A stretch of DNA of 40,590 nucleotides from Nioella sediminis (lineage in GTDB: Bacteria; Pseudomonadota; Alphaproteobacteria; Rhodobacterales; Rhodobacteraceae). The translations under genes and the position numbers were made by a program. Shown one piece after another: positions 1-40,590 of the stretch (position 1 is its first letter; each line of letters begins with the position of its first letter). The stretch spans positions 1 to 40,590 of the forward strand of contig NZ_MNBL01000107.1 of assembly GCF_001879695.1 (NCBI RefSeq). The letters are read 5' to 3'. Below the pieces are notes generated by a model. The model did no database searches. It was given only the letters and a program-made list of their open reading frames with translations, and had not been told where the DNA came from.

Positions 1-120
1 GCGATCCGGTACGCGCAGCATTGAGCGAACCCGCCATAAACGACCCCGCTGAGGTCGCCGGGGGGACAGCAGCGGACCACGCCGCCCCCCAGTCTGACAA
101 AAAAGCCAGCCCCCTGCCCC

Positions 121-1341
121 ATGCGCCTTCTCGTTTCCTTTGCCGCCCTCTTCCTGTCGATCTTCCTTCTGCAGATCTCGTCGGGCGGCGTGGGGCCGCT
201 CGATGTGCTTTCGGGCACCGTCCTGGGCTTCACCAACAGCCAGATCGGCCTGCTCGGCTCCGCCCATTTCCTCGGCTTCTTCATCGGCTGCTGGTGGGCC
301 CCGCGGCTGATGGGAACCATCGGCCATTCCCGCGCCTTCGCGGCCTTCACCGCCGCAGGTGCCATCGGGCTTCTCGCCCATATGCTGGTGCTGGATCCCT
401 ATGCCTGGGCGCTGATGCGCGTGGCCTCGGGCCTTTGCGTGGCAGGCTGCTACACGGTGGTCGAGGCCTGGCTGCAATCCAAGGTCACCAACGAGACGCG
501 CGGCCGCGCCATGGGCAGCTACCGGATGGTCGACATGGTGGGCTCGCTCTGCGCGCAGATGATCATCGGCTTTCTGGAGCCGGCCCATTACGTCTCCTAC
601 AACCTGCTGGCGCTGCTGTGCTGTGCGACCCTGCTGCCGCTGACCCTGTCCCGCGCGACCGAGCCTGTGACCCCCGACGCCCCCCGCCTGCGTCCGGGCA
701 TGGCCTGGGCCAAGTCGCCGCTTGCCGTCGCGGGCGTCATGGTGGCTGCCGTCTCCTCTGCCTCGTTCCGCATGGTGGGTCCGCTCTATGGCACCGAGGT
801 CGGTCTGCGCGCCGATCAGATCGCCTATTTCCTCTCCGCCTTCGTGCTTGGCGGCGCGCTGGCACAACTGCCCGCGGGATGGCTGGCGGACCGCTATGAC
901 CGCAGATGGGTGCTGATCGGCATGTCCATCGCTGCCCTGCCCGCCTGCGGGTTCACCATCGCCGTCAGCGACATGGGTACCGCCGCCGTCATGGGGGCGG
1001 CCTTTTTCTTCGGGCTGATGACCTTTCCGATCTACTCGATCTCCGCCGCCCATGCCCATGACTGGGCCGAAGATCACGAGCGGGTAGAGCTTTCCGCCGC
1101 GCTCATGTTCTTCTACGCGCTTGGCGCCATCGTCGCGCCGCTTCTGACCTCGAACCTGATTTCTCTCTACGGTCCCGGGGCGCTCTTCTCCTTCATCGCC
1201 GCCGCGCATCTGGGGCTGGTCGTCTTCGGCCTGATCCGCATGCGCCGCCGGGCCAGCGCCAGCACCCGCGCGCCCTATGTCTGGGTGCCGCGCACAAGCT
1301 TTCAGGTCGGGCGTATCTTCCGCCGAAATCACCGCCCCTGA
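121..1341 (+). CDS. MFS transporter, YcaD-like
   Basis: A 406-residue inner-membrane permease of the major facilitator superfamily. Hydrophobic segments run through almost the whole length, consistent with 12 membrane helices, and the loop between helices 2 and 3 and its second-half counterpart carry the usual charged G-x-x-x-D-R/x-G-R-R type motifs (for example GWLADRYDRRWVL around residue 255). The early part resembles the YcaD/MFS subgroup, with GFFIGCWWAPRLMGTIGH near residue 50. Substrate cannot be told from sequence. The start at the ATG directly before MRLLVSFAALFL places the first helix at the N-terminus, which is normal for the family. The gene lies 81 bases upstream of metG on the same strand; no functional link is evident. 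Confidence 0.85.
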   Translation: MRLLVSFAALFLSIFLLQISSGGVGPLDVLSGTVLGFTNSQIGLLGSAHFLGFFIGCWWAPRLMGTIGHSRAFAAFTAAGAIGLLAHMLVLDPYAWALMRVASGLCVAGCYTVVEAWLQSKVTNETRGRAMGSYRMVDMVGSLCAQMIIGFLEPAHYVSYNLLALLCCATLLPLTLSRATEPVTPDAPRLRPGMAWAKSPLAVAGVMVAAVSSASFRMVGPLYGTEVGLRADQIAYFLSAFVLGGALAQLPAGWLADRYDRRWVLIGMSIAALPACGFTIAVSDMGTAAVMGAAFFFGLMTFPIYSISAAHAHDWAEDHERVELSAALMFFYALGAIVAPLLTSNLISLYGPGALFSFIAAAHLGLVVFGLIRMRRRASASTRAPYVWVPRTSFQVGRIFRRNHRP

Positions 1342-1422
1342 TCCCGAGCCGCGCAAGGGTTCTGGTCCTTGCCGCACGGCTGCGCTAAACGGGGCTGCGC
1401 AAGGACGACAAAAGGCTTTCCG

Positions 1423-3141
1423 ATGGCACGAATCCTCATCACCTCGGCGATTCCCTATATCAACGGGATCAAGCACCTGGGCAATCTCGTGGGCAGCCAG
1501 CTGCCCGCCGATCTCTATGCCCGTTATCAGCGCGGCCGGGGCAATGAGGTCATGTTCCTGTGTGCCACCGACGAACATGGCACCCCCGCCGAACTGGCCG
1601 CCGCCAAGGCCGGCAAACCGGTTGCGGAGTACTGCGCTGAAATGTGGGCCATTCAGGCGGAAATCGCCAAGGGCTTCCGCCTCAGCTTCGACCATTTCGG
1701 ACGCTCCTCCAGCAAGCAGAACCACAAGCTGACACAGCATCTGGCCGGCAAGCTCTACGAGGCCGGTCTGATCCGCGAGGTCGATGACCAGCAGATGTAT
1801 TCCAAGGCCGATGGCCGCTTCCTGCCGGATCGCTATGTCGAGGGCACCTGCCCCAATTGCGGCTTCGAAAGTGCCCGTGGCGACCAGTGCGACAACTGCA
1901 CCAAGCAGCTGGACCCCGTCGACCTGATCAACCCGCATTCCACCATCTCCGGCTCCACCGATCTGGAGATGCGCCCGACCAAGCACCTTTTCCTGCGCCA
2001 GTCCGCGATGAAGGACCAGTTGGAGGCGTGGATCGACTCCAAGACCGACTGGCCAGTGCTGACCACCTCGATTGCCAAGAAGTGGCTGAACGACGGCGAC
2101 GGGTTGCAGGACCGGGGCATCACCCGCGATCTGGACTGGGGCATCCCGGTCAAGCGCGGGGATGAGGATTGGCCGGGCATGGAGGGCAAGGTCTTCTACG
2201 TCTGGTTCGACGCGCCGGTCGAGTATATCGCCTGCGCCGCCGAATGGGCTGAAGCCAATGGCAAGTCCGAGGCCGACTGGGAACGCTGGTGGCGCACCGA
2301 CAAGGGCGCCGATGACGTGCGTTACGTCCAGTTCATGGGCAAGGACAACGTGCCCTTCCACACGCTCAGTTTCCCGGCCACGATCCTGGGCTCGGGCGAG
2401 CCGTGGAAGCTGGTCGATTACATCAAGTCCTTCAACTACCTGAATTATGATGGTGGCCAGTTCTCCACCAGCCGCGGGCGCGGCGTCTTCATGGATCAGG
2501 CGTTGGAGATTCTGCCCGCCGATTACTGGCGCTGGTGGCTTCTGTCCCATGCGCCGGAAAGCTCGGACAGCGAGTTCACCTGGGAAAACTTCCAGCAATC
2601 CGTGAACAAGGACCTGGCCGACGTGCTTGGCAACTTCGTCAGCCGCGTAACCAAGTTCTGCCGCTCCAAGTTTGGCGAAGTGGTGCCTGAGGGCGGCGAT
2701 TACGGCGATCAGGAGTTTGCGCTGGTGGCCGAGCTGGAGGAAAAGCTTGAAGCCTACGAGGCCCATATGGAGGCGATGGAGATCCGCAAGGCTGCGGCCG
2801 AACTGCGCGCCATCTGGGTCGCTGGCAACGAATACCTGCAGGCCGCTGCCCCCTGGGCCGCCTTCAAGGAAGACCCCGACCGCGCCGCCGCCATCGTGCG
2901 GCTGTCGCTCAATCTGATCCGTCTGTATGCGGTCCTGTCGGAACCCTTCATCCCCGATGCATCGGCCACGATGCTGGCGGCGATGAACGCAGACGGCGCG
3001 GGTTGGCCCGATTCCGTGGGTGACGCGCTGGCGGTGCTGGAACCCGGCCATGGCTTTAGCGTGCCGGATGTGCTCTTTGCCAAGATCAGCGACGAGGACC
3101 GCGAAAGCTGGCAGGAAAGATTTGCAGGCACCCGGACCTGA
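1423..3141 (+). CDS. metG: Methionyl-tRNA synthetase
   Basis: Cytoplasmic class I aminoacyl-tRNA synthetase that charges tRNA-Met, 572 residues. The HIGH signature appears as H-L-G-N at residues 18-21 after [14 protein letters not shown], and the KMSKS loop as F-S-T-S-R at about 347-351. A zinc-knuckle insert has two Cys-x-x-Cys pairs near residues 143/146 and 156/159. The protein ends soon after the anticodon-binding helical domain, so it is the shorter form without the C-terminal dimerisation module. An upstream in-frame ATG at 1369 would add 18 residues ([10 protein letters not shown]...) unlike any synthetase; the start at 1423 begins exactly at the family's N-terminus [12 protein letters not shown], so I chose it. 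A weak hairpin (GCAAGG/CCTTGC at 1353-1372) sits in the preceding gap. Confidence 0.97.
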
Positions 3142-3154
3142 CCGGGGGCCGCAT

Positions 3155-3241
3155 GCGGGCGTGATGGAATGGTAGACATATCAGACTTAAAATCTGAAGG
3201 GCCCTGTGCCCGTGTGGGTTCGAGTCCCACCGCCCGCACCA
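3155..3241 (+). tRNA. tRNA-Leu (anticodon UAA)
   Basis: An 87-base tRNA read directly from the sequence. The acceptor stem GCGGGCG (3155-3161) pairs with CGCCCGC (3231-3237), followed by discriminator A and an encoded CCA. The anticodon stem TCAGA/TCTGA encloses the loop CTTAAAA, giving anticodon TAA for leucine. The variable arm is long, as required for class II tRNA-Leu, and the T-arm contains GTGGG-TTCGAGT-CCCAC. It starts 13 bases after metG stops. A T-run (TTTTTT) follows at about 3251-3256. Confidence 0.97.
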
Positions 3242-3887
3242 CAAAGCTCGTTTTTTACTACCTCAAAGGGTGGTGCGTATTTTCCCGCTACCAATCCCCC
3301 TTTCCGCCCTCCCTATTGCGCGTTGTGAGTTGCCAGCTTGCGAGGCTGTCGCCAACCGTTCCGAGGCCTAATTGTTTGAGTGCCAGTCAGGGGTGCGGCG
3401 GCTAGCATTCGCGCAACTGCTATGCAACGGGATCACCTCGGCGCTACCGATTGCCTCGGCCTTCTACCGTGAATGGGGGGAGACCGTGGCCGAATTGGAA
3501 GCCGCCACCGACGCAGCGGGCGCCCCCCGCGCGCGTCTGCGACCCCAAGTTTTGCAGTAAATGCGCGGCCGCCGAAAGGGTGTTCGAAACATAGTTCTGC
3601 ATAACCATGCTTCAGTCCAAGTCGTCCTTTGGAATTCGGCACTCTTGAATGGGACAAGTCCGGGCAAATCAGCCGGTTGAATGCATCCCTGACAGATGAT
3701 CCGGAGTCATAGTGAGCTGACCCGGGGCAGCAGCTGAAAGCCCGCCTCGATCGCCAATGAACGAATGATGACGTCCATTTAAGCCAATCCGCTGCCCGAC
3801 ACGCCGTCCTTTCCTAGCGCGCAACCGAGGCTGTCACGCATGTGCCCATCTCGGGGACAGGTCCAACTCGGACTTCCGCAATGCCGA
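3242..3887. other. Gene-poor region downstream of tRNA-Leu
   Basis: These 646 bases hold no gene I can support. Composition is visibly more even than in the flanking genes, and every reading frame is short or lacks recognisable protein signal. The best fragments are a plus-strand frame ending at 3560 (GITSALPIASAFYREWGE...) and a 23-codon minus-strand frame at 3707-3778 (MDVIIRSLAIEAGF...). Both look like debris of lost genes rather than functional units. No tRNA 3'-end duplication, long inverted repeat or transposase was seen. The position, immediately 3' of a tRNA and before a surface-sugar cluster, would suit an old integration scar, but that is inference. Confidence 0.5.
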
Positions 3888-4535
3888 TCAGCGGTCGGGG
3901 CTGACGGGCTGCTTGTAAACATACATGGTGAACTCGAAAGGAAAGCCGCCCGGGCGCGTTACATAGTCATGCCTCAGAACCGGATGACCGCCCAATTCGC
4001 GCTTGCAGAAGGAGAAGACCTCCATCGGGTCCACATACCACAGATCAGGGTCCTGAAAATCGACCCAGGTCGACATCGCGTTGAAGGCGATCCCCTTGTC
4101 CGCCGCGGCATACATCTTGCGCAGGGTGCTGGTCATGAAGCCCCAGTTGTCGGTCATGGTATTGTTGAAGACCCCCGACAACACCGCGTAGTCGTGCCCG
4201 CCCGGCAGGTCGTCAGAACCCGCATCCATGAGCGTGACCGTGGCCCGGTCATCATCGGCCAGCGATCTGTTGGCCAGTCGCACGAAATCAGCCACGACAT
4301 CGACACCGGTGTAGCGGCTGGTCCGTCCACCGGCGCGCAGGTAATGGGCGAAATGCGCCAGCCCACAGCCCACGTCCAGCACCGATGTCATGTCCCGATC
4401 GACTTGCAGCAAGATCTCGAAACGCGCCTGTTGGCTGGCTTCGTCCGCATACTGTACCGCCTGAGCGCCTTCCCCCTTTTCCTTCAGGAGAGTCTCATAG
4501 TTGGCGATGATCTTATTCACGTCCTGATAGGGCAT
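3888..4535 (-). CDS. SAM-dependent methyltransferase
   Basis: A 215-residue class I (Rossmann-fold) methyltransferase. Motif I is clear as VLDVGCGLAHF at residues 52-62, followed by an acidic residue ending strand 2 (YTGVDVV near 75-79) and a motif IV-like segment around YAVLSGVFNN. Length and architecture fit a single-domain small-molecule or sugar methyltransferase; no substrate domain is attached. It is the last minus-strand gene of the surface-sugar region, 115 bases after the WbqC-family gene stops, so it may be a separate transcription unit or the tail of that operon. A role in O- or N-methylating a surface glycan is plausible from context only. Confidence 0.8.
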   Translation of the reverse strand: MPYQDVNKIIANYETLLKEKGEGAQAVQYADEASQQARFEILLQVDRDMTSVLDVGCGLAHFAHYLRAGGRTSRYTGVDVVADFVRLANRSLADDDRATVTLMDAGSDDLPGGHDYAVLSGVFNNTMTDNWGFMTSTLRKMYAAADKGIAFNAMSTWVDFQDPDLWYVDPMEVFSFCKRELGGHPVLRHDYVTRPGGFPFEFTMYVYKQPVSPDR

Positions 4536-4650
4536 CGGGCCTGCTTGTTCTGCTTGGGTATGGCGGTTTCGCGCGATCCCGAGGGGCGCCTGCGGACGGT
4601 ATCACGCACAAACCGGGACGGAAACAGGATTTCTGGACGCGCGGGCAAGC

Positions 4651-5433
4651 TCAGGGCGCGGGATCGTCGTCACCGGGCAAATCCAACGCCTCAATTCCGA
4701 GCGGTGTGCCAATGCCCTCGATGATCATCCGGCGCGTCTCGTCCGGCCCTGTCCAGGCCAGCGCGTCGATGATCGACATATGGGACTGGAACGCGTGCTT
4801 TGCCTGAGCGTAATGCGGATGCGCAAAGCTCATGAACCGAAGACGGACACCCTGCTCGGAGAAGGGGTTGCTGTCGCGCAGATAACCGGCGGACCCGACG
4901 GGCGAGAGGTAAATCCCTGCCTTCAGCCTTTCGCAGACCTGCAACAGCCGTTCCGACCGTTCGAAGTCCGGCAGATTCATCTGGCTGGTCTGGTGAAACG
5001 TCGCCTCAATACCGATTTCCGAGCAGATGTCGCGAATGAACCCGATATTCACCGCCGACAGCCCATGTGTTGACCGGGCCAGCCCGGTTTCCAGCAGGCG
5101 TTCCACCAAGGGCCAATGCGGCGCTTTTCCAAGACACCCCTTGATCCGCGCCACCAGCTTCCGTTCGAAATCGGGTTGCCCGAACCGGGCCTCGTTGATC
5201 AGCGGAAAAGAGGGCTTGCGCGCCACGGGCAGGGACAGCAGCACCGGCCCGTTCGGCCCGGAAATCCGGTTGCGGTTCTGCCAGCTCTGCTTGGTGAACT
5301 GCACATCGTCCAGAAACACGAAATCATCGGCCTGGGCAATCAACGAGAAATAGCCGAGCCACGGCAGGAAGGTGGGCTGCATGATGGCGCAAACCCGCTG
5401 ATCCCCGGTCATCTGGGCAGGCCCGTCGGTCAT
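4651..5433 (-). CDS. WbqC family protein
   Basis: A 260-residue protein of the WbqC-like family, found in O-antigen, capsule and flagellar glycan clusters. The hallmark N-terminal segment is present: QPTFLPWLGYF at about residues 19-29 followed by DDFVFLDDVQFTKQSWQNRN. The biochemical activity of the family is not firmly established; context points to sugar modification or transfer. The start ATG at 5433 overlaps the pseI stop as ATGA (5430-5433), so it is translationally coupled to pseudaminic acid synthase. That coupling suggests it acts on the pseudaminic acid product or on its nucleotide-activated form. Confidence 0.85.
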   Translation of the reverse strand: MTDGPAQMTGDQRVCAIMQPTFLPWLGYFSLIAQADDFVFLDDVQFTKQSWQNRNRISGPNGPVLLSLPVARKPSFPLINEARFGQPDFERKLVARIKGCLGKAPHWPLVERLLETGLARSTHGLSAVNIGFIRDICSEIGIEATFHQTSQMNLPDFERSERLLQVCERLKAGIYLSPVGSAGYLRDSNPFSEQGVRLRFMSFAHPHYAQAKHAFQSHMSIIDALAWTGPDETRRMIIEGIGTPLGIEALDLPGDDDPAP

Positions 5434-6476
5434 GTCTCGACATCGTCATAGGTGATCGGGTGGCCCTTCGGCACATCCCTGACCAGCCGCCGACCCAGCA
5501 CCGTCCCCTTGTCATTGGGCGGAATACCCGCCCCCGGCCGGACGAACCGGAAATCCGCGTCTGTCACGATCTCTCCCGCGCGCAGATCCCGAAGGCTGAA
5601 GGCCGACCGCCGGCCAACCGCCTTGCTGACCTGTTCGGAACTGGACGTGCCTTTCTTCCCGGTCCCCCGCGCGATTGCGGCCTCGGTGACACCGGCGGCG
5701 ATGTCAGCCAGCACATCCGGCGTGGCAGAGAACCTGTGGTCGGGGCCGGTGCGGGTCGGATCGTTGGTGATGTGCTTCTCGATCGCCACGGCCCCCATGG
5801 CCGCCGCCAGAACCGCGGCGCGCGACCCGACCGTGTGGTCCGAGAACCCGACCATCCGCCCGAACCGCGCCCGCAGCGCATCCATCGCGGTCAGGTTGAT
5901 CTCTTCGAACGGGGTCGGATAGGCCGATACGCAGTGCAGCAGGATCACGTCGCCCGCATTGGCCCGCTCCAGTACGTTCAGTGCATGCTCGACCTCGGCC
6001 AGTTCCGCCATGCCGGTCGACATGATCACTGGCTTGCCGGTGCCCGCGATTTCGATCAGCAGGTCATCGAAGGTCATCTCGAAGGACGCGATCTTATAGA
6101 GCGCGCAGCCAAGGTCTTCGGTGAACGGCAGGTCCATCGGGTCGTAGACAGAGGTAAAGGGCAGCATTCCCCGGGCGCGCGCCCTTTCGAACAGCGGCGC
6201 ATGAAATTCCATCGGCATCGCGGCGGACTGGTACAGCTCATAGAGATTTGTGTGGCCCCAGACCTTGTCAACGGCAAGCGAGGGGTGATTGCTGTTCACC
6301 GTCAGGCTGTCGGCGCTGTAGGTCTGCAACTTGAACGCATCCCACCCGGCATCGGCGGCAAGATCCACAAGGGCAAGCGCCTGATCCAGATCGCCGTCGT
6401 GATTGGCACTGAGTTCCGCGATCAGGAATGACTTCTCGGTCTCTCCGATCTTCTTGCCGTCTACTGTGAGTGTCAT
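5430..6476 (-). CDS. pseI: Pseudaminic acid synthase
   Basis: Condenses 2,4-diacetamido-2,4,6-trideoxy-L-altrose with phosphoenolpyruvate to give pseudaminic acid; cytoplasmic. The NeuB-type TIM barrel occupies roughly residues 1-270 (IAELSANHDG near 20, FKLQTYSADSLT, YKIASFEM, GFSDHTVGS, EKHIT). A C-terminal SAF/antifreeze-like domain follows from about 285 (RSAFSLRDLRAGE...). Motifs IAELSANH and YKIASFE are closer to PseI than to sialic acid or legionaminic acid synthases. An ATG at 6494 would add MPERTQ, but the ATG at 6476 overlaps the pseG stop as ATGA and has AGAAAGGA seven bases upstream, so I place the start there (348 residues). Confidence 0.9.
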   Translation of the reverse strand: MTLTVDGKKIGETEKSFLIAELSANHDGDLDQALALVDLAADAGWDAFKLQTYSADSLTVNSNHPSLAVDKVWGHTNLYELYQSAAMPMEFHAPLFERARARGMLPFTSVYDPMDLPFTEDLGCALYKIASFEMTFDDLLIEIAGTGKPVIMSTGMAELAEVEHALNVLERANAGDVILLHCVSAYPTPFEEINLTAMDALRARFGRMVGFSDHTVGSRAAVLAAAMGAVAIEKHITNDPTRTGPDHRFSATPDVLADIAAGVTEAAIARGTGKKGTSSSEQVSKAVGRRSAFSLRDLRAGEIVTDADFRFVRPGAGIPPNDKGTVLGRRLVRDVPKGHPITYDDVET

Positions 6477-7507
6477 CTGGGTCCTTTCTGGCACATTGCC
6501 ATGATCGCCTCCGCCACGCGGGCCGCTCCGTTCCCGTCTACCGCGTCGGCAGCCTCCGAGACCAGCCCCAGATCCGGTTCGCGCGAGGTGACAAGCGTGG
6601 CAATGCGGTCGAAGAAGGCGGCTTTCCCGCCGGGATCGGCAGTGAAATGGATCTCAGCAAGGCCGCTGTCCCGAAACGCTTCGAAATAGGCGCGGTATTC
6701 GTCGTGATCCCACAGATAGAGCGCCCGGCGACCGAGGCAGGCCGCCTCGTAGCGGACAAGGCCGGGCCGACCGACGACAAGGCGTGCGCGCAGGTATAGC
6801 GGGATGAGCGAGCTCAGGCCGCGATGCAGCGTGATCTGCGGGCAGGTCGTGGTCAGTGCCTCAAGGTCCGCGACCAGATCGGGTGCGAACTGGGGGCCTA
6901 TGACCACGTCGACCGGATACACGCCTCGCGCACAGGCGCGCGCAAGTCCAAGCGACAGACCGGTCGGATCGGCACCGCCGCAGGTCACGAGGATTGCACC
7001 CTCGCCTTTCACCGCCGCAGCCTTGGCCCTTGCATGGCGGTAGGCCTCTGGCAGGATCGCATAGGCGCTTCCGGCAAGCCAGCGCGTGTCCGGCAGCGGC
7101 GGGCGCAACTTGTCGGCGGCATGATAGGGCGTGACCAGTAGATCCGGCAGACAGCCCGGATCGGGCGCGGTGAAGTGGTCGGGCGGCATGCTGTCGATCA
7201 CCACGACGCGGTGACCTGCGGCTTTCAGTGTCGCCACATCCGCCGCCGTGGCCATGGCGTTGCCATGGTGCAGCGTATCCAGCACGACAACCGCCCCCTC
7301 GGGCAGCGCAGCGATCCAGCCGGCATCGTCAAGGCGGCCATGCGCGGGAAGGCCAAGCTCCTCCATGACGTCCGGCCGTTCGGGCGACGAGACAAGCACA
7401 TCGCCCTTCAGCGCCTGCGCGAGGGCGGCACAGCGTTGCAGGTGGCCAATGCCTATGCCCGCGCCACCGGATGCGCGCAGGACTATCGCGGGGGTCATCG
7501 CGGCCAT
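6473..7507 (-). CDS. pseG: PseG-like UDP-sugar hydrolase
   Basis: Predicted to remove UDP from UDP-2,4-diacetamido-2,4,6-trideoxy-L-altrose, the step before PseI. About 344 residues, GT-B-like fold. The glycine-rich loop with the catalytic histidine is visible as GIGIGHLQRCAALAQAL near residues 17-33, followed by VVLDTLH around 75 and the C-terminal nucleotide-binding segment with LVTCGGADPTG and VVGRPGLVRYEAACLG. Divergence from the best known PseG sequences makes the exact substrate less certain than for pseI. The upstream stop and this start share TGATG (7505-7509). An internal ATG at 7498 (MTPAIVL) is an alternative start. Confidence 0.78.
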   Translation of the reverse strand: MAAMTPAIVLRASGGAGIGIGHLQRCAALAQALKGDVLVSSPERPDVMEELGLPAHGRLDDAGWIAALPEGAVVVLDTLHHGNAMATAADVATLKAAGHRVVVIDSMPPDHFTAPDPGCLPDLLVTPYHAADKLRPPLPDTRWLAGSAYAILPEAYRHARAKAAAVKGEGAILVTCGGADPTGLSLGLARACARGVYPVDVVIGPQFAPDLVADLEALTTTCPQITLHRGLSSLIPLYLRARLVVGRPGLVRYEAACLGRRALYLWDHDEYRAYFEAFRDSGLAEIHFTADPGGKAAFFDRIATLVTSREPDLGLVSEAADAVDGNGAARVAEAIMAMCQKGPR

Positions 7508-8601
7508 CAGGCTGCAGCCTCTGTCAACAGCCGCTCCTCGATCATCGCGCAGACCCGGCTCACGTTCTGATCTACGTCACCGTAGTGGTCCAGCATCCGG
7601 CGCATTGGGTCCGTCATGCCCCCTTCGACAAAGGCCTCAAGCGATGCCCGGTCGGAGATCACGGGCAGGGACATCAGTTGGCGACAGTTTTCAGCCGCCA
7701 TCAACGCCGCCGGTCGCCCCAGATAGAGCCCATCCAGAACCGCCGTCGACGGGGTGGAGACGATACAGTCCACGAGGCTCAGCACGTCGACGATGTTCAT
7801 GCCCTTAAGCGGACCGGAATGCTGGAACGAGAAGACCACGTTCGGGCAGTCTTGGCCGAGTTGCCTGTCATGCTGGCTGTAGTTTGAGCGGACCTTGCCG
7901 CGATGCGGCCGGACAATCACCGCGACATCCGGGTTTCGCTGGCAATATGCGCGGATCATGCCGTAGGCCTGCTCGATCTGGTTGGCATCATGGCCGCCGC
8001 CCCGGAACGTGTGACAGATCAGGACGCGCCTGCGGAACCCGGCCAGCCGTTGCGCAAGCGCCTCGGGGGGGCGACGCAGCTCGAAAACCGGTTTCTTGGT
8101 AAAGCCGGAAATGCGGATGCGCGGCGCCACGTCCGGCGCCAGAATGCCATCATGGCAGGAAGGATCTTCCCACAGGAAGACCGGATCGGAATGAAACTCC
8201 GTTGCGCTGCCATCGTCCGAGTAGGTCAGGTGCTGCTGGATGACACCATGCTGCATGTAGATCGTCGGAATGCCCGCGTCCTTTATGTAGCGCCCGCGCG
8301 CGCCGAAAACCGACTCGTCATGGCAGGGGTCGCCGATCACGAGCAGCCGGTCGACCCCGCGCAGCAGGCGACGATAGTAGACACCCGCCTTCATCAGCTT
8401 GTTGGGCCGCACCCGATACGCCATGCCCGATCCGCGCAACAGCTTGCGCACGCGCGCTTCGCGCCGCCACAGGCCGGAGGTCACGAACAGATCCAGCTCG
8501 ACCCGCCCCCCATCCCTGAGGCCCGCGAGGATCGGATAGAGGTTTTCAACGTCCGGCACACCGTTCAGAAAGGCCCCCAGGATGGGGCGGCGGGCTGTCA
8601 T
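7507..8601 (-). CDS. GT-B-like surface-sugar transferase
   Basis: A 364-residue soluble protein that I cannot assign to a characterised enzyme. Its second half resembles the nucleotide-binding domain of GT-B or CDP-glycerol glycerophosphotransferase-type enzymes: ICHTFRGGGHD, VIVRPHRGKV, and the diagnostic late segment DCIVSTPSTAVLDGLYLGRP before a variable tail. The first half has IYMQHGVIQQHL, typical of surface-polymer transferases that hold the acceptor side. Reading upstream to 8739 would add a low-complexity extension; the ATG at 8601 overlaps the pseF stop as ATGA and is chosen. Being embedded between pseF and pseG, it may transfer pseudaminic acid or a neighbouring residue onto a flagellin or glycan; this is inference. 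Confidence 0.7.
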   Translation of the reverse strand: MTARRPILGAFLNGVPDVENLYPILAGLRDGGRVELDLFVTSGLWRREARVRKLLRGSGMAYRVRPNKLMKAGVYYRRLLRGVDRLLVIGDPCHDESVFGARGRYIKDAGIPTIYMQHGVIQQHLTYSDDGSATEFHSDPVFLWEDPSCHDGILAPDVAPRIRISGFTKKPVFELRRPPEALAQRLAGFRRRVLICHTFRGGGHDANQIEQAYGMIRAYCQRNPDVAVIVRPHRGKVRSNYSQHDRQLGQDCPNVVFSFQHSGPLKGMNIVDVLSLVDCIVSTPSTAVLDGLYLGRPAALMAAENCRQLMSLPVISDRASLEAFVEGGMTDPMRRMLDHYGDVDQNVSRVCAMIEERLLTEAAA

Positions 8602-9293
8602 GCCTCGACCTCTTCCAGCACTTTCGCCAGCAATTCCGCAAAGGCCCAGTCCTCGGGGGTGTCGATGTCCTGCACCCGGTGACGCGGCAGGACAACCGGG
8701 ATCGTCGGGGACCGCAAGGCCCGGCGGTCCGACAGCCATGCCTCTGCCGTTCCCCAGACGAACTGCGCGGCATCATGATAGGCCTCGCGCAGGTCCTGAC
8801 TGCGCAGAAACAGATTGTCCTGGTTCATCATGGTCAGCTGGCCATCCGTCTCGACCAGCGCGCGTTCCACGGGGGCCGGGAAACTGGCCACGGAAATCGC
8901 GTAATCGGCATCCGAGGCCGTCAGCCTGTCCAGCCCGTCGCGCAGGTCCGCCGCCCTCAGGAACGGGGCGGTGGCGTAGATCAGGCAAACCAAGTCAGGA
9001 GGGGTGATCGACAGCGACAATTGCCGGATCGCGTCCTGCACGACCTCGGTCAGACCGGCGTGGTCATTGGCCAGATCGGCCTGCCGCAGAAACGGCACCT
9101 CGGCCCCCGACGCGCGGGCGACCTCGGCAATCTCGGCATCATCGGTGGTGACGACCACCCGGTCGAACAGGCCCGAGGACAGCGCCTCGCGGATGGCCCA
9201 GGAAATCATCGGCTGGCCGCGGAATGGCCGGATATTCTTGCGCGGAATCCGCTTGGAGCCACCGCGCGCGGGGATGATAGCAACGGTTTTCAA
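8598..9293 (-). CDS. pseF: Pseudaminic acid cytidylyltransferase
   Basis: Activates a nonulosonic acid with CTP to give the CMP-sugar donor; about 231 residues, cytoplasmic. The cytidylyltransferase signature IIPARGGSKRIPRKNI is at residues 6-21, with VVVTTDDAEIAEVA near 47-60 and the metal-binding region HRVQDIDTPEDWAFAE close to the C-terminus. NeuA, LegF and PseF share this fold; PseF is preferred because the operon contains pseI- and pseG-type genes. It is the first gene of the minus-strand operon, which continues through ATGA or TGATG junctions into the transferase gene, pseG, pseI and the WbqC gene. Confidence 0.85.
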   Translation of the reverse strand: MKTVAIIPARGGSKRIPRKNIRPFRGQPMISWAIREALSSGLFDRVVVTTDDAEIAEVARASGAEVPFLRQADLANDHAGLTEVVQDAIRQLSLSITPPDLVCLIYATAPFLRAADLRDGLDRLTASDADYAISVASFPAPVERALVETDGQLTMMNQDNLFLRSQDLREAYHDAAQFVWGTAEAWLSDRRALRSPTIPVVLPRHRVQDIDTPEDWAFAELLAKVLEEVEA

Positions 9294-9620
9294 GCCCGGA
9301 GTCCTTCCGCTTCAAACTGGACAGCGTCTGTATATCACCTTTGCGGCAAGCTTGAAGGCTTCGCAGGGGACTGCGCCTGTTTTCCGTTTCATGCACGGTT
9401 TGTAAATGGCGGATTGCATCTCCGGCAGGCTAAGGCCTGCGCCTGCCCATCACCGCCAGAGATATGCCATGCCGCGCGCGCGGGTCGGCCCGCGCATACG
9501 GGATCGGGCTGACGAACCCGCCCTAGCGCCCAAATCGGGCGGCAGGCGCACAGAACGGCTTGCACTCCTCGGGAACCGATTCAACAAGGGGACAAGCGCA
9601 GTTTTCCCGGAAGGCCCCCA
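9294..9620. promoter_or_regulatory. Divergent intergenic region pseF / dmdA-like gene
   Basis: 327 bases with no supported gene between two divergently transcribed units, so both promoters should lie here. Visible structure: inverted repeats GCAGGC-TAAG-GCCTGC (9425-9440) and GCGCGGG-TCGG-CCCGCGC (9478-9495). A TGTATA element at about 9331-9336 could be a minus-strand -10 (TATACA) for pseF, but no convincing -35 accompanies it. The plus-strand gene is preceded by GGAAGG six bases before its ATG. I looked for a glycine riboswitch because of the GcvT-like gene downstream and did not see its conserved core. Confidence 0.4.
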
Positions 9621-10736
9621 ATGTCCTTTGACATCAATATCGGTCCCAACATTCGCAAGTCGGCCTATTTCGAGGCGACCGTTGCCGACGGTGTGCGGTC
9701 CTTCTCGGTTTACAACCACATGTATATTCCCGGCAATTTCGGCGACCCGGAGGCGGAATATGACCGGCTGTTGAATGGCGTCGCGATGTGGGACGTGGCC
9801 GCGCAACGGCAGGTGGAGCTTTCTGGCCCCGATGCGGGCGCGCTGGCGCAATACCTGACGCCGCGCAACCTGTCGGCGACAAGGGTCGGCCAGGGCCGTT
9901 ATGTACCGCTCTGCGATCACGATGGCTGGCTGATCAACGACCCGGTTCTGCTGAAACTGGAGGATACCCGCTATTGGCTGTCGGTCGCGGATAGCGATAT
10001 TCATCTCTGGGCCGCCGCCGTCGCGCGGGAAAAGCGAATGGATGTGCAGGTGTTCGAGCCCGATGTCTCGCCGCTGGCCATTCAGGGTCCGAAGGCCGAA
10101 GACGTGACCGCCGCGCTATTCGGGAATTGGGTGCGCGAACTGCGCTACTTCGCGTTCCGCGAAACCGAGCTGAACGGCATCCCGCTGGTGCTGGCGCGGT
10201 CCGGCTGGTCGAAACAGGGCGGGTTTGAGCTTTACCTGACGGATGGCAGCCGGGGTGGCGATCTGTGGCAGGCGGTGAAAGAGGCGGGCCGGCCCTTCGG
10301 CATCGGGCCGGGCGCGCCGAATGATACCGAACGGCTGGAAAGCGGGCTGATTTCCTATGGCGCGGATATGCGGTTGCAGACGCATCGGACAAATCCCTAC
10401 GAAATGGGCTTTGGCCCGCTGATCGATCTTGCCGCAGGGCATGATTTCATCGGTCGCGCGGCGCTGGAACGGATCGCGGCGAACGGCCCTGCACGCCGCC
10501 GGGTCGGGCTGGTGCTGGACGGCGACCCAGTGCAGCCGAACGCCCATCCGGTGCAGCTGCTTCAGGACGGCCAGCCGGTCGGTCATGTCAGCGAGGTGGC
10601 GGCGTCCCGCCGCCTGGGGATGAATATCGGCGTCGGTCTGATCCGCGCGGATATCGCCGACAGCGCCACCGGTCTCAGCGTCGCCCTGCCCGATGGAACC
10701 CGTGCCGCCCGGCTGGCGCCCCTGCCCTTCGCCTGA
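9621..10736 (+). CDS. DmdA-like aminomethyltransferase-family protein
   Basis: A 371-residue folate-binding protein of the GcvT family. The two GcvT domains are visible: the N-terminal part with VYNHMYIPGNFG, MWDVAAQRQVELSGPDA and LTPRN, and the C-terminal part from about 285. The order VYNHM, MWDVA, DPVLLKL, SVADSDIHLW, VSPLAIQGP and RSGWSKQGGFELYL closely follows dimethylsulfoniopropionate demethylase (DmdA), which passes a methyl group from DMSP to tetrahydrofolate. DmdA-like proteins outside the true clade may act on other methylated compounds, so I do not give a symbol. It faces the LysR gene tail-to-tail with a four-base gap. Confidence 0.75.
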   Translation: MSFDINIGPNIRKSAYFEATVADGVRSFSVYNHMYIPGNFGDPEAEYDRLLNGVAMWDVAAQRQVELSGPDAGALAQYLTPRNLSATRVGQGRYVPLCDHDGWLINDPVLLKLEDTRYWLSVADSDIHLWAAAVAREKRMDVQVFEPDVSPLAIQGPKAEDVTAALFGNWVRELRYFAFRETELNGIPLVLARSGWSKQGGFELYLTDGSRGGDLWQAVKEAGRPFGIGPGAPNDTERLESGLISYGADMRLQTHRTNPYEMGFGPLIDLAAGHDFIGRAALERIAANGPARRRVGLVLDGDPVQPNAHPVQLLQDGQPVGHVSEVAASRRLGMNIGVGLIRADIADSATGLSVALPDGTRAARLAPLPFA

Positions 10737-10740
10737 CGCC

Positions 10741-11622
10741 TCACAGATCCGAGCGGATCCACTCCGCGAACCGTTCCAGCGGCGCGCGCATTGGCCGGTC
10801 ATTGGGCCATACAAGGTAGTAGCTGCCGGTTGAGGCCACTGGACCGCCATAGGCCACGACCAGCCGTCCCCGCGCGATCTCGGCCTCGGCAAGAAATGTG
10901 GGCAGGAGGGCAACGCCCATTTCCAGCGCCGCGGCCTGAGCAATGGTCGTGAACTGATCGAAGAGCATGCCGCGCGGGGCGCTGACATCGACGCCCTGAT
11001 GGTGGAACCAATCCTCCCATGCGCTCGCTCGGGTATCGAGATGCAGCAGCGGCAGGTCCAGCAGCGCCTCGGGGCGGTCCAGCGCATCCGTCAGCAACCC
11101 CGGCGCGCAGACCGGCAGCACCTCCTCGCCCGCGATCTTCAGATAGGACACGCCGGGCCAGTCCTGCGCGCCGAAATGCACCGCCGCATCGAAGGGTTCG
11201 CGGGCGAAATCAAACGGCTTCAGCCGGGTGGACAGGTTCAGCGACACTTCCGGGTGCGCAAGGCTGAACCGGCGAAAACGGGGTGCCAGCCAATGGATTC
11301 CGAAGGTGGGCAGGATCGACAGATCAAGACTGCCGCCATCGGGATTTGCCTTCAACCGCAGCGAGGCACGAGACAGGGCCGTCAGGCTTTCCCTCAGCGT
11401 CTGGCAATAATCCACCGCAGCGGGCGTCAGCCGCAACCCGCCCCGCCCCGGCTGCACCAGCGTGACGCCCAACTGATCCTCCAGCACCTTGATCTGGCGG
11501 CTGACCGCGCTGTGCGTGAGCGATAACTCTTCCGCTGCAGCGGTGGCGCTGCCAAGGCGGTCCACCGCCTCCAGCGCCAGCATGGAGGGAAGCGAGGGCA
11601 GGAAGCGGCGCGAGGCAATCAT
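10741..11622 (-). CDS. LysR-family transcriptional regulator (GcvA-like)
   Basis: A 293-residue DNA-binding regulator. The N-terminal winged helix-turn-helix is seen in SMLALEAVDRLGSATAAAEELSLTHSAVSRQI (split over residues about 13-44), followed by the linker helix and a periplasmic-binding-protein-like effector domain from about residue 90. The TH-S-AVSRQIK recognition helix and the effector domain layout match the GcvA/AmpR subgroup. An ATG at 11682 would add 20 atypical residues; the ATG at 11622 puts the HTH at the usual distance and has GGAG upstream. It is divergent from the E1-fusion gene, the usual arrangement for a LysR regulator and its target. Confidence 0.88.
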   Translation of the reverse strand: MIASRRFLPSLPSMLALEAVDRLGSATAAAEELSLTHSAVSRQIKVLEDQLGVTLVQPGRGGLRLTPAAVDYCQTLRESLTALSRASLRLKANPDGGSLDLSILPTFGIHWLAPRFRRFSLAHPEVSLNLSTRLKPFDFAREPFDAAVHFGAQDWPGVSYLKIAGEEVLPVCAPGLLTDALDRPEALLDLPLLHLDTRASAWEDWFHHQGVDVSAPRGMLFDQFTTIAQAAALEMGVALLPTFLAEAEIARGRLVVAYGGPVASTGSYYLVWPNDRPMRAPLERFAEWIRSDL

Positions 11623-11759
11623 GTGAGTTTTTCTCCAACTCGTCGGAGAATTCATCATTGGCGCTGCCGTGTAAATACGCATATTTCAGAAGGGAAAGTG
11701 ACAGCCCCGCTGCGATCTCCTTCAATAAAATCGCACGGAACAAGCCAGTAGAGGCCCCC
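11623..11759. promoter_or_regulatory. LysR / E1-fusion divergent control region
   Basis: A 137-base gap between divergent genes. Two inverted repeats stand out: TTCTCC-N8-GGAGAA at 11631-11650 next to the lysR start, and AAATA-CGCA-TATTT at 11673-11686 inside a T-N11-A context (TAAATACGCATATTTCA). The second is the better candidate for a LysR box controlling the E1 gene. AT content is higher here than in the flanking genes. No binding data are implied. Confidence 0.45.
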
Positions 11760-13949
11760 ATGGACCGCGCCCAGATCGTCCACGACAATTTCCTGACCCG
11801 CGTGGCCAAGCGCGATTTCCCCCCCGGCAGGCCCCCCGCGCCGGGCCTGCCCGCCCCGCTGGCGGTGTCGCTCTTCCGGTCGCAGTGCCTGTCCCGCGCG
11901 CTCGACCGGGAAAGCCGCGCGATGCAGAAGGCGGGGCAAGGGTATTACACGATCGGTTCCTCGGGGCATGAAGGCATGGCCGCCGTCGCCGCCGCCCTGC
12001 GCCCCACGGATCCGGCCTTCCTTCATTACCGCGATGCCGCCTTCCAGATCGCCCGCAGCGCGCAGGTGCCGGGGCAGAATATCACCTGGGACATGCTGCT
12101 GTCCTTCGCCTGCTCCTCGGAAGACCCGATTTCAGGCGGGCGGCACAAGGTTCTGGGTTCGCGTGACCTGATGATCCCACCCCAGACCTCGACGATTGCC
12201 AGTCACCTGCCAAAAGCGGTCGGCGCGGCATTTTCCGTCGGCCTCGCCCGTCGGCATCCGCCCGAACATAAGCTCTATGCCGATGACGCCATCGTCATGT
12301 GCAGCTTCGGCGATGCCTCCACCAACCATTCCACCGCGCAAGGGGCCATCAACACGGCGGGCTGGACCTCGGTTCAATCCACACCCCTGCCGCTGCTTTT
12401 TGTCTGCGAGGACAATGGCATCGGCATCTCGGTCAAGACGCCGAAAGGCTGGATCGAGGCCAGCATGCGCCACCGCCCCGGCATCCGGTATTTCAGCGCC
12501 GACGGGCTCGATATCTACGACACCTACAAAGTCGCGCAGGAGGCCGCCGATTACGTCCGCACCCGCCGCAAGCCCGCCTTCCTGCACCTGCGCACCGTCC
12601 GGCTCTATGGCCATGCGGGCGCGGATGTGGCGCTGAGCTACCTGTCGAAAGACGAGGTCGAGGCCGGCGAAGCCAACGATCCGCTTCTTCATTCCGCCCG
12701 TCTGCTGGACAAATCCGGCGCCCTGCCCGCCGAGGATGCACTGGCGATCTACGAGGACACCAACGCCCGCGTGACCCGCGTGGCGGCAGAGGCCGTGACC
12801 CGCCCCCGCCTGCAGGACGCGGCGGGCGTGATGGCCAGCCTCACCCCCCCGAAACGCGACTGCGCACCGACGAATGGCCCCTCGGCGGAGGCGCGGGCGG
12901 CCGCGTTCGGCGCGGACATGAAGGCGATGGACAGCCCTCAGCCCCTGTCGAAAATCCTCAACCTCGCGCTCACCGACCTGATGCTGGACCATCGCGAAAT
13001 CGTCCTGATGGGCGAGGATGTCGGCCGCAAGGGCGGTGTCTATGGCGTCACGCAGAAGCTGCAACAGCGCTACGGCCCCGACCGGGTGATCGACACGCTG
13101 CTTGATGAACAATCCATCCTTGGCAATGCAATCGGCATGGCAGGCAATGGCTTCGTGCCCATCCCCGAGATTCAGTTCCTCGCCTATCTGCACAACGCCG
13201 AGGATCAACTGCGAGGAGAGGCCGCCACCCTGCCCTTCTTCTCGAACGGCCAGTTCACCAACCCGATGGTGGTGCGGATCGCCGGGCTTGGCTATCAGAA
13301 GGGGTTCGGTGGCCATTTCCACAATGACAACTCGCTGGCCGTGCTGCGCGACATTCCCGGCCTCATCCTCGCCTGCCCCTCCACCGGCGAAGACGCGGCC
13401 ATGATGCTGCGTGAAAGCGTGCGGCTGGCGCGGGAGGAACAGCGGGTCGTCGTCTTTGTGGAACCCATTGCGCTCTACCCGATGCGCGACCTGCATGAAG
13501 CGGGCGATGGCGGCTGGATGACGCGCTATCCCGCCCCCGACCGGCGCATTCCGCTTGGCGAGATCGGCCAGCAGGGCGACGGGCAGGATCTGGCGATCAT
13601 CACCTATGGCAACGGGCATTACCTGTCGCAGCAGGCACAGGCGCGGCTGGAGGCGGACGGGATCAGAACCCGCGTCATTGACCTGCGCTGGCTGGCGCCC
13701 CTGCCGGTCGATGCCATGATCGAGGCCGTCCGAGGCTGCGCCCATGTTCTGGTGGTCGACGAATGCCGCTTCACCGGCGGCCAGGCCGAGGCGCTGATGG
13801 CGCATCTGCACGAGGCCGGGATCGCCAGTTTCGCGCGGGTGACGGCAGAGGACAGCTTCATCGCCACCGGCCCTGCCTATGGCGCGACGCTACCCTCGGC
13901 GGAGGGCATCTACACGGCGGCGAAGACCCTGACGGGAGGCATGGCATGA
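11760..13949 (+). CDS. Fused alpha/beta TPP-dependent 2-oxoacid dehydrogenase E1
   Basis: A 729-residue enzyme that joins both halves of a branched-chain/pyruvate-type E1 in one chain. Residues about 30-370 are the alpha part with the thiamine-diphosphate site (FGDAS near 183-187 and CEDNGIGIS near 216-224). Residues about 390-720 are the beta part: MGEDVGRKGGVYG, the pyrimidine-binding domain, then the transketolase C-terminal domain (VIDLRWLAPLP, VVDECRFTGG). It should decarboxylate a 2-oxo acid and pass the acyl group onward. Neither E2 nor E3 lies nearby, which is odd. The start at 11760 was preferred over an ATG at 11658 that adds 34 unconserved residues. Its stop overlaps the next start as ATGA. 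Confidence 0.88.
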   Translation: MDRAQIVHDNFLTRVAKRDFPPGRPPAPGLPAPLAVSLFRSQCLSRALDRESRAMQKAGQGYYTIGSSGHEGMAAVAAALRPTDPAFLHYRDAAFQIARSAQVPGQNITWDMLLSFACSSEDPISGGRHKVLGSRDLMIPPQTSTIASHLPKAVGAAFSVGLARRHPPEHKLYADDAIVMCSFGDASTNHSTAQGAINTAGWTSVQSTPLPLLFVCEDNGIGISVKTPKGWIEASMRHRPGIRYFSADGLDIYDTYKVAQEAADYVRTRRKPAFLHLRTVRLYGHAGADVALSYLSKDEVEAGEANDPLLHSARLLDKSGALPAEDALAIYEDTNARVTRVAAEAVTRPRLQDAAGVMASLTPPKRDCAPTNGPSAEARAAAFGADMKAMDSPQPLSKILNLALTDLMLDHREIVLMGEDVGRKGGVYGVTQKLQQRYGPDRVIDTLLDEQSILGNAIGMAGNGFVPIPEIQFLAYLHNAEDQLRGEAATLPFFSNGQFTNPMVVRIAGLGYQKGFGGHFHNDNSLAVLRDIPGLILACPSTGEDAAMMLRESVRLAREEQRVVVFVEPIALYPMRDLHEAGDGGWMTRYPAPDRRIPLGEIGQQGDGQDLAIITYGNGHYLSQQAQARLEADGIRTRVIDLRWLAPLPVDAMIEAVRGCAHVLVVDECRFTGGQAEALMAHLHEAGIASFARVTAEDSFIATGPAYGATLPSAEGIYTAAKTLTGGMA

Positions 13950-14977
13950 CACGCAAGGCGGTTCTGATCTGCCCCGGACGGGGCACCTACAACGCCCCCG
14001 AACTGGGCTATCTTGGGCGCCACCACGGGGCGCGCTCAGATCTTGTTGCGCGCTTCGATGCAATCCGAGCTGAGGCGGGCCGTGAAACCGTTTCCGCGCT
14101 GGACAGCGCCGGGAAATTCAGCGTCTCGAAATACTCGCGCGGCGACGTGGCCTCGCCCCTCATCTGCGCCTGTTCGCTGGCCGATGCGGCGGCACTGGCC
14201 GAGGATATCGAGGTCGTCGCCGTCACCGGCAATTCCATGGGCTGGTATCTGGCGCTGGCCGCGGGTGGCGCCCTGTCGCCCGAGGACGGGTTCCGCGTGG
14301 TCGACACCATGGGCAGCCTGATGCAGGAGCACCTGATCGGCGGGCAACTGGTCTACCCGTGGATGGGCGAGGACTGGCAACCGGATTTGGGGCGCAAGGC
14401 GGAGTTGTTGGAGATCGTGGCAGGGATCAACGCCCGCGACGGGCAGGATCTGCACCTCTCCATCGACCTTGGTGGCATGTTGGTGCTGGCAGGGAACGAT
14501 GCCGGGCTGAAAGCCTTTGAAACCGCTGTTCCCCCTGTCGGTGGACGCTTCCCCATGCGGCTGGCCAACCATGCGGCGTTCCACACCGCGATGCAGGCCC
14601 CCGTGGCCGAAAAGGGCCGCGCCGCACTGCCGGCGACGCTCTTCGGTCAGCCGCAAAAGCCCCTCATCGACGGGCGCGGGTCCGTCTGGTGGCCAGGGGC
14701 CACGGACACACAAGCGCTCTGGCGCTACACCTTCGATACGCAGGTCTGCGAGACCTACGACTTCACCGCAGCAATCCGCACGGCGGCCCGCGAATTCGCC
14801 CCCGACCTCTTCATCGTGACCGGCCCGGGCGCGACGCTTGGCGGGGCCGTGGCGCAGTCGCTGGTGCTGGCCCAGTGGAAAGGCATGGCGGACAAGGCGG
14901 GGTTCGAGGCCGTGCAGGCAAGCGAAAAACTCCTCGTCTCCATGAGCCGCGAGGATCAGCGCGCGCAGGTCACCTGA
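13946..14977 (+). CDS. Malonyl-CoA:ACP acyltransferase-like protein
   Basis: A 343-residue protein related to FabD-type acyltransferases. The nucleophile elbow G-N-S-M-G is at residues 95-99 (Ser97), replacing the usual GHSLG, and the later histidine region appears as LANHAAFHTAM near 207-215. The N-terminus lacks the standard FabD start FVFPGQGSQ and instead reads ICPGRGTYN, so it is a divergent member rather than the housekeeping FabD. It is coupled by ATGA to the E1 fusion, suggesting that the acyl group made by E1 is loaded onto or removed from a carrier thiol. Specific substrate unknown. Confidence 0.7.
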   Translation: MTRKAVLICPGRGTYNAPELGYLGRHHGARSDLVARFDAIRAEAGRETVSALDSAGKFSVSKYSRGDVASPLICACSLADAAALAEDIEVVAVTGNSMGWYLALAAGGALSPEDGFRVVDTMGSLMQEHLIGGQLVYPWMGEDWQPDLGRKAELLEIVAGINARDGQDLHLSIDLGGMLVLAGNDAGLKAFETAVPPVGGRFPMRLANHAAFHTAMQAPVAEKGRAALPATLFGQPQKPLIDGRGSVWWPGATDTQALWRYTFDTQVCETYDFTAAIRTAAREFAPDLFIVTGPGATLGGAVAQSLVLAQWKGMADKAGFEAVQASEKLLVSMSREDQRAQVT

Positions 14978-14982
14978 CGCAA

Positions 14983-15002
14983 GGGGCCGGGCACCCGGCC
15001 CC
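14983..15002. terminator. Bidirectional terminator hairpin
   Basis: GGGGCCGGG-CA-CCCGGCCCC forms a nine-base-pair inverted repeat between the convergent acyltransferase-like gene and the PhyH-family gene. Its position in a 32-base convergent gap fits a terminator serving both strands. There is no clear T-run on either side, so efficiency is uncertain. Confidence 0.6.
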
Positions 15003-15009
15003 CCACTGG

Positions 15010-15795
15010 TCACGCCGCGTAGATCACCGGAAAGCGCCCGCCCCGGAAGGGATCGCCCTTCGCAAGGCTCGCATCATGCAGCCATTCCGTGACCTCATCA
15101 CGCGGATCATACGTGGCGCCCTCCACCGCAAAACGGATCGCGTAGCCCCGCCGCCGGTGGGTCGAGGTACGGTTGCCCATGGCCGAATGCACGCTCATCC
15201 CGTCAAAGGCCAGCGCATCGCCGGGGGCCATCTGCGGGAAGTGGAAGATGTCGTAGCTCGCCCGCTCCGCCTCGAAATCCGGCATGTCGATATAGTCGGG
15301 GTTCCCCACCTCCAGGTAATGCGAAAACGCGCCGAGCTGGTCGGTCTTGAATGGCCGGTATTTCGCGCCCCAGGCGTGCGACCCGCGCACGAATTCCAGC
15401 GCGCCATTATCCGCGTCCACATCATCAAGCGCGATCCACATGGTCATGATCGGGCCCTGAACAGGCCAGTAAGGCTGATCCGTGTGCCAGCCTGTCTGGG
15501 TCTTCGTCCCCGGCTCCTTCACGAAGATCTGGTCGTAGATGAGCGAGGTCCACGGGCTGCCCGCCACCTCGGCCACACGCTGGCCGATATCCGATTGAAG
15601 GCAATAGTCCTGAAAGGTGCCGGGCCGCTCGCGCATGTTCTTGTAGGCGAAATAGCGCTCGCCCTTCTGCACTTCGAGGTCGATCGCCGCGCGCAGCTTC
15701 TCGATCCACTCGGGCGAAACCGCATTGCGCAGCAGCACGACACCGTCGCGCTTGTAGTCCTCCTGCACCCGTGGCAGGTCTGGGGTAAGGGTCAT
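15010..15795 (-). CDS. Phytanoyl-CoA dioxygenase (PhyH) family protein
   Basis: A 261-residue Fe(II)/2-oxoglutarate-dependent oxygenase. The iron-binding H-x-D is in WHTDQPYW and the distal histidine in MSVHSAMGNRTS, followed by the 2-oxoglutarate-binding arginine region (RRRGYAIRF). The double-stranded beta-helix core fills most of the protein. Family members hydroxylate varied small molecules (phytanoyl-CoA, ectoine, natural products), so the substrate cannot be named. Upstream ATGs reach 15837, but the ATG at 15795 starts MTLTPDLPRVQEDY and has GGAG eight bases before it. Convergent with the E1/acyltransferase operon. Confidence 0.82.
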   Translation of the reverse strand: MTLTPDLPRVQEDYKRDGVVLLRNAVSPEWIEKLRAAIDLEVQKGERYFAYKNMRERPGTFQDYCLQSDIGQRVAEVAGSPWTSLIYDQIFVKEPGTKTQTGWHTDQPYWPVQGPIMTMWIALDDVDADNGALEFVRGSHAWGAKYRPFKTDQLGAFSHYLEVGNPDYIDMPDFEAERASYDIFHFPQMAPGDALAFDGMSVHSAMGNRTSTHRRRGYAIRFAVEGATYDPRDEVTEWLHDASLAKGDPFRGGRFPVIYAA

Positions 15796-16176
15796 CTGGA
15801 AAGCTCCGATCATCCGGGCTGCCATCGCGGCAGCCATGTCATCTGGGGCGAGGCCCCGGTTTTTGGCGGATCATCAGAGAGCGGGGGAGGAGCGGATATT
15901 GATGATGAAACAGGGCCAGCAGGACCGCGCCGACCATTTCCCGGTCAGCCTGTCGCGGAACTGTCGGACCCTCTCCAGCATCGCATCTGCCTTTCACTGC
16001 CCCTCACGCTGACAGGCTTTGCGCGACCTGCCAAGGGGAAATGGGTGTTGGGAGTGGCTTGAGGGGCAAAGTCTTTGAGGGCTTGAGGTCGGCTTTGAGG
16101 TGCGAAGTGACCCTTTTCACTGACGCGCTAAGCGACCGCTTTTCATAACAGATCTGATGCCTTATATGCTCTAATT
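15796..16176. other. Intergenic region left of HNH gene
   Basis: 381 bases without a supported gene. The left half keeps the high GC of the neighbours. From about 16040 the sequence becomes lower in GC and contains repeated TTTGAGG and GGCTTGAGG words (about 16056-16100). The 12-base word CGACCTGCCAAG at 16024-16035 recurs at 16984-16995 on the other side of the HNH gene. The stretch just before 16177 (TTATATGC, TAATTATGG) is AT-rich and should hold the HNH gene promoter. Confidence 0.45.
16024..16035 (+). repeat. Direct repeat, left copy
   Basis: CGACCTGCCAAG, identical to 16984-16995. The two copies bracket about 950 bases that contain the low-GC HNH gene. Could be an insertion footprint or a chance match. 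Confidence 0.4.
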
Positions 16177-16830
16177 ATGGCAAACCGTGATGATTTTAGA
16201 GCACCCGTAATAAGAACAATTGCGCAACGCGCAGGTTACCGATGTTCAAATCAAACCTGTTTACGTCCGACCATTGGTCCGGACGGTGCTAGTGATAGCA
16301 CAAGTATTGGCGTTGCCGCACACATTACGGCCGCTGCCGAAAGGGGGCCACGGTACGATCCCACTTTAACACCAGATGAACGAACTGCTGCCGAAAATGG
16401 AATTTGGCTATGTCAAACCTGTAGCAGATTGGTGGACGCGGATATTGCCAGTCACTCCGCTGAACTGCTGAGAGAGTGGAAAACCATGGCGGAGATGCGC
16501 GCGTATCTTGGCATTCGCGGCTTCTCAATTGTCGTGTCCCGCAGCTACAAAAAGCTTGAAGAAAAAATGCCACATCTTGTGGCGGAGATGCGGAACGATA
16601 TTGTAAAGGATCCGTTTATCCGAGAATTCATAGTCATGTCTAAGAAGTGGTCCTACAATGGCGACCCTGAGAACCCCATTTTCACATATTATTTTGAAAC
16701 TCACGAGAGCTTGAGGCCAAAGTTAAAGGTGATGCAAAACTACGACGCGATCATAGAGACCACCTACAACAATGTTGATCGCTTTGAGTTTACCGAAGAA
16801 TTTGCTGAATACCTTCTCATGCCTGTATAG
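16177..16830 (+). CDS. HNH-nuclease-like protein, possible defence gene
   Basis: A 217-residue protein with base composition clearly lower in GC than its surroundings. Residues about 14-105 look like a zinc-supported HNH module: RAGYRCSNQTCLRP, then GVAAHITAAAERGPRYDP with the first histidine, then ENGIWLCQTCSRLVDAD with a Cys-x-x-Cys pair, ending HSAELLREWK. This arrangement is common in HNH proteins of mobile and antiphage loci. The remaining 110 residues (IVVSRSYKKLEEK... to EYLLMPV) match nothing I recognise and may be a sensing domain. It stands alone between hut and the PhyH gene. A catalytic role is not proven, since the third HNH residue is unclear. Confidence 0.65.
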   Translation: MANRDDFRAPVIRTIAQRAGYRCSNQTCLRPTIGPDGASDSTSIGVAAHITAAAERGPRYDPTLTPDERTAAENGIWLCQTCSRLVDADIASHSAELLREWKTMAEMRAYLGIRGFSIVVSRSYKKLEEKMPHLVAEMRNDIVKDPFIREFIVMSKKWSYNGDPENPIFTYYFETHESLRPKLKVMQNYDAIIETTYNNVDRFEFTEEFAEYLLMPV

Positions 16831-16983
16831 ATGCTTTACTCAAGTTTGAAACTCTATCCGACCTGAATGCGCGATATATCCCACTTCCTAATTACTGATT
16901 GCATTATTGCGCCACAAGAAGCTAGCGAGGTGGACTCAATGCAGCCATCACTTTCCAACCCGCAGCACCCTTCCCCTGCACCC

Positions 16984-16995
16984 CGACCTGCCAAG
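16984..16995 (+). repeat. Direct repeat, right copy
   Basis: CGACCTGCCAAG, the second copy of the word at 16024-16035. It lies six bases before the hut terminator hairpin, just where the sequence returns to high GC. Confidence 0.4.
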
Positions 16996-17000
16996 CGGCT

Positions 17001-17022
17001 GGCCCCTCTCTATCGAGGGGCC
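17001..17022 (-). terminator. hut operon terminator hairpin
   Basis: GGCCCCTC-N6-GAGGGGCC, an eight-base-pair stem nine bases beyond the hutU stop. It suits a terminator for the minus-strand hutIHGU operon. Confidence 0.6.
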
Positions 17023-17030
17023 GCACCCGA

Positions 17031-18695
17031 TCACAAAATCCCCGGCAGGTCCAACCCATGCTCCCGCGCGCAGTCGAGGGCGATGTCGTAGCCCGCATCG
17101 GCGTGGCGCATCACGCCTGTCGCCGGGTCGTTCCACAACACGCGCTCAAGCCGCCGGTCGGCGTCTTCCGTCCCGTCGCAGCAGATCACCATGCCCGAAT
17201 GCTGGCTGAACCCCATGCCGACGCCGCCGCCGTGGTGCAGGCTGACCCAGGTGGCCCCTGACGCCGTGTTCAGAAGCGCGTTCAGGAGCGGCCAGTCGGA
17301 TACCGCATCCGAGCCGTCCTTCATCGCCTCGGTTTCCCGGTTGGGCGAGGCGACGGAACCGCTGTCCAGATGGTCCCGCCCGATCACCACGGGGGCCTTC
17401 AGCTCTCCGTTCCGCACCATCTCGTTGAAGGCGAGCCCCAGCTTGTGGCGCACGCCAAGCCCGACCCAGCAGATCCGCGCGGGCAGGCCCTGAAACGCGA
17501 TCCGCTCCTTCGCCATGTCGAGCCAGTTGTGCAGGTGCAGGTCGTCGACCAGTTCCTTCACCTTGGCGTCGGTCTTGTAGATATCCTCCGGGTCGCCCGA
17601 CAGTGCACACCAGCGGAACGGCCCGATCCCCCGGCAAAAGAGGGGCCGGATATAGGCGGGCACGAATCCCGGGAAGGCGAAGGCGTTTTCCAGCCCCTCC
17701 TCCAACGCGACCTGCCGGATGTTGTTGCCGTAATCGAGCGTCGGGACGCCCGCGTTCCAGAAATCGACCATGGCGGCCACATGCACCTTCATGCTGGCCC
17801 GCGCGGCGCGTTCCACGGCCTTCGGGTCGCTCTCCTGCTTGTCGCGCCATTCGGCCACGGTCCAGCCCTGCGGCAGGTAGCCGTGGATGGGATCGTGGGC
17901 AGAGGTCTGGTCGGTCACGATATCGGGATGGACCCCGCGCTTGACCAGTTCCGGGAAGACATCGGCGGCATTGCCGATGAGCCCCACGGATTTCGCCTCG
18001 CCCGCCTTGGTCCAGCGGTCGATCATGGCCAAGGCGTCATCCAGCGAATGGGTGATCTCATCCACATAGCGGGTGCGCTTGCGAAACTCGGCGCGGGTCT
18101 CGTCGCATTCCACCGCCAAACAGCAGGCCCCAGCCATGACGGCGGCCAGGGGCTGCGCGCCGCCCATGCCGCCAAGCCCGCCGGTCAGGATCCAGCGGCC
18201 TTTCAGGTCGCCGCCGTAGTGCTGGCGGCCCGCTTCCATGAAGGTCTCATAGGTGCCCTGAACGATCCCCTGTGAGCCGATATAGATCCACGACCCGGCG
18301 GTCATCTGGCCGTACATGGCCAGCCCGCGCTTATCGAGCTCGTTGAAATGGTCCCATGTCGCCCAATGGGGTACCAGGTTCGAGTTGGCGATCAGAACCC
18401 GCGGCGCGTCTTTGTGGGTGCGGAAGACGCCCACGGGTTTGCCCGACTGCACCAGCAGGGTCTGGTCGTCCTCCAGATCCTTCAGGCTGGCGACGATCGT
18501 GTCGAAATCGGTCCACGTCCGAGCCGCACGCCCGATGCCGCCATAAACCACCAGCTCATGCGGGTTCTCGGCCACATCCGGGTGCAGGTTGTTCATCAGC
18601 ATCCGCATCGGCGCCTCAGTGAGCCAGCTTTTCGCTGTGATCTTGGTGCCCGTGGCGGGGAAGACGTCGCGGATATTGTGACGGGGATCGGTCAT
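17031..18695 (-). CDS. hutU: Urocanate hydratase
   Basis: Second step of histidine breakdown: urocanate to imidazolonepropionate, using a tightly bound NAD+. 554 residues, the normal family length. Typical segments are [13 protein letters not shown] near residue 49, [14 protein letters not shown] near 172, and the active-site loop [17 protein letters not shown] around 350-370 that holds the conserved cysteine. The C-terminus carries [17 protein letters not shown]. Last gene of the minus-strand hut operon; it begins three bases after the hutG stop. Confidence 0.97.
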
Positions 18696-18698
18696 GGG

Positions 18699-19493
18699 TC
18701 AGCCCTTCAGCTTGGGGGCCAGATCGGCCAGGGTTGTGAGGATTTGGCCCAGGTGCGGGCGCAGGCGGTCGGCCTTGTCGGGCGCGTAGGCCCAACCGGC
18801 GGTCTCGTCGACAAGATGCGTCGACTGCGCCAGTTCCATCTGGATGGCGTGAAAGCCTTCATTGGGGCAGCCAAAGTGGCGGGTCGTCCAGCCGCCCTTG
18901 AAACGGCCGTTCAGAACGTGGGTGTAGCCACTTGCCCCGGCACAGATGCCCAGAACGGCGGCCTCGATCCCAGGCGCGCAGGTGGTGCCGCCATTCGTGC
19001 CGATATTGAAATCCGGCAGGAGCCCCTTGAAGAGATGCGGGATGACGGACCGGATCGAGTGGCAGTCATAGAGGATCGCGACGCCGTGGATGGCCCGCAC
19101 CCTCTCCATCTCGGCCTGCAAGGCCGCGTGATAGGGGGAGTGGAAGGCGGCCCTGCGGGCCGCGACCTCGGCGTCGCGCGGCGGATCGGCCCAGATCGGC
19201 GCACCGTCGAAATCCGTGAGCGGCACCAGCCCGGTGGTGTTCTGGCCGGGATAGAGGCTCGCGCCGGAGGGATCGCGGTTCGCATCCACAACGTAGCGGT
19301 GGAAGGTCGCCCGAACGGTAGTGACACCGGGCAAAAGCCCGTCGTAGAGCCGTTCGATATGCCAATCCGTATCCGACAGCTCCCGCCCCCGCGCATTCAG
19401 CCTTGCTTGGATGTCGTCAGGCACGAAGGTGCCGGTATGGGGCAGGCCCAGAATGACCGGCCCGTCCCCCTGCACAACTTCAACCGGGGTCAT
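18699..19493 (-). CDS. hutG: N-formylglutamate deformylase
   Basis: Hydrolyses N-formylglutamate to glutamate and formate, the last step of the five-step histidine pathway. 264 residues. Conserved features are [11 protein letters not shown] near the N-terminus, [21 protein letters not shown] near residue 72, and [10 protein letters not shown] near 144 with metal-binding residues. The ATG at 19493 overlaps the hutH stop as ATGA and is preferred over the upstream ATG at 19532. Its presence with hutF shows that formimidoylglutamate is handled by deimination then deformylation. Confidence 0.95.
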
Positions 19494-21016
19494 TCCGCGC
19501 CCTCCAGTTCCGGCAGGTCCAGCCCGTCGCAAAGCGCGCCAGAGGCGACCAGATCGCCCGCTGCTTCCAGATCGGGGGCGAGGTAGCGGTCTTCCTTGAT
19601 CGTCGCCACCCGCGCCCGCAGACGGGCCAGCACCCCTTGCAGCGCCTCACTGGTCATCAGCGGCGCGCGGAATTCCACGCCTTGCGCTGCGCACATCGCT
19701 TCGACCCCAAGGATGCGCGAGAGGTTCGCATTCATCCGCTGAAGCCTGCGCGCGCCATGGGCGGCCATGCTGACATGGTCCTCCTGATTGGCGCTTGTCG
19801 GGGTGGAGTCCGTCGAACAGGGGTTCGCCAGATGCTTGTTTTCGCTCATCAACGCCGCCGTCGTGACCTCGGCGATCATGAGGCCGGAGTTCAGCCCCGG
19901 CGCGGGCGTCAGGAAGGGTGGCAGGTCGAAAGACAGCGTCGGATCGACCATCAGCGCCACGCGGCGTTGCGCGATGGCCCCGATTTCAGAGAGCGCAATG
20001 GCGATCATGTCGGCGGCAAACCCCACCGGTTCCGCATGGAAATTCCCGCCCGAGACGATCCGTCCCTCGCCAAGCAGCACCAGCGGGTTGTCGGTCACCG
20101 CATTGGCCTCGATCCTGAGCGTCCCGGCGGCCATGCGCAGCATGTCGAGCGCGGCGCCCGTCACCTGCGGCTGGCAGCGGATGCAGTAAGGGTCCTGCAC
20201 GCGGCTGTCGCCCTCGCGGTGGCTTTCGCGGATTTCGGAGCCTTCCATCAGCGCCCGCATTGCGGCGGCCACCTCTATCTGGCCGGGCTGACCGCGCAGG
20301 GCGTGGATCTCGGCCAAAAGCGGCGCGGTGGAGCCCATGATCGCGTCGGTCGAAAGGGACGAAACCGTAATCGCCGCCCGCAAATTGGCCCATGCGGTGA
20401 AGAGGCCCACCAAGGCGCAAGCGGTGGAAAACTGCGTGCCGTTGATCAGCGCCAGACCCTCCTTGGGGCCGAAACTCACCGGCTCCAGCCCCGCGCGCGC
20501 CAGCGCCTCGCCGCCGGGCAGGGTCTGACCGTCAAACACCGCCTCGCCCTCGCCCATCATCGCCAGCGCCATATGGGCCAGCGGTGCAAGGTCGCCCGAG
20601 GCCCCGACCGAGCCCTGTTCGGGGATCACCGGGGTGACGCCCTTGGCAAGCATCCCTTCGATCAGCCGCACCGTGGCAGGCGCCACGCCCGAGGCCCCTC
20701 GGCCCAAGGATAGCAGCTTCAGCGCCATCATCAGCCGCGCGGTGTCCTCCTCCAGCGGTTTTCCGACCCCGCAGGCATGGCTGCGGATGAGGTTCCGTTG
20801 CAGCGCCGCCGTATCCCCGGCCGCGATCTTGATCGAGGCCAGTTTGCCGAAGCCGGTATTGATCCCGTAAACCGGGTCTTCCCCGGCAGCAGCCTTCTGC
20901 ACCTCGGCATGGGCGGCCTCGATACCCGGATAGGCGGCAGGATCCAGCGCCGGGGTCGCCCCGCGCCACACGGCCTCCAACTGCCTCAGCGTTGCCGCGC
21001 CCGGGGTCAGGATCAT
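19490..21016 (-). CDS. hutH: Histidine ammonia-lyase
   Basis: First step: histidine to urocanate and ammonia. 508 residues. The self-forming MIO cofactor triad Ala-Ser-Gly is in [16 protein letters not shown] near residue 140, with YGINTGFG near residue 50 and the later [20 protein letters not shown] segment typical of the HutH clade. The start at 21016 ([10 protein letters not shown]) overlaps the hutI stop as ATGA; the in-frame ATG at 21145 lies inside hutI and adds 43 unrelated residues. Confidence 0.97.
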
Positions 21017-22194
21017 GCTACGACCTCCCCGCCGACCCAACGTTCCGCCAGCGGGTTGAAACCGAAGCGATAGGCCAGTTCCGCCGGTTGTTTCACATCC
21101 CAGACCACCAGATCCGCGCGATTGCCTGCTGCGATCTGCCCGCAATCGTCAAGCCCAAGCGCCTTGGCCGCGTTCACCGTCACCCCCCTCAGCGCCTCCT
21201 CCGGCGTCAGGCGGAACAGGGTACAGCCCATGTTGACAGCCAGCAGGAGCGAGAACATCGGCGACGATCCGGGGTTCGCATCGGTGGCCAGCGCCATCGG
21301 CACGCCATGGGCGCGGAAGGCGTCCACCGGGGGCATCTGCGTTTCATGCAGCGTATAGAACGCGCCGGGCAGCAGGACCGCAACGGTCCCCGCATCGGCC
21401 ATCGCCCGCGCGTCAGCCTCGGTCGCGTATTCCACGTGATCCGACGACAGCCCGCCATAACGCGCCACCAGCTCCGTTCCGCCCAGATGCGAGAGCTGTT
21501 CGGCATGCAGCTTCACCGGCAGGCCCAGCGCCTTGGCGACCTCGAACACCCGTTCGATCTGCGCGGGCGTGAAGGCGATCCCCTCGCAGAAGCCATCGAC
21601 CGCATCGACCAGCCCTTCCGCATGGGCCTGATGGAGGGCGGGGATGCAGACCTCGTCGATATAGGCATCTGCATCAGCCCCCGGCGGCACCGCGTGGGCG
21701 GCGAGGAAGCTGGTGATGATCCTGAGCGGACGATGTTGTTCCAAAGCCCGCGCCGCGCGAAGCATGTTGAGCTCAGCCTCGATGGTCAGCCCGTAGCCCG
21801 ATTTCACTTCGACCACGGCCACGCCCTCGGACAGCAGAGCATCCAGACGCGGCAGCGCCAGCGCGACTAGGTCGTCTACGCTCGCCGCACGGGTGGCGGT
21901 GACCGTGGACAGGATGCCCCCGCCTTCCCGCGCGATCTGCTCGTAGCTTGCGCCTTCCAGCCGCAATTCGAACTCCCGCGCGCGGTCGCCTGCGTGAACC
22001 AGATGCGTGTGGCAGTCGATCAGCGCGGGCGTGATCAGCCGCCCGCCCATGTCGCGCGCCTCGGCCTCCGGCGCCTCTGACCGAGGCCCGACCCAGGCCA
22101 CCCGGTCGCCCTCCAGCAACACCGCCCCGTCGGGGATCAGCCCATAGGGCACGCCCTCGCCCATCGTGGCCACCGTCGCGTTCACCAGAAGCAT
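21013..22194 (-). CDS. hutI: Imidazolonepropionase
   Basis: Third step: opens the imidazolone ring to N-formimidoylglutamate. 393 residues, metal-dependent amidohydrolase. The metal-binding H-x-H is in [14 protein letters not shown] near residue 60, with [12 protein letters not shown] near 225 and [11 protein letters not shown] near 300. The start ATG at 22194 ([12 protein letters not shown]) is the only one that fits the family N-terminus. It is the first gene of the hutIHGU operon and is divergent from hutF. Confidence 0.96.
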
Positions 22195-22273
22195 GATCGA
22201 CTCATTTCGCTTGATTAATCCCTGCCAGACAGCATTATGTATGCACATATTCGAGTCAAGCAGGGATTTGACC
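22195..22273. promoter_or_regulatory. Divergent hut promoter region with HutC-type operator
   Basis: 79 bases serve both hutI and hutF. The palindrome TATGT-ATGC-ACATA (22236-22249) resembles the TGTATA-type sites bound by HutC in related bacteria. On the minus strand TTGACT (22254-22259) is a good -35, and the palindrome falls in the following spacer and -10 zone. On the plus strand TTGATT (22211-22216) followed by CATTAT 16 bases later is a weaker candidate. One operator could therefore repress both directions until urocanate binds HutC. Confidence 0.65.
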
Positions 22274-23635
22274 ATGGAACATGTCTGGGCCGAAACCGCG
22301 CTGACCCCCGATGGCTGGCAGCAAAGCGTGCTGGTCACGCTGGACGCGGGCCGCATCGCCAGCGTCACGGCCGACGCCCCGCCGCAGGGCACGCGGGTGG
22401 GGTGCCTGCTGCCCGCGCCCGCCAACGCCCATTCCCACGCCTTCCAGCGCGCCATGGCCGGGCTGACCGAGCGTCGCGGCCCCGACCCGAGCGATACGTT
22501 CTGGACCTGGCGACAGCTGATGTTCCGCTTCCTGGACCGGATCACACCCGAGCAGGTTCAGGCCATCGCAGCCTTCGTGCAAATGGAGATGCTGGAGGCG
22601 GGCTATGCCACCAATGTGGAATTCCACTACCTCCATCACCAGCCCGGCGGCGTGCCCTATGCGCGGCTCTCAGAACTCAGCGACCGGATCGCGGCGGCGG
22701 CGGATCTCTCGGGGATCGGGCTGACCCTGCTGCCGGCCTTCTACCAGACCGGCGGGCTGGACGGGCGGGGGCTGACCTCCGGCCAGCAACGCTTCGGCAA
22801 CGACGCGGAGCGCTATGCCCGGTTGGCCGAGGAGGCCAGAGCGCGCATCGCGACTGGCCCCGCCGACTGGGGCTTCGGGATCGCGCCTCATTCGCTGCGC
22901 GCAGCGCCAGCCGGGGCGCTCGCCGAGGTTGTCGGGTTGGCACCGGAAGGGCCGATCCATATGCATCTGGCAGAACAAAAGGCCGAGGTGGAGGAGGTGC
23001 TGGCCGCGACCGGCAAGCGGCCTGTGGAGTGGGTGCTTGATACGCTCGCCCCGGACCACCGCTGGCATTTCATCCACTGCACCCAGATGGAACCGCATGA
23101 AACCGAGGGCCTCGCCCGGTCCGGCGCAACCGCCGTTCTTTGCCCCCTGACCGAAGCGAGCCTTGGGGACGGCATTTTCGACGGCATCCGCTGGATGGGT
23201 GCGGGCGGGCGCATTGCCGTTGGCTCCGACAGCAATATCCGCATCAGCCTGGCCGAGGAACTGCGCCAACTCGATACCAGCCAGCGCCTGCGCGACCATT
23301 CCCGCGCCGCGCTGGCAACACCCGCGTCTTCCACCGGGCGCAGGTTGTTCGACGCGGTCAATCAGGGTGGCGCGGGTTCGGCAGGGCGGCAAACGGGCGC
23401 GCTTGCTGCTGGCAACTGGGCCGATATGCTGGCGCTCGACACGACCCACCCGGACCTTGAGGAAATGACCGGCGACACCATCCTCGACAGCTACATCTTC
23501 GCAGGTGATGACCGCATGGTGCGCGACGTCTGGTCCGCGGGTCGCCACATGGTGCACGAGGGCCGCCATATCCACCGCGATACCATCGAAGCCGCCTACC
23601 GGGTGGCGGTCAAAGAGCTTCGGGCCGCCCCATGA
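22274..23635 (+). CDS. hutF: Formimidoylglutamate deiminase
   Basis: Converts N-formimidoyl-L-glutamate to N-formyl-L-glutamate and ammonia, feeding HutG. 453 residues, amidohydrolase superfamily. The HSH metal motif is in [20 protein letters not shown] near residue 55, followed by the characteristic [17 protein letters not shown]. Later metal ligands lie in [17 protein letters not shown] and [11 protein letters not shown]. The ATG at 22274 follows directly after the operator region; translation upstream of it would overlap the operator. Ends with an ATGA overlap into hutC. Confidence 0.95.
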
Positions 23636-24333
23636 GCGACACCAACACATGGCAGGGCGTGCAGGACGAGGTCCGCCGCCGCATCCGCGCCCGCCAATGG
23701 AAGCCGGGCGACCTGATCCCGAACGAGGCCGACCTCGCCACCGAATTCGGCTGTGCACGGACCACGGTGAACCGGGCGCTTCGGGAACTGGCCGGGGCGG
23801 GACTTGTGGAACGCCGCCGCAAATCGGGGACGCGCGTGGCGCTGCACCCGGTCGGCAAGGCGGTCATCGAGATCCCGGTCATCCGGCAGGAGATCGAAGC
23901 GGGCGGCCAGCGCTACGGCTATGGCCTTCTGACCCACGGCACCGCCCGCCCCCCCGCGCGCGTGGCCTATGCGCTCGGTCTTGGCGACGCCGCCCGCACC
24001 CTGCATCTCTCCGCCATTCACCTGGCCGACGGCGCGCCCTATGTTCTGGAAGATCGCTGGATCAACCTTGCCGCCGTGCCTCAGGCGGAACACCATGATT
24101 TCAGCCGCAAAAGCGCCAATGAATGGCTGCTGGAAACGGTCCCGGTCGCACGCGGCGAACTGGCGATCTCGGCACAGCCCTGCGGCCCGGACGAGGCCCG
24201 CGCGCTGGATGTCACCGAGGGCACGCCCCTTCTGACACTGGAACGCAGCACATGGGGCCTTGACGCGCCGGTGACATTTGTCAGGCTCTGGCACATGCCC
24301 GGACACCGGATCGTGTCGCCTATTGCCGGTTGA
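23632..24333 (+). CDS. hutC: HutC, GntR-family histidine-utilisation repressor
   Basis: A 233-residue repressor. The GntR winged helix-turn-helix is at about residues 8-72 (EADLATEFGCARTTVNRALREL) and the UTRA effector domain from about 85 to the end (IVRQEIEAG-type segment, VLEDRWINLAAVP, LLTLERSTW). In characterised HutC proteins urocanate is the inducer. Translationally coupled to hutF by ATGA, so it probably controls its own operon as well as hutIHGU. Confidence 0.93.
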   Translation: MSDTNTWQGVQDEVRRRIRARQWKPGDLIPNEADLATEFGCARTTVNRALRELAGAGLVERRRKSGTRVALHPVGKAVIEIPVIRQEIEAGGQRYGYGLLTHGTARPPARVAYALGLGDAARTLHLSAIHLADGAPYVLEDRWINLAAVPQAEHHDFSRKSANEWLLETVPVARGELAISAQPCGPDEARALDVTEGTPLLTLERSTWGLDAPVTFVRLWHMPGHRIVSPIAG

Positions 24334-24402
24334 GCGTCGGATTGCGGGTTTGACCTCGGCCCGCGTGCCGGACATGCTGCGCCGGGGTGGGAGGAACGCG
24401 CG

Positions 24403-26100
24403 ATGAGCGGTCACGCAACAGACACGGACATCAAAGAGGCTGCCCTGCGCCCGCCGGAACAGGTGATGCGGCTGGCGCGTCTTGGGTCGTTGCACCAATG
24501 CAGGCTCAGCTTCATGCGTCAACTGACCCGCAGGCTGGCCCGCGAAGACTGGCAGTTCACGCGAAGGGCATTCGAGGTGGATGACAATGGCGTGGGCCAT
24601 GCCGTCTACACCGCCACCGGGCCGGAGCGGAGCTATTCCCTGATCGCCTTTGCCCATGACCTGCCGGACCACCTGCGGTCCGACCGGGTGATTGCCGAAG
24701 CCTGGGACGCGACATTCGCTCTGTTTGACGGGGTGCCGGACCGCGCCGATATCGCCCGGCTGTCCCGAAATGTGCCGATGCAGGAAGCAGGTCGCATAAG
24801 TGAAAGCGAGTTGTCGCTTTCCCGAGCCAATCGGTCTGTCCGCCTGTGGACACATGTGGTGGATCGGCTCTCTCAGGGCCAGCAACCCGACCCGCAGACG
24901 ATCGCGGAAGTGGGCTATCTGATGCGCACGACGGCCGTATACGGCTCCGGCAAATTCGGCGCGGCCGACCGCGACGTGATTGCCGAGCGTCCCGAGATGG
25001 CTGCCCCGTTTCAGGCGGAAATGCTGTCGGTCTACCTGACCCGCTGGTTCGTGCGGGACATGGTGGAGCATATGGCCCGGGTGCAGGGCGGCGAGAATGC
25101 CGTGGCGCTGGACCCCGCCCTTGCGCGCCGCCTTGGCATCGGCAATTCCACCGGGCTCGGCATGGCGCCGTTTCTCGTCAATCACCCGATGCTGGTGAAC
25201 AACTGGATCCTGGTGCGCGAAACGGCGCTGGCAAGGGTACGCGCCCTGCCCTCCGCCACGCCCGATGCCGTAGCACTGTTCCGTGACCTTCTAAGCCGCA
25301 GCGTCGCCGCGATTGAAACCTGGCGAACCGAACATCCGATTCAACTGGCGAGACTTGCGGACCTTCGGGCCGATCTGTCACGCCTGCTGCCGCATGTCTC
25401 GGACGGGCTCGACACCGATCATCCTTGGGACAAGCTCCATGCATGGGCCGAAGGCAATCTGTCCTTTGAGGGGCAGGAATTTCTGGTCTCGCTGATGCTG
25501 GAACCCTATGGCGACATCATCGACGGGCTAGGCCCCTGCATGGCTGCCGTGGAACAGGCCGGGTTCCGCATTGATGGCTCCATGCCCCTGCATCAGGTCA
25601 AGGCCCTGATCGAACAGCAGTTTCCCTGGGCCCTGGAAACGGACTGGACCGCCCCGGAGGCCACCGCGCGGGCCTGGTACGTGTCGGAAGAAAAGCTCGA
25701 ACCCCGGCTCGGGCAGCGACACGAGGAGCCGATTGCGCCCTATGAACAACCCCTTGCACCGGGGCGCGATGCGGCCTTCTTGCACGCTGATCTCGGCGAC
25801 TGGCCCGGTGACACCCTGCTGGCCGCCTTCCTTCTGAAGCATCCCGAACATCGCCACAGCGCCCGTCGTGTCCAGATCGCCGCCAAAGCCCCCTATGGAG
25901 AGATCCGCGACAACACCATCGGGGCAGATATGCTGCCCATCGACATGCTGCGCGCCAAGCTGTCCTTTTTCGGCGCAACCAGCTTCGATCCCCGGCCCGA
26001 CCGCTGGATCCGCATCACCATGTTCGCGGGCGCGCCATACCCGCCCGAGCTGACCGGGGACAACGCGGATTTCTGGGTGTATCCAGAGTCAGACATATGA
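24403..26100 (+). CDS. Conserved protein of unknown function, 565 aa
   Basis: I do not recognise a functional domain. The protein is soluble by eye, with no signal peptide or long hydrophobic stretch, rich in Arg, Asp and Trp. Notable segments are YSLIAFAHDLPDHLRSDRVI near residue 78, TTAVYGSGKFGAADRD near 178, and GNSTGLGMAPFLVNHP near 247. GAGG upstream (GGGAGGAACGCGCG) supports the ATG at 24403. The stop overlaps the DUF3726-like gene as ATGA, and an Ldh2-family dehydrogenase follows, so the three probably act in one pathway. The operon is tail-to-tail with hpaD. Function should not be guessed beyond a link to that dehydrogenase. Confidence 0.75.
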   Translation: MSGHATDTDIKEAALRPPEQVMRLARLGSLHQCRLSFMRQLTRRLAREDWQFTRRAFEVDDNGVGHAVYTATGPERSYSLIAFAHDLPDHLRSDRVIAEAWDATFALFDGVPDRADIARLSRNVPMQEAGRISESELSLSRANRSVRLWTHVVDRLSQGQQPDPQTIAEVGYLMRTTAVYGSGKFGAADRDVIAERPEMAAPFQAEMLSVYLTRWFVRDMVEHMARVQGGENAVALDPALARRLGIGNSTGLGMAPFLVNHPMLVNNWILVRETALARVRALPSATPDAVALFRDLLSRSVAAIETWRTEHPIQLARLADLRADLSRLLPHVSDGLDTDHPWDKLHAWAEGNLSFEGQEFLVSLMLEPYGDIIDGLGPCMAAVEQAGFRIDGSMPLHQVKALIEQQFPWALETDWTAPEATARAWYVSEEKLEPRLGQRHEEPIAPYEQPLAPGRDAAFLHADLGDWPGDTLLAAFLLKHPEHRHSARRVQIAAKAPYGEIRDNTIGADMLPIDMLRAKLSFFGATSFDPRPDRWIRITMFAGAPYPPELTGDNADFWVYPESDI

Positions 26101-26720
26101 GCCTGTCCCTAAACGAAACCGAGAGCCTCGCCAAGACGGCGGCAAGGGGCGCGGGGCTGAGCTGGGGCATGGCCGAGGAGGCCGCGAAGGCCACCCGGTG
26201 GCTCTGTGCGCGCGGCATTGACGCCTGTGATCCGCTGGTCGCGCTGCTTTTCCGCCATGATGAGGAAGGCCATGCGCAAGCCGGGCCGGAGCGGCTGGAC
26301 GGCACATGGCGGGGGGCCGAGGGATGGCTTTGCCCGATCGCCTGCGGGGCTGTGCTTGCCGATCTCGGACCGGCTGCCCCGATGCCGCTGACCCTGACGC
26401 GCGTGGCCCTGCCGGTCTTCCTGTTGCCCTTCGCAGCGACGCTTGCGAAAGACCTGGGCCAATCGGTAACCCTGTCCTGGGACGGCGGCCACGCGGCTAC
26501 CGATGGCGATGCCGTATCGCTGGACACCCCGCCGCCCCTGTCGGACGTGACCCTGACGCTCGGCGGTCCGATCCCGGCCCGGTCCCCCCACAAGACACGC
26601 GCCGAGACCGACCAGATGATCCTGGTCTCGCTCGGCATCTACGCCGCCCGCACCCGCGCGCCCGCGACCGAGGCCTCGCGCCTTGCCGGGGCCGGGGCGG
26701 GCCTGACAGACAATGATTGA
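26097..26720 (+). CDS. DUF3726-like protein
   Basis: A 207-residue protein of unknown function that I believe belongs to the DUF3726 family. The start MSLSLNETESLAKTAARGAGLSWG and the following AEEAAKATRWLCARGID match my memory of that family's N-terminus. The middle is rich in Ala, Pro and Leu, with no membrane helix that I would trust. Start overlaps the preceding gene by ATGA; ten bases separate its stop from the Ldh2-family gene. The fixed order with the 565-aa protein suggests they form a complex or act on one substrate, but nothing in the sequence shows the chemistry. Confidence 0.65.
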   Translation: MSLSLNETESLAKTAARGAGLSWGMAEEAAKATRWLCARGIDACDPLVALLFRHDEEGHAQAGPERLDGTWRGAEGWLCPIACGAVLADLGPAAPMPLTLTRVALPVFLLPFAATLAKDLGQSVTLSWDGGHAATDGDAVSLDTPPPLSDVTLTLGGPIPARSPHKTRAETDQMILVSLGIYAARTRAPATEASRLAGAGAGLTDND

Positions 26721-26730
26721 GGAGAGAGAG

Positions 26731-27741
26731 ATGTCAGACACCCGCACCATGACCCTGGACGAGATCGAGGATCTCTCATTCCGCGCCCTGGTGGCCGCCG
26801 GCACCAGCCCCGAGAATGCCCGCCCGCTGGCCATCGCCACCGCCGCGACCGAGGCCGACGGGGTGGCGAGCCACGGCCTCGCCTATATCCCGATCTACGC
26901 GGAACATGTGCAATGCGGAAAGGTGGATGGGCAGGCCAAACCCGTCATGGACATCCCCCGCCCCGGCGTCATCACCGTGGATGCCGCCACCGGCTTTGCC
27001 CATTCCGCCATCGACATGGGCTTTGGCGAGTTGATCCCGCTGGCCCGCGAACAGGGCATCGCGGCGCTCGCCATCCGCAACAGCTACAATTGCGGTGTTC
27101 TGGGCTATCATACGACCCGGCTAGCCGAGGCCGGGCTGGTCGGTTTGGGCTTTACCAATGCGCCCGCGTCGATTGCGCCTTCGGGCGGGTCGAAACCGGT
27201 TGTCGGCACCAACCCGTTCTCTCTCGCCGTGCCGGGGCCGGATGGTCAGCCCGCCATCATGATCGACCAGTCGGCCAGCACCATCGCGAAAAGCGAGGTC
27301 ATGAAACACGCGCGCGAGGGCAAACCGATCCCGGAAGGATGGGCATTGGATGCAGAGGGCAACCCGACCACTGACCCCGAGGTCGGGCTGAAAGGGTCCA
27401 TGGCACCGTCAGGCGGCTACAAGGGGGTTGGCGTGGCGCTGCTGGTGGAAACCATGGCGGCGGCGCTGGCGGGCGCGACGCTTGGCAAGGATGCCTCGCC
27501 CTTTTCCGGCACCGCGGGCGGACCGCCCAAGACCGGCCAGTTCTTCATTGCCATCGACCCCGGAGCAACCTCGGGTGGGGCATTCGCTGACCGGATCAGC
27601 GCCCTCACCGATGCCATCCACGCGCAGGACGGCGCTCGCCTGCCCGGGGATGGACGCAAATCCAAACGGATCAAGGCGGCGGCAGAGGGTGTTGCGGTCA
27701 GCACGGCGACATTGGCGCGGATTGAAGCTCTGTTGGGATGA
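26731..27741 (+). CDS. Ldh2/malate-lactate dehydrogenase family oxidoreductase
   Basis: A 336-residue NAD(P)-dependent enzyme of the family that includes YlbC/AllD, sulfolactate dehydrogenase and piperideine-2-carboxylate reductase. The catalytic histidine region is EADGVASHGLAYIP near residue 42, the cofactor segment VVGTNPFSLAVPG near 155, and SGGYKGVGVALLVETM near 225. Family members reduce 2-oxo acids or cyclic imines, or oxidise 2-hydroxy acids; which applies here cannot be told. The ATG at 26731 has GAGGAGAGAGAG just upstream. Last gene of its operon, stopping 78 bases before the convergent hpaD. Confidence 0.85.
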   Translation: MSDTRTMTLDEIEDLSFRALVAAGTSPENARPLAIATAATEADGVASHGLAYIPIYAEHVQCGKVDGQAKPVMDIPRPGVITVDAATGFAHSAIDMGFGELIPLAREQGIAALAIRNSYNCGVLGYHTTRLAEAGLVGLGFTNAPASIAPSGGSKPVVGTNPFSLAVPGPDGQPAIMIDQSASTIAKSEVMKHAREGKPIPEGWALDAEGNPTTDPEVGLKGSMAPSGGYKGVGVALLVETMAAALAGATLGKDASPFSGTAGGPPKTGQFFIAIDPGATSGGAFADRISALTDAIHAQDGARLPGDGRKSKRIKAAAEGVAVSTATLARIEALLG

Positions 27742-27749
27742 CACCTAAG

Positions 27750-27811
27750 CTGGAAAACTCTTCCAGAAAATTCTGTTTCACGGCCTGCGAAGGATTTTCT
27801 GGAAAATCCTT
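27750..27811. terminator. Paired hairpins between convergent genes
   Basis: Two inverted repeats fill the gap between the Ldh2 gene and hpaD. The first is CTGGAA-AACTC-TTCCAG (27750-27766). The second has ten-base arms AAGGATTTTC (27790-27799) and GAAAATCCTT (27802-27811) around TG. The position suits bidirectional termination. Confidence 0.65.
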
Positions 27812-27819
27812 CTTGGCGG

Positions 27820-28674
27820 TCAGCCTACGGGAAAGATCACATTGGTCTGACCGGTGCCGGAGCTTGGGAAGTACTCCGTCACCACCTCGCAGGGCTTGTC
27901 ATAGCTGTCCCAGCCAAGCGCCCCGTAGAGCATGGCCGTGTCATGCATGGACCCCTCGCCGCAGCAGAATTGCGCATAGTCCGGCAGCATCTTCAGGAAA
28001 GTCGCGTGATCGCCCTGCTGCCACATGTCCAGCACATGCAGATCCATCTGCCGGTTGAACTCGGAGCTAATGGTAAAGGTGCCGTTATTGGCGGCATAGT
28101 CTTTGTTCGCCCAGATCTTGTGGCTGAGCGACCCTGACGCGACCAGCAACACCCGGCTGTCGGACGCTTCCACCGCTGCGCGAATTGCCTCGCCCACAAC
28201 GCGGCTTTCCTGATGGTCGTGCACCGTGCACCAGGCCGCGACCGAGACCACTTTCATCTCGTGCTCCCGGCTCATGAAACGCATGGGCACAAGCGTACCG
28301 TATTCCAGTTCCAGGCTGTCGAGGTGATGGGCCAGTGTATGGACGCCACGCGCCGTGGCCTCCGCCGCAATCGCATCGCCAAGCGCCGGGTTGCCGTCAT
28401 AGCCATAGGGCAGGTTTTGGATGAACTGCGGAAACTCGTTCGAGGTGAAGAGCCCCTCGAACCGGCTGTTGGCATTGATGTGGAACCCGGCGTTTATCAC
28501 CCAATGGGTGTCGCAGATCACCACCGTGTCTGCCCCCAGCGCCTTTGCACGGCGGGCAATTTCTCGGTGCCCGTCGATGGCCGCCTTCCGCTTGCCCTTC
28601 ACCGGTCCCTCCTGCTCGGACATGAGCATGGTGGGCACATGGGTCATCTTGGCGGCAAGAACGATCTCTCCCAT
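27820..28674 (-). CDS. hpaD: 3,4-dihydroxyphenylacetate 2,3-dioxygenase
   Basis: Extradiol ring cleavage of homoprotocatechuate to 5-carboxymethyl-2-hydroxymuconate semialdehyde. 284 residues, LigB-type (class III) fold with non-haem Fe(II). It matches the E. coli HpaD layout closely: LAAKMTHVPTM near the N-terminus (first histidine), VVICDTHWVINAGFHI (second), LVPMRFM, CTVHDH, ASGSLSHKIW and CCGEGSMHDTAML (glutamate ligand region), ending FPSSGTGQTNVIFPV. The start at 28674 gives MGEIVLAAK; an upstream ATG at 28782 adds 36 unrelated residues. It begins 16 bases after hpaE stops. Confidence 0.93.
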   Translation of the reverse strand: MGEIVLAAKMTHVPTMLMSEQEGPVKGKRKAAIDGHREIARRAKALGADTVVICDTHWVINAGFHINANSRFEGLFTSNEFPQFIQNLPYGYDGNPALGDAIAAEATARGVHTLAHHLDSLELEYGTLVPMRFMSREHEMKVVSVAAWCTVHDHQESRVVGEAIRAAVEASDSRVLLVASGSLSHKIWANKDYAANNGTFTISSEFNRQMDLHVLDMWQQGDHATFLKMLPDYAQFCCGEGSMHDTAMLYGALGWDSYDKPCEVVTEYFPSSGTGQTNVIFPVG

Positions 28675-28690
28675 CTCTTTCCTCCCCCTC

Positions 28691-30202
28691 TCACGCGCCG
28701 AGGCGCGGAATGTGATGCTGGCCGGTGGCGAGGCCGATATGTTTCTGTTCCATGTAGAATTCGAAGCTCCAGTCCCCGCCATCGCGCCCGATGCCGCTGG
28801 CCTTGACGCCGCCGAAGGGTGTCGGCAGGTGGCGGACGTTTTCAGAGTTTACCCAGATCATCCCAGCCTCCAGCCTGTCGGTAATACGCAATGCGCGGGT
28901 CAGGTCGTTGGTCCAGACATAGCCCGTCAGTCCATAGGGAATGTCATTGGCGATCTGCATTGCCTCATCTTCATCCTTGAACCGGATCGCGGTCAGCACG
29001 GGGCCGAAGATTTCCTCCTGCGCGATGGCCATGTCATTGCTGGCCCCGGTGAAGAGAGTCGGTTGAACGAACCAGCCCAGATCGCCCGCCCGCCTGCCGC
29101 CAACGGCGATCTCGGCCCCCTCGGCGCGGGCCTTGTCGAAATAGGAACAGACTTTGTCGAAATGGGTCTTGTGGATAAGCGGCCCCACTTCGGTGGCGGG
29201 ATCGAGCGGGTTGCCAACTCGGATGTTTCTCACCCGCGCGGCCAGCTTTTCAAGGAAGCCATCGGCCACGCTGTCCTGAATAAGCAGCCGCGAGGACGAT
29301 GTGCAGCGCTCGCCATTCAACGAATAGATCATGAAAATCGCCGCATCGAGCGCGCGGTCCAGATCGGCATCCTCGAAGACCATCACCGGGTTCTTGCCCC
29401 CCAGTTCGAAATGCACGCGCTTGAGGGTCTCGGCCCCCTGTTTCATGATCATCGAGCCGGTTCTGGATTCCCCCACGAAGGCGATGGCCTTGATATCGGG
29501 GTGTTCGGTCAGGGCCTTGCCCGCATCCTCGCCAAAGCCGTTCACCAGGTTCCACACGCCCGGCGGCAGCCCCGACTCTTCGGCGATCTCCATCAGGATG
29601 CGCGCGGTTACCGGGCTGAATTCCGCGGGCTTGTGCACCACGGTGCAGCCCGCCGCCAGCGCCGGCGCGATCTTCCAGGTGGAGAGCATAAAGGGCGTGT
29701 TCCACGGCGTGATCACCCCCACGGGGCCGATGGGCACGCGGGTCGTTATGTTCATCAGCGTGGGCGAGGGCAGCGCCTGCCCGTCGCGGGCCGAGAGCGC
29801 GCGGTCGGCGAAGAAGCGGAAGTTCTCGGCGCCGCGAAGGGCCGCCTTCGACATGAAGCGATAGGCTTGGCCCGTGTCCCAGCATTCACAGAGCGCGATT
29901 TCCTCGGCCCGTGCGACGATGCCGTCGGCGATCCGGTGCAGGATGGCCTTGCGTTCGGTTGCGGGCAGGTCGCGCCAGGCGGGATAGGCCGCCTTGGCGG
30001 CGCGTGCCGCAACGTCCACATCCTCCGCCCCCGACCGCGCCACACGGCAGATGAAGCTTTCATCCACCGGCGAATGGTTGTCGAATGTCGCGCCCGAGAC
30101 GGCAGGCCGCGCTTCGCCCCCGATCTGGTTCAGAACGCCCGTGTCGCGGAACCGGGCAAGGTAGCCGTCCAGCTTGGCCTGGTGGGTGGCAAGGTCGGTC
30201 AT
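28691..30202 (-). CDS. hpaE: 5-carboxymethyl-2-hydroxymuconate semialdehyde dehydrogenase
   Basis: NAD-dependent aldehyde dehydrogenase of the homoprotocatechuate pathway, 503 residues. Active-site Cys is near residue 300 in NGERCTSSSRLL and the general-base Glu near 266 in FELGGKNPVMVFED; PWNTPFMLSTWKIAPALA precedes the cofactor site. The overall sequence follows HpaE better than generic betaine or puuC-type dehydrogenases, and it lies between hpaD and hpaF. The ATG at 30202 overlaps the hpaF stop as ATGA; longer versions from 30529 run through hpaF in another frame. Confidence 0.92.
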   Translation of the reverse strand: MTDLATHQAKLDGYLARFRDTGVLNQIGGEARPAVSGATFDNHSPVDESFICRVARSGAEDVDVAARAAKAAYPAWRDLPATERKAILHRIADGIVARAEEIALCECWDTGQAYRFMSKAALRGAENFRFFADRALSARDGQALPSPTLMNITTRVPIGPVGVITPWNTPFMLSTWKIAPALAAGCTVVHKPAEFSPVTARILMEIAEESGLPPGVWNLVNGFGEDAGKALTEHPDIKAIAFVGESRTGSMIMKQGAETLKRVHFELGGKNPVMVFEDADLDRALDAAIFMIYSLNGERCTSSSRLLIQDSVADGFLEKLAARVRNIRVGNPLDPATEVGPLIHKTHFDKVCSYFDKARAEGAEIAVGGRRAGDLGWFVQPTLFTGASNDMAIAQEEIFGPVLTAIRFKDEDEAMQIANDIPYGLTGYVWTNDLTRALRITDRLEAGMIWVNSENVRHLPTPFGGVKASGIGRDGGDWSFEFYMEQKHIGLATGQHHIPRLGA

Positions 30203-30591
30203 GGCAGCTCCTTCGGCAGATGGTCGCGGATCGTGCCCGTCTTGGGGCTGAGATCGGGGTCGATGTCGCGCATCTCGAAGGAAAGCGCGATGGAATGCCG
30301 TGCCATGGCCGGGGCAAGGAAGGCCTCGGCGGCGGCGAAGATATGGGCGGTGGCGGCGCGCTTGGCCTCGTCGGAACGGCCGCCGCGCAGGCGCAGGCTG
30401 ATGTCGACATAGCCGTGCTGCGGATCGCCATCGGCGATGCTGACATGGGTGGCGCGGATGGCGCGCACGCGGATACCGGGCATCGGCAGGATACCGGTGT
30501 CGATGGCGGCCCGCCGCAGCACATCGCACAGCGCGACCATGTCAGCGCGCTCCTCCATGTTGGGCGAATACTCGACGATGATATGGGGCAC
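30199..30591 (-). CDS. hpaF: 5-carboxymethyl-2-hydroxymuconate isomerase
   Basis: A 130-residue tautomerase-superfamily enzyme that isomerises 5-carboxymethyl-2-hydroxymuconate. It starts with GTG: after Met the next residue is Pro (M)PHIIVEYSPNM, which places the catalytic N-terminal proline correctly. AGGAGG lies eight bases before this GTG and not before the upstream ATG at 30645, which would bury the proline. Further family features are GIRVRAIRATHV and the late SFEMRDIDPDLSPK. First gene of the hpaFED operon. Confidence 0.92.
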   Translation of the reverse strand: MPHIIVEYSPNMEERADMVALCDVLRRAAIDTGILPMPGIRVRAIRATHVSIADGDPQHGYVDISLRLRGGRSDEAKRAATAHIFAAAEAFLAPAMARHSIALSFEMRDIDPDLSPKTGTIRDHLPKELP

Positions 30592-30660
30592 CGGGGCTCC
30601 TCCTAATTTACTTGCTTTGTTAAGCAAATGCATGAAGGGAGTCAAGCCCGATCTTTTGCG
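30592..30660 (-). promoter_or_regulatory. hpaFED promoter and palindromic operator
   Basis: On the minus strand TTGACT (30640-30645) is separated by 17 bases from TAACAA (30617-30622). The -10 lies inside the perfect inverted repeat TTGCTT-TGTT-AAGCAA (30612-30627). An operator across the -10 implies repression. The HpaR-type regulator at 39012-39467 is the likely ligand of this site, but that is inferred. Confidence 0.6.
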
Positions 30661-30680
30661 CTCCCTCTGATCCGGGCGGG

Positions 30681-30724
30681 AAGCGGTTTCGAAACCGCTT
30701 AAACAAGGGCCTTCGAAGGCCCTT
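30681..30724. terminator. Two tandem perfect 20-base palindromes
   Basis: AAGCGGTTTCGAAACCGCTT (30681-30700) and AAGGGCCTTCGAAGGCCCTT (30705-30724) are separated by four bases; both centre on TTCGAA. They lie just after the stop of the UPF0261 gene and before the hpaF promoter, so termination of the tct-aldehyde dehydrogenase-UPF0261 transcript is the simplest role. Confidence 0.7.
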
Positions 30725-30753
30725 CCCCCGCCAGGATCAAACCGCGCATCACG

Positions 30754-31980
30754 TCAGGCCAGGCCGCGCGCCCGCCAATCATCGAAGATCTCAAGCGCCC
30801 TTGCCGCAAAGGCCGCATCATTGATATGGGCGTCGATCTCTTCCAGCCGCACATTGGCGGGGCAGCTTGCGCGCATCTCGTCGCAGAACGCGGTCAGTCC
30901 CTCTGGGTTGTGCAGGTCCGCACCCGGTCGGTCCCATTCGCCGCAGCCACCTAGGGGCAACAGCAGCACGGTTTCGCCCCTGGCCTCCGCCAGCGCCCGG
31001 CCATGCGCGCGGGCGACCGCGCGCACCCCGTCGGCGTCCAGCACCACCGAGGTGATGAGCCGGTTATGCGCATGGCTCGGCAGATCGGCCCATGTCTCGG
31101 GGATGCCGCGCCATCCGGCCAGATCCACCAGGTCATAGCAGCCGGTCGAGACCAGCTGCGGAATGCCCGCCTTGCCAGCATTTGTCAGCCGGTCGGCCCC
31201 CGCCGTCACGTCCGAGCCATGGGTGTCGTTGCCCAGCTCCTGCGTGCAGAAATCGAAGACGGCAGCAAAAGCGCCTTGCGCGGCGAGCGATTCAAACGCC
31301 CGCCCGCCCATGCCGGTCGCATGAAACACGGCGACCTCGTATCCGCGCGCCTCTAGCTCGGGCTTCAGGTAGACCATGTATCGCAGCGCCGACTTGCCAA
31401 GGCTCGTCATGCCGATGAGCGGCTTCGACCGGTCCGGTGCCTCCACCGCCCGCGCCGCCCCCAGAACCGCGCCCGCCGCCTGGCTGAGCGACGACTTGCA
31501 GACCGAATTCAGCCCGTAAAGCCCCCCGGCCCAGAGGATCATCTGGATATCGGCGGGCAGGCGGTCGGCCGGGATGAGGGTGGAGAAAGCCACGGTCGAG
31601 ACGATGTATTTCGGCACCCCAAGCGGCAACGCGCTGCACAGGTCAAGGGCCAGGTCCGTGCCCATGGAGCCGCCCAGAACCACAACCCCGTCGAACCGCC
31701 CCTCGGCCCAGGCCCGCGCCGCCAGTGCCGCCGACCCGCGCGCCATGATCTGCATGGCGGTATTTTCATCACCCGAGGCAATGGCCGCGTCGATGCTGGA
31801 CCCGCCCGCCTTGGCCACGTCATGCTTGGAGATATCGGTGGGTTGCGAGGGATCGCCCAGAACCGAGACGTCCATGGTCAGCACCCCGCCCCCCTGCGCG
31901 CGAATGCGCTCGGCCATGTAGAGCAGCTCGTCGTCCTTGGTGTCGTAGGTGCCCACCACCAGAATGGTCTTGTCCGCCAT
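30754..31980 (-). CDS. UPF0261 / Tm-1-like ATP-binding protein
   Basis: A 408-residue member of the UPF0261 (Tm-1-like) family. N-terminal VVGTYDTKDDELLYM and the DVSVLG, VVLGGSMGTDLA, MTSLGKSALRYM and FHATGMGGRAFESL blocks are diagnostic for the family. The tomato Tm-1 protein is the known distant relative, and an ATP-binding fold has been assigned, but the bacterial function is not known. Usually a TIM-barrel partner gene lies next to it; none is here. It starts ten bases upstream of the aldehyde dehydrogenase stop, so it is co-transcribed with the transport genes. Confidence 0.82.
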   Translation of the reverse strand: MADKTILVVGTYDTKDDELLYMAERIRAQGGGVLTMDVSVLGDPSQPTDISKHDVAKAGGSSIDAAIASGDENTAMQIMARGSAALAARAWAEGRFDGVVVLGGSMGTDLALDLCSALPLGVPKYIVSTVAFSTLIPADRLPADIQMILWAGGLYGLNSVCKSSLSQAAGAVLGAARAVEAPDRSKPLIGMTSLGKSALRYMVYLKPELEARGYEVAVFHATGMGGRAFESLAAQGAFAAVFDFCTQELGNDTHGSDVTAGADRLTNAGKAGIPQLVSTGCYDLVDLAGWRGIPETWADLPSHAHNRLITSVVLDADGVRAVARAHGRALAEARGETVLLLPLGGCGEWDRPGADLHNPEGLTAFCDEMRASCPANVRLEEIDAHINDAAFAARALEIFDDWRARGLA

Positions 31981-31990
31981 ATCTCCCCGC

Positions 31991-33475
31991 TCACAGCTGG
32001 ATCCACGCCGTTTTCAGGTTTTCATATTTCGCCAGCGCATGCAGCGACTTGTCGCTTCCATTGCCGGACTGGCCCACGCCGCCAAGGGGCACGGTCAGGT
32101 CCGACCCGCCATAGGTGTTCACATGCACCACGCCCGCGCGGACGGCCCGGATCATCCGGTGCGCGCGGGACAGATCGCGCGTCCAGACGCCAGAGGACAG
32201 GCCATAGTCGGTTCCGTTTGCCAGCCGCACGGCCTCGCCTTCCGTCCTGAAGGGTGTCACCGCCAGAACCGGGCCGAAGACCTCGTTCTGCGCCAGCCGC
32301 GTGTCGGGCGCGACCCCGGCCATGACCGTTGGGGCCATGTAGGTGCCGCCGGTGTCCGTCAGGATACGCCCACCGCCGGTCAGCCTTTGCGCGCCCTCCG
32401 CCTCGGCCTCGTCCACGAAGTGCAGGTTCTGCGCCAGTTGCCGTTCCGAATGCACCGCGCCGATCTGGGTTTCCAGCGACAGCGGATCGCCCACCCGGAA
32501 CGCCTCCGCCGCCGCGACCAGCGCCGCGACAAAGTCGTCATGGATGCTCTCCTCCACCAGCAGGCGCGAGGCCGCCACGCAGACCTGCCCCGCATTGCGG
32601 AAGATGCCCGCCGCCGAGACCTTGGCCGCAAGCGCCAGATCCGGCGCATCGGCAAAGACCACATTGGGCGACTTGCCCCCTAACTCCAGATAGCAGCGCT
32701 TGAGGTTGGACCGCGCGGCATACTCCAACAGCCGCCGCCCCGTCGCGCCCGATCCGGTGAAGGCCAGCACGTCGATGCCCATGGAAAGCCCCATGGCCTC
32801 GCCCACCACCGGGCCCTCGCCCGTCACCACGTTCAGCACGCCCGGCGGCAGCCCCGCCTCCAGCGCCAGCGCCGCGATGCGCAAGAGCGTGAGCGAGGCG
32901 GTTTCCGCTGGTTTCAACACCACGGAATTGCCCGCCGCCAGGGCAGGCGCCAGTTTCCACGCCCCGATCATCAGCGGGAAGTTCCACGGCACGATGGCAC
33001 CGACCACGCCCACCGGCTCGCGGTGAACGAGGCCCAGAACGCTGTCCGCCGTCGGCGCTATCTCGCCATATTGCTTGTCGATGGCCTCGGCGTAATAGCG
33101 GATCGTGGCCGCCGCCGACCCGGCCTCGGCCTTGTAGGCCATGGAAATCTCGGTCCCGTTCTCGCGCACACCCATCACCGCCAGTGCCAGCGCCTCGGCC
33201 TCGATCAGTTCGGCCCATTTCAGCAGGACCTTCTTGCGCGCGGCAGGGGGTTGGCGCGACCAGCATCCGTCCTCGAACGCCTCGCGCGCACCCGCCACGG
33301 CCCGCGCCACATCCGCGCCCGTGCCCTTGGCCAGCGTCGTCAGCACACGCCCGTCGATGGGGGAGGTCGTCTCCATCAAACCCCCGTCCGAGGCGGGCAC
33401 CACCTGCCCCCCGATCAGATGCCCCTGCGGCCCAATAACCTCTGCGCGCAGCGCGTCGATACTGGCTTGATCCAT
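31991..33475 (-). CDS. Aldehyde dehydrogenase, PuuC/betaine-type
   Basis: A 494-residue NAD(P)-dependent aldehyde dehydrogenase. Active-site Cys is in NAGQVCVAASRLL and the Glu in LELGGKSPNVVFA; VPWNFPLMIGAWKLAPALA precedes the cofactor-binding loop. The sequence groups with gamma-glutamyl-gamma-aminobutyraldehyde and phenylacetaldehyde-type dehydrogenases. With an omega-aminotransferase nearby it could oxidise the aldehyde produced by deamination of an amine. Lies 11 bases before the tctA stop and belongs to the same transcript. Confidence 0.85.
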   Translation of the reverse strand: MDQASIDALRAEVIGPQGHLIGGQVVPASDGGLMETTSPIDGRVLTTLAKGTGADVARAVAGAREAFEDGCWSRQPPAARKKVLLKWAELIEAEALALAVMGVRENGTEISMAYKAEAGSAAATIRYYAEAIDKQYGEIAPTADSVLGLVHREPVGVVGAIVPWNFPLMIGAWKLAPALAAGNSVVLKPAETASLTLLRIAALALEAGLPPGVLNVVTGEGPVVGEAMGLSMGIDVLAFTGSGATGRRLLEYAARSNLKRCYLELGGKSPNVVFADAPDLALAAKVSAAGIFRNAGQVCVAASRLLVEESIHDDFVAALVAAAEAFRVGDPLSLETQIGAVHSERQLAQNLHFVDEAEAEGAQRLTGGGRILTDTGGTYMAPTVMAGVAPDTRLAQNEVFGPVLAVTPFRTEGEAVRLANGTDYGLSSGVWTRDLSRAHRMIRAVRAGVVHVNTYGGSDLTVPLGGVGQSGNGSDKSLHALAKYENLKTAWIQL

Positions 33476-33485
33476 CTCTTGCCCC

Positions 33486-35003
33486 TTACCGCATCTGCGA
33501 GTCGTGAATGTCGTGGTCGGGATCTTCCACCCGCGCCCGGTGTTCCTTCACCAGCGTGCGGACATGCAGCCCGATGACCAGCAGGATCGCGCAAAAGAGG
33601 ATGAAGGCAATTGGCCGGTCGATCATGTCCCAAGGCGTGCGCACGCGGGCCATGGCGCTGCGCAGCTTCACCTCCATGATGCCGCCCAAGACCATGCCCA
33701 GGATGATCGGCACCACCGGCAGGTTGAGCCGCTTCAGGATCAGCCCTAGCACCCCAAAAGCACTGGCAATCGCGCAATCGGTGAAGGAGTTTCGCAAGCT
33801 GTAGACCCCTACGAAGCTCAGTGTCAGGATGACCACGCCAAGAAACCGCGTCGGCACCTGGATGATCTTGGTCAGCAGGTTGGTGGAAAACATCAGGAAG
33901 CCAAGCACGATGACGTTCAGCAGCAGCATGACGATGTAAAGCGCCACCACGAAATCCATGTCGTTCTGGAAGAGCCCCGGCCCCGGCACCACGTTGTGCA
34001 CGTAAAAGACCGACAGCATCATCGCGGTGAGCGCCTCGCCGGGAATGCCTAGCGCCAACAGTGGGATCATGGCCGCACCCGGCACCGCGTTGTTAGCGGC
34101 TTCCGAGGCAATCAGCCCCTCGGGGCTGCCCTTGCCGAACTCTTCGGGCGTCTTCGACGTGCGCCGCGCGTAGGTGTAGCTCAGGAACTGCGCGGTGAAC
34201 TCGCCCACGCCGGGGATCATCCCCATAAGGACGCCGAAGCCGGAGGACACCGTCGCCACCCGCTTGAAGCGGAAAAGCTCCTTCAGGCCGGAAAAGAGGC
34301 TCCCCTCCACCCGCTGCGCTTTCGGCGCGTCGTCCTTGTCGACCAGCAGCATGAAGGCCTGCGAAATGGCGAAAAGCCCCAGCACCACGACGATCAGATC
34401 AAAGCCCGAGGCCAGCCAGCTCTGATCGAAGGCATACCGGCGGGAATAGCGGACCGGCTCCAGCCCCACGGAATTGAGGAAGATACCGAAACTGGCCAGC
34501 ATTCCGGCGGCAAAGACCTGTCCCCGATGCGCCAGCACGACAAGGATGATGCCCAGAAGCGCGGCCAGGAAAATCTCGCGGCTGCCGAACATGGGCGCGA
34601 TCCAGGCCAGCACGGGCGACAAAAGGATCAGGCACAGGATCGACAGGATGCCCCCGAAGAAGGACGCCGAATAGGCCAGGCTCAGCGCCCGCCGCGCCTG
34701 CCCCTTTTGCGTCATCGGGTAGCCGTCATAGGTGGTCAGCGCGTTCACCGCCGTGCCCGGCGTGTTGATCAGAATGGCCGGGATCGCGCCGCCATACATG
34801 GACGAGCCATAGATGCCCAGAAGCACCGTCAGCCCCACGATGGGATCGAAGCTGAAGGTCGCGGGCAGCAGGATGGCAATGGCCACCGCCGCGCCGACGC
34901 CGGGAATGGCGCCGATGATGACGCCCCCGATGGAGCCCACCAGAAGGGCCAGAAGCACGTCGAGCCGGGCGAGCGTGTCGAGGCTGGAAAGGAAAAGGTC
35001 CAT
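33486..35003 (-). CDS. tctA: Tripartite tricarboxylate transporter, large permease TctA
   Basis: A 505-residue multi-spanning inner-membrane protein, the main channel of a TTT importer. The TctA signature GAIPGVGAAVAIAILLP is near residue 32, and GSSMYGGAIPAILINTPGTA near 67. The second copy of the fold has MGMIPGVGEFTAQFLSY and EAANNAVPGAAMIPLLALGIPG. I start it at the ATG 35003 (MDLFLSS), seven bases after GAGG; a GTG immediately upstream at 35006 is possible. Works with TctB and the periplasmic TctC. Confidence 0.93.
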   Translation of the reverse strand: MDLFLSSLDTLARLDVLLALLVGSIGGVIIGAIPGVGAAVAIAILLPATFSFDPIVGLTVLLGIYGSSMYGGAIPAILINTPGTAVNALTTYDGYPMTQKGQARRALSLAYSASFFGGILSILCLILLSPVLAWIAPMFGSREIFLAALLGIILVVLAHRGQVFAAGMLASFGIFLNSVGLEPVRYSRRYAFDQSWLASGFDLIVVVLGLFAISQAFMLLVDKDDAPKAQRVEGSLFSGLKELFRFKRVATVSSGFGVLMGMIPGVGEFTAQFLSYTYARRTSKTPEEFGKGSPEGLIASEAANNAVPGAAMIPLLALGIPGEALTAMMLSVFYVHNVVPGPGLFQNDMDFVVALYIVMLLLNVIVLGFLMFSTNLLTKIIQVPTRFLGVVILTLSFVGVYSLRNSFTDCAIASAFGVLGLILKRLNLPVVPIILGMVLGGIMEVKLRSAMARVRTPWDMIDRPIAFILFCAILLVIGLHVRTLVKEHRARVEDPDHDIHDSQMR

Positions 35004-35012
35004 CACCGGGCC

Positions 35013-35552
35013 TCAGAAATAGGTCAGCATGAAGGTGGAGAGGCCATCTGGCAGCAGATGATAGAGCTGCCCGCCCGGCAGGCGCACCTGAAGGAAGGTT
35101 CGGAACAGCAGCACGATGGCCAACCCGGTCGCCATGGCGGCACCGATCATGCGTAGCTCGCGATAGCCCATGCGGATGGTCAGCACGCCCATGAAAAGAA
35201 GCGTCGCAAGAAGGTAGCCCACCCACGGCACCAGCCAGACATAGGCCAGGAACCAGCCCACGAATTCCAGTGATCTAATCCAGGTCACGACCTCGGGCCA
35301 GCGGCCCGGAATGCGGTCAGAGGCAACGGAACTGAGGAAGTGAAGCGCGCCAAAGCCGGCCATGCCGAAGACACCCACGGCAGGCCAGAACCGGGGCTGC
35401 GCGAACAGCTGCTGGCCGTTGGCCCAGATCGTCTGGTTCTGCAACTGGCTGGCCAGCCACAAGGCAAAGAGCAGAAAGATGGTGGCGAAGACGAGATCCC
35501 CCGGTCGACGATACCGCCTGAACATCTGCTGCAGGGTTTCAAACCGCCCCAT
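35013..35552 (-). CDS. tctB: Tripartite tricarboxylate transporter, small permease TctB
   Basis: A 179-residue protein with four predicted membrane helices, the small membrane subunit of the TTT system. PGDLVFATIFLLFALWL starts the first helix near residue 18 and helices 2-4 cover about 50-160 (PRFWPAVGVFGMAGF; WFLAYVWLVPWVGYLLAT). The start at 35552 (MGRFETLQQ) is chosen because an upstream ATG at 35693 would overlap the tctC coding region and the intercistronic hairpins. Stops nine bases before tctA. Confidence 0.85.
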   Translation of the reverse strand: MGRFETLQQMFRRYRRPGDLVFATIFLLFALWLASQLQNQTIWANGQQLFAQPRFWPAVGVFGMAGFGALHFLSSVASDRIPGRWPEVVTWIRSLEFVGWFLAYVWLVPWVGYLLATLLFMGVLTIRMGYRELRMIGAAMATGLAIVLLFRTFLQVRLPGGQLYHLLPDGLSTFMLTYF

Positions 35553-35562
35553 CCGCGCGCCC

Positions 35563-35609
35563 CAATTTTGTTCCAACAAAATTGCGGATCGGCCCGGAGA
35601 GGCCGATCC
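35563..35609 (-). promoter_or_regulatory. tctC-tctB intercistronic hairpins
   Basis: Two adjacent inverted repeats. The first has ten-base arms CAATTTTGTT (35563-35572) and AACAAAATTG (35575-35584). The second is GGATCGGCC-CGGAGA-GGCCGATCC (35586-35609). They sit in the 67-base gap after tctC. Such structures can attenuate transcription or protect the upstream mRNA, keeping the binding protein in excess. Confidence 0.6.
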
Positions 35610-35619
35610 ATTACATCGC

Positions 35620-36561
35620 TCAGTCGAGCATGCCCGAAATCGTGCCGAGCGTCTCGATATCAGCCTGAATCTGGGCGGTCGCGCTTTCGGCATCCTGCCA
35701 GTAGACCAGCGCGCCGGTTTCCTCCGCCAGCGCCTGCGCCCGCTCGCTCATAACCGTGGCCTGCGCCACTTCCGCGATCCGGTCGCGCACCTCCTGCGGG
35801 GTGTCCCGATGCACGAACAGCCCGTTCCACAGCGCAACGTTCAGCGAGGGGTCAAGCTCCGCCACCGTGGGCGCGTCGGGCGTCAGGCTGATCCGCTCTG
35901 CCCCGATCGAGGCCAGCACATTGACGCTGTCCAGACAGGGCAGGATCAGTTGCAGCGTGGTGTTGATCACATCCGCATCGCCCGAGGCCAGCGTGTTGCA
36001 ATCCAGCGCGTCGAAGGCCGCGTCCGAGGCGAAGCCGAAGCCCTGCGAGGCGGCCAGCGCCATGGTCACCCGCGTCGGCACCAGTGGCGCGCCGAAATGG
36101 CCAAGCGTCACGTCATTGTCCTGCGCATGGGCGGCCAGCTCTTCCATGGTGGAATAGGGCGCATCGGCGCCTGCTGCGATCACGAAAGGATAGGTCAGGA
36201 AAATGCCGATGGGTTCGAACGGATCGGGGCTAAGCTCCGGGATGCCCAGGTTCGGCCCCACGGTCGGGATCGCGATAATGAAGGACCCGATGGTGTAGCC
36301 ATCCGCCGGCGCTGTCGCCACGGAAATCGCGCCGGGGAAGGGGCCGCCCCCGCCGCCCGGCCGGTTCACCACCGCCGCAGGCACGCCGTAAGCCTCCTGG
36401 AAATCCTCCGCGATCATCCGTGTCAGCACGTCCTCCAGGTCACCCGGCGGCCAAGGGACCACGAATTCCACCGGGCGTTCGGGGTAATCCGCCGCCGCCA
36501 GCCCGCCAAGGGCCACCGTCGCCAGCGCCGCCGCGCAGACGGTCTTGAGCATTGTCTTCAT
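35620..36561 (-). CDS. tctC: TTT periplasmic solute-binding protein, TctC/Bug family
   Basis: A 313-residue binding protein for the tripartite importer. A signal peptide is evident (MKTMLKTVCAAALATVALGG, cut near AAADYPER). The mature part has the Bug-family layout: PERPVEFVVPWPPGDLEDVLTRM, VVNRPGGGGGPFP, DGYTIGS, and a late GLFVHRDTPQEVRDRI. Ligands of the family range from carboxylates to aromatic acids, so the substrate stays open. Start at 36561 has GGGAG six bases upstream; ATG 36588 lies in the operator region. First gene of the minus-strand transport operon. Confidence 0.9.
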   Translation of the reverse strand: MKTMLKTVCAAALATVALGGLAAADYPERPVEFVVPWPPGDLEDVLTRMIAEDFQEAYGVPAAVVNRPGGGGGPFPGAISVATAPADGYTIGSFIIAIPTVGPNLGIPELSPDPFEPIGIFLTYPFVIAAGADAPYSTMEELAAHAQDNDVTLGHFGAPLVPTRVTMALAASQGFGFASDAAFDALDCNTLASGDADVINTTLQLILPCLDSVNVLASIGAERISLTPDAPTVAELDPSLNVALWNGLFVHRDTPQEVRDRIAEVAQATVMSERAQALAEETGALVYWQDAESATAQIQADIETLGTISGMLD

Positions 36562-36683
36562 GTTGCACTCCCTGATGTATTGGTTCATTATTCAAACCAT
36601 TGGTTTAAAAACAGCTTGCATTGTGAACCAATCCCCGTCAATCCTTTTCGCAAACCGAAGCCCCGACGCCGCAGGGAGACCCC
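36562..36683. promoter_or_regulatory. tctC / iclR divergent operator region
   Basis: 122 AT-rich bases between divergent genes hold three related half-sites. ATTGGTTCA (36579-36587) and TGAACCAAT (36624-36632) are perfect inverted copies, and AAACCA-T-TGGTTT (36594-36606) is a palindrome between them. This is typical for an IclR-family target, so the IclR protein encoded at 36684 likely acts here on both directions. No confident -35/-10 pair could be chosen. Confidence 0.6.
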
Positions 36684-37478
36684 ATGTCCACGATCGCAAA
36701 GGCGATGGAATTGCTGGAATTTTTCTCGCTCGACCGCCCCGAGATCGGTCTGAGCGACTTCCACCGACTCGCCCGGCGCGACAAGGCGACGACCTTCCGC
36801 CACCTCTCGGCGCTCGAATCGGCGGGGCTTCTGGAACAGAACCCGGCCACCCGCGCCTACCGCATCGGCCCTGCCGTCCTGCGCCTTGCCCATATGCGCG
36901 AGGTGACGCTGCCGCGCCGCGCGGGCCTGCGCGTGGCCCTGCCCCGGCTGGCCGAGGCCACGGGCGAAACCGCGCACGCCTCGCTGCTCGATGCGAGCGG
37001 GCTGACCACGCTCGCCCATCACGAGGCCCCGCAACATTCAGCCCGCGTGGTGCTCCATGAGTCACGCCTGCCTTTGCATGCCACTGCCTCGGGCATCGCC
37101 GCGCTGGCCTTCGGGGACGAAGACCTCATGAAGCGCGCGCTTGCTGCCATGCCCGCCTATACCGACACAACCGCCCGCAGCCCCGAAGACCTGCAAGCCG
37201 CCGTGGCCCGCGCCCGCGCCAGCGGGATCGCCATCTCGAACCAGACCTTCGAGACCGGCGTCACCGGCTTCGCCGCACCGCTTTTCGACAGTACCGGCAT
37301 CGCCGGGGCCGTGGCCGTGGCGGCCGTGTCCTCGCGCGTCACGCCGGAGTTGCAGACCCTCATCCTCACAGAACTCATGAACGCAGCCCGGACCATCAGC
37401 GCCAACTGGGGCGGCACCATCCCGCCTGCGCTGGCTGCCGCATGGGCCGCCCAAGCCGGACCGGAGACCGCGCCATGA
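36684..37478 (+). CDS. IclR-family transcriptional regulator
   Basis: A 264-residue regulator. The winged helix-turn-helix covers about residues 1-62 (IAKAMELLEFFS; GLSDFHRLARRDKATTFRHLSAL) and an IclR effector domain follows from about 75 (TAHASLLDAS; LPLHATASGIAALAF; SNQTFETGVTGFAAPLFD). Family members respond to aromatic or carboxylic metabolites. It is divergent from tctC and coupled by ATGA to the aminotransferase gene, so it probably controls both units. Confidence 0.9.
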   Translation: MSTIAKAMELLEFFSLDRPEIGLSDFHRLARRDKATTFRHLSALESAGLLEQNPATRAYRIGPAVLRLAHMREVTLPRRAGLRVALPRLAEATGETAHASLLDASGLTTLAHHEAPQHSARVVLHESRLPLHATASGIAALAFGDEDLMKRALAAMPAYTDTTARSPEDLQAAVARARASGIAISNQTFETGVTGFAAPLFDSTGIAGAVAVAAVSSRVTPELQTLILTELMNAARTISANWGGTIPPALAAAWAAQAGPETAP

Positions 37479-38824
37479 AAGACTCGAACTTCCTCAAGGA
37501 AATGAACGCCCGCCGCATGTGGCACCCCATGGCGCACCCCGCAGACAGCCTGGCCCACCCGCCGCGCATCATCACCGGGGCCGAGGGCGTGCGCATCCGC
37601 GATATCGACGGGCATGAAACCATCGACGCCGTGGGCGGCTTGTGGAACGTGAACCTCGGCTTCTCCTGCCAGCCGGTGAAGGACGCCATCGCCCGGCAGT
37701 TGGATGTGCTGCCCTATTATTCCACCTTCCGGGGCACCTCGAACGACGCGGCGATTGAGCTGTCCGTGATGCTGGCCGATTTCTTCGCCCCCGACGGGCT
37801 GTCCCGCGCCTTCTTCACCTCGGGCGGATCGGACAGCGTGGAAACCGCCCTGCGCCTCGCGCGGCAATATCACAAAGTCAGGGGCGAGCCCGGCCGCACC
37901 AAATTCCTCAGCCTCAAGAAGGGCTATCACGGCACCCATTTCGGCGGTGCCTCCGTGAATGGCAACGCCAATTTCCGCACCCAGTACGAACCGCTCCTGC
38001 CCGGCTGCGTCCACATCCCGGCCCCCTACCCCTACCGCAACCCGTTCGGGGAAACCGACCCCGCGCGCCTCGCCGCCCTCTGCGCGTCCGCGCTGGAGGA
38101 CGAGATCGCCTTCCAGGGCGCGGGCACCATCGCCGCCTTCATCATGGAACCGATCCTCGGCGCGGGCGGCGTCATCGTTCCACACGAAAGCTTCATGCCG
38201 ATGGTGCGCGAGATCTGCACACGCAACGGCATCCTGCTCATCGCAGATGAGGTCATCACGGCCTTCGGGCGCACCGGCGACTGGTCCGGCAGCCGCCACT
38301 GGGGCGTGCAGCCCGACATGATGTGCACCGCCAAGGCGATCACCAACGGCTATTTCCCCTTCGGCGCGGTGATGCTGTCCGACAAGGTCGCCGAGGTCTT
38401 CGAAAGCGATGAAACCGGCGCCGCCGCCATCGGCCATGGCTACACCTATTCCGGCCACCCCGTCGGCGCGGCGGCAGCCATCGCCTGCCTGAACGAGACG
38501 ATCCGCCTCGATGTCCCCGAAAACGCCGCCGCCCGCGGCGCGCAGCTCTTCGCGGGGGTTCAGCGGCTCATGGACCGCCACGAGATGATCGGCGACGTGC
38601 GCGGCGGCCACGGGCTCATGACCGCGATCGAAGTTGTCTCGGACCGCGCCACCAAGGCCCCCGACAAGACCATGCCCGCGAAGGTGCAGGAGGTCGCCTA
38701 TGCCCACGGCGCCATGGTCCGCGTCTCGGGGCCCAACATCATCATGTCCCCGCCGCTCATCCTCTCCGAAGCAGACGTCGACACGATCCTTGCCGCCCTC
38801 GACGCGGGCTTCCGGTCGCTCTGA
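37475..38824 (+). CDS. Class III omega-aminotransferase
   Basis: A 449-residue PLP enzyme of fold type I, like omega-amino acid:pyruvate and amine aminotransferases. N-terminal MWHPMAHP and GLWNVNLGFS are typical of that group. Later blocks are FTSGGSDSVETALRLAR (cofactor phosphate), IMEPILGAGGVIVP, ADEVITAFGRTG (Asp binding the pyridine nitrogen), and the Schiff-base Lys in TAKAITNGYFPFGA. It should remove an amino group from an amine or omega-amino acid to give an aldehyde, which the nearby aldehyde dehydrogenase could oxidise. The start overlaps the iclR stop as ATGA. Confidence 0.88.
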   Translation: MKDSNFLKEMNARRMWHPMAHPADSLAHPPRIITGAEGVRIRDIDGHETIDAVGGLWNVNLGFSCQPVKDAIARQLDVLPYYSTFRGTSNDAAIELSVMLADFFAPDGLSRAFFTSGGSDSVETALRLARQYHKVRGEPGRTKFLSLKKGYHGTHFGGASVNGNANFRTQYEPLLPGCVHIPAPYPYRNPFGETDPARLAALCASALEDEIAFQGAGTIAAFIMEPILGAGGVIVPHESFMPMVREICTRNGILLIADEVITAFGRTGDWSGSRHWGVQPDMMCTAKAITNGYFPFGAVMLSDKVAEVFESDETGAAAIGHGYTYSGHPVGAAAAIACLNETIRLDVPENAAARGAQLFAGVQRLMDRHEMIGDVRGGHGLMTAIEVVSDRATKAPDKTMPAKVQEVAYAHGAMVRVSGPNIIMSPPLILSEADVDTILAALDAGFRSL

Positions 38825-38828
38825 GTGT

Positions 38829-38861
38829 CTTCTTCTTTGCCCAAATACCCCCGCCGGAGGC
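38829..38861. repeat. Rhodobacterial extragenic motif
   Basis: A 33-base stretch just after the aminotransferase stop, beginning CTTCTTCTTTGCCC, with AAATACCCCC in the middle and ending GCCGGAGGC. From memory this word is very common after genes in many Rhodobacteraceae. It has no obvious hairpin; I saw one copy in the window. Confidence 0.5.
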
Positions 38862-38928
38862 ATCCTGCAGGAGAGACTGGCACCGCCCCTCCCCCAAGGC
38901 ACAGCCCTCCCGGATATCCCGTGGCAAC

Positions 38929-38972
38929 GCGGGCCGACGATCCCTCCCGCAAGGGAGGGTGAGGAGGCCCGC
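38929..38972. terminator. Nested hairpin between convergent genes
   Basis: An inner stem CCCTCCC-GCAA-GGGAGGG (38942-38959) with a GNRA loop is enclosed by outer arms GCGGGCC (38929-38935) and GGCCCGC (38966-38972). It lies between the aminotransferase gene and the convergent MarR gene. No poly-T follows. Confidence 0.55.
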
Positions 38973-39011
38973 TCCCGGGTCGGTGCCGCAGGCGGCGAAA
39001 CCGCTTTCGGG

Positions 39012-39467
39012 TCAGCCCTCCAGCCCGTGCAGCTCTTCCAGAAGGTCCAGCAACTCCTCCATCCGCTCCGCCCCGTAGCGCGCGGTCAGCGCGGCAAAGA
39101 GCGCCTCGGCCTCCGGCAAGTGGGTCCGGATCAGCCCGCGGCCCTTGTCGGTCACGCTGACAATGGATTTACGCCGGTCCGCCCTGTCCGCCTCGCGCGA
39201 CAGCAGGCCCTCGCTCTCCATCGTCTTCAGGATCCGCGTCAGGCTCGACAGAAGAAGGCAGGCCCGCGCCGCCAGCGCGGTCTGTTCCATCGGGCCTTCC
39301 TCGTCCAGCACCCGCAGCACGCGCCATTTCTGCTCATTGATGCCGCTTTGCGCCAGCATCTCGCGGATCGGGCCCATCACGGTTTCGCGCGCGCGCAGCA
39401 AGGCAATTGGCAGCGATCGGCTTGTCCGGCGGATTTCGGGGCGATTTGAACGGTCAGAGCTTGTCAT
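39012..39467 (-). CDS. hpaR: HpaR-type MarR-family repressor
   Basis: A 151-residue winged-helix regulator. It follows the E. coli HpaR pattern: SLPIALLRARETVM near residue 18, then GINEQKWRVLRVLDEEGPME, ARACLLLSSLTRILKTMESEGL for the recognition helix and wing, and a C-terminal dimerisation helix MEELLDLLEEL. HpaR represses the homoprotocatechuate meta operon in enterobacteria. It is unlinked to hpaFED by about 8 kb here, but the -10-spanning palindrome before hpaF is a plausible target. Upstream is a direct repeat TTACCCC/TTTACCCC (39476-39492). Confidence 0.82.
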   Translation of the reverse strand: MTSSDRSNRPEIRRTSRSLPIALLRARETVMGPIREMLAQSGINEQKWRVLRVLDEEGPMEQTALAARACLLLSSLTRILKTMESEGLLSREADRADRRKSIVSVTDKGRGLIRTHLPEAEALFAALTARYGAERMEELLDLLEELHGLEG

Positions 39468-39513
39468 GGGTCCAGTTACCCCGGTTTACCCCAAAGGCTC
39501 AAGCCGCATGACG

Positions 39514-40452
39514 TCACAGGGCAACGCCCTTGCGCTCGGCCACATGCGCCGCGATGGCCGCCTTGTAGAGCCCCCTGATGCGCGCCGTCACCGGCCTTTC
39601 GCCAGACCCTATAGGCTTTCCATCAATCGAGGCCACAGGCGTCTGCGCCCCGAATGTGCCGGTCAGAAAGGCCTCCTCCGCGCCATAGGCCTCGTAAAGC
39701 GAGTAGTTCTTCTCGCGCACCGGGATGCCATTGGCCCGGCACAGTTCGATGACTTTCTGACGCGTCACCCCGTTCATGCAATAATCACCCGTCGAGGTCC
39801 AAACCTCGCCTTTCCTGACGATGAAGAAATTGCACGCATTGGTGGTGTTCACGAAACCATGCGGGTCGAGCATCAGCGCCTCGTCCGCCCCGGCCGCTTC
39901 GGCCTGAAGGCAAGCAATGACGCAATTCAGCTTGGAATGACTGTTGAACTTGGCGTCCTGGCTGTGCGGCAACCCCCTGACCTGCGGCACGGTCGCCAGG
40001 CGAATGCCCGCCGACTGCAGCCGGTTCACTGGTTTCGAATGCTCCATGATGATGACCAGCGTCGGCCCCGACCGGCTGAGCGAGGGATGCTGGAACGGCT
40101 TCACCTTCACCCCACGGGTCAGCATCAGCCGACAATGCACATCGGAGGTCATCCCGTTCGCTTCCGCCGTCAGACGCAGAGCCTCCGCAATCCCGGCCCG
40201 ATCCATGCCGGGATCAAGGCTGACCGCCTTGCAGCTGTCAAAAAAGCGATCCATGTGCTCGTCGAAGAAGGCCCAGACCCCATCGTAGAGCCGCATCCCC
40301 TCCCACATGCCATCCCCCAGCATGAAGCCGGAATCATAGACCGAGACCTTGGCCTCATCCCGATGCACGATCTCTCCATTCACATAGATCCGGATATCGC
40401 GATTGCGGATATCCTCTTCCGCGTCATGGGTGGTTGCATGGTTGTCGCTCAT
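39514..40452 (-). CDS. Fold-type-IV aminotransferase (IlvE/D-amino-acid type)
   Basis: A 312-residue PLP enzyme of the branched-chain/D-amino-acid aminotransferase superfamily. N-terminal VSVYDSGFMLGDGMWEGMRLYDG is diagnostic, the Schiff-base lysine is in NSHSKLNCVIA, and the C-terminal phosphate-binding part is VNTTNACNFFIVR and FLTGTFGAQTPVASIDG. It could act on branched-chain, aromatic or D-amino acids, or on R-amines; the sequence does not decide. The ATG at 40452 begins MSDNHATTH; a longer form from 40566 looks unconserved. Lies 46 bases before hpaR and may be co-transcribed with it. Confidence 0.85.
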   Translation of the reverse strand: MSDNHATTHDAEEDIRNRDIRIYVNGEIVHRDEAKVSVYDSGFMLGDGMWEGMRLYDGVWAFFDEHMDRFFDSCKAVSLDPGMDRAGIAEALRLTAEANGMTSDVHCRLMLTRGVKVKPFQHPSLSRSGPTLVIIMEHSKPVNRLQSAGIRLATVPQVRGLPHSQDAKFNSHSKLNCVIACLQAEAAGADEALMLDPHGFVNTTNACNFFIVRKGEVWTSTGDYCMNGVTRQKVIELCRANGIPVREKNYSLYEAYGAEEAFLTGTFGAQTPVASIDGKPIGSGERPVTARIRGLYKAAIAAHVAERKGVAL

Positions 40453-40543
40453 TCTGGTCTCGCCCCTGGTCTTCTGGCATGGTGTCGCCATAGGGGGGTG
40501 GCTCGCCCGGATTGGCAAGCCTGATTCAGGTTCGGCGTGCAGT

Positions 40544-40559
40544 TCCGGTTTGAACCGGA
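40544..40559. repeat. Small palindrome upstream of aminotransferase
   Basis: TCCGGTT-TG-AACCGGA, an inverted repeat with a two-base centre like others in this window. It lies 92 bases upstream of the aminotransferase start; a terminator for an unseen upstream gene or an operator are both possible. Confidence 0.4.
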
Positions 40560-40590
40560 TCGCCAAACACCGCCCTTGGGCGTCGTGTAA

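Follow-up and report, generated by a model that had tools for sequence, protein, structure and literature searches.

A conserved gene pair of a single-chain E1 and a FabD-like protein as a candidate for the conversion of 2-oxoadipate to glutaryl-CoA in lysine breakdown

In the window, by which the whole 40,590-nucleotide stretch of Nioella sediminis DNA is meant, the gene of a single-chain alpha/beta E1 of 729 aa (positions 11760-13949, plus strand) runs into that of a FabD-like acyltransferase partner of 343 aa (13946-14977, plus strand), and the two share the start-stop overlap ATGA (13946-13949, plus strand). The genes form a conserved two-gene unit that includes no E2 gene, both products keep their active-site residues, and in other genomes the unit is found in a neighbourhood of lysine and glutaryl-CoA genes. 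We propose, with moderate confidence, that the pair is the module that converts 2-oxoadipate to glutaryl-CoA in the breakdown of lysine via 2-aminoadipate. We infer 2-oxoadipate as the likely substrate from the neighbours only; the acyl carrier, the electron acceptor and, for the FabD-like protein, its donor and acceptor are likewise putative. The E1 would decarboxylate 2-oxoadipate on thiamine diphosphate. Lacking an E2 gene of its own, it would most likely borrow the lipoyl domain of a resident complex, be it OGDH or one for some other 2-oxoacid, and reduce it. The glutaryl group would then be discharged onto CoA by the FabD-like Ser-His acyltransferase, and glutaryl-CoA would be turned into crotonyl-CoA by glutaryl-CoA dehydrogenase.

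The E1 contains the E1_dh, Transket_pyr and Transketolase_C domains (PF00676, PF02779 and PF02780), each above the curated Pfam cut-off. Sequence comparisons, including an alignment to E1 beta chains from the PDB, revealed that the TPP and active-site residues are retained. The structure model has a pLDDT of 83.8, with low values in the active-site loops. Relatives in the PDB were collected by hmmsearch at 1e-15, as nothing was found at 1e-60. Among the best of them by sequence are the alpha2beta2 E1s of the BCKDH/PDH type (1um9, 1w85 and 2bp7), which are alike in domains and TPP motifs, whereas the E1 described here is one chain with no E2 gene found nearby. Another single-chain E1 is encoded on plasmid pAK1 of Paracoccus sp. 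AK26, downstream of aminotransferase and aldehyde dehydrogenase genes; however, it shares only 28.7% identity with the window E1, and the downstream place is taken there by an E2 gene. Orthologues of the window E1 were found in 36 of 147 relatives and in 29 of 398 genomes of the phylum, two samples that share some genomes.

The partner protein reached no Pfam family, and its NCBIfam matches were weak (MdcH at 48 bits, FabD at 35 bits) and far below the cut-offs. Its FabD-like character, which the earlier note had read from the sequence, was nevertheless borne out: the AlphaFold model (pLDDT 96.0) matched FabD structures in Foldseek with a best E of 9.4e-17 at about 20% identity, and the sequence carries GNSMGW with its serine. 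In FabD, a Ser and a His form the catalytic pair, and an Arg binds the malonyl carboxylate. Ser97 and His213 are invariant in 25 sequences and align to this pair, so that fold and catalytic residues are common to the window protein and the malonyl-CoA:ACP transacylases FabD (1mla, 3hjv). The difference lies in Met122, also invariant in 25 sequences, which occupies the place of the malonyl-binding Arg and therefore argues against malonyl specificity and against the name 'ACP S-malonyltransferase'. This product name is attached to the FabD-like gene in all three annotated plasmid records. Strong FabD-like matches were found in 24 of 147 relatives, in 16 of 398 genomes of the phylum and in 3 of 289 genomes.

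With the FabD-like gene as the starting point, linkage to the E1 is almost complete. The E1 gene adjoins it in 119 of the 120 listed loci, the remaining locus being cut by a contig end, and the four-base overlap is kept in 109 of the 119, which is more than chance. These 120 loci come from two sources, with 80 taken from a species-genome scan (among the matches listed; the scan gave at least 583 matching stretches, up to two per gene), and they are not independent, since G003 and L062, G001 and L063, and G002 and L098 are likely the same genomes, as are others. Viewed from the E1, the linkage that the earlier note had looked to is incomplete: the partner is missing from 12 of 36 and 13 of 29 E1-bearing genomes in the two overlapping samples, counts in which a missing gene of a draft genome may be an assembly gap and in one genome (G026) the E1 runs to the contig end with its downstream side unseen. 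All 33 inspected motif positions are kept in the partnerless E1s (n = 12). The partner is therefore dispensable for some E1s of the clade, which weakens the case for the FabD-like protein as an obligatory substitute for E2.

On the E1 tree, the presence of the FabD-like gene is patchy (10 changes; mean after shuffling, 11.4). In a second tree, all rows bearing the FabD-like gene and nine rows lacking it fall into one supported clade; two outgroup rows, both very long, support the root of this tree, and gains are inseparable from losses. The E1-only lineages include a separate clade of nine rows and one actinobacterial sequence. The distance to the family ancestor averages 0.79 for partnerless E1s (n = 12) versus 0.66 (n = 23), a difference (Mann-Whitney p 0.004) that is weak because the rows are related.

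The step from 2-oxoadipate to glutaryl-CoA was chosen because the neighbours are genes of lysine breakdown via 2-aminoadipate. A gene for glutaryl-CoA dehydrogenase (GcdH), L-piperidine-6-carboxylate dehydrogenase (P6CDH), a saccharopine-dehydrogenase-like protein (SacDH-like) or a pipecolate-oxidase-like protein (AmaA-like) lies in the flanks of 78 of the 120 listed loci (AmaA-like 39, P6CDH 33, GcdH 29, SacDH-like 18), and two aminotransferase queries matched in 22 and 8. The flanks extended to about 10 kb at most in general, to 15 kb in three plasmids, and less far where a contig ended. The GcdH identity cut-offs were chosen here as 55% for the 120 loci, 50% for the first 12 E1-only loci and 45% for the second 12. 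In the genome search, SacDH-like proteins were counted at E 1e-40, a threshold that also admits a group with roughly 40% identity. In two Ruegeria plasmids, a class I/II aminotransferase and a GcdH relative (683 bits to 4w9u, 642 bits to 3gnc) are encoded directly upstream of the E1/FabD-like genes, and in a Shewanella plasmid GcdH (71% identity) is upstream of the pair. Among the other loci outside the alphaproteobacteria, GcdH is upstream in five of seven (L161-L164 and L169); L166 and L095, the latter provisionally placed in this group, do not have it. Of 24 loci where E1 stands without the FabD-like gene, 9 also have GcdH nearby (2/12 and 7/12), with five of the seven matches of the second set at only 49-51% identity. 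P6CDH scores 807.8 against a cut-off of 730. In NCBIfam, the acyl-CoA dehydrogenase and aminotransferase neighbours exceeded no cut-off among the matches shown, and the SacDH-like protein had no confirming match.

Of the 36 E1-bearing genomes, 24 carry the FabD-like gene, and 17 of these have P6CDH or SacDH-like, versus 1 of the 12 that lack it (Fisher p 0.0009), a contrast for which a kinship-aware test left about two informative independent pairs, too few. Over the 147 genomes, P6CDH showed no association with E1 at 0.05 (p 0.07), and GcdH does not track E1 within the family (p 0.37). The lysine reading is weakened because the window's own assembly has neither a GcdH orthologue (its best acyl-CoA dehydrogenase shows 33% identity) nor P6CDH, because GcdH serves the glutarate route as well, and because both P6CDH and SacDH-like are missing from 18 of the family's 35 E1-bearing genomes. 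A SacDH-like gene at 42% is present in the window's own assembly, and GcdH was found in all five same-genus genomes searched, with a partial match in G003. For Phaeobacter inhibens, the available part of PMC5653290 refers to work in which the saccharopine pathway is said to be unused, which counts against the lysine reading; the same part lists pipecolate and 2-aminoadipate among the lysine intermediates and names no enzyme for 2-oxoadipate.

The absence of E2 and E3 near the pair, as noted earlier, was upheld by a Pfam scan of 28 window proteins, which contain no E2, lipoyl or E3 domain. Five E2/lipoyl queries from the organism's own genome, run with a positive control, matched nothing in 132 loci, and the one E2 found to accompany the E1 clade was of the OGDH type, 8.7 kb from E1 at one (L223) of 12 further loci with E1 only. 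This absence, the widely kept overlap and the E1 beside nearly every FabD-like gene would also suit a 2-oxoacid dehydrogenase that needs no lipoyl group, in which TPP-bound glutaryl passes to the FabD-like Ser and then to CoA, so that E2 and E3 are replaced in lysine breakdown. We regard this as unlikely, and its corollary, that the electrons go to some acceptor such as a flavoprotein, as unlikely to the same degree. Three PF00198 E2 matches in the window organism's genome could serve instead, no single redox neighbour is conserved in most loci (see the GcdH, AmaA-like and P6CDH counts above), and the partnerless E1s keep their motif residues and sometimes a GcdH neighbour. The earlier proposal of acyl transfer through the FabD-like partner stays plausible.

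It is quite doubtful that E1 uses a shared E2/E3 alone and that the FabD-like protein is occupied with a secondary task, either moving glutaryl to an acyl carrier (e.g., toward biotin) or removing wrong acyl groups. The existence of E1-only lineages favours such a role, as does the statement, in the available part of PMC7645780, that alphaproteobacteria make pimeloyl-ACP using glutaryl-CoA. However, the same part gives glutaryl-CoA, not glutaryl-ACP, as the preferred substrate of BioZ, and the FabD-like gene tracks lysine-pathway genes in E1-bearing genomes (17/24 versus 1/12).

ORF and family searches agreed with the gene arrangement described in the earlier note: a one-chain E1, the ATGA overlap, a divergent FabD-like gene, and LysR, DmdA-like and PhyH genes. 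The divergent LysR gene (10741-11682, minus strand), of the GcvA type by domain search, probably encodes the regulator of the unit, and a relative of at least 40% identity is found in the flanks of 65 of the 120 listed loci. The GcvT/DmdA-like protein (9621-10736, plus strand; ORF and family search) scores 378.8 against the cut-off of 410 for NF009133 (DmdA), by which the label DmdA-like is right and identity as DmdA itself is unsupported. This gene and that of the PhyH protein (15010-15837, minus strand; PF05721) adjoin the pair in 5 of 120 listed rows, which are three genomes of the window's genus, and are absent at the same-genus locus L039. As neighbours in one genus only, they are ruled out as parts of the unit, contrary to what had been suggested. 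That E1 acts with these two proteins to load an acyl carrier, in a pathway for a small molecule or for methylated sulfur/nitrogen that has yet to be described, is highly improbable: a Streptomyces plasmid does carry a distant E1-like gene (29.9% identity) that overlaps an NRPS gene, but no product cluster was seen with this E1 across several genera, no carrier-protein, NRPS or PKS family was recognised by eye among the listed recurrent flank proteins of at least 200 aa, and the recurrent neighbours are lysine/2-aminoadipate/glutaryl-CoA genes.

The proposed 2-oxoadipate module differs from the closest known systems. DHTKD1 (E1a) is of a different type from the alpha/beta E1s of PDH and BCKDH. 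With E2 and E3, it forms the 2-oxoadipate dehydrogenase complex, whose reaction (PMC9367764, available part) is the one proposed here, whereas the present E1 is of the alpha/beta (PDH/BCKDH) type, is one chain, overlaps a FabD-like gene and has no nearby E2 gene. HglS (DUF1338, PF07063) is a bacterial user of 2-oxoadipate in lysine breakdown (PMC7286885, available part), but it belongs to another protein family, and its product is D-2-hydroxyglutarate, not glutaryl-CoA. It was found in 3 of 147 genomes (one match weak), none of which carries E1, and in genome G044 its gene neighbours are P6CDH and GcdH. The main text of PMC9007349 has no word beginning with oxoadipate or glutaryl. Literature searches, by titles and the beginnings of abstracts, returned no description of the E1/FabD-like pair.

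In bacteria that break down lysine via 2-aminoadipate, the conversion of 2-oxoadipate to glutaryl-CoA is usually left to a promiscuous OGDH. The pair is a concrete and widespread two-gene candidate for this step, and if the FabD-like protein takes the acyl group from E1 or from a lipoyl arm, this would be a novel means of completing the reaction of a 2-oxoacid dehydrogenase.

The single-chain alpha/beta E1 gene of the window (11760-13949, + strand) overlaps by ATGA with a FabD-like gene (13946-14977, + strand). They are preceded by a GcvT/DmdA-like gene (9621-10736, +) and a GcvA-type LysR gene (10741-11682, -). Between the FabD-like gene and hutU lie a PhyH gene (15010-15837, -) and an ORF without a Pfam match that appears HNH-like by eye (16177-16830). 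The GcvT/DmdA-like, LysR, E1 and PhyH genes were assigned by ORF and family searches, and the open reading frames, families and overlap that the earlier note described for the E1/FabD-like region were all recovered. The best PDB relative of the PhyH protein is MysH (96 bits). The HNH-like ORF is present in locus L037 and absent from L038 and from the same-genus locus L039, where hutU directly follows the FabD-like gene. Elsewhere in the window, 4651-9293 is a surface-sugar gene group (WbqC, NeuB, a cytidylyltransferase and two ORFs without a Pfam match), and 28691-36588 holds a UPF0261 protein flanked by two aldehyde dehydrogenase genes, then tripartite tricarboxylate transporter genes.

The FabD-like protein matched no family in a Pfam search. 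A structure search with its predicted structure (pLDDT 96.0) gave FabD structures as the best matches, and in a profile alignment Ser97 and His213 align with the FabD catalytic pair. Met122, invariant in 25 of 25 FabD-like sequences, replaces the malonyl-binding Arg of FabD in the profile alignment.

The FabD-like protein was matched in 26 of 147 relatives (24 strongly, two weakly), in 16 of 398 phylum genomes and in three of 289 class genomes; the first two samples overlap in some genomes. E1 adjoins the FabD-like gene in all 24 strong-match relatives. A species-genome scan with two patterns, and hence up to two stretches per gene, gave at least 583 confirmed FabD-like stretches, from which 80 loci were retained. 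E1 is present in 119 of 120 assembled FabD-like loci, a set that includes genomes entered more than once and close relatives, and the spacing is a 4-base overlap in 109 of the 119. The sole locus without E1, L126, begins at a contig end. The linkage is looser when seen from the E1 side: E1 was found in 36 of the 147 relatives, 12 of them without the FabD-like gene, and in 29 of the 398 phylum genomes, 13 without it. In an E1 tree, the 19 rows that carry the FabD-like gene all fall in one clade (SH-aLRT 99), together with nine that lack it; outside this clade are nine E1-only rows from a different class of proteobacteria and an actinobacterial E1. The two distant E1s used as outgroup have very long branches, which makes the root unsure. 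Since E1-only genomes exist, and since 33 of 33 inspected E1 motif positions are kept in the 12 E1-only relatives, E1 forms the core, and the FabD-like protein is a dispensable partner, though a tightly coupled one. The E1 of genome G014 (locus L045) is split into two matches that overlap but lie in different frames; it is possibly broken or misassembled there.

A candidate for every enzyme leading from pipecolate or saccharopine to crotonyl-CoA adjoins the pair in some lineage. The step left without a gene is the conversion of 2-oxoadipate to glutaryl-CoA, an E1-type reaction. On two Ruegeria plasmids, a divergent LysR gene is followed by genes for an aminotransferase, an acyl-CoA dehydrogenase, E1 and the FabD-like protein, in that order; a Shewanella plasmid has the last three in the same order. 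The closest PDB relatives of the acyl-CoA dehydrogenase next to E1 are glutaryl-CoA dehydrogenases (4w9u, named acyl-CoA dehydrogenase, 683 bits; 3gnc, named glutaryl-CoA dehydrogenase, 642 bits). No NCBIfam cut-off was reached by this enzyme or, among the matches listed, by the Ruegeria aminotransferase. Other recurrent neighbours are L-piperidine-6-carboxylate dehydrogenase (P6CDH; NF050084 at 807.8 bits, cut-off 730), an AmaA-like pipecolate oxidase, whose 421 bits fall short of the cut-off of 600, and a third that, read by eye, seems saccharopine-dehydrogenase-like (SacDH-like), for which an NCBIfam search gave no confirming match. In the flanks of the 120 loci, AmaA-like was counted 39 times, P6CDH 33, glutaryl-CoA dehydrogenase (GcdH) 29 and SacDH-like 18, with at least one of the four at 78 loci. 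GcdH also lies near E1 in nine of 24 loci where the FabD-like gene is missing: two of 12 in one set and 7 of 12 in the other, the latter comprising two at 71% identity and five at 49-51%, up to 7.7 kb off. Chance would place a single gcdH in a genome of about 4 Mb within 10 kb in an estimated one genome in 200. A protein of about 1080 aa, ferredoxin-linked reductive dehalogenase-like by eye, occurs in the flanks of 32 of the 120 loci; in L087, it lies 4947-8186 bases past the FabD-like gene start.

Of the 36 E1-carrying genomes, 24 have the FabD-like gene, and 17 of these have P6CDH or SacDH-like, versus one of the 12 that lack it (Fisher p 0.0009, or 0.0001 when G026, in which E1 reaches a contig end, is left out; kinship ignored in both). 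Within the family, the FabD-like gene goes together with P6CDH or SacDH-like (16 of 23 versus nine of 67, p about 1e-6, kinship ignored). A tree-based comparison gave five independent pairs, about two of them informative and none against expectation, a number too small to weigh statistically. HglS, another bacterial enzyme that uses 2-oxoadipate, was matched in three of the 147 genomes, weakly in one of them; each of the three has P6CDH and lacks E1, a set likewise too small for statistics. In G044, HglS adjoins P6CDH and GcdH.

Other results weigh against the lysine reading. In the window's own assembly, there is no GcdH orthologue (10 matches, best 33% identity), P6CDH was searched for and not found, and a SacDH-like gene is present at 42% identity. 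GcdH is present in five of five same-genus genomes searched, one match being partial. Neither P6CDH nor SacDH-like occurs in 18 of the 35 E1-carrying genomes of the family. P6CDH and E1 are not associated at the 0.05 level over all 147 genomes (p 0.07), and GcdH does not track E1 within the family (p 0.37) because it is so common there.

An AmaA-like relative (58% identity) is carried by Phaeobacter plasmids of 219-268 kb. It is likely the pipecolate oxidase gene that PMC5653290 assigns to the 262-kb plasmid of P. inhibens; the strain cured of this plasmid accumulates pipecolate. The same paper gives a second lysine route, via cadaverine, 5-aminopentanoate and glutarate to glutaryl-CoA, for which GcdH is needed too, and cites work according to which P. 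inhibens makes no use of the saccharopine pathway (PMC5653290).

Single-chain E1s, the FabD fold and the lysine pathway concerned are each known already; a description of them in combination was not found in the open-access papers searched. Distant single-chain E1s were met on two further plasmids: in Streptomyces (29.9%; L202, 5893-13917), overlapping an NRPS gene near SARP and ScbR-type regulators, and in Paracoccus (28.7%; L201, 4132-9209), followed by an E2 gene, with aminotransferase and aldehyde dehydrogenase genes upstream.

Five E2/lipoyl queries from the window's own genome gave no match in 132 loci, a positive control being included. One of 12 further E1-only loci has an E2 of the 2-oxoglutarate dehydrogenase (OGDH) type, 8.7 kb away on the opposite strand. 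Three E2 matches to PF00198 occur in the window's own genome, where the other three E1 beta genes inspected (C38, C81 and C140) all lie beside lipoyl proteins. The human 2-oxoadipate E1 has its E2 and E3 in common with OGDH. By analogy, a borrowed lipoyl arm would most likely take the electrons from E1; the FabD-like enzyme would pass the glutaryl group on to CoA. The boldest alternative, a route without any lipoyl arm, we consider improbable. Because a linked E2 was looked for and not found, the pair is treated as a variant of the 2-oxoacid dehydrogenase type rather than as a member of the complex.
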